Below are positions 1 through 64,000 of a stretch of 64,000 nt of DNA, one piece after another. Made by a program: the position numbers and the translations under genes. The DNA is from Nesterenkonia ebinurensis (GTDB lineage Bacteria; Actinomycetota; Actinomycetes; Actinomycetales; Micrococcaceae). The DNA lies in the NCBI RefSeq assembly GCF_008711175.1, contig NZ_VWNF01000048.1, positions 62,001-126,000 on the forward strand, given 5' to 3'. The notes beneath the pieces are model-generated. The model was given only the letters and a program-made list of their open reading frames with translations, searched no databases and was not told where the DNA came from. How positions within the stretch are numbered: the first letter of the stretch is position 1; every line of letters starts with the position of its first letter.

Positions 1-280
1 TGTGGGGCTGGATCAGGTGGCGGTGGAGGACCTGCGCGGCGGAACTGCTCAGCAGAACGCTGAGACGGTCCGAGGCGTGCTCTCGGGCGAGCCGGGGCCG
101 GTACGTGAGGCTGTGCTGCTCAATGCTGCTGCCGGGTTGGTCGCCCTGGATGAGACAGCGTGCGACGAGGCCCTGGTCACCCGGCTGCGGAAAAAGATGG
201 AGTTGACAGCCGAGTCCATTGACTCAGGAGCCGCTGCCCAGGTGCTCCACCATTGGGTAGAGTTCAGCAACCACGGCTGA
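1..280 (+). CDS. trpD: Anthranilate phosphoribosyltransferase, C-terminal end (partial)
   Basis: The reading frame is open from the left edge and stops with TGA at 278-280, so only about the last 92 residues are present. They match the TrpD C-terminus: the segment VEDLRGGTAQQNAETVRGVL followed by GPVREAVLLNAAAGL is the conserved end of the phosphoribosyltransferase domain. The enzyme joins anthranilate to PRPP in tryptophan synthesis in the cytoplasm. The GTG at base 2 is an internal valine, not a start. The next gene, def, is convergent and 60 bases away. Confidence 0.85.
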   Translation, partial: VGLDQVAVEDLRGGTAQQNAETVRGVLSGEPGPVREAVLLNAAAGLVALDETACDEALVTRLRKKMELTAESIDSGAAAQVLHHWVEFSNHG

Positions 281-340
281 GGCGCGAGCAAAGCGGTGCG
301 CCGACTTCAAGGCCCCCAGGCCGGCGCTGTGCCGCCGGGA

Positions 341-919
341 CTAGTCCTGCCCAAACGGGTCCGGATCTACTCCGGGAAGCCATGAGTTGCCGGCTTCTTT
401 CCAGCCCTCGCGCTTGACCACTTTCTTCCACTGTTTGGCATAGCGGTCGTTGAGCCGGTTGACGTAGAGATAACCGTCCAGGTGGTCGTATTCATGCTGC
501 AGGATGCGGGCGAACCAGCCGGTGGCCGCAAAGTTCAGCGGTTGCCCTTCAGCGTCCAGGCCGATGATCTCCACATGATCGCTGCGTTTGAGTGGGAAGC
601 TGTACCCGGGTGCGGAGAGGCATCCCTCGACTTCGTTCTCAGGGTCTGGGGCTTCCTGGGAGACTCTGCCGATCAGTCGCAGCCTGGGGTTGATGATCAC
701 TCCCCGGTTCGGCGCTTCGCCTGTCTCGGGGTATTTCCAGTTGAAGATCCGCAAACCGACCCCGATCTGGGGTGCGGCCAGTCCTACACCGTGAGAGGCG
801 TCCAAGGTCTGGTCCATATCGGCGATGAGCACCTGGATCTGCTCATCGATTTTCTGAACCTCATCAGCCCTGCGGTGCAGGACTGGCTCTCCGTGGATGA
901 GAATCGGGCGTACGGCCAT
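341..919 (-). CDS. def: Peptide deformylase
   Basis: A 192-residue protein that removes the N-formyl group from nascent proteins using a bound metal. All three family motifs are intact: GVGLAAPQIG (residues 44-53), EGCLS (98-102, metal-ligand Cys100) and QHEYDH (141-146, the HExxH pair of metal ligands with catalytic Glu143). Length is usual for an actinobacterial Def. It stands alone on the minus strand: a strong hairpin at 943-978 separates it from the cytochrome oxidase genes upstream, so it probably has its own promoter in the short gap. Confidence 0.96.
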   Translation of the reverse strand: MAVRPILIHGEPVLHRRADEVQKIDEQIQVLIADMDQTLDASHGVGLAAPQIGVGLRIFNWKYPETGEAPNRGVIINPRLRLIGRVSQEAPDPENEVEGCLSAPGYSFPLKRSDHVEIIGLDAEGQPLNFAATGWFARILQHEYDHLDGYLYVNRLNDRYAKQWKKVVKREGWKEAGNSWLPGVDPDPFGQD

Positions 920-942
920 AGCGGCTTATCCTATCGGGCACA

Positions 943-978
943 GTGAAGCCCGTCGCAGATGTCTGCGACGGGCTTCAC
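943..978 (-). terminator. Rho-independent-type terminator hairpin after ctaF
   Basis: A perfect 17-bp inverted repeat (GTGAAGCCCGTCGCAGA and its complement) with a 2-base loop lies between the ctaF stop codon and the def start. The long, GC-rich stem would end the ctaC-ctaD-ctaF transcript. No clear T-run follows, which is common in high-GC actinobacteria. Confidence 0.75.
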
Positions 979-988
979 AAGCAGTGTC

Positions 989-1390
989 TCAGTGGGCGTA
1001 GGTCTTGCGGTTGCCTTCCATCACCCAACCAGTGATGAAGAACAGGGTGGGGATCAGGCCGATGAGCAGAACCCACCAGTCGATGGCGATGCCGAAGAAC
1101 AGGAAGGCCAGGGAGAAGCCCAGGCCCAGCGGCCACCAGCTCCAGGGGTAGAACTGGCCATAGTTTCCGGCCATATCTGAAATCTCACCCTCAGGGTTGT
1201 CGCCGTCGAGCACCTCATGGTGCTTATCCGTGGAGCGTAGGTACCACCAGAGCATGAAGCCCAGGCCTGCGGTGAGCAGCAGCAGCGGGAAGCCGGCAAG
1301 CTCGCCGAAGCCGGTAAGGAAACCATAGACGAAGGCGACCACCAGAACGAAGACGCCGATGCCGCCGAAGAGGACAATATTGGTGCGCAC
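989..1390 (-). CDS. ctaF: Cytochrome c oxidase subunit IV
   Basis: A 133-residue membrane protein with four hydrophobic segments, the usual form of the small actinobacterial aa3 oxidase subunit IV. It begins MRTNIVLFGGIGVFVLVVAF and contains the conserved YGQFYPWSWWPLGLG stretch near residue 80. It lies 2 bases downstream of ctaD and would be cotranscribed with ctaC and ctaD. The role is assembly and stability of the terminal oxidase in the cytoplasmic membrane. Confidence 0.93.
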   Translation of the reverse strand: MRTNIVLFGGIGVFVLVVAFVYGFLTGFGELAGFPLLLLTAGLGFMLWWYLRSTDKHHEVLDGDNPEGEISDMAGNYGQFYPWSWWPLGLGFSLAFLFFGIAIDWWVLLIGLIPTLFFITGWVMEGNRKTYAH

Positions 1391-1392
1391 GC

Positions 1393-3117
1393 TCAGATAC
1401 CTGCCTTGTCTTTCTGGTCAGCGGGGCCGAAGACCTTGCCTGCCGGGGTATGCAGGCTGTGCCGTTCGGAGAGCTCAGGATGGTGCAGATCCAGTGCCGG
1501 GCGCTCCGAGCGGATCCGCGGCAATGAGTGGAAGTTGTGCCGCGGCGGCGGGCAGCTGGTGGCCCATTCCAGGGAACCGCCGAAGCCCCAGGGGTCGTCC
1601 ACGAGGACCCTCTTGCCCTTGCGGTGGGTGATCCATACATTCCAGAAGAACGGGATGAGGCTGGCGCCCAGCAGCATGGAGAACACGGTGGAGAACTGGT
1701 TCATGGCGGTGAAGCCATCCTCGACCAGGTAGTCGGCGTAGCGCCGCGGCATGCCCATCACGCCGAGCCAGTGCTGGATCATGAAGGTGCCGTGGAAGCC
1801 GATGAACAGCATCCAGAAGCTGATCTTGCCCAGCCGCTCGTTGAGCATCTTCCCGGTCCACTTGGGCCACCAGAAGTAGAAGCCTGCGAACATCGCGAAG
1901 ACCACGGTGCCGAAGACCACGTAATGGAAGTGGGCCACCACGAAGTAGGTGTCCGAGAGGTGGAAGTCCAGCGGTGGGGAGGCAAGGATGATTCCGGTCA
2001 GACCGCCGAAGAGGAAGGTGACCAGGAAGCCCAGGCTCCACAGCATCGGTGTTTCGAAGGTGATGGAACCTCGCCACATGGTGCCGATCCAGTTGAAGAA
2101 CTTCACCCCGGTGGGCACCGCGATCAGCATGGTCATCAGAGCGAAGAACGGCAGCATCACCGCACCGGTGACGTACATGTGGTGCGCCCAGACGGTCACC
2201 GAGAGGGCGGCGATCGCAATGGTGGCGTAGACCAGGCCCTTGTAGCCGAAGATCGGTTTTCGGCTGAACACCGGCAGGATCTCGGAGATAATGCCGAAGA
2301 ACGGCAGGGCGATGATGTAGACCTCAGGGTGCCCGAAGAACCAGAACAGGTGCTGCCAGAGGATTGCACCGCCGGATTCCGGATCGAAGATGTGGCCGCC
2401 GAAGCGCCGGTCCAGGCCGAGTCCGAACAGAGCTGCTGCCAACGGCGGGAAGGCCATCAGCACCAGGATCGAGGTGATCAGGGTGTTCCAGGTGAAGATG
2501 GGCATCCGCCACATGGTCATGCCCGGAGCGCGCATACAGATGATGGTGGTGATGAAGTTGACACCGCCGGCGATGGTGCCGAAACCGGTCAGGGCCAGGC
2601 CGAAGACCCATAGGTCTCCACCGACTCCCGGTGAATAGGTGGTGTCAGACAGCGGGGCGTAGGCGAACCAGCCGAAGGATGCTGCTCCCTGCGGGGTGAG
2701 GAAACCGGCCACGGCCACCAGGGACCCGAACAGGAACAGCCAGAAGGCCAGAGCATTCAGGCGCGGGAAGGCCACATCGGGTGCGCCGATCTGCAGCGGC
2801 ATTATCACGTTGGCGAACCCTGCGAACAGCGGGGTCGCGAACATCAGCAACATCACCGTGCCGTGCATGGTGAACAGCTGGTTGTACTGCTCCTTGGTCT
2901 GCAGGAACTGCATACCCGGTTCAAACAGCTCAGCCCGGATGATCAACGCCATCACGCCGCCGAGGCAGAAGAACAGGAAGGAGGTGATCAGGTACATGTA
3001 CCCAATGGTCTTGTGATCAGTGGTGGTCAGCCAGTTGACCACAATCCTTCCCTTGGAGACCGGCACGGACCGGGAGACCTCACGGGAATCGTCGGCGGAG
3101 TACTCCATCGTCGTCAT
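1393..3117 (-). CDS. ctaD: Cytochrome c oxidase subunit I
   Basis: A 574-residue, twelve-helix catalytic subunit of the aa3-type oxidase that reduces O2 to water and pumps protons. Heme and copper ligands are visible: His85 (TMHGT) for heme a, the CuB motif GHPEVY with His263 and Tyr267, His312/His313 (AHHMY), and His396/His398 (HFHY) for heme a3 and heme a. The order ctaC-ctaD-ctaF with gaps of 2 bases each indicates one transcript. The last ~35 residues are divergent, as usual for the cytoplasmic tail. Confidence 0.97.
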
Positions 3118-3119
3118 CG

Positions 3120-4055
3120 TCAGTTATTCCCTCCGGGAAAGTCCTCAGCCTCATGCAGGTCTTCGGAGTCGTGCAGATTGGGGTTGCGGTTGTACTCATC
3201 ACCCAGGTGGCCCTCATCCAGGGTCTCGAGGTAGTCGATGAACTCGTCCTCCTCGACAACAGCCACGTTGAAGAGCATCTCGGAGTGGTACTCGCCGCAG
3301 AGCTCGGCGCATTTGCCGTCGAAGACCCCGGTCTCCTGCGGATTCAGGTAGATATAGGTGGTACGGCCAGGAACCATATCGCGCTTCTGCAGGAAGGCGG
3401 GCACCCAGAAGGAGTGGATGACGTCGCGGGACTTCAGCGCGAAGGTGACGTCGTGGTCCACCGGCAGGTAGATGGTCGGCAGGGTCTCCCGAACGCCCTC
3501 CTCACCAGTCAGGTGCGCCTGGACTCCGGTGTCATGGACCTCGTACTCGGTACCGTCTGCCGCAGTGTAGGTGTAGTTCCAGTCCCAGGCCCACTGCTTC
3601 CCGTAGACCTCGATGGTCATATCCGGGTTTTCATAGGGCTCGTCAACTGAGCGCTGAACCTGATCGGTGTAGAAGAAGAACACTGCCACCATGACCAGCG
3701 GGACAATGGTGTACATGATCTCCAGCGGCACGTTATAGGCCAGCTGGCGAGGGTAGCCGGTCTCGCCCTTGCGGCGGCGGTAGGCCACCATGCACCAGAG
3801 CATCAGGCCCCAGGTCACCACACCCACGACCAGGGCCGCGATCCAGGAGTTGACCCAGAGGCTGGTCAGCTCCGCGGTGTTGGAGGTGATGTTCTCATGC
3901 TCGCCGGGCAGCCAGCCGCGGCGTGCGGGGTGATCCTCTGCGCAGGCGGTGAGCACCAGCAGTGCTGCACCGACCAGGGCCAGCGACTTGGCCGTTCGGC
4001 CGAAGCTGCCGGTCTGCTTCTGCGATGAACTCACAGACGGCCCTTCCTCTTTCAC
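3120..4055 (-). CDS. ctaC: Cytochrome c oxidase subunit II (lipoprotein)
   Basis: A 311-residue subunit that accepts electrons at the CuA centre. A signal peptide ends in a lipobox (LTAC, Cys38). Two transmembrane segments follow (about 70-90 and 113-130), then the periplasm-facing cupredoxin domain. CuA ligands are His214 (VIHSFW) and the [12 protein letters not shown] motif (Cys249, Cys253, His257, Met260). It is first in the ctaC-ctaD-ctaF operon. A GTG at 4034 is an alternative start that would shorten the N-terminus by seven residues. Confidence 0.96.
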
Positions 4056-4146
4056 TTGTGTGCGAGTGACTCGCGCACCATCACTTGGGTCTGGACACAG
4101 GCCTCACCGGCCGATGTCAGCGACATCTTTACGCTGAGCACAAGAC

Positions 4147-4161
4147 TACTACGAGTTGTAG
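4147..4161. promoter_or_regulatory. CTAC/GTAG inverted repeat, possible ctaC operator
   Basis: The sequence TACTACGAGTTGTAG carries opposed CTAC and GTAG arms about 90 bases upstream of the ctaC start. Such arms resemble operators of BlaI/CopY-type winged-helix repressors, some of which control respiratory genes in actinobacteria. The resemblance is by eye only and no such repressor gene lies in the window. Confidence 0.35.
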
Positions 4162-4210
4162 AGCACATGGGGGACCGCGACACCGCCGCAGACCACCCGG
4201 ATACGCAGAA

Positions 4211-4237
4211 ACCCGCGTCCCTCTGCGGAACGCGGGT
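4211..4237 (-). terminator. Hairpin, probable erpA terminator
   Basis: ACCCGCGT and ACGCGGGT form an 8-bp GC-rich stem with an 11-base loop. On the minus strand a short TTT follows the stem, fitting a terminator for erpA upstream of the ctaC promoter. Confidence 0.5.
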
Positions 4238-4246
4238 CTCAATATG

Positions 4247-4270
4247 ACTTCTACATTACGTAGTAGAAGT
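4247..4270. promoter_or_regulatory. Perfect 8-8-8 inverted repeat upstream of ctaC
   Basis: ACTTCTAC and GTAGAAGT are exact inverted arms separated by ATTACGTA. Inside lies a second CTAC...GTAG pair, so it may be a second binding site for the factor proposed for 4147-4161. It is AT-rich relative to its surroundings, as operators and promoters here tend to be. Confidence 0.4.
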
Positions 4271-4271
4271 T

Positions 4272-4299
4272 AGTGGAAGCTGTCACCACAGGCGCAGGA
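4272..4299 (-). repeat. Second copy of the erpA 3' end (28 bp)
   Basis: These 28 bases are identical to 4385-4412, which encode the last residues SCACGDSFH of ErpA, including both C-terminal cluster-binding cysteines. Here the copy ends in TAA instead of TGA and is preceded by unrelated sequence. It is therefore a duplicated gene tail left by an insertion, a recombination event or a decayed second gene. Confidence 0.8.
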
Positions 4300-4382
4300 A
4301 CCCGTTCGGCCGCTGCCCACGCCACGTATTGCGCGCCGCGGGTCCCCTGCGGCCTCTCTTACACGGTGGCTGTCAAGAATGC

Positions 4383-4778
4383 TCAGTGGAAGCTGTCACC
4401 ACAGGCGCAGGAGCCACCAGCATTGGGGTTGTCGATGGTGAAGCCCTGCTTGGAGATGGAGTCCTCAAAGTCGATCTTGGCCCCTTCAAGGTAGGGGACG
4501 CTCATCTTGTCCACCACGACCTCCACTCCGTCGAACTCGCGCAGTGCATCTCCGTCGAGGATCCGCTCGTCGAAGTACAGCTGATAGATCAGCCCGCTGC
4601 AGCCGCCTGGCTGGACAGCTACCCGCAGCCGCAGGTCGGTGCGTCCCTCCTGCTCCAGCAGAGAGGTGACCTTCTGGGCCGCGTCCGCCGAAAGCTCCAC
4701 CTGGTGGGTCTTGAAGCCTTCGACCCCGCTTCCGCGGATCTCAGTGGTCTCAGCAGTTTCCTCAGTAGCAGTGCTCAT
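4383..4778 (-). CDS. erpA: Iron-sulfur cluster insertion protein, HesB/ErpA family
   Basis: A 131-residue A-type carrier that accepts Fe-S clusters and hands them to target enzymes. The three conserved cysteines are present: Cys60 in GGCSGL and Cys124/Cys126 in the terminal SCACGDSF. The first ~20 residues are a non-conserved acidic extension typical of actinobacterial homologues. It is divergent from the DUF3043 gene and stands alone upstream of the ctaC promoter region. Confidence 0.94.
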   Translation of the reverse strand: MSTATEETAETTEIRGSGVEGFKTHQVELSADAAQKVTSLLEQEGRTDLRLRVAVQPGGCSGLIYQLYFDERILDGDALREFDGVEVVVDKMSVPYLEGAKIDFEDSISKQGFTIDNPNAGGSCACGDSFH

Positions 4779-4893
4779 GGTCTCCCCTTATATGGTCGGC
4801 GACACAATGCTCGGTATGCACACTACCAACACTGGCCAGGCAGCGCTCATTCCCGTGTGACGCACTGCACCGGATGACCAGTACACTGGTTCG

Positions 4894-5517
4894 GTGCTTG
4901 GTTTCAAGAAGAAGAGTCAGAACGAGACCGCTGAGGCGGCTACCACCCCTGCCCGCGAGGTCGCTGAGCCCGAAGCGGACCGGCCCAAGAAGAACCTCCC
5001 TGCCAAGAAGGGGGTGCCGACTCCGCGGCGTAAGGACCAGGAGGCCGCTCGTCGCCGCCCGCTGGTGCACAACGACCGCAAAGCAGCCCGCCAGGCGCAG
5101 AAGAAGGCCGTCGCTGAGCAGCGGGCCAAGATGCGTCAGGCCATGGAGACCGGCGAGGAGAAGTACCTGCCCGTCCGCGACCGTGGTCCGCAGAAGCGCT
5201 GGGTGCGTGACTATGTAGATGCCCGCTACGGAGTCGGCGAATGGCTTCTGGTCCTCATGCTGGTCTTCCTCTTCGCTTCCTTTATGCTCACCATGGAGAC
5301 CCGCGCCATGGTCACCTATCTGATGTTCATGCTCATGCTGGCTGTCTTTGTGGAGCTCTTCTGGGTGGGCCGCAAGGTTCGCAAGGGCCTGGGTGCCAAG
5401 TTCGGACCGGAGAACCTGGAGAAGGGCGTACGGTTCTACGGAGCGATGCGAGCCCTGCAGATGCGCCGGCTGCGCCTGCCCAAGCCCATGGTCAAGCGCG
5501 GCGAGTTCCCGAGTTAG
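4894..5517 (+). CDS. DUF3043 family membrane protein
   Basis: A 207-residue actinobacterial protein of unknown function starting with GTG. The first ~110 residues are very rich in Lys, Arg, Ala and Glu and likely disordered. The motif RDYVDARYGVGEWLL then leads into two transmembrane helices (about 110-130 and 133-155), and the C-terminus is basic. The layout and the erpA neighbour match the conserved family. It converges with pyrD, with 33 bases between them that contain a short GC hairpin. Confidence 0.88.
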   Translation: MLGFKKKSQNETAEAATTPAREVAEPEADRPKKNLPAKKGVPTPRRKDQEAARRRPLVHNDRKAARQAQKKAVAEQRAKMRQAMETGEEKYLPVRDRGPQKRWVRDYVDARYGVGEWLLVLMLVFLFASFMLTMETRAMVTYLMFMLMLAVFVELFWVGRKVRKGLGAKFGPENLEKGVRFYGAMRALQMRRLRLPKPMVKRGEFPS

Positions 5518-5550
5518 TCCCGATCGCGCTATCGCGACCATCACAACACC

Positions 5551-6651
5551 TTAGAGCCGGCTGCTCGCTGTGGCTTGCAGCCGCACGATGCCTCGGTTGA
5601 TGCGGCGGGCCCAGAAGGGGCCCTGGTAGATGAACGCGGTGTAGCCCTGCACCAGGTCCGCGCCCAGTTCGAGCCGCTCCGCAACGTCTTCAGCACTCAC
5701 CACACCTCCTACGGAGATGATGACGACGCCCGCCGACAGTTTTCCACGCAGCCTCACCAGCACCTGCTTGGAACGTTCCGCCAGCACCGGGCCGCTGAGC
5801 CCTCCCGCTCCGGCTGCCTCCACCTCAGCAGCTGAGGTCTGTAGCCCCTCCCGGGTAGTGGTGGTGTTGGTGGCAATGATCCCGTCCAGCCCAAGTTCGG
5901 TGACCAGATCAGCCACGGCGTCGATGTCCTCATCAGCTAAGTCCGGGGCGATCTTCACCAGCAGGGGCACATGGCGACCCGCAGCGGCGTCGGCCTCCTC
6001 CTTGACTGCACGCAGCAGCGGTCGCAGCGAGTCGATCTCCTGCAGTTGTCGCAGCCCGGGAGTATTCGGGCTGGAGACGTTGACCACCAGGTAGTCGGCC
6101 AGCGGGGCAAGGGTGCGGGTGGAGGTCAGGTAGTCCTCCACAGCGCCTTCCAGAGGCACCACCTTGGTCTTGCCGATGTTGACTCCGATCACCGGTGTAT
6201 GACGGCCGGCAGCACGCAGACGTTCGAGACGGCCTCGGGTCTGCTCCAGGCGCTGCCGCACCGCTGCAGCGCCGTCATTGTTGAACCCCATCCGGTTGAT
6301 CAGGGCCCGGTCGGTCACCAACCGGAAGAGCCGGGGGCTGTCGTCATTGCCTGACTGTGCCTGGGCAGTCACCGTGCCGATCTCGATATGGCCGAAGCCC
6401 AGGCAGCTCAGCGGCAGCACCGCGGAGGCACCTTTGTCGAAGCCTGCGGCCAGGCCGAAGGGTGAGGGGAAACGCTGGCCCAGCACCTCTACCGCCAGCT
6501 GATCTCCCGGCCGGGTCAGCACCTCCAGCACTCGTCCCACACCGACCCGGCAGGCGACGCGCAGCCCGGAGACCACCAGGTGATGGGCCTGCTCCGGGTC
6601 AATCCGGGAGAACACGGCACGGAAAGCCAGACTGTAGAGCGGAGCAGACAT
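5551..6651 (-). CDS. pyrD: Dihydroorotate dehydrogenase (quinone), class 2
   Basis: A 366-residue flavoprotein oxidising dihydroorotate to orotate in pyrimidine synthesis and passing electrons to membrane quinone. The N-terminal helical extension (about residues 1-45) used for membrane association marks class 2. FMN and substrate motifs are visible: FGLAAGFDKG, NRMGFNNDGA, GVNIGKTK, NVSSPNTPGLR (with the catalytic serine of class 2 enzymes) and IISVGGV. It is transcribed divergently from the alpha/beta hydrolase, with a 45-base gap. Confidence 0.96.
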   Translation of the reverse strand: MSAPLYSLAFRAVFSRIDPEQAHHLVVSGLRVACRVGVGRVLEVLTRPGDQLAVEVLGQRFPSPFGLAAGFDKGASAVLPLSCLGFGHIEIGTVTAQAQSGNDDSPRLFRLVTDRALINRMGFNNDGAAAVRQRLEQTRGRLERLRAAGRHTPVIGVNIGKTKVVPLEGAVEDYLTSTRTLAPLADYLVVNVSSPNTPGLRQLQEIDSLRPLLRAVKEEADAAAGRHVPLLVKIAPDLADEDIDAVADLVTELGLDGIIATNTTTTREGLQTSAAEVEAAGAGGLSGPVLAERSKQVLVRLRGKLSAGVVIISVGGVVSAEDVAERLELGADLVQGYTAFIYQGPFWARRINRGIVRLQATASSRL

Positions 6652-6696
6652 GATCCTGATCCTATCGCCGAAGCAGCTGCTCCGTAGACTGGGACT

Positions 6697-7731
6697 ATGG
6701 ATGTGCTGACGGATCTCACCACAGACCTGCTTCAGGACTCAGCACCGGGCGAATTGGTGCCCGACTATCTGCCGGGCTGCTCCCGGATGACTCTGCCATT
6801 GGGCGAGGACTTCGAAGGACCGCTCTGCGCCACCCTGGTGCGCTTTGAACAAGAGCCAGCGCAGCCGCAGCTGGCCCCGGTGCTGCAGATTCACGGCTGG
6901 AGCGATTACTTCTACAATCTGGTTCTCGCCCGGGCCTGGGCGCAGCGCGGCCACCGGTTCTACGCCCTGGACCTGCGCAAGTACGGGCGCAGCCTGCGAC
7001 CCCACCAGACCCCAGGCCATATTGAGGATCTGGCCGAGTACGACGTCGAGATCAATGCCGCCTGTGCCCAGATAGCTCAGGAGAATCCCGACTCCCCTCC
7101 CCCGGTGGTGGCCGGCCACTCCACCGGAGGACTGGTGGCCGCCCTGTGGGCTGAACGGCACCAGGAGAAGACTTCCGGCCTGGTGCTCAACTCCCCCTGG
7201 CTGGAGCTGCCGGGCCACTCTCCCGCACGTGCAGCCGCTGAGGGGATCGTCACCCCGCTGACCCGGGTCAATCCCACTGCCACTCTGAAGCTGCCGCGGC
7301 TGGAGAACTACTGGGAGTCGCTGTCCTCGGAGGCTCACGGGGAGTGGGCGCTGCATCCGCTGTGGCGGCCCCGGAAGTCCTTCCCCATGACCATAGGCTG
7401 GCTCAAAGCGGTCTTCGCCGGGCACCGGCAGGTGCGGCAGGGTCTGGACATGGATCTGCCGGTACTGGTGCTGCTTTCAGCCAAGACGGTCTACCGGGCG
7501 CAGTGGACCCCGGAGTACCAGGAGAATGACGGAGTGCTGGATGTGGAGCTGCTGGCCCGGCGGGCCCCCAAGCTCAGCCGCAGCGTGACCATTGCGCGGA
7601 TCCCCAAGGGGATGCATGACGTCTTCGCCTCTGCCGAACCGGTGCGGAAGGTCGCGTTCGAACAGACCGACCGCTGGTTGCGCGGGTATGTGGATTTCAC
7701 GGTCAGCCCGAAGAGCGCCCTTGAGGAGTGA
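6697..7731 (+). CDS. Alpha/beta hydrolase (lysophospholipase-like)
   Basis: A 344-residue cytoplasmic hydrolase. The nucleophile elbow AGHSTGGL puts the catalytic serine at residue 142; HGWSDYFYN (from residue 66) gives the oxyanion-hole region; and a GMHDVF near residue 305 supplies the likely catalytic histidine. The fold and lid region resemble serine aminopeptidase S33/monoglyceride lipase-like proteins, but the substrate cannot be read from the sequence. It stands alone between pyrD (divergent) and uppS (convergent). Confidence 0.85.
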   Translation: MDVLTDLTTDLLQDSAPGELVPDYLPGCSRMTLPLGEDFEGPLCATLVRFEQEPAQPQLAPVLQIHGWSDYFYNLVLARAWAQRGHRFYALDLRKYGRSLRPHQTPGHIEDLAEYDVEINAACAQIAQENPDSPPPVVAGHSTGGLVAALWAERHQEKTSGLVLNSPWLELPGHSPARAAAEGIVTPLTRVNPTATLKLPRLENYWESLSSEAHGEWALHPLWRPRKSFPMTIGWLKAVFAGHRQVRQGLDMDLPVLVLLSAKTVYRAQWTPEYQENDGVLDVELLARRAPKLSRSVTIARIPKGMHDVFASAEPVRKVAFEQTDRWLRGYVDFTVSPKSALEE

Positions 7732-7804
7732 AGGCCACCGCCGGCGCTGAGGCGGCCCCCCGGGGTTGTGAACCCTGCAACGCGCAGCGGTTGTGCCGAC
7801 CACC

Positions 7805-8635
7805 TCAGGGAGCGAGAGGGGTTTCTCCTCCGTCGGGGCTGATTCTGTCCACCGCGGCGCCGTAACGGCGGTCCCGCCGGGCGTAGATCTCGATGGCCTC
7901 CCACAGGGTGGTGCGGTCCACATCGGGCCAGAGCGTGTCCAGGAAGACAAACTCGGCGTAGGCAGACTGCCAGAGCAGGAAGTTGCTGATCCGCTGCTCC
8001 CCGGAGCTGCGCAGGAACAGATCCACATCCGGCACATCGGGCTGCTGAAGATGAGCGGCGATGGTGGACTCGCGGATGCGCTTGGGATCGAGCTTGCCTG
8101 CTGCGGCTTTCTCCGCAATGCTTCGGACAGCATCGGTGATCTCAGCCCGTCCTCCGTAGTTGACGCACATGGTCAGTGTGGTCCGGGTGTTGTGCTTGGT
8201 CAGCTCCTCGGCGGCCTGCAGCTCTCTGATCACTGAGCGCCACAGTTTTGGCCTCCGGCCGTTCCAGCGGATGCGCACACCCCAGGAGTTGAGCACATCG
8301 CGCTGTCGGCGCAGCACATTTCGGGAGTAGCTCATGATGAACCGGACCTCATCCGGGGAGCGCTTCCAGTTCTCGGTGGAGAATCCATAGACCGAAACAT
8401 GCTCGACGCCGGCTTCGATGGCCCCTGCCATCACTTCCATCAGGCTGTGCTCGCCAGCCCGGTGACCCTCGGTGCGCGGCAGTCCGCGCTGGTTGGCCCA
8501 GCGACCGTTGCCGTCCATCACCACTGCCACATGCTTGGGGATCAGCTCAGCGGGCAGCTCCGGCGGGGTGGCACCCTCCGGGTGCGGCCAGGGGTCCTGA
8601 TAGGCGGCGTCGTCGTTCTCTGCGGCACGGGTCAC
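7805..8635 (-). CDS. uppS: Isoprenyl transferase (undecaprenyl/decaprenyl diphosphate synthase)
   Basis: A 276-residue cis-prenyltransferase making the polyprenyl diphosphate carrier for cell-wall synthesis. The signature [13 protein letters not shown] carries the catalytic Asp41, and the C-terminal substrate-binding region [18 protein letters not shown] is intact. It overlaps recO by 4 bases (ATGA), the standard actinobacterial recO-uppS pair, and would be translated by coupling. Confidence 0.96.
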
Positions 8636-9471
8636 CTGCTCATTGTGCCAGTCACCGCCCGAGTGGTCGTACTATGACCATCGGCTGCCCTGTGCTGCTG
8701 GCCCTTCCGCTGGTCGTCTTCGTGGTGGGCGTAGGCGCGCAGCGAGGTGAGCCGGCGCTCCAGGTGGTGCTGGGCGTAGTCGGTGATCACCGCCACCGCC
8801 TCATGGCGGATGTCGGCGGCGGCCCCGTCGGTGGCCTCCCAGTTCCCGTGCTGCAGGGCGTGCAGGAACTCAGGGGTTCCGGCTGGCAGGCTCCGGCTGC
8901 CCGGCGGCCGGCAGGCGGCACAGACCGGGCCGCCTGCCGCAGTGTGGAAGCCCGGGTGCGGCCCCGGTTCCCCGCAGCTGACGCATGCCGACCAGGTCAC
9001 CGCCCAGCCGGCGGAGCTCAGCGCCCGCAGCAGGTAGGAGCCCAGCACCAGGTCGGGGGCGTGGACCCCGCGGGCCAGGGCTGAGTAGGCTCCGTGCAGC
9101 AGATCGAACTGCGAACGGTCGGCGGTGTCCGCGGCATCGGTGAGCCGCTCGGCCGCCTCGGCCATCGCCGAGGCCACCGTGTACTTCTCATAGTCGGAGG
9201 CGATCATAGTGCCGTAGGCAGACCGGCCCTGGGCCTGGGTGATGATGTCCAGGCTGCGCCCGTGCACCAGCTGCAGGTCGGCCACCATGAAGGGCTCCAG
9301 GGTGGCGCCGAACTTTGAGCTGGTCCGGCGCACCCCCTTGGCCACGCCGCGCACCAGCCCGTGGAAAGCGGTGAGCACGGTGATGATCCGGTCGGCCTCG
9401 CCCAGCTTCTGGGTGCGCAGCACGACCCCGATGTCCCGGTAGCTGCGCGAGGCGAAGGTGGATCCAGCCAT
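8632..9471 (-). CDS. recO: DNA repair protein RecO
   Basis: A 279-residue recombination mediator that helps load RecA in the RecFOR pathway and anneals single strands. The N-terminal OB domain begins after a short leader ([19 protein letters not shown]). A four-cysteine zinc finger (CVSCG ... CAAC) lies near residues 160-185. The C-terminus is a basic, His-rich tail that overlaps uppS. leuA lies 26 bases downstream of its start on the same strand. Confidence 0.94.
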
Positions 9472-9497
9472 AGGCCTAAGGCTACTGCTGACCGGGG

Positions 9498-11442
<1,945 letters not shown>

Positions 11443-11589
11443 GAACCTAACACAGATCACGACGACGCCGGGACCTGTGCAGCGAAGCTTCCTATGAGCG
11501 GAGTGCTCGCGCTCCGCGACTTCAGGCGTGAAGTCCGGCGCAAGCCGGACGAGAGGCGAGCGCGACATGTGCGCGCCGCCGGAACTAAC

Positions 11590-12549
11590 TCAGAAGCCCA
11601 GGCGGTTGAGCTTCTTGGGGTCGCGCTGCCACTCCTTGGTGACTTTGACATGCAGGTCCAGGTAGACCGGGGTGCCCAGCAGCTTGCTGATCCCCTGCCG
11701 GGCCGCCGCTCCGATCTGCTTAAGCCGAGATCCGCTCCGGCCGATGATGATGCCCTTCTGCGAGTCCCGCTCCACGTGGATGGTGGCATGGACGTCCAGC
11801 AGCGGCTTCTCTGCGGGGCGCCCCTCGCGCGGATTCATCTCCTCCACAGTCACCGCGATGGAGTGCGGCAGCTCATCACGCACATCCTCCAATGCAGCTT
11901 CCCGGATCAGCTCGGCGACCATCACCTGCTCGGGCTCATCGGTGAGCTCCCCGGAGGGGTACAGCGGCGGGGAGAGCGGCATCATGGCGGTCAGCTCATC
12001 GATCACGACGCCGACCTGCTCGCCACGGACTGCTGAGACCGGGATGATTGCCGCAAACCCCTCTGCCTGCTCGCCTTCCCCTGCCAGGTGGTCTCTGCCC
12101 AACTGATCGACTGCCATGAGCTGGGCGGCGACCCGGTCCCTGGGCACCTTATCGGTCTTGGTGACCAGGGCGACCACCGGCTTATGCGGAAGCTTGGTCA
12201 GCTGCCCGGCGATGCACTTGTCCCCCGGTCCGATCTTCTCATCAGCTGGGAGGCAGAATCCCACCACATCGACCTCGCTGAGTGTGTCGATCACCAGGTC
12301 GTTGAGCCGTGAGCCCAGTAGGGTCCGGGGCCGGTGCAGCCCGGGGGTGTCCACCAGCACCAGCTGAGAGTCCGGGCGGTGCACAATGCCGCGGATGGTG
12401 TGCCGGGTAGTCTGCGGCTTGGAGCTGGTGATCGCCACCTTCTCCCCCACCAGCGCGTTGGTCAGGGTGGACTTGCCGGCGTTGGGCCTGCCCACGAAGC
12501 TGGCGAACCCAGCCTGGTAGGTGTCGCTGTACTCAGGAAATTCGCTCAT
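11590..12549 (-). CDS. era: GTPase Era
   Basis: A 319-residue GTPase that binds 16S rRNA and helps mature the small ribosomal subunit. The start at 12549 gives [20 protein letters not shown]; the longer open frame upstream lies in corC. G1 is GRPNAGKS (residues 20-27), G3 is DTPGLH, G4 is TKTD, and the C-terminal KH RNA-binding domain contains the [11 protein letters not shown] loop. It overlaps corC by 17 bases, in the conserved phoH-ybeY-corC-era run. Confidence 0.96.
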
Positions 12550-13978
12550 CGACACGCTCCTGCATCTCCGGGGTCTCATCTCTGGTGGCCCCATCCGCCC
12601 TGAGGTGGCCCGCCCCGCGGCTCCCACTGCGTCGCGGGTCCCGGAGATCTGGGGCGGCGTCTTCGGTGCCATGGCCCCCGCGGGCTCCGCGCCTGTCCTG
12701 GTGCTCCCAGGCCAGCACATGGCTGACCCGGTTGCGGCGGCCGGTCAGCCGGTCGGCATGCAGCACCACGCCGTCGATCTCCACCTCGGATCCGGCGATC
12801 GGCACCCGGCCCAGCATCTTGGCCAGCAGGCCGCCCACGGTGTCCACATCCTCCTCATCGTCGAGGTTCAGGTCGAAGAGCTCGGCGAAGTCTGCCACAC
12901 CCATCCGGGCAGAGACCCGGTATTTGGCGTCGTCGAGCATTTCGACCTCGGCGTCCTCACGATCGTATTCGTCCACGATCTCGCCGACCAGCTCCTCGAT
13001 GAGGTCCTCCATAGTCACCAGTCCGGCAGTGCCGCCGTACTCGTCGATGACGATGGCCACATGGGTGGATTCGCGCTGCAGTTCGGAGAGGAACTCGCCC
13101 ACCGGCTTGGACTCGGGCACATAGCGCACATCGCGCTGCAGTTCTTCCACGGTGATGCTGGAGGAGGTCCGGCCGGCGAAGCGTTCAGCGGCCCGCCCGG
13201 TGCGCAGCTGGTGTTCCAGGTAGGCGACATCCTTGAGGTAGATCATGCCGGTGATGTCATCGGCGGAGCCGCGGATCACCGGCATTCGGGAGGACCCGGA
13301 GCGCAGGAACAGGGTCATCGCGGCATCGAGGTCGGCATCGGTTTCGATGGTGACCATATCGGTGCGTGGCACCATCACTGAGCGCACCCGGGTATGGGAC
13401 ATGTCCAGCACTGATTCGATCAGCTCAGCCTCGGAGTCCTCGATCACATCAGACTCGTTGGCCCGGGCGATGTACTCCAGCAGCTCATCGTCGTCGAAGA
13501 AGCCCTGGTCCCCTGCAGTGCCGGGAAGAATCCGGCTGCCTGCGGCGGAGAGCCAGGCCGGCAGCGGGCCCAGGGAGAGCCGCAGCCCGCGCACCATGCG
13601 GGCAGTGGCTGAGGCTAGGGCTAGGTGATGGGCCCGGCCGATCTTCCGCGGGGAGATCGCCGCGGAGAGCACACCGAGTACAGCCAGCACGGCCCCAGCG
13701 GTCAGTGCACCGAGCTCCACATCACCCATGACCCGGATGAGCGTGATGGTGATCAGCACGATGGCTGCGGTGGTGAGGATCCAGCGCCAGATCTGCAGGG
13801 CCAGGGTGTGCGGGACTGGTTGGCTGAGGATCTGTTCCACGGCGCGGGAGCCGTGCCGTACAGCGATCTCCTCGGCCTCCTTGCGGGTGAGCCGGATGAA
13901 GGCGGCCTCGGCAGTGGAGAGTAAAAAGCCCAGCACCGCGGCGGCCGCGGCGGCAGTGATCAGCAGAGCTACGGTCAC
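12533..13978 (-). CDS. CNNM/CorC-type transporter (hemolysin family protein)
   Basis: A 481-residue membrane protein starting with GTG. The N-terminal DUF21 domain has about four transmembrane segments (within residues 1-150), two CBS domains occupy about 205-330 ([13 protein letters not shown] begins the first), and a CorC/HlyC domain about 345-425. The family is linked to Mg2+/Co2+ transport. The last ~50 residues are charged and low in complexity and overlap era. The GTGA overlap with ybeY indicates coupled translation. Confidence 0.92.
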
Positions 13979-14502
13979 CCCTGGCTCACCTGCGCTGCCG
14001 GCTTCGCTGCGGCGTCCTCGGTCTCAGTGGGCACCGGGGCAGGGCGGCCCAGAAAATTCTCCAGCAGCTGGGACTGCAGCGAGAACATCTCTGCCCGCCC
14101 GGCGTCGTCGTCATGGTCGTAGCCGAGCAGGTGCAGCACCCCGTGGGTGGTGAGCAGGCAGAGCTCATCGGTCAGGGAATGTCCGGCTGTCTCCGCCTGG
14201 GCTGCAGCCACGGCGGGGCAGAGCACAAGATCGCCCAATATCCCTTCAGCCACCGGGGCATCGGCGGCCCCTGGGGTCAGTTGGTCCATGGGGAAGCTCA
14301 TCACATCGGTGGGGCCAGGAAGGTCCATCCAGTCCAGGTGCAGACGCTCCATCTCGGTCTCATCCACCAGGGTCAGCGCCAGCTCCACCGACGCGGCCAG
14401 GTGCAGTTGCGCGTAGAGAAAGGCCGCCAGGTCGGTGAGTTCGGCACAGTGCTCGGCAGTGATCAGCGCAGAGCCCGAGGCATCGTCGAGGGTCAGGGTC
14501 AT
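13975..14502 (-). CDS. ybeY: rRNA maturation factor YbeY
   Basis: A 175-residue metal-dependent endoribonuclease involved in 16S rRNA 3'-end maturation and ribosome quality control. The zinc motif HGVLHLLGYDHD supplies His120, His124 and His130. It overlaps phoH upstream and the CorC-type gene downstream by 4 bases each. The C-terminal ~20 residues (Ala-rich) go beyond the conserved core. Confidence 0.95.
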   Translation of the reverse strand: MTLTLDDASGSALITAEHCAELTDLAAFLYAQLHLAASVELALTLVDETEMERLHLDWMDLPGPTDVMSFPMDQLTPGAADAPVAEGILGDLVLCPAVAAAQAETAGHSLTDELCLLTTHGVLHLLGYDHDDDAGRAEMFSLQSQLLENFLGRPAPVPTETEDAAAKPAAQVSQG

Positions 14503-15533
14503 CGCCGCGGGCCACCCCCGCGGCGTCGGCGCTCCTGTGATGACTGGGCGTTCTGGTGCTTCTCGTAGGCGTCGACGATCCGGCCTACCAACTCGTGGCG
14601 GACCACGTCCTGGGAGCCGAACCGGGAGATCGCGATGTCCGCTACACCCTCCAGGATGTCCAGCACAGTGCGCAGCCCGGAGTCGGTGCCACGGGGCAGG
14701 TCCACTTGGGTGATGTCTCCGGTGACCACGATCTTGGAGTTGAAGCCCAGACGGGTCAGGAACATCTTCATCTGCTCGGCGGTGGTGTTCTGCGCCTCAT
14801 CCAGAATGATGAAGGAGTCGTTGAGCGTGCGGCCGCGCATATAGGCCAGTGGGGCCACCTCAATGGTTCCGGCGGCCATCAGCTGGGGGATGGATTCCGG
14901 TTCGATCATGTCGTAGAGCGCATCGTAGAGCGGGCGCAGATAGGGGTCGATCTTCTCGTTGAGCCCGCCGGGCAAAAAGCCTAGCTTCTCCCCTGCCTCC
15001 ACGGCAGGGCGGGTGAGGATGATCCGATTGATCTCCTTGGCCTGCAGGGCTTGGACCGCCTTGGCCATCGCCAGGTAGGTCTTGCCGGTGCCGGCCGGGC
15101 CGATGCCGAAGATCACCGTGGACTCATCGATGGTGTCCACATAGGCCTGCTGGTTGACGGTCTTGGGGCGGATGGTCCGGCCACGGTGGGAGAGGATGTT
15201 GGTGGTCATCATCCGGGCGCTGGTGGGTGCCTCCTGGGCGCGGACCATAGTGGCGATCTGCTCGACCACATCCTCGGTGGCGGTGGTGCCGGAAGCCGCC
15301 AGAGTCTTCAGCTGGGTGAGGATCTCGACCATCTGGTTGGTGTCCTCGGCTGCCCCGGAGACGGTGATCAGCTGGTCGCGCAGCCCGATCGAGACTTCGG
15401 GATAGAGTCCGGCGAGGATTCGCAGGGCCATATCCTGCACGCCGAGGGTGCGGAACATGGTCTCGGGGTCGGCGAAGTGCACTTCGCGCTCAACAACGGT
15501 CGCGGAGATCGTCTCGGTAATCAGATGCCTCAC
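14499..15533 (-). CDS. phoH: PhoH-like ATPase
   Basis: A 344-residue cytoplasmic P-loop ATPase. The Walker A is GPAGTGKT (residues 145-152) and the Walker B region is FIILDEAQN. It belongs to the PhoH1 type found upstream of ybeY; a role in RNA metabolism with YbeY is inferred from that coupling, not shown here. The C-terminus is Arg/Gly-rich. It is the first gene of the phoH-ybeY-corC-era run. Confidence 0.94.
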   Translation of the reverse strand: MRHLITETISATVVEREVHFADPETMFRTLGVQDMALRILAGLYPEVSIGLRDQLITVSGAAEDTNQMVEILTQLKTLAASGTTATEDVVEQIATMVRAQEAPTSARMMTTNILSHRGRTIRPKTVNQQAYVDTIDESTVIFGIGPAGTGKTYLAMAKAVQALQAKEINRIILTRPAVEAGEKLGFLPGGLNEKIDPYLRPLYDALYDMIEPESIPQLMAAGTIEVAPLAYMRGRTLNDSFIILDEAQNTTAEQMKMFLTRLGFNSKIVVTGDITQVDLPRGTDSGLRTVLDILEGVADIAISRFGSQDVVRHELVGRIVDAYEKHQNAQSSQERRRRGGGPRR

Positions 15534-15615
15534 TTGCTTAGGATTCAGGTCTCTCTAGGATACGCCGCCGTCTCTGCAGAGGCACACCTAGTATCCCCAA
15601 CGCTTTTTCAGGCGC

Positions 15616-15659
15616 TTATTGGATTGTCAGGCAGCTATGAGCTGCAGATTTTCCAATAA
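15616..15659. terminator. Nested hairpin between rsmE and phoH
   Basis: TTATTGGA and TCCAATAA form an outer 8-bp stem enclosing an inner GCAGC-TATGA-GCTGC hairpin. It sits in the 146-base gap between rsmE and phoH, both minus strand. There is no T-run on the minus strand, so it could be a terminator, an mRNA processing site or part of the phoH leader. Confidence 0.4.
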
Positions 15660-15679
15660 CCCCCTGACACTCGGGGAGA

Positions 15680-16525
15680 TCAGGGTTGAGCAAGCGTCCC
15701 CCAGTCGCCGCGGAGCAGCTGGATTGCTGAGATACCGGCCGGTCCGGCGGTGGAGGCGCGCAACACATTCTTACCGAGCAGAGCAGTCCGTGCCCCGGCC
15801 TGGGTCAGCTGTTCAATTTCCTCATCACTGATCCCACCCTCAGGGCCAACCAGGATGTGCAGTTCCTCAATCTCTTCATCGGCTGCCCATGAGAGATCAT
15901 CGTAGAGAAGTCCGAAGTCCCAGCAGAGCACACTCAACAAGCTGCGACTCTCACGCTCATGCAGCACCAGCGCTGCAATCTTCGGCGGTTCCTGGTCGAA
16001 TCCGGTCACTGCCTCGTTCATGCTCTGCAACCACTGGCAGTACTGGGTGGTGGTGTGCAGGGGGCGCACCTCGGGGATCGCAGTGCGCCGGGTCTGCTTG
16101 GCCGCAGACCGGACGGTGTTCTCCCATTCGGCGTGCTTCTTGGCCTCACGCCCGGCCTTCCACCGGGCCACCGAGCGCTGCGCATCCCAGGGGATGACGG
16201 CGTCTACGCCGAGCTCAGTGGCGGACTCCACCGCCTGCAGGTCGCGCTTGTCCTTGGCCAGGGCCTGGACCAGCACCAACGCCGGCCGCAGCACCGGCTC
16301 ATCAATGAGCTCACGCACCTCCACATGCAGTTCCCCTGCCCTGGTACTGAGTACGACGCCGTCTGCCCGCCGGGCTCGGGTATCGGAGAGCTGGATCGGC
16401 TCCCCGGTCCCCAGCCGCATCACAGTGGCCGCGTGGTACCCCTCAGCTCCACTCAGGGTGACCACGGAGCCTGCTGCAGCGCCGTCGAGCGCCCCAGGGC
16501 TGAGGTGGAACAGCGGTGCGGTCAC
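15680..16525 (-). CDS. rsmE: 16S rRNA (uracil1498-N3)-methyltransferase
   Basis: A 281-residue SPOUT-class methyltransferase that methylates U1498 of 16S rRNA with SAM. The C-terminal trefoil-knot motif is clear: LVGPEGGISDEEI followed by LLGKNVLRASTA. The N-terminal PUA-like domain covers about residues 1-75. It begins with GTG and lies 13 bases downstream of dnaJ, the usual hrcA-dnaJ-rsmE order. Confidence 0.95.
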   Translation of the reverse strand: MTAPLFHLSPGALDGAAAGSVVTLSGAEGYHAATVMRLGTGEPIQLSDTRARRADGVVLSTRAGELHVEVRELIDEPVLRPALVLVQALAKDKRDLQAVESATELGVDAVIPWDAQRSVARWKAGREAKKHAEWENTVRSAAKQTRRTAIPEVRPLHTTTQYCQWLQSMNEAVTGFDQEPPKIAALVLHERESRSLLSVLCWDFGLLYDDLSWAADEEIEELHILVGPEGGISDEEIEQLTQAGARTALLGKNVLRASTAGPAGISAIQLLRGDWGTLAQP

Positions 16526-16538
16526 AGCCAGCAGGTCC

Positions 16539-17663
16539 TCATACGGACTCCCAGGCCTCGCGGAGTTTGGCGAAGACCCCTTTGTGCTGGGTGTGCGACT
16601 CGTTGGCCTCCTCGCCGCGTTCTTCGGCCAGCAGGCGCAGCAGCTCCTTCTGCTTGTCAGAGAGCTTGGTGGGGGTCTCCACCTTCAGGTGGACCTTGAG
16701 ATCCCCGCGTCCCATCCCGCGCAGATGGGCCACGCCCTTGCCGCGCAAGGTGATCACCTCGCCGGACTGGGTGCCCGGCTTGACCTCGATCTGCTCGGTA
16801 CCGTCGAAGGATGCCAAGCTCACTGTGGTGCCCAATGCGGCGGCGGTCATCGGCACGGTGACGGTGGCATGCAGGTCGTTGCCGCGGCGGGTGAAGACGT
16901 CATGGGCACGGATGTCCACCTCGATGAACAGGTCCCCGGGCGGTCCGCCGGCGATCCCTGCCTCGCCCTCCCCGGCCAGGTGAATCCGGTTGCCGCGGTC
17001 CACTCCGGCGGGGATCTTGATTTTCAGGGTCTTGCGCTCGCGTACCCGGCCCTGGCCGTCGCACTCTTGGCAGGGATCCTCGATGATGTTGCCGAATCCG
17101 GCACAGCGGGCACAGGTCTGGGTCTGGATGACGGTGCCCAGGATGGAGCGCATGGGCCGCTGGGTCTGGCCCGCGCCGTGACAGTCGGGGCAGGTGGTGG
17201 GGGATGTGCCTGGTCGCATGCAGGAGCCGCTGCACTCTGGGCAGGTCACCGCAGTCTCCACCTGCACCTCTTTGGTGGTGCCGAACACGGCGTCGCCCAG
17301 GTCGATCCGCACCCGGATCAGGGAGTCCTGGCCGCGCCGAGTGCGGGAGGCTGGCCCGCCGGAACCGCCACCGCCGAAGAAGGTCTCGAAGATGTCGCCG
17401 AAGCCGCCGAAACCGCCCTGGCTGCCTCCGCCGAAGCCGGCGGGCTTGCCGTCAGGATCGCCGGTGGCGTCGTAGATCTGCCGCTTCTGCGGATCGGAGA
17501 GCACCTCATAGGCTCGGCCGAGCTGCTTGAACTGGTCCTCGGCGTCCTCCGCGGTGTTCACATCCGGGTGCAGCCGACGGGCCTTCTTGCGGTAAGCCTT
17601 CTTGATCTCTTCGGTGGGGGCGTTGCGCTCCACGCCCAGCAGCTGGTAGTAGTCAGTTGCCAT
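16539..17663 (-). CDS. dnaJ: Chaperone DnaJ
   Basis: A 374-residue Hsp40 co-chaperone stimulating DnaK. The J-domain (residues 1-70) has its HPD signature (RRLHPDVN), a Gly/Phe-rich linker follows, then four zinc-binding CxxCxGxG repeats ([32 protein letters not shown]) and the C-terminal substrate domains. It is the second, hrcA-linked DnaJ typical of actinobacteria and should share HrcA/CIRCE control with hrcA, 13 bases upstream. Confidence 0.97.
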
Positions 17664-17676
17664 CAGGTGTCAGTTC

Positions 17677-18708
17677 TCATCCTTCGGAAAGTATGCGGGA
17701 CAGGTAGCGGGCCATGGCGCGCACCGCGGACATGGTGGTCCCGTAGTCCATGCGGGTGGGGCCCACCACACCGAGCTTGGCGCCCGCCCCAGTTTCTCCT
17801 GAGGCGTATTCGGCGGCCACCACGGCGGTTTCTTGCAGCGATTTGTGGGAAGTCTCCTGGCCGATCCGCACCGAGAGGCCCCGCTGGTCCTGCTGCATCT
17901 CGTGCAGCAGTCGCAGCATCACCACCTGCTCCTCGAGTGCTTCCAGGATCGGTCCGATAGCTGGTCCCAGGTCACCGCCAGACTTAGCGAGGTTAGCAGT
18001 CCCGGCCATGATGATGCGATCCACCCGTCCGGATTCCAGCATGCTGGTCACCGCATTGCCCACCACCGCCATAGTGGTCTGCAGGGCGGGCTCCACCGAG
18101 GAGATCAGTGAGTCCACCGGGATCGGCAGGGCGGAGGCTGACCGGCTGTGCAGCTGCTCAGAGAGCTTCTGACCGATCCGGTGCAGGTCATCCTCGGCTG
18201 CCGGCTGGGCCAGGGTGACCATGCGCTGCTCCACCTTGCCGGTGGAAAGAATCAGGATCACCAGAGCCTTCTGCGGGCTCAGCGAGACCACATCAATATG
18301 CCGGATCTTCGCTGAGCTGTACTGCGGGTGCTGGATGACCGCCACCTGGTTGGTCAGCATGGCCAGCAGCCGCACGGTCTGCTCCAGCACGGCCTCGGGG
18401 TCGTCGGCGGTCTCAGCCAGGATCTCCATGGCTCGGCGTTCGGCACGGGTCAGCGGACGCACCTCGGAGATCCGGTCCACGAACAGCCGATATCCCAGGT
18501 CGGTGGGGATCCGCCCGGCTGAGGTGTGCGGGGCGGCGATCAGCCCGTCCTCCTCCAGCTGGGCCATATCGTTGCGGATGGTGGCCGGGGAGACCTCCAG
18601 GTTGTGCCGTTCGACCAGCGCCTTGGAGCCCACCGGCTCCCGGGTGTGCACATAGTCCTCCACGATGGCACGCAGCACCTGCAGTCTGCGGGTGTTGTTG
18701 TCTGGCAC
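17677..18708 (-). CDS. hrcA: Heat-inducible transcription repressor HrcA
   Basis: A 343-residue repressor of heat-shock genes. The N-terminal winged helix (about residues 8-75) reads LRAIVEDYVHTREPVGSKAL, the family's opening, and is followed by the GAF-like dimerisation region. It binds CIRCE operators and is released on heat shock when GroEL is titrated. A CIRCE element lies 18 bases upstream of the start, showing autoregulation of hrcA-dnaJ. Confidence 0.97.
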   Translation of the reverse strand: MPDNNTRRLQVLRAIVEDYVHTREPVGSKALVERHNLEVSPATIRNDMAQLEEDGLIAAPHTSAGRIPTDLGYRLFVDRISEVRPLTRAERRAMEILAETADDPEAVLEQTVRLLAMLTNQVAVIQHPQYSSAKIRHIDVVSLSPQKALVILILSTGKVEQRMVTLAQPAAEDDLHRIGQKLSEQLHSRSASALPIPVDSLISSVEPALQTTMAVVGNAVTSMLESGRVDRIIMAGTANLAKSGGDLGPAIGPILEALEEQVVMLRLLHEMQQDQRGLSVRIGQETSHKSLQETAVVAAEYASGETGAGAKLGVVGPTRMDYGTTMSAVRAMARYLSRILSEG

Positions 18709-18726
18709 GGCACCTCCTCCAACCGG

Positions 18727-18753
18727 TTAGCACTCACCAATATCGACTGCTAA
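18727..18753. promoter_or_regulatory. CIRCE operator
   Basis: TTAGCACTC, 9 bases, then GACTGCTAA: the classical 9-9-9 CIRCE inverted repeat with one mismatch in the right arm (consensus GAGTGCTAA). It sits just upstream of hrcA and is the expected HrcA binding site. Confidence 0.92.
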
Positions 18754-18827
18754 TTCTACTCAAAGCCGGCGCGGTTTCCATGTCGCAGCACGGCAGCCCG
18801 GTGCTGCATTGTTAGGCTCACACCGCT

Positions 18828-19703
18828 ATGAGCGTATCCTTCCCCACTGACTGGAGCGCCTGGGGTGCCCAGGACGTCGCAGAACGACGACGCCGCCAGC
18901 ATCGCACCCTGCCCCGGGTTCCTGCCGCTGTGGGCACCGAGGTTCAGGAGCGTGAGTCCGGCTGGGTGGGCCTCGTCGTCGGCGTGGAAGCGTCCGGAGG
19001 CATCAAACTGGTCCGGCTGCGGGACTACGACGGCCAGGAGCGGGCCTTCCCGCTGGGCTTCGGCTTCCTGGTGGAGGGCCAGCCAGTGGAGCTGGTGGCA
19101 CCGGTCTCAGCAGCTAAACCAACCGGGCCCCGACGGACTGCTTCTGGCTCCTTCGCCTCATCTGGGCCGCAGCAGGCCCGGACCGCGCGTGCTTCTCGGA
19201 TCTGGGTGGAGGGCACCCATGACGCGGAGCTGGTGGAGAAAGTCTGGGGTGAGGACTTGCGCGAGGTGGGCATTGTGGTGGAGCCGCTGCACGGCGCTGA
19301 TGATCTCGCTGCCGCGGTGAAGGAGTTCCAGCCAGGGCCCAGGCGCAGGCTCGGGGTGCTGTTGGATCACCTGGTGTCCGGTTCCAAGGAGTCACGGATC
19401 GCTGAGCAGACCATGGCACTGCCCGGGGCGTCCGGGAATGTGCTGGTGCTGGGGCACCCTTATGTGGATGTCTGGCAGGCAGTGAAGCCGGAGCGGGTGG
19501 GCCTGAAGTCCTGGCCGGTGATACCGCGTGGCACCGATGTCAAAGTCGGCACTCTGCGGGCACTGGGCCTGCCTGCGGCCGGCCAGCGGGATATTGCCCA
19601 CGGCTGGAAGCAGATCCTCTCCCGAGTGCGAAGCTACACTGACCTTGAACCATCCCTGCTCGGCCGGGTCGAGGAGCTGATTGACTTTGTAAGTGTCGAG
19701 TAG
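18828..19703 (+). CDS. DUF3097 family protein
   Basis: A 291-residue cytoplasmic protein of a family restricted to actinobacteria and usually found next to hemW and hrcA, as here. Conserved blocks are visible: LPRVPAAVGTEVQERESGWVG near the N-terminus, WVEGTHDAELVEKVWGEDLR in the middle and GHPYVDVWQAVKPE later. The central block resembles a Toprim-like fold, which is only a suggestion. No function has been assigned. It is divergent from hrcA. Confidence 0.88.
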   Translation: MSVSFPTDWSAWGAQDVAERRRRQHRTLPRVPAAVGTEVQERESGWVGLVVGVEASGGIKLVRLRDYDGQERAFPLGFGFLVEGQPVELVAPVSAAKPTGPRRTASGSFASSGPQQARTARASRIWVEGTHDAELVEKVWGEDLREVGIVVEPLHGADDLAAAVKEFQPGPRRRLGVLLDHLVSGSKESRIAEQTMALPGASGNVLVLGHPYVDVWQAVKPERVGLKSWPVIPRGTDVKVGTLRALGLPAAGQRDIAHGWKQILSRVRSYTDLEPSLLGRVEELIDFVSVE

Positions 19704-19794
19704 ACACACCGGCTCCGTCCGCCCGGGGCTTCCAGGTTGGGGCACTAAAATCGGCGGCAGCATACGCCTATCCTTCCCCTCACAGAAAGGCACG

Positions 19795-20208
19795 ATGACT
19801 GCAGTGACCACGCAGAACGGCAAGCAGAGCACGGCCAAAGGCGGGACTCGACCCGCTACGGCGGCAGCACCGATGCTGACCCGTGATGAGGATGTGCGCT
19901 GGGCGATGATTTCGCACTTCGGTGCCGTGGCCGGCTGTTTCCCGGCGCTGATTATCTACCTGGTCTTCCGTGAACGCGGTCCGTTCACTGAGCAGGAGGC
20001 CAAGGAGGCGTTGAACTTCACCCTACCCCTGACTGTGCTGATGGCCCTGCTGTTCGGCCTGGCTTTCGTGCCCACTGTGGACACCTGGGCCGGGCTCGGC
20101 CTGGTGGTGGTATGGATCACCATGGCGATCAGCGGACTGATCGGCGGCTCTGAGTGCAATAAAGGCCGCCCCTACCGCTACCCCGTCATCCTTCGCCTGA
20201 TCCGCTGA
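19795..20208 (+). CDS. DUF4870 domain membrane protein
   Basis: A 137-residue protein. The ATG at 19795 is preceded by an AGAAAGG ribosome site, so the longer frame starting at 19693 was not used. After a ~35-residue low-complexity N-terminus, three hydrophobic segments follow, with the family pattern HFGAVAGCFPALIIYLVFRE and a conserved QEAKEALNF. Function unknown. The 266 bases after it, up to hemW, show no gene. Confidence 0.82.
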   Translation: MTAVTTQNGKQSTAKGGTRPATAAAPMLTRDEDVRWAMISHFGAVAGCFPALIIYLVFRERGPFTEQEAKEALNFTLPLTVLMALLFGLAFVPTVDTWAGLGLVVVWITMAISGLIGGSECNKGRPYRYPVILRLIR

Positions 20209-20474
20209 TTGCTGACTTTGACGACGCCGCGCTTCATTCTCGTGGGGTCCAAGCGCTCAATACAGGTCAGCTTCTGCACCGTGTGACCCGCAAACATCCT
20301 CAGCATTGCACATCGCACATCAACGCACCCTGGAGGCTCAAGGCCTCCCAGAGAACGAACTCCTGCACAAGCTAGAGACCAGTACCGGCAGCAACCCGAC
20401 GGCCGCTGTACAACGAGCAGTTCGATCGATTGATCGTGACACTCCTCCCGTGCACAGACCGTGACTTACACCGC

Positions 20475-21758
20475 TCAGCCTGCCAGCCGGCGGGTGACCG
20501 CGTCAGCGAGGAGCCTGCCCTTCAGGGTGAGGACTGCTCTGCCTTGGCGGTAGGAGGCCGTGGGCTCTGCTGGGCCAGGCTCCAGAAGACCATCGTCGAC
20601 CAGCTGGCCTAACTGATCCTGGGTGATAGGTACGCCCCCGCTGGCGGCCAGCTCCGGCAAGGCGTTGTACTCGGCGAGATCTAGGCCCTCGCGGATGCGC
20701 AGACGCAGCATCAGGTGCTCCAGCACCTTGGCCTGGGCATCAAGAATCTCGCGGCCATGACCCGGGGACACCCCCTGGTGCACCCGCTGGGCATAGGCCG
20801 CCGGATGCTTGACATTCCACCAGCGCATCCCAGCCAGATGCGAGTGTGCCCCTGGCCCGGCGCCCCACCAGTCCGAGTCCAGCCAGTAGTTGAGATTGTG
20901 CCGTGAGCGGGTCTGCCGGTTCCGGGAAAAATTGGAGACCTCGTACCACTGATAGCCGGCCGCAGAAAGCAGCTCATCGGTCAGCAGGTACTTATCCGCC
21001 TGGTCGTCAGGGTCGATATCCGGCAGCACCCCGCGCCGGATTTGTACCGCCATGGCGGTGCCCTCCTCGATGATCAGCGAATAGGCGCTGATATGGTCCG
21101 GCTCCAGGGCGATGGCCGCCTCCAGCGACTGCTGCCAGTCCTCAAGGCTCTCCCCCGGGGTGCCGTAGATCAGGTCCAAGGAGGTCTCCAGACCGGCTGC
21201 GCGGGCCGCGGCATGGGCAGCCGGCACATTCTCCGGATTATGCGTACGGTCCAGGGTGGCCAGCACATGCGGCACCGCTGACTGCATCCCCAAGCTCAGG
21301 CGTGTGAACCCGGCCTGAGCCAGCAGCTGCGCCGACTCGGGGGTGACGGTGTCCGGATTGGCCTCGGTGGTGATCTCCGCACCAGGGGCAAAGCCGAACA
21401 GATCTCGGGCTGTTCCAAGAATGCGAGCCAGTTCCTCGGCCGGCAGCAGGGTGGGGGTGCCGCCGCCGAAGAACACTGTGCTGAGGGCACGCGGGGGCGC
21501 GGCGTCGTCGTAGGCTCTTGAAGCGAACCAAAGCTCAGCGATCAGCGTATCCGGATAGGACTGGTGCGAGGCGCCGGGACCCAGATCCTCAGCGGTGTAG
21601 GTGTTGAAGTCGCAGTAGCCGCAGCGCACCGAGCAGAACGGGATATGCACATAGAGGCCCAGCGGCTTATCCGCCCGGGAGGGCAGAGCGGTCCGCACCT
21701 CGGGCGGGAAGGACCCGTCGGCCGGAACCGGATCACCCAGCGGCAGCGTGGTGGGCAT
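20475..21758 (-). CDS. hemW: Radical SAM heme chaperone HemW
   Basis: A 427-residue radical-SAM protein related to coproporphyrinogen III dehydrogenase and thought to act as a heme chaperone. The cluster motif CSVRCGYCDF is in place near residue 35 and YVHIPFC precedes it. FFGGGTPTLL is the SAM-binding glycine motif, and the HemN C-terminal domain is complete. The start at 21758 (MPTTLPLGDPVPADG) follows a GGGGG-type ribosome site; the longer frame runs into the lepA end. Confidence 0.93.
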   Translation of the reverse strand: MPTTLPLGDPVPADGSFPPEVRTALPSRADKPLGLYVHIPFCSVRCGYCDFNTYTAEDLGPGASHQSYPDTLIAELWFASRAYDDAAPPRALSTVFFGGGTPTLLPAEELARILGTARDLFGFAPGAEITTEANPDTVTPESAQLLAQAGFTRLSLGMQSAVPHVLATLDRTHNPENVPAAHAAARAAGLETSLDLIYGTPGESLEDWQQSLEAAIALEPDHISAYSLIIEEGTAMAVQIRRGVLPDIDPDDQADKYLLTDELLSAAGYQWYEVSNFSRNRQTRSRHNLNYWLDSDWWGAGPGAHSHLAGMRWWNVKHPAAYAQRVHQGVSPGHGREILDAQAKVLEHLMLRLRIREGLDLAEYNALPELAASGGVPITQDQLGQLVDDGLLEPGPAEPTASYRQGRAVLTLKGRLLADAVTRRLAG

Positions 21759-21849
21759 AATCCCCCAACCGCCTAGAGCTGTTCGCGGTGCCGCGTGTGA
21801 CAGCTTGCGGCAACGTGAGCAGCTTGCGGCGCAACGGATTGCGGGGCGT

Positions 21850-23748
21850 TCACTTCTTAGCCTTCTCCTTGGCGTTGCCCTCATCGGAGCTCAGCGCGGC
21901 GATGAAGGCCTCCTGGGGAACCTCCACGGTGCCGACCATCTTCATCCGCTTCTTGCCCTCCTTCTGCTTCTCCAACAGCTTGCGCTTACGGCTGATGTCA
22001 CCGCCGTAGCACTTGGAGAGCACATCCTTGCGGATGGCGCGGATGTTCTCACGGGCAATGATCCGCGAGCCGATGGCGGCTTGGATGGGCACCTCGAACT
22101 GCTGGCGTGGGATGAGCTCCTTGAGCTTGGAGGCCATCTTGACCCCGTAGGAGTAGGCATGATCGCGGTGAGTGATCGCGGAGAAGGCGTCCACCTTATC
22201 GCCCTGCAGCAGGATGTCCACCTTGACCAGGTCGGCGGCCTGCTCCCCGGAAGCCTGCCAGTTCAGCGAGGCGTACCCCTTGGTGCGGGATTTCAGCTGG
22301 TCGAAGAAGTCGAAGACGATCTCGGCCAGGGGCATCTTGTAGCGAATCTCCACCCGCTCCTCGGAGAGGTAGTCCATACCCTCCATTCGGCCCCGGCGGG
22401 ACTGGCAGAGCTCCATCACCGCACCGATGTACTCGGCGGGCACGATGATGGTGGCATCCACCACCGGTTCGCGTATCTCGAGAATCTTGCCCTCGGGGAA
22501 CTCGCTGGGGTTGGTCACCGTAGAGACCTCACCGTCCTCGCCGGTGACCTGGTACACCACGTTGGGGGCGGTGGAGATCAGCTCCAGGTTGTACTCCTGC
22601 TCCAGGCGTTCCCGGGTGATCTCCAGGTGCAGCAGACCCAGGAAGCCCACCCGGAAGCCGAAGCCCAGGGCGGTGGAGGTCTCTGGCTCAAAGTTCAGGG
22701 CGGCATCGTTGAGCTGGAGCTTCTCCAGGGCCTCACGCAGCACTGGAAAGTCGGAGCCGTCGATGGGGAAGAGGCCGGAGAAGACCATAGGCTTGGGATC
22801 CTCGTAGCCGCCGATGATCTCAACTGCGGGGTTCTTGGCTGAGGTGACGGTGTCACCGACCTTGGACTGGCGGACATCCTTCACCCCGGTGATGAGGTAG
22901 CCCACCTCGCCGACGCCGAGCCCCTTGGTCGCCTCCGGTTCAGGTGAAGAGACGCCGATCTCCAGCAGCTCATGGGTGACCCCGGTGGACATCATCTGGA
23001 TCTTCTCGCGGTGGCTGAGCTGGCCGTCCACCACCCGCACAAAGGTGACCACACCGCGGTAGGTGTCGTAGACGGAGTCGAAGATCATGGCCCGGGCCGG
23101 AGCGTCGGCCTGCCCCTCTGGGGCAGGAACCTCCTCCACGATCCTGTCCAGCAGAGCCTCCACACCCTCCCCGGTCTTGCCGGAGACCCGCAGCACGTCG
23201 TCGGGTTCGCAGCCGATCAGGTGAGCCAGTTCCTCGGCGTACTTGTCCGGCATGGCAGCCGGCAGGTCGATCTTGTTCAGCACCGGGATGATGGCCAGAT
23301 CATGTTCCATGGCCAGATAGAGGTTGGCCAGGGTCTGCGCCTCGATGCCCTGGGCGGCATCGACCAGCAGCAGAGCTCCCTCGCAGGCGGCCAGGGATCG
23401 GGAGACCTCGTAGCTGAAGTCCACGTGCCCGGGGGTGTCGATCATGTGGAAGGCGAAGGTCTCCCCCGCGTACTCCCAGGGCATCCGCACCGCCTGGGAC
23501 TTGATGGTGATACCGCGTTCACGCTCGATGTCCATTCGGTCCAGGTACTGAGCCTTCATATCACGCGGCTGGACCACGCCGGTCAGCTGCAGCATTCGGT
23601 CGGCCAGGGTGGACTTGCCGTGGTCGATATGCGCGATGATGCAGAAGTTGCGGGTCGCCGCAGGGTCGGTCTGAGCAGGCACGAGGGGCTTGCTGGCCTT
23701 GGGTGACACGAGCTTGGCTTGGTCCTTCAGTCGGCGGGTGGGAATCAA
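21850..23748 (-). CDS. lepA: Elongation factor 4 (LepA)
   Basis: A 632-residue translational GTPase that back-translocates or remodels stalled ribosomes. G1 is [10 protein letters not shown]3 DTPGHVDF, G4 NKID. Beyond the EF-G-like domains, the LepA-specific C-terminal domain ends [20 protein letters not shown]. The N-terminal ~25 residues are an actinobacterial extension. hemW follows on the same strand 91 bases downstream, a common pairing. Confidence 0.97.
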
Positions 23749-23766
23749 TGGTCCATCATACGGCGA

Positions 23767-23796
23767 GGGCCCCGCACGCAGTCACGTGCGAGGCCC
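23767..23796 (-). terminator. Hairpin upstream of the rpsT 3' side
   Basis: GGGCCCCGCACG and CGTGCGAGGCCC form a 12-bp stem with one mismatch and a 6-base loop, just downstream of the rpsT stop codon. It would terminate the short rpsT transcript before lepA. Confidence 0.65.
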
Positions 23797-23832
23797 CGTC
23801 CGGGGTTAACCAGGGCGAGTGGCCGCTCAGAC

Positions 23833-24093
23833 TTACAAGGACTGCACCAACTGTGCAATGCCTGATTTGCGGTTGGCTGCCTGGTTCTTGTGGATAACGC
23901 CCTTGGACACGGCCTTATCCAGCTTGCGGGCGGCCTCGCGCTGTGCGGTGGCAGCGGCGTCCTTATCACCGGACTCCACGGCCTTGCGGACCTTCTTCAC
24001 CGCGGTCTTCAGCTCAGACTTCACAGCCTGGTTGCGCTGACGGCGCTTCTCGTTGGTGAGGATGCGCTTCTTCTGGGACTTGATGTTTGCCAC
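23833..24093 (-). CDS. rpsT: 30S ribosomal protein S20
   Basis: An 86-residue basic ribosomal protein binding 16S rRNA. It opens [20 protein letters not shown], the family signature, and ends GIAQLVQSL. It is monocistronic, between holA and lepA, the usual location. The 216 bases upstream should hold its promoter. Confidence 0.97.
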
Positions 24094-24309
24094 AGGTGTT
24101 TTCCTTAGCTTGTTGTGCTTGTCATGATCAGCACTGCCCGGACAGCGCGACCCTTGTGGGGCACGCTTTGCGACGGCGGAAGTTTTCAGTGGTGTGGGGC
24201 ACCTTGGCGATTCACGCTCCGGCTCTTCAGGTAGAGGGGCCCATGAGCTGGTGCGTGCTGATGCCGTCGTCAGGCAGTGCGCGGCCCGTTCGGACCGCAG
24301 ACACTAGCT

Positions 24310-25308
24310 TCAAATCTTAGCAGAAATCGCCGCGATTGCCTTCTCCACCGCGTATTCCGGTGTCCTGGAGACTCCTTTGACTTCGGCATCGGCCTGGGCC
24401 ACCGACTCCACCGCTGCCGCAGCGGCACGCGGGGTCCACCGGCGGGCCAGCTGGGAGGCCTGCTGAAGCTGCCAGGGCGCCATCTTCAATGTCTTGGCCA
24501 ATTCCGCCTGCGCGCCGCGGTGGTCCACCAGGGCGGCGATCTGGCGGGCCTTCAGCGCCAACGCCGCGGTGACCGCCACTGGCGAGACCCCGGTGGCTAT
24601 GGCGTGCCGGTAGAGCCGCAGGGCGGCCTCGGACCTGCCTTCGAAGGCGGCGTCGGCTACTTTGAAGGCGGTGGCCTCCACCCGACCGCCGAAGTACTTA
24701 TCCACATGCTCAGCGGTGATATCCCCAGGCACATCGCGCATCAGCTGGCTGGCTGCGCTGCCGAGGTCGGAGAGGCTGGAGCCGGCGGCGGAGACCAGGG
24801 CGCGGGCGGCGTCGGGATGGATGGTGCGCCCGGCGGCCCGGTATTCGTGGCGCACGAAGTCAAGCTTGTCATTGTCCGACTTCACCGGGGAACAGTCCAC
24901 GACGACGCCACTGGCGCTCACCGCGTCCAGAAGCTTCTTGCCCCGGTTGCCGCCTGAGTGCCGCAGGATCAGGGTCACTTCGGGGTCGGGGGGCTCCTGC
25001 AGGAAGCGCAGGGCGTCTTCCAAGAAGGTGTCGTTCATCTGGGCGAGGTCCTCGCCCAGGATCAGCCGCGGTTCGCCGAACAGGGACGGCGAGGCCAGGG
25101 TGGCCAGTTCGCCGGGGGCGGCTGCGGCGACGTCGAACCGGGTGTACTCCAGCTGGGCGTGCTGAGCCTTCAGCGCGGCTTTGATCCGGTCCAGGGCGCG
25201 GGTGGCCACATAGTCCTCGGAGCCCTTGAGCAGGATCAGCGGGGCAGGCTCCACCGTGCGGAAGTCGGGGCCGGAGGGTTTGGCCCGGCTGGCTGATCTC
25301 GGCGGCAT
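24310..25308 (-). CDS. holA: DNA polymerase III delta subunit
   Basis: A 332-residue clamp-loader subunit that opens the beta clamp. It starts with a ~20-residue basic leader; PLILLKGSEDYVATRALDRI then begins the AAA-like domain. Arg-rich and LILRHSGGNRGKKLL segments fit domain II, and the C-terminal collar domain (KMAPWQLQQASQLARRW) is complete. It lies upstream of rpsT, the conserved order, and 11 bases separate it from the preceding small membrane protein gene, which marks the accessory cassette border. Confidence 0.94.
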   Translation of the reverse strand: MPPRSASRAKPSGPDFRTVEPAPLILLKGSEDYVATRALDRIKAALKAQHAQLEYTRFDVAAAAPGELATLASPSLFGEPRLILGEDLAQMNDTFLEDALRFLQEPPDPEVTLILRHSGGNRGKKLLDAVSASGVVVDCSPVKSDNDKLDFVRHEYRAAGRTIHPDAARALVSAAGSSLSDLGSAASQLMRDVPGDITAEHVDKYFGGRVEATAFKVADAAFEGRSEAALRLYRHAIATGVSPVAVTAALALKARQIAALVDHRGAQAELAKTLKMAPWQLQQASQLARRWTPRAAAAAVESVAQADAEVKGVSRTPEYAVEKAIAAISAKI

Positions 25309-25318
25309 AGGCAGTAGC

Positions 25319-25807
25319 CTACTCGCGGCCCTTCGCCATCACCCCTGCAGCGCGCCGTTGAGCGAGTAACAGCCAAAGGCCGACAGCAAACAACGGCAGC
25401 GCGGAAGCACCTGCGTAGACCAGTGAAGGACCAAGAGAGCCCTCAGCCCACCACCAGAAGCTCGCGAGCGCACCCCAGTCACTGAAAAGTGGTTCTGGAA
25501 TAAAAAGTGCGTACCACAAACCGGTCAAGAGCATTGCCAGAAAATAGTGGCGGGGTCGCAGGCCCCGGCTTCTCCGTAGCAAAAGCAAAAGCCCCACCAC
25601 CACCGGAAGAATCGCCGCAGTGAAAATCACTGTCGGTGCAACGTCCCACTCATGGACTTTGAAATAGGACTCCACAAATATGAGAGCAAACAGATACCCG
25701 CAAACAACGAGCTCGACACGCCCTTCCCCCAATCGCATAGCAGAGATCCATGCCCCACCACCGGCGTCAATATTCTCGCGCTGCATCTCAGCAATTCGGG
25801 GTCGCAT
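25319..25807 (-). CDS. Four-helix membrane protein of the Cys-rich cassette
   Basis: A 162-residue protein with the start placed at 25807, where GGAG lies 8 bases upstream of ATG. The open frame extends upstream, but that part is inside the preceding gene in another frame. Four hydrophobic segments are visible (VELVVCGYLFALIFVE, IFTAAILPVVVGLLLLL, YFLAMLLTGLWYALF, SALPLFAVGLWLLLA). It overlaps the Cys-rich protein gene by 20 bases, so the two are translationally coupled. No family is recognised; immunity or maturation of the upstream product is a guess from context. Confidence 0.6.
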   Translation of the reverse strand: MRPRIAEMQRENIDAGGGAWISAMRLGEGRVELVVCGYLFALIFVESYFKVHEWDVAPTVIFTAAILPVVVGLLLLLRRSRGLRPRHYFLAMLLTGLWYALFIPEPLFSDWGALASFWWWAEGSLGPSLVYAGASALPLFAVGLWLLLAQRRAAGVMAKGRE

Positions 25808-26864
25808 AGTAACAGCTCCATGACTGGCAACAGGCTTGAGCTGCGGAGGCACATCGAACCACCACGCAAGCCACGCAACGGACTGGGTTGACACACTGGA
25901 GGGCACATCGCAAGCATCGGCTGGCCATACACCCGTATGCATTCTGAGAACAGAGGCACGCCCAACAGGGCTGATTACACCGGGAATCACCAGCGCATTC
26001 ACTATTAGCCCCAATCGGACCACCCATATTGTGGTAGGCCACCCCATTTTCCGCAGCACCCAGAAGGTGAACCTCCGGCTCATCTCCTGTTCCCTTGACC
26101 GACCAAAACACCGCTCGCGACTCAGACTTGGCGATGCCCTCATTCGGACTTGTACGGTAGACCGCCAATACCCCGGACGGGAGAGCCAGGGCCGTCACAT
26201 GGGTCACCGCCCCATCATCACGGTATCGACCACCGAAGATATCCTCCGACCACGCACTGGGCTCCGAACTGATGCTTCGCAGCCCCTCCTCGATTTGCGA
26301 TCGAGTCTGTTTCGGCACTACTTCCAGCATCGCATTCAACGTCGGTTGAACCTGATCGTGCACAAGTTCTGAGAGCCCTTGAGACGGCGATACAGCTCCG
26401 TCATCAATGAGCTCACCAATCCCATCGCCATGAGCTTGTCCCGCTGCCGCGGCAGCGGGCAGCTTCGCGCCGCCTAAGATTGATACTCCAGCAACAACTC
26501 CTAACCCTGCACGGACAAAAGAGGCCCTTGACAATTGACCGGAATCTTGTCCCGGCACCCTCTGGTGTACTAAATCTCCGAGAATCCGAAGAATCTTGAA
26601 TGATCGCCTGAACCCGATCAAGCGAGGCAGCACAAACGCTACTTTCCTACCACTCCACGCTCTCACTTGCCCACGATCATCCACCTGCACCAAAGTCGGC
26701 CGCCACGGCGGACTCTCGCCGTAGACCTCATCTCGCCACTGCCGCATATCCGGCGCCATCAGCGGCATCACCTCGAGGGCTTCGCCAACTTCCTCCGCAA
26801 TTTCGACGGCCATCCGGGAACACGTGCCGCAAGACCCGTCGTAGCCCAATACCAAACGTTTCAT
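25788..26864 (-). CDS. Fulvocin C-related, cysteine-rich secreted-type protein with thioredoxin-like N-terminus
   Basis: A 358-residue protein starting at ATG 26864, seven to thirteen bases after a GAAGGGG ribosome site. Residues 1-100 look like a thiol-oxidoreductase/DUF393-like domain, with CxxC at Cys12/Cys15 (GSCGTC) and a conserved PPWRPTLVQV. Residues 112-141 (SRASFVRAGLGVVAGVSILG, then AAAAAG) resemble a degenerate Tat signal inside the chain. The last ~69 residues hold 16 cysteines, including CNQPCWACLC and ACCQSWSC. This layout matches actinobacterial proteins annotated as bacteriocin fulvocin C-related. Bacteriocin activity is not shown. Base composition is lower in GC than the neighbours. 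Confidence 0.65.
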   Translation of the reverse strand: MKRLVLGYDGSCGTCSRMAVEIAEEVGEALEVMPLMAPDMRQWRDEVYGESPPWRPTLVQVDDRGQVRAWSGRKVAFVLPRLIGFRRSFKILRILGDLVHQRVPGQDSGQLSRASFVRAGLGVVAGVSILGGAKLPAAAAAGQAHGDGIGELIDDGAVSPSQGLSELVHDQVQPTLNAMLEVVPKQTRSQIEEGLRSISSEPSAWSEDIFGGRYRDDGAVTHVTALALPSGVLAVYRTSPNEGIAKSESRAVFWSVKGTGDEPEVHLLGAAENGVAYHNMGGPIGANSECAGDSRCNQPCWACLCSQNAYGCMASRCLRCALQCVNPVRCVACVVVRCASAAQACCQSWSCYYATPNC

Positions 26865-26972
26865 CCTCTGCCCCTTCACATGCAGTGCGCTAAGTCACTC
26901 GACGATGACAACACCAGGCAACACCAGACTAATCAGTGATTAACGAATCGGCAAGTAATTTCTGTCAGTTAA

Positions 26973-27278
26973 CTAAATGATGCCCGCGCGCACAACGTCT
27001 AAGGCTTTGCAGTACAGCCTATGAGCACGTCTCCCCTGAGGGGTCACCGCAATGATGGTCTGAGGCCGCTTGCCGAGGAACTGCTTGCGGACCTCGATCA
27101 ACCCTTCCTTCTCCAGGACTGAGACGTGTTTAGACAGCAAAGGGTCACTGCAGTCGAGTGCCTGCACCAATACCCGGAAAGTCACTGACTCCACACCCAC
27201 AAGGATTGACATGACCGCCAGTCGCATCGGCGAGTGAATCGCACTGTCGAGATGCTGCCGCGCTTGGGCAATATTCAT
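26973..27278 (-). CDS. Winged-helix transcriptional regulator
   Basis: A 101-residue DNA-binding protein of the HTH_34/ArsR-MarR-like type: SPMRLAVMSILVGVESVTFR leads into the helix-turn-helix DPLLSKHVSVLEKEGLIEVR, with the wing around GKRPQTIIAVTPQGR. It has no sensor domain or metal-binding cysteines apart from Cys43. It overlaps the peroxiredoxin gene by 4 bases (ATGA) and lies 108 AT-rich bases upstream of the Cys-rich gene, so it is a good candidate to control that cassette. Confidence 0.82.
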   Translation of the reverse strand: MNIAQARQHLDSAIHSPMRLAVMSILVGVESVTFRVLVQALDCSDPLLSKHVSVLEKEGLIEVRKQFLGKRPQTIIAVTPQGRRAHRLYCKALDVVRAGII

Positions 27279-27775
27279 AGTCCTTGCAACGATTCCACAA
27301 GATCTTCAATATTCCGAGCATCGGACTGAGGAGCCGAGACCACTGCTCGTACGGTCAGCTCCGCGTCCAGCACAAAAGTGTCCCGGGTGGGGCAGCCCAG
27401 CTCGGCGTTGAACGCGTCGTAGGACTTGGCGATCTGCCCATGCGGCCAGTGGTCGCTGAGCAGGTCAAACTCCACTGCCCCTGACTCGCTACCGCCCAGC
27501 TCCTCGGCGTAAGCTCGGAGGGTGTGCACCGAGTCGCAGCTGATGGCCAGCAGCCGGACGCCCAGGGCGGCAAACTCGGACCAGCGGTCATGGATCTCGG
27601 CCAGCTCTGAGCCGCAGATCCGGCTGAACGCATAGGGGTAGAACATCACGACGACGCCGCGGGCTCCCCTGAGTGCAGAGAGCTCCACTGTCTCGCCGAA
27701 CTGGTTGCGGGCAGTGAACTCCGGTGCGGGCTCACCAAGGGCGGGCCGACGGCGTCGTACTGGTTGTGCCGGCAC
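27275..27775 (-). CDS. Peroxiredoxin, AhpE-like
   Basis: A 166-residue thiol peroxidase. The start is a GTG at 27775, 5 bases after the DUF3052 stop; the longer frame runs into DUF3052. The peroxidatic cysteine sits in FYPYAFSRICGSEL, where the usual active-site pattern is Phe-Tyr-Pro...Thr-x-x-Cys; here Ser-Arg-Ile-Cys replaces it. ALGEPAPEFTARNQFGETVEL is the family's start. It reduces peroxides in the cytoplasm. The DUF3052-peroxiredoxin-aceE neighbourhood is common in Micrococcales. Confidence 0.87.
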   Translation of the reverse strand: MPAQPVRRRRPALGEPAPEFTARNQFGETVELSALRGARGVVVMFYPYAFSRICGSELAEIHDRWSEFAALGVRLLAISCDSVHTLRAYAEELGGSESGAVEFDLLSDHWPHGQIAKSYDAFNAELGCPTRDTFVLDAELTVRAVVSAPQSDARNIEDLVESLQGL

Positions 27776-27780
27776 AGCCG

Positions 27781-28218
27781 CTAAGACCAGGACTTGCGGT
27801 GCACAAGCCGGGTGGCGGACCATTCCGCACTAACCCCGGCGGAGGAGGTGACATGCAGCCCGGCATCGGTGGCCGCATCCTGAATCTCCACCGCAGGCAC
27901 ATAGCCTTCGCGGCCAGAACGCGGGGTCAGCAGCCAGACCATGCCGTGCTCTTCCAGGGTGGTCAGCGCGTCCAGCAAGGCGTCGGTCAGGTCATCGTCG
28001 CCGGCACGGAACCAGAGCAGCACAGCATCGACCACCTCCTGCTCGTCCTCATCGATGAGCGACTCGTCGAGAAGTTCGTCCAGGGCGTCACGGAGCGCAG
28101 CATCGACGTCGCTATCGGCCCCGATCTCCTGGACCAGGGAGTCAGCGCTCAGGCTGAGCTCCTCCAGCAGGCTGGTCTTGTCTACAACATTCGTGGCGGC
28201 ATGGCTGTTCTGTCCCAC
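27781..28218 (-). CDS. DUF3052 family protein
   Basis: A ~145-residue actinobacterial protein of unknown function, divergent from aceE as is typical. Conserved features are QEIGADSDVDAALRDALDEL, an acidic VVDAVLLWFRAGDDDLTDAL helix and WLLTPRSGREGYV. The start is uncertain: GTG at 28218 is preferred because homologues begin shortly before the acidic region, but the frame is open to 28269. It is followed closely by the peroxiredoxin gene. Confidence 0.82.
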   Translation of the reverse strand: MGQNSHAATNVVDKTSLLEELSLSADSLVQEIGADSDVDAALRDALDELLDESLIDEDEQEVVDAVLLWFRAGDDDLTDALLDALTTLEEHGMVWLLTPRSGREGYVPAVEIQDAATDAGLHVTSSAGVSAEWSATRLVHRKSWS

Positions 28219-28354
28219 ACAGCTAACGTTACGCGGATTTCGCGGTGAGCGGGAAGTGCGACACAACATGAAACCGGTAGAGTGAGGCCAAAGACCTCGA
28301 AAAGGGTCCTGCTGACGCGGGGCCGGTAAGACAACGCGTGAAAGGTGCCCAACT

Positions 28355-31081
28355 GTGAGCGCTGGCGAAGAGACATCACATATCCGCAGCGGACTGATCG
28401 ATCAGCTTCCGGATCTGGATCCGGAGGAGACCAGCGAGTGGATCGAGTCACTTGATCAGCTGGTGGAGGTGCACGGCACCGAACGCGCAGAGTACATCAT
28501 CCGCGCCCTGCTGCAGCGGGCCGGGGCCAAGTCCATCGGGGTGCCGATGGTCACCACCACCGACTACGTGAACACCATCCCGGTGGACCAGGAGCCTCAG
28601 TTCCCCGGGGATGAGGAGCTGGAGCGCCAGTACCGCCGAATCCTGCGCTGGAATGCGGCGATGATGGTGCACCGCGCCCAGCGCGAGGACATCGGTGTGG
28701 GCGGGCACATCTCCAGCTACGCCGGCGTGGCCACGCTCTACGAAGTGGGCTACAACCACTTCTTCCGCGGAGCCGACCACCCCGGCGGCGGCGACCAGAT
28801 CTTCTTCCAGGGGCACTCCTCCCCCGGCAACTACGCCCGGGCCTTCCTGGAGGGCCGGCTGAGCGAGAAGCACCTGGACGGCTTCCGTCAGGAGGTCTCC
28901 AAAGCCCCTTACGGACTGAGCTCCTACCCGCATCCGCGGCTGATGCCGGACTTCTGGCAGTTCCCCACCGTATCCATGGGCCTGGGTCCGATGAACGCGA
29001 TCTACCAGGCACAGTTCAACCGGTACCTGCACCACCGGGGCGTCAAGGACACCTCCGAGCAGAGCGTCTGGGCGTTCCTGGGCGACGGCGAGATGGATGA
29101 GCCGGAGTCCCGCGGCCTGCTGCAGCTGGCCGCCAACGAAAAGCTGGACAACCTGCACTTTGTGATCAACTGCAACCTGCAGCGGCTGGACGGCCCGGTG
29201 CGCGGCAACGGCAAGATCGTCCAGGAGCTGGAGGCCTTCTTCCGGGGTGCCGGCTGGAATGTGATCAAGGTGCTCTGGGGCCGCGAGTGGGACCACCTGC
29301 TGGAGAAGGACGACACCGGCGAGCTGGTCCGGATCATGAACGAGACCCTCGACGGCGACTACCAGACCTATAAGGCGGAGTCCGGTGAGTTTGTCCGGGA
29401 GCATTTCTTCGGCCGTTCGGCCAAGACCAAAGAGCTGGTCGCCGATATGTCTGACGACGAGATCTGGGGGCTGAAGCGCGGCGGCCACGACTACCAGAAG
29501 GTCTACGCCGCCTATAAGGCTGCGGTGGAGACCAAGGAGAAACCCACCGTGATCCTGGCCCAGACCGTCAAAGGCTATGGACTGGGGCCGAGCTTCGAGG
29601 GCCGTAATGCCACCCACCAGATGAAGAAGCTCACGGTGGATGACCTCAAGCGCTTCCGCGACACCCTGCGCATCCCGGTCAGCGATGAGCAGATCGAGGC
29701 CGACCCGTACACCGTGCCCTACTACCACCCCGGTGAGGATGCCCCGGAGATCGAGTACATGCGGGCTCGCCGCAAAGAGCTGGGCGGACCGCTGCCGGAG
29801 CGCCGGGTGCCCGCCAACACTCTGAACCTACCGGGCCAGAAAGCCTATGCCGGGGCCAAGAAGGGCTCTGGGAAGAACATGGCCGCCACCACCATGGCCT
29901 TTGTGCGCCTGCTGAGGGACCTGATGCGGGAGAAGGACTTCGGCTCCCGGATTGTGCCGATCGTGCCGGATGAGGCCCGCACCTTCGGCATGGACAGCTT
30001 CTTCCCCACCGCCAAGATCTACAACCCCAAGGGGCAGAACTACCTCTCGGTGGACCGGGAGCTGATGCTGGCCTATAAGGAGTCCCCGCAGGGCCAGCTG
30101 CTGCACCCTGGCATCAACGAGGCCGGGGCCACCGCGGCGTTCACCGCGGTGGGCACCTCGTACGCCACCCATGGTGAGCCGATGATTCCGTTCTACATCT
30201 TCTACTCGATGTTCGGGTTCCAGCGCACCGGTGACTCCTTCTGGGCTGCCGCTGATCAGATGACCCGTGGGTTCATCATCGGCGCCACTGCCGGGCGCAC
30301 CACACTGACCGGCGAGGGACTGCAGCACGCCGACGGGCACTCCCCGCTGCTGGCTGCCACCAATCCGGCAGTCAAACACTTCGACCCTGCCTTCGGCTAC
30401 GAGATCGCCCACATCATTGAGAACGGTCTCTACGAGATGTACGGAGACCACAGCGGCGACCACAACGTCATGTACTACCTCACCGTGTACAACGAGCCGG
30501 TGCAGCACCTGCCGGAGCCTGAGAACCTGGATGTGGAGGGTCTCAAGCGCGGCATCTACAAGCTGAAGGCAGCTGAGGCAGAAGGCCCCAAGGTGCAGCT
30601 GCTGGCATCAGGCGTCTCTGTTCCCTGGGCCCTGGAGGCGCAGCAGCTGCTGGCTGAAGACTGGGGAGTAAGTGCTGACGTATGGAGCGTGACCAGCTGG
30701 AATGAGCTGCGCCGCCAGGCCCTGCAGGTGGAACAGTCCGCCATGCTGGACCCTGAGCGGGAGCCGGAGGTCCCGTTCGTCACCAAGCAGCTGGAAGACG
30801 CTGAGGGCCCGATCGTGGCCTCCACCGACTACAACGCTGCAGTGCCTGACCAGATCCGCCAGTTCGTGCCCAATGACTTCGCCACTCTGGGCGCGGACAG
30901 CTACGGGTTCTCCGACACCCGTGCCGCTGCCCGACGGCACTTCAAGATCGACAGCCACTCCATGGTGGTCCGGGCTCTGCAGATGCTGGGCAAGAACAAG
31001 AAGGCAGCTCAGGCCATCGAGAAGTACAACCTCACCGATGTGAATGCCGGCACCTCCGGCACAACCGGCGGCGATGCTTAG
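28355..31081 (+). CDS. aceE: Pyruvate dehydrogenase E1 component, homodimeric
   Basis: A 908-residue thiamine diphosphate enzyme that decarboxylates pyruvate and acetylates the E2 lipoyl domain. The GTG start at 28355 gives [20 protein letters not shown]. The thiamine-binding motif is visible at [12 protein letters not shown] with [16 protein letters not shown] following. The C-terminal transketolase-like domain is complete. It is a single gene here, without aceF or lpd, which in this group lie elsewhere. Confidence 0.97.
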
Positions 31082-31325
31082 ACAGGTTCAGGCGTGCCGC
31101 GGCTGGAGGCAACACTGATCTAGCGTGTCTGACAGACCTCTCACCACTGCGTGGTAGCTGGACTGCGCCTGGCTCAGTCACACATGCCTGCGCCATTTCC
31201 TCCCTCGCCCAGCTTGCCAGCCACACCACGCAGCACGCCCTGACGTGACCCGCACAAATACTGGCGTGTTTGCACCGATCCCTGACCTCACGGCTCTCAC
31301 TCGCTACGGAGTCGGATGCTTTTCT

Positions 31326-31344
31326 CCCGACCGAACACGCAACT
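31326..31344. repeat. 19-bp repeat, copy 1
   Basis: CCCGACCGAACACGCAACT occurs here and again, identically and in the same orientation, at 32223-32241. Its reverse complement contains GTGTTCGGTCGGG, the core of the adjacent tandem repeat, so it is an inverted unit of the same family. Confidence 0.85.
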
Positions 31345-31366
31345 CAATAGATCCTCAGTCGGATGC

Positions 31367-31498
31367 GTGTTCGATGGGGTCGTTTGACGACCCAGTTAAG
31401 TGTTCGGTTGGGTTGTTTGGTGACCAAGTTGGGTGTCCGGTGGATGGTTTGACCGACACAGGTGGGTGTTCGGTCGGTCAGCTGGGGTGGGGTAGGAG
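31367..31498. repeat. 33-bp tandem repeat, four degenerate units
   Basis: GTGTTCG or GTGTCCG recurs at 31367, 31400, 31433 and 31466, an exact 33-base spacing. Units one and two agree at about three quarters of positions; later units are weaker. The core of a unit reads GTGTTCGGTTGGGTTGTTTG, followed by GTGACC. Two inverted copies lie nearby. It is not a CRISPR array since no unique spacers separate the units. Confidence 0.7.
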
Positions 31499-31660
31499 GG
31501 GGAGCGGTCTCCGGGGTGTGGTCGGTGCTCAGAATCCAACGACTCTCGCCAAGGAACTACGTTCCGCGTCGCTGTGGGTGGCAGCGCCCAGCGTCGACCC
31601 CGCCAAACACCGAAATGCCACAGCCTCATGTCAGATGGACGGTAACTAGCCTTGGTGAGG

Positions 31661-32056
31661 TCACTTTCGCTCATGGATCTCGATGACGTTCCCCTCCGGA
31701 TCAGAGAATGTAGCAGCCCTCCCGTACGGAACATCTTCCAGCGCGCCGACCGATACGCCACGGTCTCGCAACGCCGTCGCGGCGGCGACGACATCGGGCA
31801 CATCAATCACGTAGAACCAGTGCGGCTCGACGCTGCTCGTGTCCGCTCGCCCGGAATAGAGTGCCAATTCTACGCGTGGGCTCCCTGGAAACGCCAGGAA
31901 AGTGGCGTCATCAGTTTCGTCGTACGTCACCTCAAATCCCAAAATATCTCGATAGAACCGGACCATTTCCGCCAAGTTTCTGACGTAGACAAAAACGGTT
32001 GAGAGGCGTCCCTCAGCCACTGGGCCGCTGGGCCCAGCGGATATTGATTCTGTCAT
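31661..32056 (-). CDS. VOC family (glyoxalase/bleomycin resistance-like) protein
   Basis: A 131-residue protein with start at 32056 (MTESISAGPSGPVAEG). It folds as paired beta-alpha-beta-beta-beta units: FVYVRNLAEMVRFYRDILGF opens the first and ATFSDPEGNVIEIHE closes the second, where the final Glu is a usual metal ligand. VOC proteins include metal-dependent dioxygenases and antibiotic-binding proteins; the substrate cannot be inferred. It is flanked by the two 19-bp repeat copies, which suggests acquisition with mobile DNA. Confidence 0.85.
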   Translation of the reverse strand: MTESISAGPSGPVAEGRLSTVFVYVRNLAEMVRFYRDILGFEVTYDETDDATFLAFPGSPRVELALYSGRADTSSVEPHWFYVIDVPDVVAAATALRDRGVSVGALEDVPYGRAATFSDPEGNVIEIHERK

Positions 32057-32222
32057 CCCGACCACATCCTTTGAGTCATGTCGTTGGCGTTTCACCTTTG
32101 CGACGATAGGAGGAACTATGCTAGCTCAGCCTGCGGGGCCGAAGACGATCTCGGTGCGCAAGCCAACAGGGAAGGGTGATTCCAGTCCTCGAGTTCCCCT
32201 CGATCCCGTCACCCCCTGACGA

Positions 32223-32241
32223 CCCGACCGAACACGCAACT
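32223..32241. repeat. 19-bp repeat, copy 2
   Basis: An identical, same-direction copy of 31326-31344, lying just outside the left inverted end of the IS remnant. Together the two copies bracket the VOC gene. Confidence 0.85.
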
Positions 32242-32264
32242 GGATCACCTTTTCTGGCTTTTTC

Positions 32265-32749
32265 CAGATGAGGGTGTAGTACGGTCGGGTTGGTCTGTCG
32301 GCGCGTCGGTGACGGGAGGTCTTCGCCCGCGGCGGGGCCGCCCTGGTGGTGTCCTGACGCCACATGTGAGAGCACTCCGCGCACCGGTACCGGCGGACGG
32401 TGATCAGCAGGGTCGTGCGGCGCCACCCGAACGGAGCATGCGCCAGTTTCCGGATGACGGTGCCTCTCGGGATGCCCTGGCAGCCGCACCGGCGGCACCA
32501 ATCGTCCGGCTCCACGACCCGGCAGGCCAGCACCGCCCGGTCGGGTTCGAGTCGCTGGCCGGTGACCTCCAGACCGAGGTCGTTCAAGTGGGTGAAGGTC
32601 GTCAGGTCAGGGCTCGTGAAGGTAGCATCGGACACGTCGAGGTCTTTCGGATGGCTGGCGTAGGAACCTCCATCATCGAAAAACCTCGAGCCTCACCCCG
32701 GCACCGACGCGCCCACACCACAGCCAGCCCGCCGCTACACCCTCATCTG
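32265..32749 (-). mobile_element. Internally deleted ISL3-type insertion sequence
   Basis: CAGATGAGGGTGTAG at 32265-32279 is repeated in inverse orientation at 32735-32749, giving 15-bp perfect terminal inverted repeats around 485 bases. Between them lies the start of an ISL3-type transposase gene, so most of the element has been lost. No matching target duplication is visible outside the ends. Confidence 0.72.
32315..32635 (-). pseudogene. ISL3-family transposase, N-terminal fragment
   Basis: About 107 residues from MSDATFTSPDLTTFTHL are recognisable, including the zinc-binding region CRRCGC and YRCAECSHMWRQDTTRA of ISL3 transposases. After PRAKTSR the frame continues into unrelated sequence up to 32126, so the helix-turn-helix and DDE catalytic domain are missing. 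The element cannot move by itself. Confidence 0.82.
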
Positions 32750-32996
32750 CGAAGAATCGGATGATCAGTACCCGGCTTAGCCCAGTGAGTCGTTCAGGGA
32801 GCATCTTTGGCCAACCTGTCGAGCATTGCTCCCCGAACGTCTCATGCGCCTCAGGATGAGAGCTGAAAATGAGACATTGAGGGAGCAAGTTCCACCGCAT
32901 AACATCATTGGCTCCCCGAACGTCTCAGTCCCGCCGTACTCAGCAGAATCAGTGACAGCGCGCTATCGCTTCCTTCTAGGCCCCAGCTGTTGGGAC
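32750..32996. other. Gene-free stretch with inverted repeats before fabF
   Basis: No gene is seen. GCTCCCCGAACGTCTCAT at 32828-32845 faces ATGAGACATTGAGGGAGC at 32869-32886 (14 of 18 bases complementary), and GCTCCCCGAACGTCTCA recurs at 32911-32927. A partial GGGAGC also occurs near 32797. These look like ends of a second, largely deleted element. Confidence 0.5.
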
Positions 32997-34241
32997 TCAG
33001 TAGGTGCTAAAAGCCGCTACTGCGTTGTGTCCGCCGAAGCCGAAGCTGGAGCAGATCGCCACCTGATCACCCTGGCCGAGGTCTCGAGGGGTGCCGGAGA
33101 CCACGTCCAGGGGGATCTCTGGGTCCTGGTTCTCCAAGTTGATGGTCACCGGGGCCTTACGATCGGCCAGCGCTTTGACGGTGAACACGGACTCCACCGC
33201 GCCTGCGGCTCCCAGCAGGTGACCGGTCTGGGATTTGGTGGCCGAGACGCACACACTGTCCAGGTGGCTGCCGAAAACTGACTTCATGGCCACATATTCC
33301 GGAACATCGCCCAGCGGTGTGGAAGTCGCGTGTGCGTTGACGTGGGTGACGTCGGTGATCTCCACATCGGCAGAGGCCAGCGCCTTGCGCACCGCACGGG
33401 AAGCTCCCATTCCCTCCGGGTCCGGGGCAGTGATGTGATGGGCGTCTGAGGTGACTGCCCCGCCGGCCAGTTCTGCGTAGACGGTAGCGCCGCGGGCCTT
33501 GGCGTGCTCCTCAGTCTCGATGACCAGTGCGCCGGCGCCTTCTCCCATGACGAAGCCGTCGCGATCCACATCGTAGGGGCGGGAGGCTGCGGCCGGGTCG
33601 TCATTGCGCCGGGAGAGCGCCTGCATGTTCGCGAAGGCGGCCAGCGGCAGCGGGTGGATGGCGGCCTCGGTGCCGCCGGCCAGGACCACGTCTGCTTCAC
33701 CGGAGTTCAGCAGGTCCAGAGCCATGATGAGCGCCTCCACTCCGGAGGCGCAGGCGGAAACTGCGGTGCGGGCACCCGCTTGCGCGCCGAATTCCAGACT
33801 GATGGCACCGGCTGCCCCGTTGGGCATCAGCATCGGCACGGTCATCGGCAGCACGCGGCGCGGCCCCTTCTCGCGGAGGGTGTCCCAGGAGTTCAGCAGG
33901 GTCCAGACTCCGCCGATGCCGGTGGCGAAGCTGATTCCGACCCGCTCTCCGTCCAGTTCCGCATCGCTGAGCCCAGCATCCGCCCAAGCCTCCCGGGCGG
34001 CCACCATGCCCAGCTGGGTGGAGCGGTCCATTCGCCGGGTCTCCGGGCGGGAGAGCACCTCGGCCGGCTCCACTGCCACCTCAGCGGCGAAGGTGACCGG
34101 AAGCTCGTACTGCTGGACCCAGTCCTGCTGCAGAGTCTTTGCACCTGGGGTGCCGGCCAGGGCTGCCCGCCAGGTGCTGGGCACATCCCCGCCCAGCGGC
34201 GTGGTGGCACCGAGCCCAGTGATGACAAGACGGCGTGACAT
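32997..34241 (-). CDS. fabF: 3-oxoacyl-ACP synthase II (beta-ketoacyl-ACP synthase)
   Basis: A 414-residue condensing enzyme that elongates fatty acyl-ACP with malonyl-ACP. The catalytic cysteine is in VSACASG, the two histidines are in NAHATSTPLGD and KSQTGHLLGAAG, and the C-terminal glycine-rich CSSFGFGGHNA is intact. It is last in the fabD-fabH-acpP-fabF run. IS debris lies directly beyond its stop codon. Confidence 0.95.
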   Translation of the reverse strand: MSRRLVITGLGATTPLGGDVPSTWRAALAGTPGAKTLQQDWVQQYELPVTFAAEVAVEPAEVLSRPETRRMDRSTQLGMVAAREAWADAGLSDAELDGERVGISFATGIGGVWTLLNSWDTLREKGPRRVLPMTVPMLMPNGAAGAISLEFGAQAGARTAVSACASGVEALIMALDLLNSGEADVVLAGGTEAAIHPLPLAAFANMQALSRRNDDPAAASRPYDVDRDGFVMGEGAGALVIETEEHAKARGATVYAELAGGAVTSDAHHITAPDPEGMGASRAVRKALASADVEITDVTHVNAHATSTPLGDVPEYVAMKSVFGSHLDSVCVSATKSQTGHLLGAAGAVESVFTVKALADRKAPVTINLENQDPEIPLDVVSGTPRDLGQGDQVAICSSFGFGGHNAVAAFSTY

Positions 34242-34290
34242 GGAATTACCTCAATAACTGTACGGAGGGCGGGTCAGTCAGGAGCGGGCG

Positions 34291-34536
34291 TCAGCCGGCT
34301 GCGTTCGCAATATAGTCGACAGCGTCACCCACGGTGGTCAGATTCTTGACCTCCTCGTCGGGAATCTTCACGTCGAACTTCTCCTCAGCGTTGACCACGA
34401 TGGTCATCATGGAGATGGAATCGATGTCCAGGTCCTCGGTGAAGGATTTGTCCAGCTGGATCTCCTCAGTCTCCAGGCCGGTCTCCTCCTCAACGATCTC
34501 AGCGAGTCCGGCCAGGATTTCGTTCTTGTCAGCCAC
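34291..34536 (-). CDS. acpP: Acyl carrier protein
   Basis: An 81-residue acidic carrier protein. The phosphopantetheine attachment serine lies in EDLDIDSISMM (the usual Asp-Ser-Leu is Asp-Ser-Ile here). The four-helix pattern and the closing VDYIANA fit AcpP. It sits between fabH and fabF, 49 bases upstream of fabF and 57 downstream of fabH. Confidence 0.96.
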   Translation of the reverse strand: MADKNEILAGLAEIVEEETGLETEEIQLDKSFTEDLDIDSISMMTIVVNAEEKFDVKIPDEEVKNLTTVGDAVDYIANAAG

Positions 34537-34593
34537 TGCGGGCTCCTCTCATATGTTTTCGGTGTGGATGGTGAAAAATCGTGCGCCTCTAAC

Positions 34594-35646
34594 TTACGGG
34601 ATTCGGATGATTTGAGCACCGTAGACAAGCCCTGCGCCGAATCCTATTTGCAGGGCTAGCCCGCCGGATATCTCTGGGTTCTCCGCGCGCAGCCGGTGCA
34701 GGGCCAGCGGAATGGAGGCCGCGGAGGTGTTGCCGGCATCGACGATGTCGCGGCCGATGAGCACATGCTCGGGCAGCTTCAGCTGCTTGGCCAGCTCCTC
34801 GATGATCCGGATATTGGCCTGATGCGGGACGAAGGCCGCCAGGTCAGTGGTGCTGATTCCTGCTTTCTCCAGGGCCTGCTTGGCTACTTTGGCCATCTCC
34901 CAGACCGCCCAGCGGAACACGGTCTGTCCATCCTGGCGCAGGGTGGGCCAGAGCCGTTCCTCGGGGTCCAGCAGACGTGAGGCGTCCCCCGTGGTCTGGG
35001 CTTCGGAGAGCGCATCGCGCAGCCGCAGCAGGGAGCTGTCCATGGAGACCGCACCCCATTTCTCACCATTGGAGCCCAAGATCGACGCCGAGATGCCGGG
35101 TTCCTCAGAAGGGCCGACGACGACGGCCCCGGCCCCGTCACCGAGCAGGAAACTGATACTTCGCTCGTGGTTGTCGATGACATCGGAGAGCTTCTCCACG
35201 CCCACCACCAGCACCTTCTTGGCGTGGCCGGCCCGGACCAGCGCATCGGCTTGGCCGATGCCGTAGCAGTAGCCGGCGCAGGCTGCGGAGATGTCGTAGG
35301 CGGCAGCCGGGGTCGCCCCGATCCGATGTGCCAGGTCAGCGGCCGCCGAGGGTGTCTGGTAGGGGTGGGTGACCGTGGAGATCAGTACCGCTTCGATCTC
35401 TTCAGCAGAGGTGTCAGCATCGCGCAGAGCGTCCAGGGCTGCGCCCTCGGCCATATCCACTACGGAGACATCGGCAGGGGCGCGGCGCCGGGTGACGATG
35501 CCGGTGCGCTGTCGGATCCATTCGTCGGAGGAGTCGATCCACTGACAGATCTGTTCGTTGTCCACCACGGTGGAGGGGCGGTAGACGCCCAGGCCCAGCA
35601 CGGAGGTGGCCTGGACTGTGGTGGTGGGTTTCAGGGGTGCAGTCAC
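34594..35646 (-). CDS. fabH: 3-oxoacyl-ACP synthase III
   Basis: A 350-residue enzyme starting fatty acid synthesis by condensing acyl-CoA with malonyl-ACP. Triad residues are visible: Cys in ISAACAGYCYG, His in FVPHQANIRI and Asn in DAGNTSAASIP. It belongs to the type II fab operon and follows fabD by 16 bases. Confidence 0.95.
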   Translation of the reverse strand: MTAPLKPTTTVQATSVLGLGVYRPSTVVDNEQICQWIDSSDEWIRQRTGIVTRRRAPADVSVVDMAEGAALDALRDADTSAEEIEAVLISTVTHPYQTPSAAADLAHRIGATPAAAYDISAACAGYCYGIGQADALVRAGHAKKVLVVGVEKLSDVIDNHERSISFLLGDGAGAVVVGPSEEPGISASILGSNGEKWGAVSMDSSLLRLRDALSEAQTTGDASRLLDPEERLWPTLRQDGQTVFRWAVWEMAKVAKQALEKAGISTTDLAAFVPHQANIRIIEELAKQLKLPEHVLIGRDIVDAGNTSAASIPLALHRLRAENPEISGGLALQIGFGAGLVYGAQIIRIP

Positions 35647-35662
35647 GGTGGTCCCTCAGCTC

Positions 35663-36598
35663 TCAGGCGGTGTGATCGGCAATGAAGTCGCGGGCGGCGT
35701 CGAGGTCGGCCGGGGTCTTCACGGCCAGGGTTTTGGTGCCTTTCAGGCCGCGTTTGGCGAGTCCGGCCAGAGTACCGCCGGGCAGCAGCTCCAGGATGCC
35801 GGTGACACCAGCCTCGCGCATGGTCTCCATGCAGGCGTCCCAGCGCACCGGGCAGGTGACCTGGTCCACGATCTGCTCCAGCGCCTGGGCTCCGGTGCTC
35901 ACCGGGGCGCCGTCGCGGTTGGAGAGCAGCGTCACGGCAGGATCGGCCGGAGTCACAGTCTCAGCGGCGGTGGCGAGCTTCTGCCGGGCTTCGGCCATGT
36001 AGTGGGTGTGGAAGGCGCCGGCCACCTTCAGCGGGATCACACGTGCTTTGGCCGGCGGGTTCTGCGCCAGTTTGCCCAAGTCCTCCTGGTCTCCCGCTGC
36101 CACGATCTGGCCTGCGCCGTTGATATTGGCCGCAGAGAGCCCAGCCTGCTGGATGGCGGTGAGAACCTCGTCCTCTGCTCCGCCGAGCACTGCGGCCATT
36201 CCGGTGAGTTTGGCTGCGGCAGCCTCGGCCATGGCCCGGCCGCGGATCCCGATCAGCTGCATCGCAGTCTCATCGGTGAGAGCACCGGCCAGTGCCGCAG
36301 CGGGGATCTCGCCCACTGAGTGCCCGGCGATCAGCACCGAGTCCCCGTAGCCGGGCAGCTTATCCGGGGTCAGTCCCAGAGCACCGGCAGAGATCAGAGC
36401 TGCCGCGGCCAGCAGCGGCTGGGCGATGGCAGTGTCCCGGATAGTCTCCTCATCGGATTCAGCGCCGTGGGCGATGAGGTCGGTCCCGGCGAACCCGGAG
36501 TAGCGGGTCAGATGGTCGGCGGTCTGCTCGAACTCCAGCCACGGCTGGAGCATTCCTGGGGTCTGGGAACCTTGTCCTGGGCATACGATCGCTAGCAC
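35663..36598 (-). CDS. fabD: Malonyl-CoA:ACP transacylase
   Basis: A 311-residue enzyme loading malonate onto ACP. The nucleophile serine is in AGHSVGEIPA and the opening LAIVCPGQGSQTPGM is characteristic. His in GAFHTHYM completes the active site. It is the first gene of the fab operon; a 17-bp inverted repeat 69 bases upstream matches one in front of the neighbouring regulator gene. Confidence 0.95.
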   Translation of the reverse strand: MLAIVCPGQGSQTPGMLQPWLEFEQTADHLTRYSGFAGTDLIAHGAESDEETIRDTAIAQPLLAAAALISAGALGLTPDKLPGYGDSVLIAGHSVGEIPAAALAGALTDETAMQLIGIRGRAMAEAAAAKLTGMAAVLGGAEDEVLTAIQQAGLSAANINGAGQIVAAGDQEDLGKLAQNPPAKARVIPLKVAGAFHTHYMAEARQKLATAAETVTPADPAVTLLSNRDGAPVSTGAQALEQIVDQVTCPVRWDACMETMREAGVTGILELLPGGTLAGLAKRGLKGTKTLAVKTPADLDAARDFIADHTA

Positions 36599-36666
36599 AG
36601 TCTCAACCTTTCCATCTGGGCCCGGTCGGCACCCTCATGCGGGCAGACCACATCATCGAGGTGAAC

Positions 36667-36683
36667 TTGTAGATACCCTACAA
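36667..36683. promoter_or_regulatory. 17-bp inverted repeat, candidate FasR-like operator upstream of fabD
   Basis: TTGTAG-ATACC-CTACAA is a perfect 6-5-6 inverted repeat in the 147-base gap between the PucR-type regulator gene and fabD. A near-identical element (TTGTGG-AGTGT-CTACAA) lies upstream of the regulator gene itself. The pairing suggests one regulator binding both. Confidence 0.7.
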
Positions 36684-36745
36684 TCGGTGACCTGGCCCGC
36701 CCAGCCGCGGTGCACCTGCACGGGGCCCTGCTGTCAGGGGGCCGC

Positions 36746-37921
36746 TCACAGTCTGCCCAGTGCAAGGGCGGTCTGGAGCACATAGGCGTCGCGGGGCTCC
36801 ATGGGGTCCCAGCCGGTGACCTCTGTGATCCGCTTCAGCCGGTAGCGCACGGTATTGGTATGCACGTAGAGCTCGCGGGCGGTGGCTTCCAGGGAATGAC
36901 CAGCGTTGACGTAGCAGTCCACAGTCTCCAGCAGCCCGTGCCCGGCCTCTTCCAGTGGGGTGTAGATCCCGCTGGTGAGGGCTTCCTTAGCGTGCGGGTC
37001 CCCGGCCAGTGCGCGTTCGGGCAGCAGCTCCTGGGCGGCAGTGGGCTGCGGCGCCCTGGACCAGGCAGGCGCTGCGGAGTAGCCGACGAAAGCTGACTGG
37101 GCGCAGCGTGAGGCCTGGGCGAGCGGGCCTTCGGTCTCGGCGTAGACCACTGGACCCTCACCGAAGTGCGGGAGGATGCGCTGGAGTCCGTTCTGCAGGG
37201 TGGTGACCCCGCCCAGCAGCAGGATCAGCCGGTCGCCCTGAACGCCTACTACCGCATCGGCGGCGAAGCGGATGCACTGCCGGCGCAGATGGCTCAGGTA
37301 GACGGCGTCGACCTGCTCCGGGGCAGCGCCGACTATCACCACTACTCCGGTACTGGACTGCCAGCCCACTGCGGCAGCCCGGGAGGCGATCTGCTCTCCG
37401 GGCTCACCGCGCAGTACGGCGTCCACCAAGAGTGCTTCGAGCCGGGAGTCCCAGGCGCCGCGGGACTCAGCGGCTCTGGCGTAGACATCAGCGATGGCGA
37501 AGGCGACTTCGCGGGAGTAGCGAAGCACTGCCTCGAGCATCAGCGACCGGTCGGCCTCGGGCATCAGTCCGGGCAGCCGGGCCTCCACGGCCTCCACGAT
37601 GGTGCGGATCAGCTGCAGGGCGCGCTGCAGGCTGATGGTGCGCATCAGGTCGGTGGGAGCAGGGCCCAGCAGCTCATTGACCAGTGGCAGCGAGCGGGCG
37701 GCGGGGTCCTGCAGCCAGTTGGCCAACCCTACGATGCCGCGCTGGGCGATCAGCCGCAGGGAGGCCCGTTCCTCAGTGCTGAGCTGCTTGTACCAGGGCA
37801 GCTGCTGCTCCAGGTGCTGGCCGACCTCAGTGGTGAGCTGCCCGGTATTGCCGCGCAGCACCTCCAGTGCTTCTTCGGAGACAGTCACCGCAGCGGGCAG
37901 ACGACCTGTGTCGACACTCAT
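36746..37921 (-). CDS. fasR: PucR/CdaR-type transcriptional regulator of fatty acid synthesis
   Basis: A 391-residue regulator. The central GGDEF-like CdaR region spans about residues 150-300 and the C-terminal PucR helix-turn-helix is clear: SLEATARELYVHTNTVRYRLKRI. Position directly upstream of fabD matches the FasR/FabR activators of fatty acid genes in Streptomyces and Corynebacterium. The symbol follows that context. The inverted repeat 17 bases upstream of its start implies self-regulation. Confidence 0.82.
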   Translation of the reverse strand: MSVDTGRLPAAVTVSEEALEVLRGNTGQLTTEVGQHLEQQLPWYKQLSTEERASLRLIAQRGIVGLANWLQDPAARSLPLVNELLGPAPTDLMRTISLQRALQLIRTIVEAVEARLPGLMPEADRSLMLEAVLRYSREVAFAIADVYARAAESRGAWDSRLEALLVDAVLRGEPGEQIASRAAAVGWQSSTGVVVIVGAAPEQVDAVYLSHLRRQCIRFAADAVVGVQGDRLILLLGGVTTLQNGLQRILPHFGEGPVVYAETEGPLAQASRCAQSAFVGYSAAPAWSRAPQPTAAQELLPERALAGDPHAKEALTSGIYTPLEEAGHGLLETVDCYVNAGHSLEATARELYVHTNTVRYRLKRITEVTGWDPMEPRDAYVLQTALALGRL

Positions 37922-37937
37922 AAGGACCGAGCTTACG

Positions 37938-37954
37938 TTGTGGAGTGTCTACAA
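37938..37954. promoter_or_regulatory. 17-bp inverted repeat upstream of the fab regulator gene
   Basis: TTGTGG-AGTGT-CTACAA has the same 6-5-6 layout as the fabD site, with a single arm mismatch. It begins 17 bases before the regulator's ATG, a position suited to autoregulation. Confidence 0.65.
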
Positions 37955-37979
37955 ACCAAAGGGTCATGGAGCAGACCCC

Positions 37980-38495
37980 TCACACTGCTTGACTGAGCCA
38001 GCGGACAGGCGCACCTTCGGCAGCATGCCGGAAGGGTTCGAGCTCCTCGTCCCAGGCCTCACCGAGGGCCAGGGAGAGCTCCTGGTACATCACTGAGGGG
38101 TCACCGGCGCCGAGTTCGTAGGCGTAGCGGATACGGTCTTCGGAGACCATGATGTTGCCGGCGGTATCAATGGTGGCGTGGAAGATGCCGAGCTCGGGGG
38201 TGTGAGACCAGCGGGAGCCTTCTGCCCCGGGGCTGGGGTCCTCGGTGACCTCGAAGCGCAGATGGCCCAGCTGGCGCAGTGCGGAGGCGAGCTTGGCGCC
38301 GAGTCCCTGTGCTCCGGTCCAGGTCAGCTCGGCGCGGTGAGTACCGGGGGCGGCAGGCTGTTCGGTCCAGGTGAAGCTGACCCTGGCGTCTACAACTGAC
38401 GCCACTGCCCATTCGACGTGCGGGCAGAGCGCGCTGGGAGCCGAGTGGATGTGCAGGACACCCCTGGCTGCGTAATTCGACATTTCATCCTCCAC
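37980..38495 (-). CDS. DUF3145 family protein
   Basis: A 171-residue actinobacterial protein of unknown function, usually found near the fab genes. Features include RGVLHIHSAPSALCPHVEWA at the start, LRFEVTEDPSPGAEGSRW in the middle and a C-terminal DEELEPFRHAAEGAPVRWL. The ORF is complete with an AGGATG context at its start. It is upstream of the regulator gene on the same strand, with a 58-base gap. Confidence 0.88.
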   Translation of the reverse strand: MEDEMSNYAARGVLHIHSAPSALCPHVEWAVASVVDARVSFTWTEQPAAPGTHRAELTWTGAQGLGAKLASALRQLGHLRFEVTEDPSPGAEGSRWSHTPELGIFHATIDTAGNIMVSEDRIRYAYELGAGDPSVMYQELSLALGEAWDEELEPFRHAAEGAPVRWLSQAV

Positions 38496-38669
38496 AGTTC
38501 AGTTGCGTCTCGGTACGTCTTCCCCTACGACCGGGCGCAATCCTTCTGCGGTGGATATGAGTACAGCTTAACAGGTGTCTGCTGATTTCGCCCTTTAGGC
38601 GCGAAGGCAGCTGCCATGCTGCCGTGTCGGGGAGCCAGCAGGCCGCGTGGACCTGCCGCCGGGACAAGC

Positions 38670-39596
38670 TCAGGCTCTAGGGTGGGCTTGGGCATAAGCC
38701 TTAGCCAGGCGGTCTGCAGAGACATGGGTGTAGATCTGGGTGGTGGCCAGGGATGAGTGGCCCAGCAGCTCCTGGACGGCACGCAGGTCCGCCCCACCGT
38801 CGAGCAGGTGGGTGGCTGCGGTGTGCCGCAGCGCGTGCGGCCCGCGGGCGGATGTGGTGCCCAGCGCCTCCAGAGCGGTGTCCACCACTTTGCGGACCAC
38901 CCGGACGTCAATGCGAGCACCGCGCTGCCCCAGAAAGAGCGCGACACCGCCCGACTCGCCCGAGAGCAACCCCCTGGCCTCATCGGTCCAGCGCTGCAAT
39001 GCCTGCTGGGCCGGAATCCCGAAGGGCACCATGCGTTCTTTTCGGCCTTTGCCGAGAACCCGCAACAGCCGTCGCTCAGCGTCCGCTGAGTCCAGGTTGA
39101 GCCCGGCCAGTTCAGAGACTCGAATCCCGGTGGCGTAGAGCAGCTCGATGATCGCCTCGTCGCGCACGGCCACAGCCCAGCCGATCGGGTCTTCATCGCG
39201 GATCCGCTCATAGGCCTCGCGCATCTGTCGAGCAGCCTCGGTGAGTTCCCCCACATGACTAGCCTGCAGCACATCAGGCAAGTGGGAACCGCGTGAGGCT
39301 GACTTGAGCCTGACAGCGGGGTCCTCTTTGAGGTGACCGCGCTTATGCGCCCAGGCGGTCAACGCCCTGGCGGAGGCGGTCTTGCGGTTCAATGTGCTGC
39401 GGGACAGTCCGGAGGAATGCAGTTCGGCGAGCCAAGTGCGCAGATGCGCTAGCCGCAGATTCTTCAGCCCACGCGCATGCTCGCTCAGCTGAGCCAGGTC
39501 ACTGGTGTATCCGCGCACGGTGTGCTCAGACAGCCGCCGCTCATCGCGCAGATGCGCAGCGAACTCCTCCACCAGCGGGTCGTTCAGCTCCTCCAT
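38670..39596 (-). CDS. xerC: Tyrosine recombinase XerC
   Basis: A 308-residue site-specific recombinase that resolves chromosome dimers at dif with XerD. The N-terminal core-binding domain (1-110) and the catalytic domain are complete: Arg in ATGIRVSELAGL, HALRHTAATHL (His and Arg), LGHSSL (His) and the tyrosine in TQIYTHV. The order comM-dprA-xerC is conserved in actinobacteria, so this is the housekeeping enzyme and not an integrase of the nearby island. A 34-residue insertion between core and catalytic parts is unusual. Confidence 0.93.
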   Translation of the reverse strand: MEELNDPLVEEFAAHLRDERRLSEHTVRGYTSDLAQLSEHARGLKNLRLAHLRTWLAELHSSGLSRSTLNRKTASARALTAWAHKRGHLKEDPAVRLKSASRGSHLPDVLQASHVGELTEAARQMREAYERIRDEDPIGWAVAVRDEAIIELLYATGIRVSELAGLNLDSADAERRLLRVLGKGRKERMVPFGIPAQQALQRWTDEARGLLSGESGGVALFLGQRGARIDVRVVRKVVDTALEALGTTSARGPHALRHTAATHLLDGGADLRAVQELLGHSSLATTQIYTHVSADRLAKAYAQAHPRA

Positions 39597-39653
39597 AGCC
39601 CGAAGTCTAGGTCAGCATGACCGCACAATGGTGGAGCTTCGAACACCGGGGCG

Positions 39654-40976
39654 TTACAGGGACCTGCCCCATTGACCTTTATTGGACCTGACAAGGGCCT
39701 TTCTCTGGAGCTTGGTCAAGGTAGAGAGCACCTGCGAGATGGGCAGCCCGGCGACCTCAGCCAGCTTGCCTGGGGTGGTGAGCCGGCGCACTGGCAGGGC
39801 ATCGTAGACCCGAAGCTCCAGATCGTTCAGCCTGTCTTCGGGATGCTGATCTCGAGTTTCGGGCTCCTGGTCAGCCAGCGGCAGGCTCAGCTGCTCTGCC
39901 AGTTCCGGTTTGGGCCCGTGGTGATGACTGAACTCGATAGCCTCACCCGTTTTTCCCGGAGCCGGCTCCACCATGAGCTGGACAGCGTCTGCTGCGTCGG
40001 TGACCAGCTGTGCCGGAGTCTCACGCAGCAGCCGGTGACAGCCTGCGGAACTGGCCGAGTACACGCTGCCGGGAACTGCGCCCACCGGCCTGCCGATGCC
40101 CAGCGCGTGATGGGCGGTGGACAGTGCCCCGGAGCGCCAACGGGCCTCCACCACCACAGTGGCCGCGGCCAGGGCCGCGATCAGCCGGTTGCGCTGAAGG
40201 AACCGCGACTTCATGGGCGCCGAGCCCGGTGCCGTCTCACTGAGCACCACGCCATGGGTGAGGACACTTCGCAGCAGGGACTCATTGCCGGCGGGGTAGA
40301 GCCGATCCACTCCCCCTGCGAGCACAGCAACGGTAGGGGCATCCCCTGGATCCTTCGCCGCAAGTGCTCCCCTATGAGCGGCAGCGTCGATCCCGTATGC
40401 CCCGCCTGAGATCACAGTGATGCCGTGTTCGGCGAGCTGACGGGCATTCTCCCAGGCGAAGCGTCCGCCGTAGTCGGTCATCTCCCTGGAGCCGACTATC
40501 GCTACGCTGCGCGGGATACCTGGCAGTCGCTGCGTCAGGTCAGCATAGGGATCTTCAGAGCCGGGTGCCATACGGAACCAGAGGCACAGCGGAGCCGCCG
40601 CACCGAGATCGTTCAACTGGGCAGGCCACATCGGATCCTCTGGGACGAGCACCCCGCCGCCGAGTCTGTGCAGCGAGCTGATCATCCGTCCCTGGTCGAT
40701 CTGGCCCAGTCGGGTGCGCCAGCGCTGCAGCCCCTCGGCCAGCTGCCGCTGGGGTTTGGTCAGTCCGGCAGCCTCAGCCGCCGCACTCACCGCCTGCTGA
40801 TCGGCGTCAGGAGGCGCAGCCTCGGAGGTGATGAGCCGATGCGCGGCAAGCGGTCCCAGCACCTGGACAGTCAGTGCTCCCAGCAGGTCGCCGGGTTCGA
40901 TGAGCCTGCTGAGCTCGGCCCGCATCCGCCGCACTTCTGAGCAGGCCAAGTCAATACTGGCACCCACCGAAATCAC
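39654..40976 (-). CDS. dprA: DNA-processing protein DprA
   Basis: A 440-residue Rossmann-like protein that loads RecA on incoming single-stranded DNA during transformation. Conserved motifs are SVAIVGSREMTDYG, ISGGAYGIDAAAHRGAL and NRLIAALA. The C-terminal ~65 residues form a DprA winged helix. It starts with GTG, overlapping the comM stop codon as GTGA, so the two genes are coupled. Confidence 0.93.
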   Translation of the reverse strand: MISVGASIDLACSEVRRMRAELSRLIEPGDLLGALTVQVLGPLAAHRLITSEAAPPDADQQAVSAAAEAAGLTKPQRQLAEGLQRWRTRLGQIDQGRMISSLHRLGGGVLVPEDPMWPAQLNDLGAAAPLCLWFRMAPGSEDPYADLTQRLPGIPRSVAIVGSREMTDYGGRFAWENARQLAEHGITVISGGAYGIDAAAHRGALAAKDPGDAPTVAVLAGGVDRLYPAGNESLLRSVLTHGVVLSETAPGSAPMKSRFLQRNRLIAALAAATVVVEARWRSGALSTAHHALGIGRPVGAVPGSVYSASSAGCHRLLRETPAQLVTDAADAVQLMVEPAPGKTGEAIEFSHHHGPKPELAEQLSLPLADQEPETRDQHPEDRLNDLELRVYDALPVRRLTTPGKLAEVAGLPISQVLSTLTKLQRKALVRSNKGQWGRSL

Positions 40977-41587
40977 CTCCTTGTCCCAGTGGACTGACGC
41001 AGCGCCATGGCGGCATCAATGTCCTCTGCCTCAGGGTGATCCTTGAGGCAGAGGTCGGAGATGGTCCAGGCGATCCGCAGCACTCGCACATATCCGCGCA
41101 GGGAAAGCTGGGCCCGGTCCAGGGCGGCATTCAGGGCGCGCAGGTCACCGGACGGAAGTCTCAGCTCCTTGCTGAGTACGCTCATAGGCGCTTCCGCATT
41201 CAGGCTCAGCCCGAAAGGTGCCAGCCGGTCAGCCTGGACGGCACGAGCCTGCGCCACCCGCTGGGCCACCTCTGCCGAGCTCTCACCGGGTTCGCCCAGA
41301 GCCAGGGCCGCTGATTGCGGCCGTTCGACCTGGACTTGGAGATCGATACGGTCCAACAGCGGTCCGGAGAGCCGCGCCAGATAGTTCCGCCGCTGTGCCA
41401 CCGTGCAGGTGCAGTACGCCCCGGAGCCGGTGTTGAGGCCGCAAAGACAAGGGTTCGATGCCATCACCAGCTGGAACTTTGCCGGATAGGTCACCTGGCC
41501 CGCGGATCGGTGCAGGGTGATCCGGCCGGTCTCCAGGGGCTGGCGCAGCGAGTCAAGCACACTGCGCGGGAATTCTGGTGCCTCGTC
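40973..41587 (-). pseudogene. comM: ComM/YifB family ATPase, C-terminal remnant
   Basis: About 204 C-terminal residues of a Mg-chelatase-type AAA+ protein involved in natural transformation. The homology starts abruptly at DEAPEFPRSVLD, the Walker B region, and continues through ASNPCLCG, CTCTVAQRRNYLARLSGPLLDRID and the ComM C-terminal domain to the stop. The Walker A half (about 300 residues) is missing; upstream codons come from foreign DNA whose frame happens to stay open to 42121. This is the left boundary of the accessory island. Confidence 0.88.
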
Positions 41588-41592
41588 GCCCA

Positions 41593-41660
41593 GTGGAAAG
41601 TACACCCCAAGTGGTTGCGACAATCCTAACCTGTCCACTTCGCTATGACCTTGGCGGTCC
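41593..41660. repeat. Element-end sequence at the comM junction
   Basis: GTGGAAAGTACACCCC begins here, 6 bases from the last comM homology. The ~65 bases that follow align without gaps to 57465-57530 (roughly 70% by eye, including GCGACAATCCTA against ACGACCATCCTA). It is probably the end of a lost insertion sequence. The rest of the gap up to 41831 shows no gene. Confidence 0.6.
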
Positions 41661-41831
41661 AAGCCGTCAGTACCCAGCATCCTGCCGTCATACCGGATAC
41701 AAACCAGAACCCTTGCGGCGGAATGACGCGCAGACGAGCAGCTCGGCACCAACCGTGTGGACAGGCATGCCTGCGCCATTGTCCGTGCCTGTGTCACCTG
41801 TCGGCGTCCTCGCGATTCGAGGTACTCGCGA

Positions 41832-44600
41832 TCAACGAAGCTGTGGGAATGTACCGGTGCCGAGGCCGACGCTCTCCAGATCATCCCAGAGCCAGTGTGC
41901 AGCCACGCTGGACGCCGGTCGAACGTTGGACATGTCATCAGCGCCTGTGCTGCTCCACCCGAGGCCGCCGATAGGCTCGCGGTTCTGATCGGCGAGCCAG
42001 GAACGAATTGTCTCGACAGTTGCAGAGTGGCGCTCCCACTCGTCTCCCCGCTCCCTCTTGGTTTGTGTGGCCACCGCCCGCCTCGATCTCGACCAGAGCG
42101 TGTCATTCCCAGACGGCGCAATTTGCGGCATCAATGCCATCGGTACCCGGATCACGGTCAAGCCCGGGATATTGCCGAGCCGGGAGTCGCTGTCGAACTG
42201 CATTTCCAGGATGACCCCGAATGGGGCAAGTGCTGAATTCGGCATGGACCATCCGAGCCTGGTGAACGTGCGGGTCATTGCCTCGTCGTAGGCTTCACAC
42301 GCGCCCCCGTAGACTTCAAGCTCGAACTCGGTGAGCCGCTGAGGCGAGTACAAGTCCCAGACCCAGCCACCTGTGGGCTGCGGCATATCCCTCTCTGGAA
42401 GGCGCGACCCCAGCTTGTCGAGTCCGGTCGCGCCGATCCACGCAACCAGATCTTCCAGCTCCGCGCCTGAGTACGTACTAGCGCTACCGAAGGAGACTTG
42501 AGCGTCGCGGTTACTTTCGATCGCGTCGAAGGCTTCCCCCGCGCGCGTCGAAACCTCGTCCGCCGGAAGGTGGCCGTGGAATAGGGGTCCGCGGCCAAGG
42601 AGGCGCCGAGCGAGGTCGAAACGTCGCTCTTGAGACCAGACTCCGCCCGGTGCGCCGAGGAACGGGTCGTTAGACAGCTTCTTCAGCGTCGCCTTCGCGA
42701 TCATCCTCTGCACCATGGTCCACGGCCACGCGTCACCCTCTGGTGCACCGCCGCTGATCCACGGCGCCCAGTCCGGCACTGCGGCCGGAAGCAACGGGTG
42801 TACACCTGGCGGAACCTCGGTCACGTAGTCGGTGGCGGGGCGAGACGTCGAAAATGCTACATCGATGCGATGGCCGGATACAGTGACACCTAAGCCGACC
42901 GGCCCCTGGACCACTGGAAAGGGTAGGACGCCGTCACCCATCTGGCCCAGAGCATCAGTCCAGGTGCGCAGGGCTCGGAGTAGGCGGGCTCCGCTCGTCT
43001 TGGCGTCGAGATCCTCGTGGCCCTCGGTGCGCCAGTCTCGGTGCCCGCTGAACGCCTGCTTGAGAATCCAAGAAGCCGCTCCTGGATTCCCCGCTACCCA
43101 CGTCCCCACCAGGTCATCCAACGACTCTGTGCTTGGTGCGCTAAGAACCGCCACAGCCGCCGCCCACCGCCACCGGTTGAAACTGAAAGCGTCGGCGACG
43201 ATCTCTTCTGGCGGGATGTCTCCGTCGAGAATCGACTGCGCTGCGAACCAGTGCTGGAAGATAGGCAGGGAGAACAGGACTGAACCATCGGGACCGTCGG
43301 CAATGAGCCGGCTTGAACGGGCGACCTGGCGGTGGTTGAACGACAGGCCATCCTTTCCCGCCCTGGTGAGTGCAATGGCGAGGTTGGCGAGGACAGACCG
43401 AGTCTCTCGTGATGTTACTGCCGATCGCTCCGTGCCCTTCTCGAGAGCGTTCTCGACCAACTCTCGAATCAGGTCTGCTTCTCCGCGGGGAGCCTCGTCC
43501 CGGCCAAGCATGGTTCCTGCCGCCAGGGCAAAGAAGGGCCTTGTCACCGTGGCTCGCATGTCCGCCGTCCAACTCCATGTGTCCCGTGACTTGCCGCCGG
43601 CAAGTTCGATGAGCTCAAGTGCCTCATCCTCAGTCAGGAGCGCCGCCGTTATCTCTTCTGTTGCAGTCGGGGACAAGATGCCTGGACGAGCCGTCAGCAA
43701 GATCCGGACATTGGGATACGTTCTGGCCAGCGTGCGGCTCGCCTCCAGCAAAGCCTGCGCCGTGGCCGGGTCGGTCTCGTCGAGGCCGTCGACCGCGATG
43801 GATGCGCCTCGTCCGTGGCGCCACACGGGCCCTAACTGCCGTTGGACCGCACCTTCGAGTGTCTGGCTGAGGAGGTCACGGGCGCTCAACCACACCGGGA
43901 ACGGCTCGTTATCACCTTCGACGAGATTCCTGATTGCGGCCCGGTGCCAAGTCTCTGCGGTTTCAGACTTGCCAGCCCCGAAGTCGCCGAGCAGCGCTAC
44001 AACGCTGCCGCACGGGACGTCCAGGATCTCAATCTGGTCGAAGTACGACACCAATGCGGCCTCGCCCACCTCAAACACCTGCAGGCGAACCGCCCGGCGA
44101 GCCTCAGACCGTTGCTGGAGAACAATTCCAAGGTCATCAGGGCTCAACGCCGCACCGGGTCCAACGATCTGCACGAGGAGGTCCCGCACATTGGCGCTGC
44201 GCTGCTGCGCCCAACGCTCACTCAGTTCGGCTCGGTCCCCATCGCCGAGCGCCGCGGCGATCGCCGGGTAAGTCAATTCCACCAGCCGCAAGGCTCGGGA
44301 CAGATGATCATCGGCGGAAATCCAGTCCTTTGACGCGGCCGACAAGGCTTCGTCGAGCCGTTTCGCCAACGGTCCATGGATCTCTTCTACCGGCCTGGCG
44401 AGCTCCTCAGCTGTAACAGTCTTGAGCCAGTTTCGGTAGGTCCGCCATCGGCACGAGAAATCGACCTTTTTGCGGACTCGCAACGACACCGTCCATCGAA
44501 AGGTCACCCTGCGAGCCAGTGCACGTGCCGCTGGTGCCGCGAGGCCTCCAAGGAGGCGTCCCCCGCTAGCAGCGATGGCAGGACCTTCCAAGCCAGTCAT
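41832..44600 (-). CDS. STAND/NACHT-like P-loop NTPase
   Basis: A 922-residue protein preceded by a GGAGGTGCT ribosome site. After a ~195-residue helical N-terminus, the Walker A is LLGDFGAGKS (203-212) and Walker B is IAVDGLDE (268-275), followed by a VRILLTARPG sensor segment (298-307). The remaining ~600 residues are helical with Trp-rich stretches and no recognisable repeats or effector domain. Proteins of this build act as nucleotide-switched sensors in antiphage defence, which would suit its island position. Function is inferred. Confidence 0.75.
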   Translation of the reverse strand: MTGLEGPAIAASGGRLLGGLAAPAARALARRVTFRWTVSLRVRKKVDFSCRWRTYRNWLKTVTAEELARPVEEIHGPLAKRLDEALSAASKDWISADDHLSRALRLVELTYPAIAAALGDGDRAELSERWAQQRSANVRDLLVQIVGPGAALSPDDLGIVLQQRSEARRAVRLQVFEVGEAALVSYFDQIEILDVPCGSVVALLGDFGAGKSETAETWHRAAIRNLVEGDNEPFPVWLSARDLLSQTLEGAVQRQLGPVWRHGRGASIAVDGLDETDPATAQALLEASRTLARTYPNVRILLTARPGILSPTATEEITAALLTEDEALELIELAGGKSRDTWSWTADMRATVTRPFFALAAGTMLGRDEAPRGEADLIRELVENALEKGTERSAVTSRETRSVLANLAIALTRAGKDGLSFNHRQVARSSRLIADGPDGSVLFSLPIFQHWFAAQSILDGDIPPEEIVADAFSFNRWRWAAAVAVLSAPSTESLDDLVGTWVAGNPGAASWILKQAFSGHRDWRTEGHEDLDAKTSGARLLRALRTWTDALGQMGDGVLPFPVVQGPVGLGVTVSGHRIDVAFSTSRPATDYVTEVPPGVHPLLPAAVPDWAPWISGGAPEGDAWPWTMVQRMIAKATLKKLSNDPFLGAPGGVWSQERRFDLARRLLGRGPLFHGHLPADEVSTRAGEAFDAIESNRDAQVSFGSASTYSGAELEDLVAWIGATGLDKLGSRLPERDMPQPTGGWVWDLYSPQRLTEFELEVYGGACEAYDEAMTRTFTRLGWSMPNSALAPFGVILEMQFDSDSRLGNIPGLTVIRVPMALMPQIAPSGNDTLWSRSRRAVATQTKRERGDEWERHSATVETIRSWLADQNREPIGGLGWSSTGADDMSNVRPASSVAAHWLWDDLESVGLGTGTFPQLR

Positions 44601-45170
44601 AGCACCTCCTGGATCGTAGAGATCCAGTATCTCAGCCGGGTGTAATCTGATCCGTTCGGCGTGCCGTCGACACTCGATGTGCAGGGCCCCAGTATCGCCC
44701 AGCTTGCTCGCTTGGGAGCGAGGGATGTAGCCGCCGCCCCTGGCGCGGATGTTCTACGCACGGCGGTGTGGTCACTTGTCCCGCTACATCATTCTGGGCG
44801 GTTCGATGCCGGCAATGCGGCAGCGCGCTTCGCCTGAATTCAGCCGTGACGCGTAAGTGTAATTGTGATCTCATGCACCTCAGCACCCAAGGGAAAGTAC
44901 ACCCGGGTTGATTGAGTAGCCTCAGTTTCACAGCGCATCTAGCGACAGTGGGCGGAGCTGACTCAGATTAGACAGGCACAGCCCTTTTTCCGTCCTACAC
45001 GAGCCGGCCCTTAGCCTGACGAGACTTCGACCGCCAGCACCGAGGATCTATGTGCCGAGCTGAGCTGGCGACTTCAACGGCGTATGCCTCCGGGGTGAGT
45101 TGAGCCTTCAACACCCCACCAATTCCCGGCAACTCTCGGCAAGTGTGCCAATGGGCAGCGAAGAAGAGCG
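44601..45170. other. Gene-poor stretch with an element-end repeat
   Basis: 570 bases upstream of the NTPase gene. It should contain the NTPase promoter, holds a 48-bp repeat (44857-44904), and includes a possible 66-residue reading frame at its right end. A short CTCGC/GCGAG hairpin lies near 44710-44730. Nothing else is recognised. Confidence 0.5.
44857..44904. repeat. 48-bp element-end repeat, copy 2
   Basis: Runs from GTGTAATTGTGATCTC to AAAGTACACCC and matches 57430-57477 at 40 of 48 positions. The outermost bases GTGTA and TACAC are inverted, so the unit itself looks like a pair of facing ends. The core GCACCTCAGC is identical in both copies. Confidence 0.7.
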
Positions 45171-45195
45171 TCAGCTCCGTGGGTGCCCAACCCAA
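44995..45195 (-). CDS. Possible small protein
   Basis: A 66-residue frame beginning MGWAPTELTLFFAAHWHTCR that overlaps the end of the next minus-strand gene by 25 bases. The amphipathic, Arg-rich composition and the overlap make it plausible as the second gene of that unit. No family is recognised and a chance frame cannot be excluded. Confidence 0.3.
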   Translation of the reverse strand: MGWAPTELTLFFAAHWHTCRELPGIGGVLKAQLTPEAYAVEVASSARHIDPRCWRSKSRQAKGRLV

Positions 45196-45698
45196 GCCAG
45201 GTGCCTGTTTGCCACAAGTTCTCCTCGCCGTTGGCGCCCACGCAGGACGCCAACACGTGTACGTCCTTCAACAAGCTGAAGACCGTCGGATGCAGGCGTG
45301 AGGAGAGCGCGATCTAGGACGATCGGCCAACGCTTCCAAGTACCGTGAGTCTCCCAGGCAAGCCCCACGCCGCGATGCTGGCCTTGGTTGCGCACCGCGA
45401 CCCAATGATCTGGGTTAGCAGCGAATTCCTCGATAATGTCCCCGTCAGATGGCCCGGTTGGCATGGCCATGAAAGCGTCAACCGGCAACGCTTCGACCTG
45501 CCATTCGACCTGTGACAGCTCGACGTTCTCGTAGTCCTGAAGGAAACGAACCTTGTCCGCGTGGTCATAGAGCCACTGCTCAAGCACGTCAGCTGGCCAA
45601 CCGAGGCTGGCGACCAAGCTCTGTTGCCGGAATTCCTCGAATCCGAACCTGCTCTCGCGGCAGTGTTGAGCAAGGCCAGAGAAATCTCTAAGACGCAT
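45171..45698 (-). CDS. Hypothetical protein with LVEGRTRVGVLRG motif
   Basis: A 175-residue cytoplasmic protein. The N-terminal half has FGFEEFRQQSLVASLGWPADVLEQWLYDHAD; the second half has the pattern PIVLDRALL...GLQLVEGRTRVGVLRGRQ ... HLAWVG, a block that I associate with uncharacterised proteins of bacterial accessory regions and that faintly resembles ParB-like nucleotide-binding cores. No domain assignment is safe. It is divergent from the 45786 gene, with 87 bases between them. Confidence 0.55.
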   Translation of the reverse strand: MRLRDFSGLAQHCRESRFGFEEFRQQSLVASLGWPADVLEQWLYDHADKVRFLQDYENVELSQVEWQVEALPVDAFMAMPTGPSDGDIIEEFAANPDHWVAVRNQGQHRGVGLAWETHGTWKRWPIVLDRALLTPASDGLQLVEGRTRVGVLRGRQRRGELVANRHLAWVGHPRS

Positions 45699-45785
45699 GC
45701 AGACATTCTCCTCGATTTTCCGGTGTCATCGGGATTCGCGACCCAAACCAGGGGGAGCTCCTGTACTGCTCGCTAGACTCGGTCC

Positions 45786-46196
45786 ATGGCACAGATTGTT
45801 CGTCCAGTGCAGGGCAAACTTCAGGTGAGACTGCCCTATCGCCCTTCCGGGAAGAACTACGGCCTCTTGAAGGATATCTGTGGCGAACGGACTCGACCGG
45901 CATGGAACCGTGACCGTGGGTGCTTCGAGGTGGCACGCGAGCATCTCGTGAAGTTGATCGACCAACTTCCCGACGCGATCGGCCGGCCGATAGAGGTGGT
46001 CCTGCACGGCGCAACGCAGACCAAGTGCGTCTCAGCCTGTTGGGCCGCCAACCCGGAGACACGTTGGGAATGCGTGTGCTCGTGCGCTGGGTCCAAACAC
46101 GGCACCGGTAACCCGCTACCCACGGAGATCTCAAGCGAATTGTCGGTCGAGACCGAGTACACAGCGGAAAAGTACCAGGTCCATCCGACCGACTAA
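45786..46196 (+). CDS. Hypothetical protein with a cysteine cluster
   Basis: A 136-residue protein. Residues 10-60 (LPYRPSGKNYGLLKDICGER, then RDRGCFEVAREHLVKLI) look like a compact alpha/beta domain that may bind nucleic acid. Residues 80-105 hold four cysteines and a His (CVSACW ... CVCSCAGSKHG), a likely metal site. The regular architecture argues that it is a true gene. Function unknown. Confidence 0.5.
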   Translation: MAQIVRPVQGKLQVRLPYRPSGKNYGLLKDICGERTRPAWNRDRGCFEVAREHLVKLIDQLPDAIGRPIEVVLHGATQTKCVSACWAANPETRWECVCSCAGSKHGTGNPLPTEISSELSVETEYTAEKYQVHPTD

Positions 46197-46585
46197 ATGT
46201 GATGTAGCGCTTAGATTCCCATCATCGGGGAACGGAAAGTACACACCCGCTGGTAGGCTCGAAACCGCACAAGCATGACGATCTGGACGCAACTACGTCT
46301 GCAGTCCCACGGCGTGCTTTATGCCCTACAGCCACCGAATTTATGGCTGTCAGATACGCCATGTGGTATTCCCCACAATTACACCTACATTTTATCTCCC
46401 CGATTTGGGCTCTGACCTGAGGCTTCACCAGAAGACGAACTCCACTTACCCCACAGGCTTTCGCACCCAAAACACCCGGCCACCCACCCGATGGCGTCCC
46501 ACCCAGGCGCTATTTCTGAGTCGCACTGGCTTTCGTTCCGCTAGCAGCGACATAGCATCTCCTCCCGACTGGCAGCGTAGAGAAT
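46197..46585. other. Gene-free stretch with an element-end scar
   Basis: 389 bases between convergent genes. GGAAAGTACACACCCG at 46234-46249 resembles the end sequence seen at 41593, 44857 and 57430. The right part becomes distinctly AT-richer. No gene or RNA is recognised. Confidence 0.5.
46234..46249. repeat. Element-end repeat, copy 3 (short)
   Basis: GGAAAGTACACACCCG differs from the core GGAAAGTACACCC by a two-base insertion. Only the core is retained. It marks the change from high-GC to AT-rich sequence. Confidence 0.45.
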
Positions 46586-47326
46586 CTACTGTGAGCTCTT
46601 CGGGCTTTCAGAAAGCTCATTACTAGCAGATCCGCCAAAGATTGCACTCATACCGTCTCGAGGATGCGGTGGAGCTGGTATGTCCATGTAGTCCCATATC
46701 TCCTCGGGTGTCCGGTGGTCTTCCTTCATGTCTCTCATTCCGACGATGAGATGGTAAGAAAATATTAGCCGATCATATTTATTTTCATACTCAATCATAT
46801 GAATCTTGTGACCAATAATTATAAGTATGCTCAAAAACAGTCTCTTGATACGCTCGGTAAGCGTGGATCCGTGTCGGTAGCCAACCTTGAAAGCCTCCGA
46901 GTCAATATTCTCCGGATTCTCTTCGAAGTGGCGGGCCATCCGCGCATCGATTGAAGAGCTGAAGTCTAAACTCTCGATAATCGACCGAAAATCCTCAGGA
47001 ATCCTTGAATAGATCCGGTCAACAAACTCGTCTCCTACCGATGCATCTAGCTTGTGAGCGATATCATTTCGTCCTTTATTAATGGATCGAATTGCTGCGA
47101 CGACCGAGGAGTCCAATAAACCTAGCCCTTCCACAACTTTCAGCTTTACAGAGAACTGCCCAAGCGTGTGAACGACCTGCGGTTTCTCAAGTGCCTCTTC
47201 AAGCAGCTTGTTGATGGCTTGCTCAAGAAGCAAGTGGTGGGTCAGCCAAAACGTCTCATGGACGCCTGATCGTCTCACAATGCGCTCATTCACGAACTCT
47301 AATGCTCTCTTCGCTTCATCATCCAC
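46586..47326 (-). CDS. AT-rich HEPN-like protein
   Basis: A 246-residue, mostly helical protein with clearly lower GC and more A/T-ending codons than any neighbour. KGRNDIAH at residues 84-91 is an Rx4H motif of the RN-x-x-AH form, typical of HEPN-domain RNases and related DUF4145-like families, in the expected helix-rich surroundings. A hydrophobic segment (LFLSILIIIGHKIHMI) follows later. HEPN proteins often serve as toxins or defence effectors. No partner nucleotidyltransferase gene is adjacent. Recent transfer is likely. Confidence 0.6.
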   Translation of the reverse strand: MDDEAKRALEFVNERIVRRSGVHETFWLTHHLLLEQAINKLLEEALEKPQVVHTLGQFSVKLKVVEGLGLLDSSVVAAIRSINKGRNDIAHKLDASVGDEFVDRIYSRIPEDFRSIIESLDFSSSIDARMARHFEENPENIDSEAFKVGYRHGSTLTERIKRLFLSILIIIGHKIHMIEYENKYDRLIFSYHLIVGMRDMKEDHRTPEEIWDYMDIPAPPHPRDGMSAIFGGSASNELSESPKSSQ

Positions 47327-47996
47327 ATGCTAATTACACAGCACAAGACGCGTCTCAGACCAAACTTTGGGAAGTCTTGAGTCAGCGCCTGCCAGGGATC
47401 GCCTAGTGTCACCGCCCGAGGTCCGCGCTTCGGTACTTAATTGAGCTACTCAAACTGCCTGACACTCGTCGCATCAGATTGGCCTCCATCGTCGTTTCAT
47501 GTGCGACCGGCTGTGAAATGTCGTAAATCATGATGAATATGTCCGGAAGCAGCGCCCAGAAAAAGGCCAAATTGCGAGGGACTTCATCTGGGGCTAGGCC
47601 TCGCTCCGACTATGCGCCTGCGATTCCACCACGTCGATCGATTCAATGCCGACTAGGAATTTCGGTTACCTTTGGTTTGAGGGCTTGTGTCGTCACATCG
47701 TCGCGATTAGGGAAACGCACAGGGTCCGACCGCCGCGGTCAGCGGAAGGAGTCCTCTCATCCCCAAGATTGTGCAGTAGAGCTGCGTGCAGTGTCGCTCG
47801 TAGATGGGGGCTCCATTGGTGCCGTGGTATATCCAAACAGCGGCGCGATCGCGCCAAAGTGGCAATGTGCGGAGCACTCTGTCAGCTTCCTCGGTCTGTC
47901 GCTCATCCCGTCGCGCAGCAATACACGCTAGGGTCGACTTACGTGGCCGTGTAGGCCTACGTGCGGTAGCGGGTTGGTCAAGGTGAGCGGGGTGGT
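47327..47996. other. Gene-free stretch upstream of the ImmA unit
   Basis: 670 bases. Frames of 100-133 codons on the plus strand (47530-47931, 47646-47954) have no ribosome site, no protein-like composition and overlap each other, so they are not called. Near the right end lies an inverted repeat that may be an operator. Confidence 0.5.
47940..47963. promoter_or_regulatory. Imperfect inverted repeat, possible operator of the XRE-ImmA unit
   Basis: TACGTGGCC-GTGTA-GGCCTACGT: the arms are complementary apart from one inserted base, 34 bases upstream of the first gene. XRE-type regulators commonly bind such sites in their own promoters. Confidence 0.35.
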
Positions 47997-48314
47997 ATGG
48001 AGCTGAGCTTCCAGTCTCCTACCCTGCGTGCCTATTGGACCGACCCAATCCCGGGAGACTTGGACGCAGATGAAATCGAGGCAGGCAAGCAGGTCCTTGA
48101 GAACCTCGCAGCTGCATCCACTTTCGAGGAACTCTGCTTTCTCTACGAACTCGGTTACAAGGCCGGTGCGGTCACCTTTGATGATGGGGCGCGGGTAACC
48201 ATTAGCTGCCTCGTCGAGGCCTCCCGTGTCCGCACTGAAAACGGCCGAGTTGATTTGTCGAGAGTCACCCGCGTCCAATTGGTCTCGATCAATAAGTTAG
48301 GTGGTGCCGCATGA
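47997..48314 (+). CDS. Small partner protein of the XRE-ImmA gene
   Basis: A 105-residue acidic protein (WTDPIPGDLDADEIEAGKQV near the start, FEELCFLYELGYKAG mid-chain). It overlaps the following gene by 4 bases (ATGA), so the two form one unit, as in toxin-antitoxin or repressor-antirepressor pairs. No known toxin fold is recognised; it could be the target or partner of the protease. Confidence 0.6.
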   Translation: MELSFQSPTLRAYWTDPIPGDLDADEIEAGKQVLENLAAASTFEELCFLYELGYKAGAVTFDDGARVTISCLVEASRVRTENGRVDLSRVTRVQLVSINKLGGAA

Positions 48315-49417
48315 CGGACATTTCTTTCGAGCCGCGTTGGGTTTCCGCGCCTGGAGACACGATCTTGAACGCGCTACAACGGCGCCTGTGGTCGGTAGAG
48401 GACCTCGCCGATCAACTCGACATGCCCGACCCCGAGGTGCGCCGCATAGTCATCGGTGAGAGTGAAATCGGTGCCGACCTCGCCGACCAGCTCGCGGCGA
48501 TCCTCGGCGGCTCCGCTGACTTCTGGCTTACCCGCGAGCAACGGTACCGCGAGGGGCTCCGGGCGCTCGGCCTGGATGAGATCTTCCAGCGTATGCCGAT
48601 TGATCAGATGGTCACCTTCGGCTGGATCAGATCCCTGGGTCACGAGTGGCGCGACCGCGTAGCGGCCTGCTCAGCGTTTTTCGACGTAATCGATGCCGAA
48701 GACTGGAACGCCCGCTACGGCACCGCGGTCGAGCAGAAGACGAAGTATCGGGCCTCCGACGCTTTCAAGCCCGATGAGGCGGCCGTCTCCGCCTGGCTGC
48801 GCCAGGCGGAGATCCAAGCTGACGCTCTGCCCGTCGCGGGCTGGGATCCCGCGGCGGTGCACGCCGTGGTCCCGGCCTTGCGCGCCCTCAGCCGCCAGCC
48901 CGACCCGGAACAATTCATCCCCGAGCTGCAACGCCTCCTTGGATCCGCCGGCGTGGCAGCGGTCGTCGTGCGAGCTCCGAAAGGCTGCCCGATCAGCGGT
49001 GCCGCATTCCGCACCCGGTCTGGCAGGGCTACGGTCGTCCTTAGCGTGCGTCACCTGGCCGATGACCACTTCTGGTTCTCGCTATTCCACGAGCTTGGCC
49101 ACCTACTCCTTCACGATGTGCAGGAGCCCGTTCTCGACGACCTTGACAGCCCTTCCGAAGACAGTTCCGAACAAGAGGCCAACGACTTCGCCTCCCGCAC
49201 GCTCGCTAATGGCGTCGTCTCCGCTCTATCGACCACGCGGTCCACCGAACCAACGATGCGTGCCGTCGTGGCCGCCGCCTCCCAAGCCGGAATCGCCCCT
49301 GGTATCGTCGTTGGCCAACTCCAGCATGCCGGCATCATCGGACATCACCAATTCAACCGGCTCAAGCGCCGCTACCGCTGGGACGGTGTCACCCTGAGAA
49401 CCTCTCGTAAACCGTAG
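48311..49417 (+). CDS. XRE-like HTH / ImmA-IrrE family zinc peptidase
   Basis: A 368-residue protein combining an N-terminal HigA-like helix-turn-helix (residues 18-75, ending GGSADFWLTREQRYREGL) with a C-terminal ImmA/IrrE metallopeptidase. The zinc site is FHELGHLLLH (His260, Glu261, His264), and a downstream EQEANDFASRTL supplies the third ligand. Such fusions act as self-controlled regulators or antitoxin-type proteins, sometimes cleaving a repressor. It ends 29 bases inside the 3' end of the convergent downstream gene. Confidence 0.85.
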   Translation: MTDISFEPRWVSAPGDTILNALQRRLWSVEDLADQLDMPDPEVRRIVIGESEIGADLADQLAAILGGSADFWLTREQRYREGLRALGLDEIFQRMPIDQMVTFGWIRSLGHEWRDRVAACSAFFDVIDAEDWNARYGTAVEQKTKYRASDAFKPDEAAVSAWLRQAEIQADALPVAGWDPAAVHAVVPALRALSRQPDPEQFIPELQRLLGSAGVAAVVVRAPKGCPISGAAFRTRSGRATVVLSVRHLADDHFWFSLFHELGHLLLHDVQEPVLDDLDSPSEDSSEQEANDFASRTLANGVVSALSTTRSTEPTMRAVVAAASQAGIAPGIVVGQLQHAGIIGHHQFNRLKRRYRWDGVTLRTSRKP

Positions 49418-50315
49418 GACTCTTCTGCCAATTGCAGACCGCATCCTCAAACACGTCGGGCGTAATTCCAGCCACTGTGCCAATGTCCAGCAGAGTACGC
49501 TGCATATCACGCGCGCTGCCAACGTTTGGGTCGCCGTTGATGAGTAGACAGGCCCCGTATAGCGGACCGCCGTTCGGCACCAGGTAGGAGTGCGGGGGAC
49601 TCAACTCCAGTAGCCCGAGCCGCTGCAGCGTGGTGAGGTAGTCGAAGCGGCCCACCCGTCCAAATCGCCGTACCGTGCGCAGCTGCCGGAACAGAGCATC
49701 GAACCGTTCCTCAGGCGATAGCTTCGCTAGGCCAGCGAACCGCACCTCGTGGTCACCTCCGGCACTCAGCACCCACTCGACGTAGGACTGGACGACCGCA
49801 CCGGTGCCGCCCTCCGACCAAGCGTCAAGGCTCTCATACTTACGGTGGTTACCAAATCTGCCGTTTCCGGCTCGAATCTCACCCTGATGCGCCTCGAGCC
49901 ATAACCGAAAGGCGATCGGATCGCCGGCGGTCTCCTCCCATGTCCACCGCTGCCCGTCGCCGAGGCGCCCGTAGACTTCGCGAGCATACTGCCAGCCAGC
50001 GGTGCGATGGTGACCGAAGTGGACGAACAGGAACACCATCCACACTGCCTCGTCATAGTTTCCTGCGTCACGATGGATGAGCGCAGCCTTCAACGGATCA
50101 AAGGCTACATCCATTGGATCGGCGCGGGCTGGATCGAGGTCACGGGACTGGAGGTGCTGAAAGTAGCGCACGCGCTGCTCCGAATCGATGATCTGCTCGA
50201 CCAGGGTCTCCCGCACCTCATCGGCGACAATCCCCGGCAGCGGACCATTAGCCGCCTCGTAAGCTGCCAGGCCCGCGCCAATCCTGGCAGCCGCGACCGC
50301 GTAGTTCGACCTCAC
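49389..50315 (-). CDS. Alpha-glutamyl/putrescinyl thymine pyrophosphorylase-like protein (clade 3)
   Basis: A 308-residue protein. FDPLKAALIHRDAGNYDEAV, VFLFVHFGHHRTAGWQYARE, GRFGNHRKYESLD and the FGRVGRFDYLTTL region match proteins annotated as alpha-glutamyl/putrescinyl thymine pyrophosphorylase clade 3, a family predicted from comparative genomics to replace a pyrophosphoryl group on 5-hydroxymethyl-pyrimidine in DNA with an amino compound. It overlaps the synthase-like gene upstream by 4 bases (ATGA), so the two are coupled. The family name is from memory; activity here is inferred. Confidence 0.7.
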   Translation of the reverse strand: MRSNYAVAAARIGAGLAAYEAANGPLPGIVADEVRETLVEQIIDSEQRVRYFQHLQSRDLDPARADPMDVAFDPLKAALIHRDAGNYDEAVWMVFLFVHFGHHRTAGWQYAREVYGRLGDGQRWTWEETAGDPIAFRLWLEAHQGEIRAGNGRFGNHRKYESLDAWSEGGTGAVVQSYVEWVLSAGGDHEVRFAGLAKLSPEERFDALFRQLRTVRRFGRVGRFDYLTTLQRLGLLELSPPHSYLVPNGGPLYGACLLINGDPNVGSARDMQRTLLDIGTVAGITPDVFEDAVCNWQKSPTVYERFSG

Positions 50316-51274
50316 AATGCTGCGCCCCCTGCATGAATTCGGTCGGTCACATAGATGCCATAGAACTGATTCGCCAGCGACGCCGCGATCGCAGGCAGCC
50401 GCTCAGGGCGCCGACGCAATCGGAACGCGGCGAGCACCTTGGCCAGATCACCCCAATAGCCGTCCGCCAGCCCCTCGGCTTCATACTCCTCCGCCGGAGT
50501 CAAACGAATTCTCTGCTCCGCGTCCAGTAGCACCTCTACTGCCGCCCACGGATCGCCGGCCGGCATCGGCGGCATGGCTGCTGTGCTCTGCGCAAACCAA
50601 CCTTCATCGCGGTAGGCGTCGACTGCCGCTCGGTGCTCGTCGTACAGGTGAAGGCTGCCGACGAAGTGCGAGTAGGCGCCGAGCTTGGCGCCTACGCTGC
50701 GGGCCACGAGCTCCTGGAACATCGTGAACGCAAAGAGGTCGTGGGGCAGGCCGAGAAAGGCGTCGTTCGAACGCATGTGAACGATTAGCTCTAGTCGGCC
50801 CTCGCGCAGCAAGAACTGCAGCGTGCAAGTGCACGGCACGTCCTTGGCCCGGCTCAGGTCGTCAGCGTCGAACAGCTGTACCACCGCTTGGCGACTGTCC
50901 GGCCTCCGCTTCAGGATCTCGATCACGCGATTCAGCTGCCCGCTGCCACCTGAGCCGAACAGCCGGGGGCCGTAGGCGCCAAGCAACTGCCCGTCGATCG
51001 CCTCCCGCCGGTACTGCGGGACATAGTAAGCGACGTGAGCTACGTCATCGCTTCCGTGGAGATACCAACACAACTCGCCGAGCGCGCTCACGACAGTGGA
51101 GCGTCTGGCACTACGGCTGAGCCGCGCCAGAGGATCGGTCAACCGCAGCAACACAGCAGTCTCCTCCAGCGCCGGACCCCGCGTCGGGACAATTCGCTGA
51201 CCGTCCGCGATCAGACGGTCAAACACCGAGTGAAGGAGGTCGTCGAACGTGTCGGCCTCGAGCGTCGTTGACAC
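50312..51274 (-). CDS. Thymidylate synthase-like pyrimidine nucleotide hydroxymethylase
   Basis: A 320-residue ThyA-superfamily protein. The catalytic cysteine is Cys148 in DVPCTC and the folate/nucleotide-binding block HMRSNDAFLGLPHD (167-179) is clear. In ThyA the last residue of this block is Asn (PFN), which selects uracil; here it is Asp179, as in T4 dCMP hydroxymethylase and the CMP hydroxymethylase MilA, suggesting a cytosine nucleotide substrate and hydroxymethylation rather than methylation. It is too divergent to be the housekeeping ThyA. It heads a two-gene unit. Confidence 0.78.
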   Translation of the reverse strand: MSTTLEADTFDDLLHSVFDRLIADGQRIVPTRGPALEETAVLLRLTDPLARLSRSARRSTVVSALGELCWYLHGSDDVAHVAYYVPQYRREAIDGQLLGAYGPRLFGSGGSGQLNRVIEILKRRPDSRQAVVQLFDADDLSRAKDVPCTCTLQFLLREGRLELIVHMRSNDAFLGLPHDLFAFTMFQELVARSVGAKLGAYSHFVGSLHLYDEHRAAVDAYRDEGWFAQSTAAMPPMPAGDPWAAVEVLLDAEQRIRLTPAEEYEAEGLADGYWGDLAKVLAAFRLRRRPERLPAIAASLANQFYGIYVTDRIHAGGAAL

Positions 51275-51728
51275 AGCGCCCCGCCTCCCTACTGCCGTTG
51301 TAGCTTTTACAGGACAATCTACCGTTCCCAGGGTGGGGTGCTCCTGTCGAAGCGCCGACGACCGTCAGAACAGCGTCGTCGAAGCTGGCCAACCCGATCG
51401 CTGCGATCCGTAAGCTCACCCGCTCCACGCGGCATAAGCATCACCGAACGGTGCCTGCGTATTGAACCACCGGGTCTGCTGAAGGTTTGGTTGACCGCGG
51501 GGTTTATGCTGCAGCTGATCCCGGGTGGCCCAGGACTGCCGGTTGAACACCTCCGACGTAACGTCAACTTAGTTGACTGTTCGTTGGTCTTTGCATGCCG
51601 GGCCTGAGGCCGCCGTAGCCGCGGTTCAACCCGGAGCAAATCTTCATCCGGGCGACGTGGAAGGTCGAGGAAGAAGTCAGCGACTAAGGTGCGCCGCCCC
51701 GCCAGCCAATTCCCATAGGCTAAAAAGT
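51275..51728. other. Gene-free stretch with a possible gene tail
   Basis: 454 bases between divergent genes, containing both promoters. At 51619-51687 a plus-strand frame reads PRFNPEQIFIRATWKVEEEV and ends at a TAA. It may be the 3' remnant of a lost gene. No other feature is seen. Confidence 0.4.
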
Positions 51729-52238
51729 ATGCTGCCGCAGAATGTCGACCTCACTGAGATGCCCGTACCCGATCTGCTCACCCTGGAACGGCTGATCGTC
51801 AGTGAGCTGCACCGTCGGAACCTGGTTCGCACACAGAACAAGCCATTAGGCGATATCGCAGAAGCAGTGGTGCATAAGGCGCGCGGCGGAACGCTGGAAC
51901 CCAACTCCACGAAGTCGCACGACGTCACTACCCTTCAGAGCCAGCGGATCCAGGTCAAAGCAATGACACAGCGAAGGCGAGGGGCTTCAAGCAGATTCAG
52001 CCAGTTCCGGAGCTTGGAGTTCAACACTGCGGTCTTCCTGGTCTTCAGTGCAGACGACTTCAGCATCACGGAGGCCTATGAGACATCGGCCGATGTCGTT
52101 GAGCGAGAGGCTCGATACTCCGCGCACACCAACGCACGGCAACCGACACTGCGACAGGTTCGCACGCTGGGAGTGGACATCACCGAGGAGATGCAGACTG
52201 CCTACGAGGGCATCAAGGTCGGCGTCATCGAGTCCTGA
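51729..52238 (+). CDS. PD-(D/E)XK-like protein (DUF6998-type)
   Basis: A 169-residue protein starting at ATG 51729 (MLPQNVDLTEMPVPDLLTLE). The opening helix, then GDIAEAVVHKARGGTLEPNS and SHDVTTLQSQRIQVKAM, give the sequence Glu45 ... Asp65 ... Gln75-x-Lys77, a layout of restriction-nuclease-like folds. Uncharacterised proteins with this architecture are annotated DUF6998. It is divergent from the base-modification pair. Nuclease activity is a prediction. Confidence 0.6.
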   Translation: MLPQNVDLTEMPVPDLLTLERLIVSELHRRNLVRTQNKPLGDIAEAVVHKARGGTLEPNSTKSHDVTTLQSQRIQVKAMTQRRRGASSRFSQFRSLEFNTAVFLVFSADDFSITEAYETSADVVEREARYSAHTNARQPTLRQVRTLGVDITEEMQTAYEGIKVGVIES

Positions 52239-52539
52239 CTGAGCCGTCGTCAGCGACGAAGTAGACCTCTACGCCCAACTGGTCCAGAGGACGGGTGACA
52301 CCTATGTAATGATCGATTTTTGCATCTCTACATCCTCGATCCCCCACTGGCCGGGGCCCCAGATCTGGCACCCTCAAATGTCGCAATTCGTTCCCGGAGC
52401 TGTGCGGGGATCTCGTCATGTTCACTGATGTCGCCGATCGACAGCGGGAACAGAACGCCGTTGCCGATGTCGATGTCGTCTTGACGAGCCTCCTGCACCT
52501 GCACGGCCGTAATCTAAGTGCGCCTTTGGGCTTCAGACC
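52239..52539. other. Stretch of decayed sequence before the SRAP remnant
   Basis: About 300 bases without a supported gene. Frames on both strands (for example 52225-52569 minus) lack protein-like features. It lies where an intact SRAP gene would have its N-terminal half, so a deletion or replacement has occurred here. Confidence 0.4.
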
Positions 52540-52783
52540 TCCACAGGGTGAGATGGTTAACGTCCACAACCGCGAGCCGCTCTACCTCTCCTCACAGCTC
52601 TACTCGGACTGGCTGGACCCCCACAGCAAGGGCAGTCAGGAGCTGATCGACGAGGTCATGGACTCCTCGGCATCCGTCGCAGCGGACCTGGCCTTCCGGC
52701 CCATCGGCCCGGGATGGCTGTCCTCGCACCCAGCATCGCGGCAGGGCAACGCATCGCTGCTCGATGAGGTCACCCCTAGCTGA
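52540..52783 (+). pseudogene. SRAP (YedK/HMCES-like) protein, C-terminal remnant
   Basis: The frame reads HNREPLYLSSQLYSDWLDPH, then EVMDSSASVAADLAFRPI, which corresponds to the C-terminal part of SOS response-associated peptidases, the proteins that cap abasic sites in single-stranded DNA. The catalytic Cys2 and the N-terminal half are absent. SRAP genes often lie beside the imuB/dnaE2 genes of actinobacteria, so this is a decayed member of the same SOS cluster. Confidence 0.6.
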
Positions 52784-52840
52784 CCTCGAAGTTCCATCTA
52801 GCACTTGGCTATGTCCCCGGGTGGTCCTACACTCAAGTAA

Positions 52841-52856
52841 TCGTAACTATGTTCGA
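52841..52856. promoter_or_regulatory. LexA (SOS) box
   Basis: TCGTAACTATGTTCGA matches the actinobacterial SOS box TCGAAC-N4-GTTCGA at all but two arm positions. It lies 18 bases upstream of the DUF6504 start, so it would repress that gene and dnaE2 until DNA damage. Confidence 0.75.
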
Positions 52857-52873
52857 ATGCTTGGTGGTGGACG

Positions 52874-53176
52874 ATGACTTCTAGTGCGTCAGTGGAGCAC
52901 GATACTGCGACGGTGTGGACGACTGCTGCCGGCGCTCCTGAGCGGCTGGTCTGGGGTGGCCGGCGGTTCGTCGTAGTCACCAAACCCATCCCGTGGGTCG
53001 ATCGGACCGCCTGGTGGGAGTCGTCCCCTCGGGTGCCTGTCGGTGGGGCTTCTCAGCTGCTGGAACAGGCGATGTGGCAGGTCCAGGCCAAAGCTCTGGA
53101 TACCGGGGAACTCCTGATCGTCGACCTGGCAGTTACCGAGGGGCAGCACTGGCCGATCACTGCGGTCTTCGACTGA
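52874..53176 (+). CDS. DUF6504 family protein
   Basis: A 100-residue protein with the family's pattern RLVWGGRRFVVVTKPIPWVD-R-TAWWE in the middle and MWQVQAKALDTGELLIVDLA near the end. In actinobacteria it commonly sits between imuB (a Y-family polymerase homologue) and dnaE2; here it sits 11 bases before dnaE2, but imuB is absent. Its role in the mutasome is not known. It begins after a GGTGGTGGA ribosome site, just below the LexA box. Confidence 0.8.
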   Translation: MTSSASVEHDTATVWTTAAGAPERLVWGGRRFVVVTKPIPWVDRTAWWESSPRVPVGGASQLLEQAMWQVQAKALDTGELLIVDLAVTEGQHWPITAVFD

Positions 53177-53187
53177 AGCAGGGTGTG

Positions 53188-56100
53188 ATGGCTCAGTTCA
53201 CCCACCTCCACGTCGCCAGTGCTTTCTCCGCCCACTACGGCACCGCACGTCCCGAGACGTTGGTGGCAGCCGCTGATGCTGCTGGCGCTTCGGCGGCGGC
53301 GATCACTGACCGCGACGGCATCTACGGAGCAGTGCGGCATATCCGCGCCTGCATCGAAGCCGGCGTGGATCCCATCGTCGGGGCCGACCTGCAGGTCAGA
53401 CATGAGGACGAGCTCTCCGAGGTCACGGTGCTGGCCCACGGCCACAACCACGGTGCGGGGTGGGCATCCTTGGTGCGGCTGGTCTCAACCGCGCACTCCC
53501 CGCGACGTCGTGGGCAGCGGAAGCTCAACGGCACTGCTCACCGGTCGGCTTGGGTAGAGAAGAAGCACCTAGAGGGGTTCCTGATGGGCGAGGAGTCGCC
53601 TACTGCCACTGTGCTGCTGGGTCCGCGCTCCGATGTGGGCCAGGCCGTGCTGTCCGGGGAGCGCATACGGGCACGTGGTCTGTTGGAGGAATGGAAGAAG
53701 CTCTTACCCGGTGGCGTGGCGGTGGAGATCGTCTGTCACCAGACCCGACCTGGCAGTGCGGGGAGTCTGAAGCACGCTGCCGACATGCTGCAGCTCGCCT
53801 CGGTCACTGAGACTCCGGCGGTGCTGACCAACGCCGTGCGGTACCTGAGCCCTGATGATGCCCTCACCGGGGACGTCCTCGATTCCGCAGCGACCCTGCT
53901 GCCCTTGGGGAAGTTCCAGCCCCAGCCCAACGGGCAGGCATGGCTGAAGCCCCCGGAGGTGATGCACCGGCTGGCCTACGAGGTCACCGAGTACGCCGGT
54001 CTGCGCCGGGACAGCGCGGTGGATCTGCTGAGCACCACCGAGCAGGTAGCGGAACGGTGCCTGTTGGACCCGGAGTCCGATGTGCAGTGGCGCAAGCCGA
54101 AGGTCCCGGAGCTTGAGGTCATCGGCGTGGAGGATGACCCGACCCGAGTCCTCTCACAGCGATGCGAGGTCGCCCTCGGTGAACGCTACCCCGACGTGAA
54201 TGGGCAGGGTTTGGCTGCTCTGCGTGACCGTCTGCAGATGGAGCTGGGCACGATCACCTGCTTCGGGTTCCAGACCTACTTCCTGGCAGTGGCCGATGTG
54301 GTGTCCCTGATCCGAGGCATGGACGTGAGGGTCCAGGCCCGGGGCTCCGGGGCCGGGAGCCTGGTGAACTACCTGCTCAGGGTCTCCAATGTGGACCCGG
54401 TGGAGCACGACCTGCTCTTCGAACGGTTCCTGGGCAATAAACGCTCCACGCTGCCGGATATCGACATCGACACCGAGTCAGCCCGCCGACACGACGTCTA
54501 CCGGAAGATCTTCGACCACTACGGCCACCACCGGGTGACCCTGCTGTCGATGCAGAACGCCTATCGGGCCCGCGGTGCCGCCCGCGACGCCGGCCTCGCC
54601 CTCGGGCTGGAAGAGTCCCAGATCGACCAGATCGCTGAGAACATCTGGCGGTTCAACGCTCGCGACTTCCGTGAAGTCCTCTCTGAGAAGCCCGAGCTGC
54701 GCGACCTGGCTGAGCTCGTGCACACCGAACCGCGGCTGGACACTCTGGTGGATCTCACCGAGCGCCTGGACCGACTCCCCCGGCATATCTCCATGCACCC
54801 CTGCGGGGTCATCCTCGGCGACAGCGACCTGCTCTCGATCACCCCGACCCAGCCGAGCGGGATCGGGCTGCCGATGAGCCAGTTCGACAAGGACGACATC
54901 GACGACATGGGCCTGCTCAAGCTCGACGTCCTCGGAGTGAGGATGCAGTCGACCATGGCCTACGCGGTGAACGAGATCATCCGCATCAACGGCCCCAGCG
55001 CCGCCGTCGAGGGCGGACTGCCGGTGGACGCTCCCTATGTCTCAGCGGAGGGGAAGATCGACCTCGATGAGATCCCCAAGAACGACGAGCCCACCTTCGC
55101 AGCGATCAGGACGACTCATACCTTGGGCATGTTCCAGATCGAATCCCCGGGCCAGCGGGAACTGCTGGGCAAGCTGCAGCCTGACCGGTACTCGGACCTC
55201 ATCGCGGATATCTCGCTCTTCCGGCCCGGGCCGATGAAGGGCAACATGGTCACCCCGTTCGTGGAGCGCAAGCACGGGTATCAGCGCATGGACTACCTGC
55301 ATCCCCGGTTCGCACCGTTCCTGCAGGACGCCTACGGGGTGGTGATCTATCACGAGCACGTGCTGCGCATCCTCCACGAGACCATGGGCGTCTCCCTGGC
55401 TGAGGCCGACGAGATCCGCCGGTCCATGGAACGCGACGTCGAATCCATCGAGGCGGGATTCCGGGCACGCACCGCTGCGCGCACCGACCACCAAGGCAGA
55501 CGCCTGTTCAGCGATCGGCAGATCGAGAAGATCTGGCAGACGCTGAAGGGCTTCGGCAGCTTCGGGTTCTGCAAGGCGCACGGTGCGGCCTTCGCTCTGC
55601 CCACCTACCAGTCCTCCTGGCTCAAGACCCACTACCCGGTGGAGTTCCTGGCCGGGATCTTCGAGCACGACCCGGGCATGTACCCCCGGCGGCTGCTGAT
55701 GGCCGAGGCCCGAAGGATGGGGATCACCCTGCTGCCCCTGGACGTCAACGCCTCCACGGACGTATACCACGTCGAGCGGCTTAATGGCGGAAAGAAAGGC
55801 ATCCGGCTCTCGCTGCGCGACGTCAAGGGCATCACCGGAGCCGAGCTGCGGCGCATCGTCGAGGGCCGGCCGTTTGAGTCGATCACCGACTTCTACCACC
55901 GGGCACGGCCCTCCCGGCCGCTGATGCGCAACCTCGCCGCCCTCGGAGCGCTGGACAGCCTCACGACCGATGAAGAGAACTCGACCAAGCGCGGAGGCAT
56001 CATCGCCCATGTCCGCCAGCTCACCGCAGCTTCCAGGCGAGATCCGGCCGAGGAGGTCCCAGGGCAGCTCTCGCTGTTCGACGACCGGGCTCTCATCGAC

Positions 56101-56553
56101 CCAGCAGCACCCGAACCGACACCGCAGGAACGCGTTGGAGCCTCCCTGGATCTCCTCGCTGCCGAGACCGAGGGGCACGTGATGGATCTGTACCGGCTGA
56201 TGCTCGATGACCTCGGAGTCACTGCCGCGGAGGACCTGCTCACCGTGCGCAACAACTCAGAGGTGCTGGTGGCCGGCATCCGCGTGGCCACTCAGACTCC
56301 ACCCATGCGCTCGGGCAAGCGTGTCGTGTTCATCAGTCTCGACGACGGCACCGGCTGCTCTGATGCGACGTTCTTCACGGACGCTCAGGAGCAGGCCGGT
56401 CCTCTGCTGTTCGGCACCAAGCTCATGATCATCAAGGGCCGCACTCGGCGCACAGGTGATCGAGGTATCTCCATCCAGGCTGAGGATGCCTGGGACCTGA
56501 AGCAGATGTGGACTGAGTGGAGTTCTCAGCGGGCCTCTGGCGTGAGAGCTTGA
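53188..56553 (+). CDS. dnaE2: Error-prone DNA polymerase III alpha subunit DnaE2 (ImuC)
   Basis: A 1121-residue C-family polymerase for damage-induced translesion synthesis. The start at ATG 53188 gives FTHLHVASAFSAHYG at the N-terminal PHP domain. The catalytic motif LPDIDID lies at residues 422-428 (three aspartates), with ARGSGAGSLVNYLL before it. The helix-hairpin-helix and OB regions follow (VLVAGIRVATQ, FISLDDGTG). It is shorter than replicative DnaE1 and lacks the beta-clamp-rich tail, as in the DnaE2 group. The LexA box upstream supports SOS control. Confidence 0.9.
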   Translation: MAQFTHLHVASAFSAHYGTARPETLVAAADAAGASAAAITDRDGIYGAVRHIRACIEAGVDPIVGADLQVRHEDELSEVTVLAHGHNHGAGWASLVRLVSTAHSPRRRGQRKLNGTAHRSAWVEKKHLEGFLMGEESPTATVLLGPRSDVGQAVLSGERIRARGLLEEWKKLLPGGVAVEIVCHQTRPGSAGSLKHAADMLQLASVTETPAVLTNAVRYLSPDDALTGDVLDSAATLLPLGKFQPQPNGQAWLKPPEVMHRLAYEVTEYAGLRRDSAVDLLSTTEQVAERCLLDPESDVQWRKPKVPELEVIGVEDDPTRVLSQRCEVALGERYPDVNGQGLAALRDRLQMELGTITCFGFQTYFLAVADVVSLIRGMDVRVQARGSGAGSLVNYLLRVSNVDPVEHDLLFERFLGNKRSTLPDIDIDTESARRHDVYRKIFDHYGHHRVTLLSMQNAYRARGAARDAGLALGLEESQIDQIAENIWRFNARDFREVLSEKPELRDLAELVHTEPRLDTLVDLTERLDRLPRHISMHPCGVILGDSDLLSITPTQPSGIGLPMSQFDKDDIDDMGLLKLDVLGVRMQSTMAYAVNEIIRINGPSAAVEGGLPVDAPYVSAEGKIDLDEIPKNDEPTFAAIRTTHTLGMFQIESPGQRELLGKLQPDRYSDLIADISLFRPGPMKGNMVTPFVERKHGYQRMDYLHPRFAPFLQDAYGVVIYHEHVLRILHETMGVSLAEADEIRRSMERDVESIEAGFRARTAARTDHQGRRLFSDRQIEKIWQTLKGFGSFGFCKAHGAAFALPTYQSSWLKTHYPVEFLAGIFEHDPGMYPRRLLMAEARRMGITLLPLDVNASTDVYHVERLNGGKKGIRLSLRDVKGITGAELRRIVEGRPFESITDFYHRARPSRPLMRNLAALGALDSLTTDEENSTKRGGIIAHVRQLTAASRRDPAEEVPGQLSLFDDRALIDPAAPEPTPQERVGASLDLLAAETEGHVMDLYRLMLDDLGVTAAEDLLTVRNNSEVLVAGIRVATQTPPMRSGKRVVFISLDDGTGCSDATFFTDAQEQAGPLLFGTKLMIIKGRTRRTGDRGISIQAEDAWDLKQMWTEWSSQRASGVRA

Positions 56554-56555
56554 GC

Positions 56556-57233
56556 TCAGGTAGTCCTCGTTTGTCTCCCATCGGCCTGCCAGTAGACCCT
56601 GCGGTCCTTGCCCTCTGTGAAGCCTAGACGCTTGTAGCCTGCCAGCAGCCGGTCGTTCTGCGCCGCGGCCACGACCACGGTGCCAGCAGGTGCTGAGTCC
56701 CGCAGACGCAGCGCCAGCGGCAAAGCGCTGAGCCGAGTCCCCGGCCGCTGGGCGAGCCCTGCGATCTGCCACCGGTCCCCCTCCGGTGTCTCAGACCCGG
56801 TGGGCATCACCATGGATCCACGTCCTATCCCCGCCAGACCGATACCCAGCAGGCCCATTCCTACCGCCCACAGAATCGATGCGTAGATCGGGCCGAATCT
56901 CACCATCACCCAGAAGTACAGAACCAGCGCAGGGAGGAAAAGTACCACGAGGATGGCCATGTCCCTGACGAGCCGGTAGGGACCGAAGATCACCATCCCG
57001 TTACCGTCGGCGCTCTCATACACCTGTCGGCGGATCGCGTAAGGAAGCAGAATCATCATAGCGACCGGCACCGAAAAGTAGGCCATGATCCGGTTGGGTG
57101 CGAATGCCAATGACAACAGCCATGACAGAGCCGGGAGACGCGCCGGGGAGGCTGGAGAAGGCCTGGAACTCATCGAGACCACCATAATTCGAGCTGCGCT
57201 CATTGCAGTGGTTTCGAGACGCTCAACCACCAC
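56556..57233 (-). CDS. Membrane protein with acetyltransferase-like C-terminus
   Basis: A 225-residue protein; the start is uncertain, with candidates between 57233 and 57190. Four hydrophobic stretches lie in residues 35-150 (for example YFSVPVAMMILLPYA and ILWAVGMGLLGIGLAGIG). The final ~75 residues (LPLALRLRDSAPAGTVVVAAAQ, then LLAGYKRLGFTEGKDRRVYW) resemble the last part of a GNAT fold, including the typical YxRLGF pattern. It overlaps nothing and converges with dnaE2, 2 bases apart. Confidence 0.5.
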   Translation of the reverse strand: MVVERLETTAMSAARIMVVSMSSRPSPASPARLPALSWLLSLAFAPNRIMAYFSVPVAMMILLPYAIRRQVYESADGNGMVIFGPYRLVRDMAILVVLFLPALVLYFWVMVRFGPIYASILWAVGMGLLGIGLAGIGRGSMVMPTGSETPEGDRWQIAGLAQRPGTRLSALPLALRLRDSAPAGTVVVAAAQNDRLLAGYKRLGFTEGKDRRVYWQADGRQTRTT

Positions 57234-57709
57234 GCATCAAAGTAAGACCAGGCCGGAGACTCGGTTTGACCTGGAGTTTTGACGGAAACGTTCGTTAGTG
57301 AGTGCTAGTGAGTATCTTCGCGGGGCGTCGGCGATAGTACGAAACTTCGCACTCACCCTGGGCACCGCCGAGATCGCAAACTCATCAACCGGCGATCTCA
57401 TTGCGGTCATGGGTCGATGACGTCGCCGGGTGTAGTTGTCATCTCTCGCACCTCAGCCCCAAATGGAACGTACACCCCGAGCCGCTACGACCATCCTAGC
57501 TGCTCAATTCGCCGTGATCTTGATGGTCCTACCAATGGGAGACACGCATCTCGCCGTCCGCTGACTCACCGGATAAGAACCAGGACATTCGCGGTTAAAA
57601 CACCCAACTACGACGGTGACCAATTGTCGGAGTCTGCATCTTGAGTGGCATTGGGTTGCTCTTCGCCCATAAGTCGTTGATACCTGGGTAGCGTCGCTAC
57701 GATCAAAGC
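57234..57709. other. Gene-free stretch with an element-end repeat
   Basis: 476 bases between divergent genes. It holds the best-preserved element-end unit (57430-57477) and ~55 bases beyond it that also match the comM junction. On the minus strand of those bases a short frame ending RIEQLGWS and a TAG precedes the end sequence, as would the tail of a transposase gene. Nothing else is recognised. Confidence 0.5.
57430..57530. repeat. Element-end repeat, copy 4 (longest)
   Basis: Bases 57430-57477 match 44857-44904, and 57465-57530 match the comM junction at 41593-41660. This copy therefore joins both halves and shows the original order: GTGTAGTTGTCATCTC, then GCACCTCAGCCCC, TGGAACGTACACCCC, then CGACCATCCTA. 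It may represent one complete end of the lost element. Confidence 0.65.
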
Positions 57710-58870
57710 ATGGGTGGGACTCACGAACCAGGCATGACCGATGATCCGAGCGCTTCCCCTGGACCGAAAGCGTCCAATAGACCGACAAATCGAATTTTCT
57801 TGCTCGGTGCCGGATTCTCCAAACCTGCGCGCCTTCCATTGGCGGACGAGTTGCTCGACCAGGTCCTAACCGTTGCGCGATCGCACTGGTCTATCAATGG
57901 ATCCAGCCACCTGGAGCGCGATCTCGATCACTATGAACAGTATCTGGCCGACACTGAACCGGGCCGCCCATTCGATCTTGAAGAATTCAGCGCGTGGCTT
58001 GACTGGGAGCACATGCTTCCACTGCGCGGCTCGGACACTTTCTCTGACGAAGGTAACCAGTCAACACTGCAACTCCGGTGGGCCATCGGTCACGTCTTGC
58101 ACCAGGCGACACCGAAGGTGCTCCCGGAGGTCTACCTTGAGTTCGCCCGCCGACTAACGACCACTGACATAGTGCTGACGTTGAACTACGACCTGGTGAT
58201 GGAACGAGCGCTCACCGAAGTCGGCTTGCCTTACCGCCGATTCCCGAAGCGCTACTCCGAGGTGGGTAACCGAAGCGCGATCGTTGACTACCAGCATCCC
58301 CCGGAGCTTCTACTGTCCAAACTTCACGGGTCCCTGGACTGGGTGACGAAGCCACTGCACCCCAAAACGAACATTGCGGTTGACACCTTGGTGGAGGGCC
58401 CGAGATCAAGCAACGACCCGCTTCTTGCCCTCGGCGTCATTTCTGCCTTAGATCTCGACGCCCACTACGCCGATGACAACGGGTGGTGGCGAAGTCCACC
58501 TGTGCTGATGGCACCCTCAACCGCCAAGCCGCTAGCTCGGTCATCACTCGTGCCGCTCTGGGAGGGCATTCTTCCATGGGCATCCACGCGCGGTAGTTTC
58601 GCTGTAATCGGATGCTCCCTTCCGGTCGGAGACCCCTACGTCCGCCGAGTCGCCCACCACATCGCAACGGAGATAGGCGCAAGCATTGACCAGGGCAACG
58701 AGTTGCCGTGGCCGCAGACCACGATGAAAGTGGTCGATTACCAAACTGGCCGTCTAGGCATTCACCAGATTCGGGAGCGCTACCGCTTCATGCCGACTCA
58801 CCACACAGATTTCATTTTGGACGGGTTCAGCTTGGACACATTGGACCAAGTCGTTCCGCCTCTGCACTAA
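57710..58870 (+). CDS. SIR2-domain protein (putative NAD-consuming defence effector)
   Basis: A 386-residue protein with a SIR2-like fold: FLLGAGFSKPA (33-37 is GAGFS), TLNYDLVMERAL for NAD binding, KLHGSLDW with the catalytic-type His, APSTAKP and VIGCSLPVGDPYVRR at the end. These are the motifs of the SIR2_2 group found in Thoeris ThsA, DSR and prokaryotic Argonaute-linked effectors that deplete NAD+ on phage infection. There is no fused sensor domain, so a partner is expected. ATG at 57734 is an alternative start. Confidence 0.82.
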   Translation: MGGTHEPGMTDDPSASPGPKASNRPTNRIFLLGAGFSKPARLPLADELLDQVLTVARSHWSINGSSHLERDLDHYEQYLADTEPGRPFDLEEFSAWLDWEHMLPLRGSDTFSDEGNQSTLQLRWAIGHVLHQATPKVLPEVYLEFARRLTTTDIVLTLNYDLVMERALTEVGLPYRRFPKRYSEVGNRSAIVDYQHPPELLLSKLHGSLDWVTKPLHPKTNIAVDTLVEGPRSSNDPLLALGVISALDLDAHYADDNGWWRSPPVLMAPSTAKPLARSSLVPLWEGILPWASTRGSFAVIGCSLPVGDPYVRRVAHHIATEIGASIDQGNELPWPQTTMKVVDYQTGRLGIHQIRERYRFMPTHHTDFILDGFSLDTLDQVVPPLH

Positions 58871-59163
58871 CCCAGGCACCGAGGCTTCTTGGTCCCCATC
58901 TCATCCCGAACGTGCTTTGCAACTTAGTGGCGTGGATATACAACTGTCTCTGCCGTGGCACCCCTCGGGCTAACGGCAGCAGACGATGGGCTAGGAGCTG
59001 CAGACTACTAATCAGTTCGAGCACGAATCCCATCGCCAAAACCCGTGAGACGAGATGTCACGGCCTGGTTCTGACAGCGACGAGCACTGTCTCAGCGAAG
59101 GAAAGCACGGTTAGTGACGGGTATGCCGAAACCGGCGGGTCACCCTGGCGTAAAGATGCTCCT

Positions 59164-60021
59164 TTATGAAACGACTACGCAGACGAAGGAGAGGCCGGAC
59201 TCGGTCCGCGAAGTGAGGTCGCCTTCCAGGCCGCGCGGGTTTTCTATCCTCTGGTCAGGGTCGTAAACAAGCGCAACGATGGCACTGCACTCTGGATGCT
59301 TCGGATAGCGGCCGGCATCCACCAGAAGTTCCTCACCAAGCTTACTTGCCGTCAGATTGGCTCTGGTCATCTTAGTTTCGACCACCACACCGACCTCCGG
59401 CATAACGAAGTCGACCCTTGAGTTAGAGCCCGCGCGAGAGGGCACGTAGTCCTCTGGTCTCACATCGTCAAAGAGGGCTCGCAGTAATGCCTCGACCACA
59501 ACTTGTAAATCATGCTCGTCCGCAATCGCCTCTCCTACCCGCCACTGCTCGCGACGTCGCTGGAGGACTTGCATGAAAGTCGGTAGTCGGCGCAGTACCT
59601 CCGCGAGCTCGTCCGCCACGGTTTCAGCCGATGATTTCGTAGGGGCGGCCTCCAGTAAAATACTTCGTTGCTTCTCCAAACGCCCGCGGACGCTCTTGAA
59701 TGGGTACTGCCAGCGTCCCATTGGAAAACTACCATCGTAAGCCTTGAGTACGGACTCTTGTCGCGGATCATCAAGAAACTTGGAAACGCCTGGACTGAAA
59801 ACATTGCCATCGCGTTGATCATCGAATCGATTCACTGCATCGCCCACAAGCAGGCGCCTGGCTCGAGCGTGCCAGTCACGGTAATCGCGTCGCACTTGAC
59901 CCACCTCTTGCATGGTGGGAGCTGGTTCGTCCTGCAGCATCGACATCGCCTGTTCGAGAGCTTCGGACTCAACAACTAGACTCTCGAATTCACTGGGTCG
60001 CGGCGCGGGGATGCTACTCAT
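59164..60021 (-). CDS. PD-(D/E)XK nuclease-like protein
   Basis: A 285-residue protein starting MSSIPAPRPSEFESL at 60021. The N-terminal ~190 residues are helical. The C-terminus has the nuclease signature SRVDFVMPEVGVVVETKMTR, giving Asp204, Glu215 and Lys217, then ASKLGEELLVDAGRYPKHPE and RIENPRGLEGDLTS. This end is common in uncharacterised defence-island proteins. The gene converges with the SIR2 gene across 293 bases without a gene, so the two are not in one operon, though they may work together. Confidence 0.7.
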   Translation of the reverse strand: MSSIPAPRPSEFESLVVESEALEQAMSMLQDEPAPTMQEVGQVRRDYRDWHARARRLLVGDAVNRFDDQRDGNVFSPGVSKFLDDPRQESVLKAYDGSFPMGRWQYPFKSVRGRLEKQRSILLEAAPTKSSAETVADELAEVLRRLPTFMQVLQRRREQWRVGEAIADEHDLQVVVEALLRALFDDVRPEDYVPSRAGSNSRVDFVMPEVGVVVETKMTRANLTASKLGEELLVDAGRYPKHPECSAIVALVYDPDQRIENPRGLEGDLTSRTESGLSFVCVVVS

Positions 60022-60271
60022 AAAGACCATAATAGAGAGTGCCACCGACATGCAGTGAGCGGTGTCGAGCACCGAACTTGCAGGAGAGAAACACTCACTG
60101 GGATGAACCAAACTTGCTTCCTACCTTCAGCAAGCGTTCACCCAACCTGTCCTGCTTGATCGAGGTCAGTTCCAGATGGGAAAAGGTCGAGGTGAATGAG
60201 TCTTCCTTGACCTGTGGCGCAACTGATGGCCGCTGATCTAGCGCGAGGGTGACCAGTAACTCTGGATCGAG

Positions 60272-61483
60272 ATGCGGTCGCGGAGGGATAATCAGGATGT
60301 GGGCGCTTTGTTGAATGCTAGGCAGCGGGCGGTTCTGGAGTGGATCGCTGCTGGATGTCGCGCGGGCGAGGAGCCCGTGGAGCGGCACCGGCAGACAGCG
60401 GCCTCTTTGGCGAACCGCGGGCTCATCCTGCTGGACCGCGGCTACGACCGGCCATGGCGGGCCAGGCTGACCCCTCTAGGGCGATATTGGCTGGAGCATC
60501 GCCACTATCCGCCACAGGGAACGGTGCTCGAACCTCTCATCGAGACCGAGCCCGAAGCGGACCCGGCAGACGGTGGGCTCTCTGATGGCGAGTTCATGAA
60601 CCGGCGGCGCGTGCTGAAGTCGGACTGGGCTGCTCATGGGTTCGCATTGAGCTGGCTGGAGGTGACCGATCAGTGGACGCTTCACGCGGTGTACCAGCCG
60701 AGCAGGAACGAGCTATCCGACACCGAGGCACTCGATGACTACCGAACCTGGGAGCAGGAGGACCCGGACAAGGTCGCCGAGTCGGCACTCGTCTGGGTAC
60801 GGTACGAGGCCGCCAGAGAGCACGCCCAGGAGGTTGCAGCGCAGGAGGCGGCTCGCCGCGAGCCCGGCATCAAGCCACCGCATCGCAAGCAAAAGGACCG
60901 GAATCTCTCTGCACGAGCGTTGGCCCGTCCCGAGCCCGATATCGGAAAGCTCGCCCATCTCGTGACTCAGATGGCTGCACAGATGGCACGAGAGAGCGCC
61001 GAGGACCCTGACGCCACAGCCGAGGAAAGGGAACGTGCCCGCGGCTCAGCCGCTCTCCTGGGCAGCCTTGAGTTCCACTCGGTGCCGGAGACTCTCCGCC
61101 CCCGCCGCAAGCGCAAACCCCGTCCCGTCATGCCCGACCCGCCGCGCAGCGTCCCCGCCGAGATCGATGCCAAGCTCAAGGAGGCCTGGTCCTGTCACCG
61201 AGCGGGAACGCATCTGGCCGCCGTGCTCGTCACTCGATCGACTGTGACCGATATCCTCACCGACGCCGGTGAGTCCGCAAGGTCCGATGACCTGATTACG
61301 CCGCTGATACGACTCGCCGAGCAAAAGCGGCTGGGCGGTGGGGTCGCCGAGTCGGCCGCCGCTCTGCGATGCTTGGCGATCGTGCCCGCACATCCCCCGG
61401 TCACCGAAGACGAGTCCGCGGTGCTGTTGAACACCGTGGTGCGGATCGTTGCTGACCTATATCCGGGAGGACCACCAGGCTGA
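60272..61483 (+). CDS. Winged-helix / DUF4145-like protein
   Basis: A 403-residue protein. The N-terminal ~80 residues form a winged helix (LNARQRAVLEWIAAG, then RHRQTAASLANRGLILL, LTPLGRYWLEHRHYPP). A charged, Ala-rich middle (about 170-300) links to a C-terminal domain resembling DUF4145: EIDAKLKEAWSCHRAGTHLA, LVTRSTVTDILTDAGE, LIRLAEQKRLGGGVAESAAA. DUF4145-type domains are found beside restriction and abortive-infection genes. Function here is not known. The 250 bases before it hold no gene. Confidence 0.6.
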   Translation: MRSRRDNQDVGALLNARQRAVLEWIAAGCRAGEEPVERHRQTAASLANRGLILLDRGYDRPWRARLTPLGRYWLEHRHYPPQGTVLEPLIETEPEADPADGGLSDGEFMNRRRVLKSDWAAHGFALSWLEVTDQWTLHAVYQPSRNELSDTEALDDYRTWEQEDPDKVAESALVWVRYEAAREHAQEVAAQEAARREPGIKPPHRKQKDRNLSARALARPEPDIGKLAHLVTQMAAQMARESAEDPDATAEERERARGSAALLGSLEFHSVPETLRPRRKRKPRPVMPDPPRSVPAEIDAKLKEAWSCHRAGTHLAAVLVTRSTVTDILTDAGESARSDDLITPLIRLAEQKRLGGGVAESAAALRCLAIVPAHPPVTEDESAVLLNTVVRIVADLYPGGPPG

Positions 61484-61657
61484 GCATCACGAACCATGTT
61501 CCGCATGACGCTAGTCGCCTTTGAGGACTCATGTGATCCCGACCTCCGGCAGTCAAGGAACCGCTGCAGCAATCGTTCCGAGAATCGAAGCGAGTCCGGG
61601 TTCACCTGCTACTCATTCGCGTCAAAAGAGCAGAGCCCGCGGAGTTCGCCACCACGA

Positions 61658-62041
61658 TCAGTGGACCAATGCACCATCGACAGAGATCCGAGCTCCATCA
61701 TTGACCTCGCCGCGCTGCTGGTCGCGACGTTGACGTTGCTCCCACTCTCGTAGCCGGACTCGGGCGAGTAGGACCAGACTGACGGGTCCCATGATGGTGA
61801 ACTTCATCGCGTTGTAGATGAACAGCAGCACCAGCAGGTTCAACGACCCTGGTCCACCATCTTCGATGAGGCCACGGCACATAGTCGCGGCGAACAGATA
61901 TGGGATCGCCAGCAGCATTGCTGGGATACCCCATTTGAGTCCTCGGCGCGTGCGGATGAGGTCGAGGAGGATGTTGGTCGGCATATAGCGACGTAGGAAG
62001 TAGCGGGTGTGGACGCTCGCGGCCCAGATCAGTCGGATCAT
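61658..62041 (-). CDS. Small membrane protein of the conjugative region
   Basis: A 127-residue protein starting at 62041 (MIRLIWAASVHTRYFLRRYM). Two hydrophobic segments are visible (LLAIPYLFAATMCRGLIE and LVLLFIYNAMKF-IMGPVSLVLLA). Proteins of this type recur next to TraA-type relaxase genes in actinobacterial mobile elements and are often misnamed sulfate permease. It lies downstream of the relaxase gene on the same strand. Confidence 0.65.
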   Translation of the reverse strand: MIRLIWAASVHTRYFLRRYMPTNILLDLIRTRRGLKWGIPAMLLAIPYLFAATMCRGLIEDGGPGSLNLLVLLFIYNAMKFTIMGPVSLVLLARVRLREWEQRQRRDQQRGEVNDGARISVDGALVH

Positions 62042-62212
62042 CGTGGACAGTCCTCTCCTGTAGGGGTTCGGTAGCGAACGAACTTCCCTGAGAGGGCCTG
62101 CTGCCGGAGCGTGGGCCATGCCGTCGAACCGATCGACGGCGCGTAACTACTGCGCTACCTGCTATTGAGTTTACGACGAACCTCCGACAGGTGGAAGGGA
62201 CGCGGCTCATTC

Positions 62213-64000
62213 CTACAGCGTCGGCGACTCTCGTTCCGTGCTACGCCGTGGTGCCTCGTGTGATGTGTCGATGCCTGTGATTCGGTCGGTCTGGTCGAGT
62301 GCACGCCGGGCGCGGGCGGCGTCGATCTTCTGCACGGTGGTTTCCGGTGCAGGGCCGAGTGGTGTGTCGTCGGTGATGCCGTACCGGTCTCGGTAAGCGG
62401 CGACCGTGCGGGCGTGCCGTCGCCAAGCAGCGGCCTGTCGCTGGTTACGGGGCGGCGTCCCGAGTGGCTTCGTCCAAGCGGCGTTCTCTTGTCGTGCGGT
62501 GTCGAGTACCGCATCTGTGCGATCCTCGATGAGCTTGCGGCGCTCTTCCAGCCCTTGGCGCATGTCAGCGCTCATCGGTCCATCCGCATACGGGACGAGT
62601 CCGGCGATCAGACGGGGTGTCCTGCGTGTGCGACCGGAACCGGCGGGGCGTGCGGTGGCGCGGGCGACCCGGTGGTGCAGGACCGAGGCGATGTCGTCAG
62701 CATCGGCGAATCCGCGGGCGGCGACCAGTCGCGGGAACAAGGTGTCGAGGTCGTGGTGGTTGGCCTCGGCGCGGCGGAGTTCCGCGGTGAGTGCACCGAA
62801 CGCCTCAGACTCGATAGTGGAGTCGGCTTGTTTGGCGGTGAGGCCGGAATTGCGGATGAGGGTGGCCCAGCGGTCGTGTTGCGCGGCGGCGGCGATGGTC
62901 TCGTACTCGGCGGCAAGTTGGGCGATCGAGCCCCAGTGTTCGTGCTCGGCGGTGATGGTCTCGTGTGCCGATAGCTCGGCGCCAGTGTGCTGGAGGACCC
63001 CGTAGAGCACGGACCTCTCGGTGGCGTCGGGGTTGTCACCGGGATGCGGGAGGGTGCGGTCATCGGGGCGGTCGAGGATCACATAGGCGCGGTTGGCCTC
63101 TCGGCCGCGGGTCATGGCGACATAGAAATTCTCCCTGGTGGTCGTCGGCTCGACCAAGACATGCGCGGTATCGACAGTGACGCCTTGCGCCCTATGCGCG
63201 GTGACCGCGTAGCCGAGGTCGAGGTGCTCGCTTACGTAGGCGGCGGGCAGCACGATCCCGCCACCGAAGCGGCGGCCGTGTCGGCGGATGGTGACCGATC
63301 CATCCTCACGCACGTCAGTAACCGTCCAGCGTTGGCCGTTGCGGACCCAGTCCTTGCCGTAGCGTAGCCGGCGGTCATTGCGCCGGGTGATCACAGTGTC
63401 TCCCACACCGGCCGCGGTGCCGTTGTTCAGGCCAACTTCGCGGCCCGGTGTGATGGTGCCATCGAGGATCAGATCAGCCCTGGCCCGGTCATTTAAATGC
63501 GTGACGTCCTCGCGGGTCTCGGCGATCAGTAGCGAAGACAGCCCGCGGTCGCCGTCGGCCCGCCACGCCGCATAGGCCGTATCGATCATGGATTCGGCCT
63601 CACCACCGGTGATCCGGCCGTGGTCCAGATAAGTGTCGATCACCTCAGTACGCCCGTGCCGCAGGCCCAGGGATGCGGTCTTTTCCCACTCGTTGACGAA
63701 CCGGTGCACGTCCTCCAGTTCGGGGGCGTCGTCGCGGTCGTGGACCAGTAGCCCGAAGCCACCGCCGGCGTCCACGGACTGGAGTTGTCCGTAGTCCCCG
63801 ACCAGTAGCACCTTCGCTCCGGCGTTCTCGGCCAGGTGGGTGATCCGGTCCAGCGACAGTGTGCCGGCCAGGGAGGCTTCGTCGATGATCACCAGCTGCC
63901 CGGCTTGGAACGTGGTGCCGCGGGTGAGGTGGTTCTGCCACCACTTCGCCGTGTTCTCCGTGGCGATACCCAAGTCATCGGCAAGGACCTGGGCGGCCAC
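62213..64000 (-). CDS. MobF-type conjugative relaxase/helicase (TraA-like), C-terminal part
   Basis: A 595-residue fragment open at the right edge. It contains the RecD2-like helicase half of a relaxase: Walker B LVIIDEAS with LLVGDYGQLQSV, the C-terminal YAVTAHRAQGVTVDTAHVLV and YVAMTRGRE motifs, and then a long charged tail (about 350-595) specific to these actinobacterial proteins. The relaxase (HUH, Tyr) and Walker A parts lie beyond the window. It nicks and unwinds DNA for conjugative transfer, so the island is or was part of a mobilisable element. Confidence 0.88.
   Translation of the reverse strand: MAAQVLADDLGIATENTAKWWQNHLTRGTTFQAGQLVIIDEASLAGTLSLDRITHLAENAGAKVLLVGDYGQLQSVDAGGGFGLLVHDRDDAPELEDVHRFVNEWEKTASLGLRHGRTEVIDTYLDHGRITGGEAESMIDTAYAAWRADGDRGLSSLLIAETREDVTHLNDRARADLILDGTITPGREVGLNNGTAAGVGDTVITRRNDRRLRYGKDWVRNGQRWTVTDVREDGSVTIRRHGRRFGGGIVLPAAYVSEHLDLGYAVTAHRAQGVTVDTAHVLVEPTTTRENFYVAMTRGREANRAYVILDRPDDRTLPHPGDNPDATERSVLYGVLQHTGAELSAHETITAEHEHWGSIAQLAAEYETIAAAAQHDRWATLIRNSGLTAKQADSTIESEAFGALTAELRRAEANHHDLDTLFPRLVAARGFADADDIASVLHHRVARATARPAGSGRTRRTPRLIAGLVPYADGPMSADMRQGLEERRKLIEDRTDAVLDTARQENAAWTKPLGTPPRNQRQAAAWRRHARTVAAYRDRYGITDDTPLGPAPETTVQKIDAARARRALDQTDRITGIDTSHEAPRRSTERESPTL

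Follow-up and report, generated by a model that had tools for sequence, protein, structure and literature searches.

The window analysed, i.e., the whole stretch of 64,000 nucleotides of Nesterenkonia ebinurensis DNA, contains four adjoining genes arranged in two convergent arms. On the minus strand are the genes of THY (50312..51274, 320 residues), a MilA-type protein of the thymidylate synthase superfamily and a predicted dCMP 5-hydroxymethylase, and of PPL (49389..50315, 308 residues), an aGPT-Pplase3/ADDT-like protein predicted to be a transferase whose target is the hydroxymethyl group. Both genes are present where an earlier reading, made from the sequence only, had placed them, and their junction is a GTGA motif in which the GTG start of PPL overlaps the TGA stop of THY, so that the translational coupling proposed in that reading is plausible. 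On the plus strand, a small HigB-like protein with a RelE-superfamily fold (47997..48314) is encoded in ATGA overlap with a fusion of a HigA-like HTH domain and an ImmA/IrrE zinc peptidase (HTH-ImmA; 48311..49417), the gene of which converges with that of PPL, the 3' ends overlapping by 29 bases. The ordinary ThyA of the host is encoded separately (415 bits, contig C22).

The stretch 47945..51274, which comprises all four genes, is common to the window and a locus of Amnibacterium flavum M8JJ-5, with 81.6% DNA identity (blastn, word size 11, E 1e-5). Nothing else in the compared 16.9 kb of that locus matches the window, and the similarity to this nearest relative thus begins and ends at the four-gene borders. 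Among 80 loci with PPL relatives, the convergent HTH-ImmA gene is found beside PPL in 79, the small gene in 78 and THY in 78, and in one locus (L006) THY and PPL are joined in one frame. Over 74 loci, the pairwise distances are correlated among the four proteins (r 0.76 to 0.87), as compared with at most 0.16 in 999 permutations, although vertical descent may contribute to this correlation. The four genes are linked and co-inherited, and they are best regarded as one mobile cassette of four genes, not the two-gene unit initially described, because the THY-PPL pair travels with the toxin-antitoxin-like pair in nearly every relative examined. Apart from these four, two accessory genes recur in the relatives, one without a family (26 of 80) and one of the DUF4031 family (24 of 80), both of which are absent from the window.

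The cassette occurs on plasmids (8 of 72,556 records) and in IMG/VR contigs (26 loci), and the HTH-ImmA/small gene pair is also found without THY-PPL, in loci L165, L171, L174 and L175. These occurrences, together with the toxin-antitoxin-like families of the two proteins, would fit a simple addiction module with no role in defence, by which a costly modification island is retained in the genome. This explanation is hard to square with the observation that, among the close relatives of PPL, in seven phyla, the protease gene is missing only at contig ends, and it is considered distinctly unlikely.

The gene at 51573-52238, divergent from THY, matches DUF6998 and a PADLOC model of a modification-dependent restriction enzyme. 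It indeed adjoins the cassette as the PD-(D/E)XK-like gene described before, but it is a local neighbour outside the unit: no match to it is found in any of the 80 loci, that of A. flavum included (blastp, 1e-4), which rules it out as a restriction partner. The family-less accessory gene, which lies in the middle of the cassette where present, has GLNPS and NHNLQSS motifs reminiscent of those of uracil-DNA glycosylases. This assignment was rejected, as hhalign gives probabilities of at most 1.1% against 13 comparison sequences that are, as sorted by their motifs, presumably Ung-like (10), Mug-like (2) and family-4-like (1), and as Pfam finds no uracil-DNA glycosylase in the 26 members up to an E value of 10. 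The flanks of the cassettes carry integrases and ordinary genes; PADLOC matches at 1e-10 among 142 flanking ORFs include KwaB, SduA, MzaA, IetA and methyltransferases (among the matches listed, 25 of 86 families, for which no enrichment is claimed).

THY matches PF00303 of Pfam at 92 bits. When a profile of 31 family members is used, the closest solved structure is that of the CMP 5-hydroxymethylase MilA (5jnh; 237 bits, positions 7-290), and the T4 dCMP hydroxymethylase (1b49) is matched at 69 bits. The match with MilA, an enzyme of mildiomycin biosynthesis (PDB entries: 5JNH and 5B6D), extends into the helical C-terminal part that is absent from ThyA and from the T4 enzyme (PMC5175136). A PADLOC match of THY to GajB (E 0.048) is taken as chance.

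The residue pattern of THY was examined in a MAFFT alignment with Escherichia coli ThyA, in which the 76 rows are the window protein and 75 of the 78 relatives (L006, being fused, and L011 and L077, being split, were left out). Asp179 aligns with Asn177 of ThyA and is Asp in all 76 rows, in agreement with the Asn-to-Asp specificity switch noted earlier, and the active Cys148, Arg168, Asp171, His209 and Tyr211 are invariant. An Asp at the base-selecting position is the mark of the cytosine users MilA, BcmA and the T4 enzyme (PMC5175136) and also marks contigs with modified cytosine (PMC8670742). Because Asp179 sits on ThyA Asn177, cytosine is the more likely base of THY than thymine; a thymine or uracil substrate was ruled out as a candidate by this residue, and the earlier interpretation is changed to a predicted cytosine nucleotide (dCMP) in place of a thymine or uracil one. 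A self-contained two-gene unit for thymine/uracil hypermodification, for which the name of the PPL family (thymine pyrophosphorylase) would speak, is therefore very improbable, in view of both this Asp and the four-gene linkage.

MilA and THY share the Asp that selects cytosine, but they differ in the determinants of the sugar. The ribose preference of MilA depends on Ala176 and Lys133, and the double mutant with Ser and Arg at these positions switches to dCMP (PMC5175136). In the THY family both positions have the deoxyribose versions, Ser169 in 76 of 76 rows and Arg128 in 71 (Lys in the other five), because of which the substrate is predicted to be dCMP rather than CMP; the ribonucleotide, suggested by the similarity to MilA, is disfavoured by these two residues. 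The position three residues before the active cysteine (Asp145 in the window) is acidic in 69 of 76 rows (Asp in 46, Glu in 23) and lacks an acidic residue in the other seven. From this acidic residue, a hydroxymethyl rather than a methyl product is predicted. THY thus resembles T4 gp42 (PDB entries: 1B49 and 6A9B) in its predicted substrate and reaction and in having Asp179, the catalytic Glu and the acidic residue before the cysteine, but the profile similarity is only the 69 bits given above. In T4, gp42 is accompanied by a nucleotide kinase and glucosyltransferases. Asp145 of the T4 enzyme is reported to be needed, for hydration, and its Ser94 coordinates the catalytic water, the S94A variant having retained about 25% activity (PMC6400193). 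By profile comparison, the equivalent of Ser94 is an alanine in THY, as it is in MilA.

PPL matches PF18746 (aGPT-Pplase3) over nearly the whole profile (286 bits, E 3.8e-85, cut-off 25, profile positions 3-279 of 279), which confirms the family proposed for the second protein, and also PF18724, the amino acid:DNA transferase (ADDT) family (183 bits, E 6.9e-54). Its AlphaFold2 model has a pLDDT of 95.4, and annotated ADDT-domain proteins rank second and sixth among its viral Foldseek matches; no match at E 0.001 or better is found in the PDB. The fold searches also reveal a weak resemblance to DNA glycosylases (AGOG, probability 0.35-0.51; viral endonuclease III, E 0.021). By Pfam and the predicted structure, PPL belongs with ADDT. 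This relates it to the hypermodification sets of the phages M6, ViI and phiW-14, in which ADDT/AADT proteins occur with a 5-hmdU DNA kinase: PPL shares the PF18724 match, and its predicted fold matches the phage ADDT-domain models. A stretch of phage M6 (L084), which carries no annotation, was left out of this comparison. These sets act on thymidine, whereas the cassette is predicted to use cytosine, and a DNA kinase was not found. The P-loop motif is absent from PPL in 49 of 49 sequences, and a search with the HMUDK_hel kinase profile (PF18723) gives no match in the host genome, being equally silent in every control genome. Of the genes seen in more than 8 of the 80 relatives, none is a kinase; the clusters found in eight or fewer loci are mostly unannotated. 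The lack of an obvious DNA kinase, remarked on before, is in line with these searches. PPL has no match in 50,697 phage records (tblastn, 1e-5).

It is also conceivable that THY and PPL yield a modified nucleotide in free form, acting as a signal or a toxin, and not a DNA base. THY would then make hydroxymethyl-dCMP or hydroxymethyl-CMP, and PPL would convert it, as a small molecule, into a compound that could gate the HTH-ImmA protease. This would be in keeping with the role of MilA, the closest solved relative of THY, in the synthesis of a nucleoside antibiotic (PMC5175136), and with the lack, among the genes recurring in more than 8 of 80 relatives, of a kinase that would bring the nucleotide into DNA. 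The residues of THY predict a deoxynucleotide, however, and PPL has transferases with DNA as their substrate among its relatives and weakly resembles DNA glycosylases in fold, so that this alternative is judged unlikely.

The HTH-ImmA protein matches PF06114 (42 bits) and the PADLOC model PD-Lambda-2_B (PDLC03982, E 1.6e-29), and in profile searches it matches HigA structures (E 8.5e-11) and CapP (E 4.5e-4). The HExxH motif is kept in 30 of 30 aligned proteins. For the small protein, nothing over cut-off is found in Pfam (best STAS_2, E 0.1), NCBIfam or PADLOC. Its AlphaFold2 model (pLDDT 86.5) has the HigB of P. vulgaris as top Foldseek match (probability 1.00, TM 0.58/0.66, E 5.5e-3), no match being found in the PDB at E 0.001 or better, and it is by this fold that it is predicted to be HigB-like. 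The window protein lacks a His that is present in the majority consensus of 53 relatives. The PD-lambda-2 system has the same order of a HigB-like gene and a HigA-ImmA fusion, protects against lambda and has an HTH-peptidase that is toxic when expressed alone (PMC9519451). The likeness of the cassette to the HigB of this system comes from the fold only. The two differ in that the third component of PD-lambda-2 is related to a P4 phage antitoxin, whereas the partners in the cassette are THY and PPL.

With an HTH plus ImmA architecture, the CapP match and a near-strict co-occurrence, the HTH-ImmA protein and its partner could instead be a mere CapH/CapP-like switch that turns on THY-PPL during infection, the modification being the weapon. 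This is a doubtful possibility: no operator-like motif common to the two arms stands out upstream of them when compared with mispaired controls (30 of 74 higher, 34 lower), for which reason a shared operator was dropped, and the toxicity of the PD-lambda-2 peptidase alone also argues against it.

The best explanation, with a probability of about 0.5, is that the mobile cassette joins cytosine hydroxymethylation and hypermodification to a toxin-antitoxin-type pair and is probably anti-phage. The family assignments, the residue pattern, the linkage of the four genes and their co-inheritance are shown by the analyses above; for the substrate, the product, the order of the steps, the trigger and the defence role, we infer the following. 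THY would transfer a hydroxymethyl group from methylene-tetrahydrofolate onto C5 of dCMP, and host kinases, none being encoded in the cassette, would raise 5-hydroxymethyl-dCMP to the triphosphate, which would enter DNA. The hydroxymethylcytosine would next be the substrate of PPL, an all-helical relative of the amino acid:DNA transferases of phages, which would attach a further group to it, probably an amino compound. The HTH-ImmA and HigB-like proteins would be a PD-lambda-2-like pair, in which the metalloprotease, by analogy, arrests growth unless its partner restrains it. The modified base may be a self mark or may ensnare phage DNA as it replicates, and the pair would work in the same pathway, most likely anti-phage defence. 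What speaks against this explanation is that the cassette encodes no kinase that would act on hydroxymethyl-dCMP or on the hydroxymethyl group, that PPL lacks a P-loop motif, that alanine takes the place of T4 Ser94 in THY, that the acidic residue is absent from seven of the 76 rows and that the window copy of the HigB-like protein lacks the consensus His. No literature was found that reports an activity, a modified base or a phage phenotype for the cassette. In the DefensePredictor report, aGPT-Pplase is listed as a predicted defence domain, itself untested there, and thymidylate synthase and 5-hydroxymethyluracil kinase domains occur in systems validated against phage (PMC13092281); these systems share domain families with the cassette, a likeness known by domain name only.

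More tentatively, and with rather low likelihood, the cassette might provide modification-gated immunity. The bacterium would install a hypermodified cytosine in its own DNA by means of a dCMP hydroxymethylase together with a transferase of glycosylase fold that needs no separate kinase. The HTH-ImmA protease and HigB-like partner would sense whether this mark is present or absent and would halt the cell upon replication of phage DNA that lacks it. If true, this would be the logic of restriction-modification with a protease/toxin replacing the nuclease. With its small size (3.3 kb) and sharp borders, the cassette is directly testable, and the predictions are clear: dCMP as substrate, a novel cytosine derivative in DNA and a phage phenotype that depends on both halves. 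Should PPL act without a DNA kinase, base hypermodification would have a further, new route. Such bases have so far been known chiefly from phages, as a counter-defence; a cassette found in seven bacterial phyla that combines a predicted dCMP hydroxymethylase, an ADDT relative and a PD-lambda-2-like pair would imply that cytosine modification at the nucleotide level forms part of bacterial immunity.

The THY gene (window positions 50312-51274, minus strand), encoding a 320-residue protein of the thymidylate-synthase superfamily, and the PPL gene (49389-50315, minus strand), encoding a 308-residue aGPT-Pplase3/ADDT-like protein, are joined by a GTGA in which the THY stop overlaps the PPL start. 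When one genome per species was scanned, 112 PPL relatives were obtained, the best 80 of which were kept for comparison. In 78 of these 80, THY is upstream of PPL and runs in the same direction, the exceptions being L058, where PPL starts 100 bases from the contig end, and L046, where no THY is detectable. In the Microbacteriaceae PS02333 locus (L006:7032-8939) THY and PPL form a single open frame. Clustering of the open reading frames around the 80 loci reveals two more near-constant genes on the opposite strand, convergent with PPL. These are the gene of an HTH-ImmA/IrrE protein, referred to here as the protease (79 of 80 relatives, the exception being L061, where the contig end cuts the locus), and, directly upstream of it, a small gene of about 110 codons (78 of 80, absent from L061 and L062). 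In the window the protease gene (48311-49417) and the small gene (47997-48314) are both on the plus strand, and their frames overlap in an ATGA. PPL and the protease gene share 29 bases at their 3' ends, and some overlap exists in 34 of 79 loci. Given the constancy of these two neighbors, the two-gene unit proposed in the sequence-only reading is not borne out. Apart from these genes and the accessory genes described below, the open reading frame clusters present in at least five loci are mostly shadow frames of the genes already named, or occur in at most eight loci.

The PPL tree, which holds 79 of the 80 relatives (L006 being omitted), spans seven phyla: Pseudomonadota (55), Actinomycetota (10), Bacteroidota (5), Acidobacteriota (3), Chloroflexota (3), Verrucomicrobiota (2) and Planctomycetota (1). 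The family is rare in Actinomycetota, where 7 of 396 genomes match, two of them at full length (the window's genome counted) and five partially and weakly, all of one family; the short flanks of three of these five, the distant, partial aGPT-Pplase3-like loci L142, L143 and L144, hold no THY, protease or small gene. Among IMG/VR contigs there are 26 PPL loci, some of which are near-copies or come from a single contig. THY and the protease are each found in 25 of these loci and the small gene is found in 23; all misses are at contig ends. No match to PPL is obtained at 1e-5 in 50,697 phage records, and eight are obtained in 72,556 plasmid records, which are the same eight records that give the top eight plasmid matches of the protease. 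Of the 48 loci obtained with the protease profile, 25 are strong matches (L149-L173, each with an E-value of 1e-47 or lower), and PPL is present in 23 of these 25. The protease and the small gene occur without THY or PPL in L165 and L171, and in the weaker matches L174 and L175, and therefore this pair can exist without THY-PPL. Close PPL relatives lacking the protease are seen only at contig ends.

The pairwise distances of all four proteins are correlated over 74 loci, including the window (r 0.76 to 0.87, with r at most 0.16 in 999 permutations per pair), a correlation that fits joint transfer and joint vertical descent alike. Sharper evidence for co-inheritance is provided by the DNA borders seen in the comparison with Amnibacterium flavum (L004), whose PPL is 89% identical: over 16.9 kb, DNA similarity is confined to 47945-51274, a stretch made up of the four genes plus some 50 bases.

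THY is an enzyme other than the housekeeping thymidylate synthase, because the host genome (3.74 Mb, 50 contigs) carries its own ThyA elsewhere; the latter scores 415 bits, and THY scores 92 bits against PF00303 of Pfam. The residue pattern of THY and its match to MilA, taken together, most likely predict a dCMP 5-hydroxymethylase. When a profile of 31 THY members is compared with solved structures, the CMP 5-hydroxymethylase MilA is at the top of the best 60 of 127 matches (237 bits, E 2.6e-69), covering almost the full length of THY, and below it in this set are ordinary thymidylate synthases, at 100 bits or less, and the T4 dCMP hydroxymethylase, at 69 bits. The window protein was also aligned with E. 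coli ThyA and 75 relatives, three of the 78 relatives being excluded as fused or split. All 76 sequences retain the catalytic Cys, Arg, Asp, His and Tyr, and 75 retain the catalytic Glu, the other one having a gap there. The alignment also confirms the proposal of the sequence-only reading that Asp179 occupies the place of Asn177 of E. coli ThyA, this residue being Asp in 76 of 76 rows.

The preference of MilA for CMP depends on Ala176 and Lys133, in place of which the deoxynucleotide enzymes have Ser and Arg; the A176S/K133R mutant of MilA favors dCMP, and at a third place Asp accompanies cytosine (PMC5175136). In THY, Ser is found at the Ala176 place in all 76 sequences, and at the Lys133 place Arg is found in 71 and Lys in five. 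In the T4 enzyme, Asp145, three residues ahead of the Cys, is required for the hydration step, and the S94A variant retained about 25% activity (PMC6400193). The Asp145 place is Asp in 46 of the 76 THY sequences, including the window copy, Glu in 23 and neither in seven, and it is Leu in E. coli ThyA; the Ser94 place is Ala in THY, as also in the printed MilA alignment. Positions 177 and 147 have been described as the two best separators of modified-cytosine contigs (PMC8670742), and at the 147 place THY has Thr, not His, in all 76 sequences.

The profile search is in agreement with the earlier assignment of the second protein to the aGPT-Pplases, as PPL matches PF18746 (aGPT-Pplase3) with 286 bits and PF18724 (ADDT) with 183 bits; this family includes phage amino acid:DNA transferases. 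The AlphaFold2 model of PPL is all-helical and confident (pLDDT 95.4). Compared with the PDB it gives nothing at E 0.001, and above this limit the AGOG-type entries 1xqo, 1xg7 and 1xqp are three of the top five rows (probability 0.35-0.51). The entry title of 1xg7 says hypothetical, and we take this protein to be AGOG. Against viral models four matches are obtained at E 0.001; ADDT-domain proteins are the named entries at ranks 2 and 6, endonuclease III is at rank 7 and the helical domain of a 5-hmdU kinase at rank 13. PPL could also be considered as the missing kinase, and a P-loop motif is absent from 49 of 49 aligned members, so this role, in the classical sense, is unlikely. We infer PPL to be a transferase acting on flipped hydroxymethyl-cytosine in DNA; its invariant stretches are FGNHRKYE (154-161), GR...FD (219-225) and ED..CNW.K (290-298).

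Accessory genes are seen in some of the relatives. In 26 of 80 (for example, L010:7219-8004), THY and PPL are separated by a middle gene of about 270 codons, whose presence on the PPL tree requires at least nine changes. This gene has an invariant NHN.Q.S motif, and no match is found in Pfam over the cut-off (26 members), in PADLOC (two members) or among solved chains with E under 0.6; a guess that it is a UDG failed on testing. In 24 of 80 (for example, L035:6501-6803 and L027:6836-7141), THY is adjoined by a DUF4031 gene some 100 codons long, with PF13223 matched by all five members scanned; of 25 such frames, 20 are upstream of THY and five are between THY and the middle gene. The window's open reading frame list has no gene between THY and PPL, hence no middle gene, and the DUF4031 profile matches none of its frames of at least 40 residues at E 0.01. 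Eight of 80 also carry an extra short gene upstream of the one for the HigB-like protein, and the L074 copy (10397-10762, minus strand) has no match in Pfam or PADLOC.

The divergent neighbor of THY in the window is a DUF6998/modification-dependent REase-like gene (51573-52238, plus strand; PADLOC E 3.7e-26), which has no match in any of the loci of the 80 relatives. A gene for a DnaE-type DNA polymerase III alpha subunit (52993-56553, plus strand), with PHP, NTPase, finger, HhH and OB domains, adjoins the cassette. Nearby are genes for a SIR2-like protein (57710-58870, plus strand) and a DpnII-MboI-type REase domain (59164-60111, minus strand), whose best PADLOC models are Argonaute-associated. 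A helicase gene cut by the window end (62213-64000, minus strand; AAA_30, with a sub-threshold TraI match) is possibly part of a conjugative relaxase, which suggests a conjugative island. On the other side, a 922-residue protein (41832-44600, minus strand) with a Walker-A-like GDFGAGKS motif looks, by eye, like a NACHT/STAND NTPase, and it has no match in Pfam, NCBIfam or PADLOC at the limits used. The comM gene is in two pieces: the one with the C-terminal portion of the Mg-chelatase domain is at 41312-41587 (minus strand, within 40973-42121), and the N-terminal one is on another contig of the host genome (C2:24228-25217). It therefore seems that comM has been interrupted by a large island, whose length on contig C48 would be about 98 kb if it is unbroken.

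The protease matches PD-Lambda-2_B of PADLOC (E 1.6e-29); its HTH matches HigA structures, its peptidase part matches CapP, and HExxH is present in 30 of 30 aligned sequences. The small protein gives nothing over cut-off with the Pfam, NCBIfam and PADLOC sequence models. The best match of its predicted structure (pLDDT 86.5) is Proteus vulgaris HigB (probability 1.00, E 5.5e-3), followed by many RelE/HigB/YoeB-type toxins, and no fold match is obtained at E 0.001. PD-lambda-2 consists of a HigB-like gene, a HigA-peptidase fusion, which is toxic by itself and relieved by the HigB-like protein, and a third gene required for anti-lambda defense (PMC9519451). The small gene and the protease gene resemble the first two of these, whereas PD-lambda-2 has its own third gene where THY and PPL are found here; by analogy, this suggests that THY and PPL may stand in for that third gene. 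A simple repressor model would predict an upstream motif common to both arms, and the search for it was negative, with 30 pairs above the mispaired control and 34 below over 74 loci.

No description of the four-gene set was found in the literature searched, and overlap with PMC13092281 is possible, as judged from part of that paper. There, aGPT-Pplase is listed as a predicted, untested defense domain, and thymidylate synthase and 5-hydroxymethyluracil kinase domains occur in validated defense systems (PMC13092281). We propose that THY converts dCMP into 5-hydroxymethyl-dCMP, a step well supported by its residues, and that the product would then be phosphorylated by host enzymes, the cassette having no gene for this step. 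As family and fold suggest, the modified nucleotide would enter DNA and PPL would decorate the modified base. By analogy with PD-lambda-2, the HigB-like/HTH-ImmA pair may arrest the cell upon infection or in response to wrongly marked DNA.
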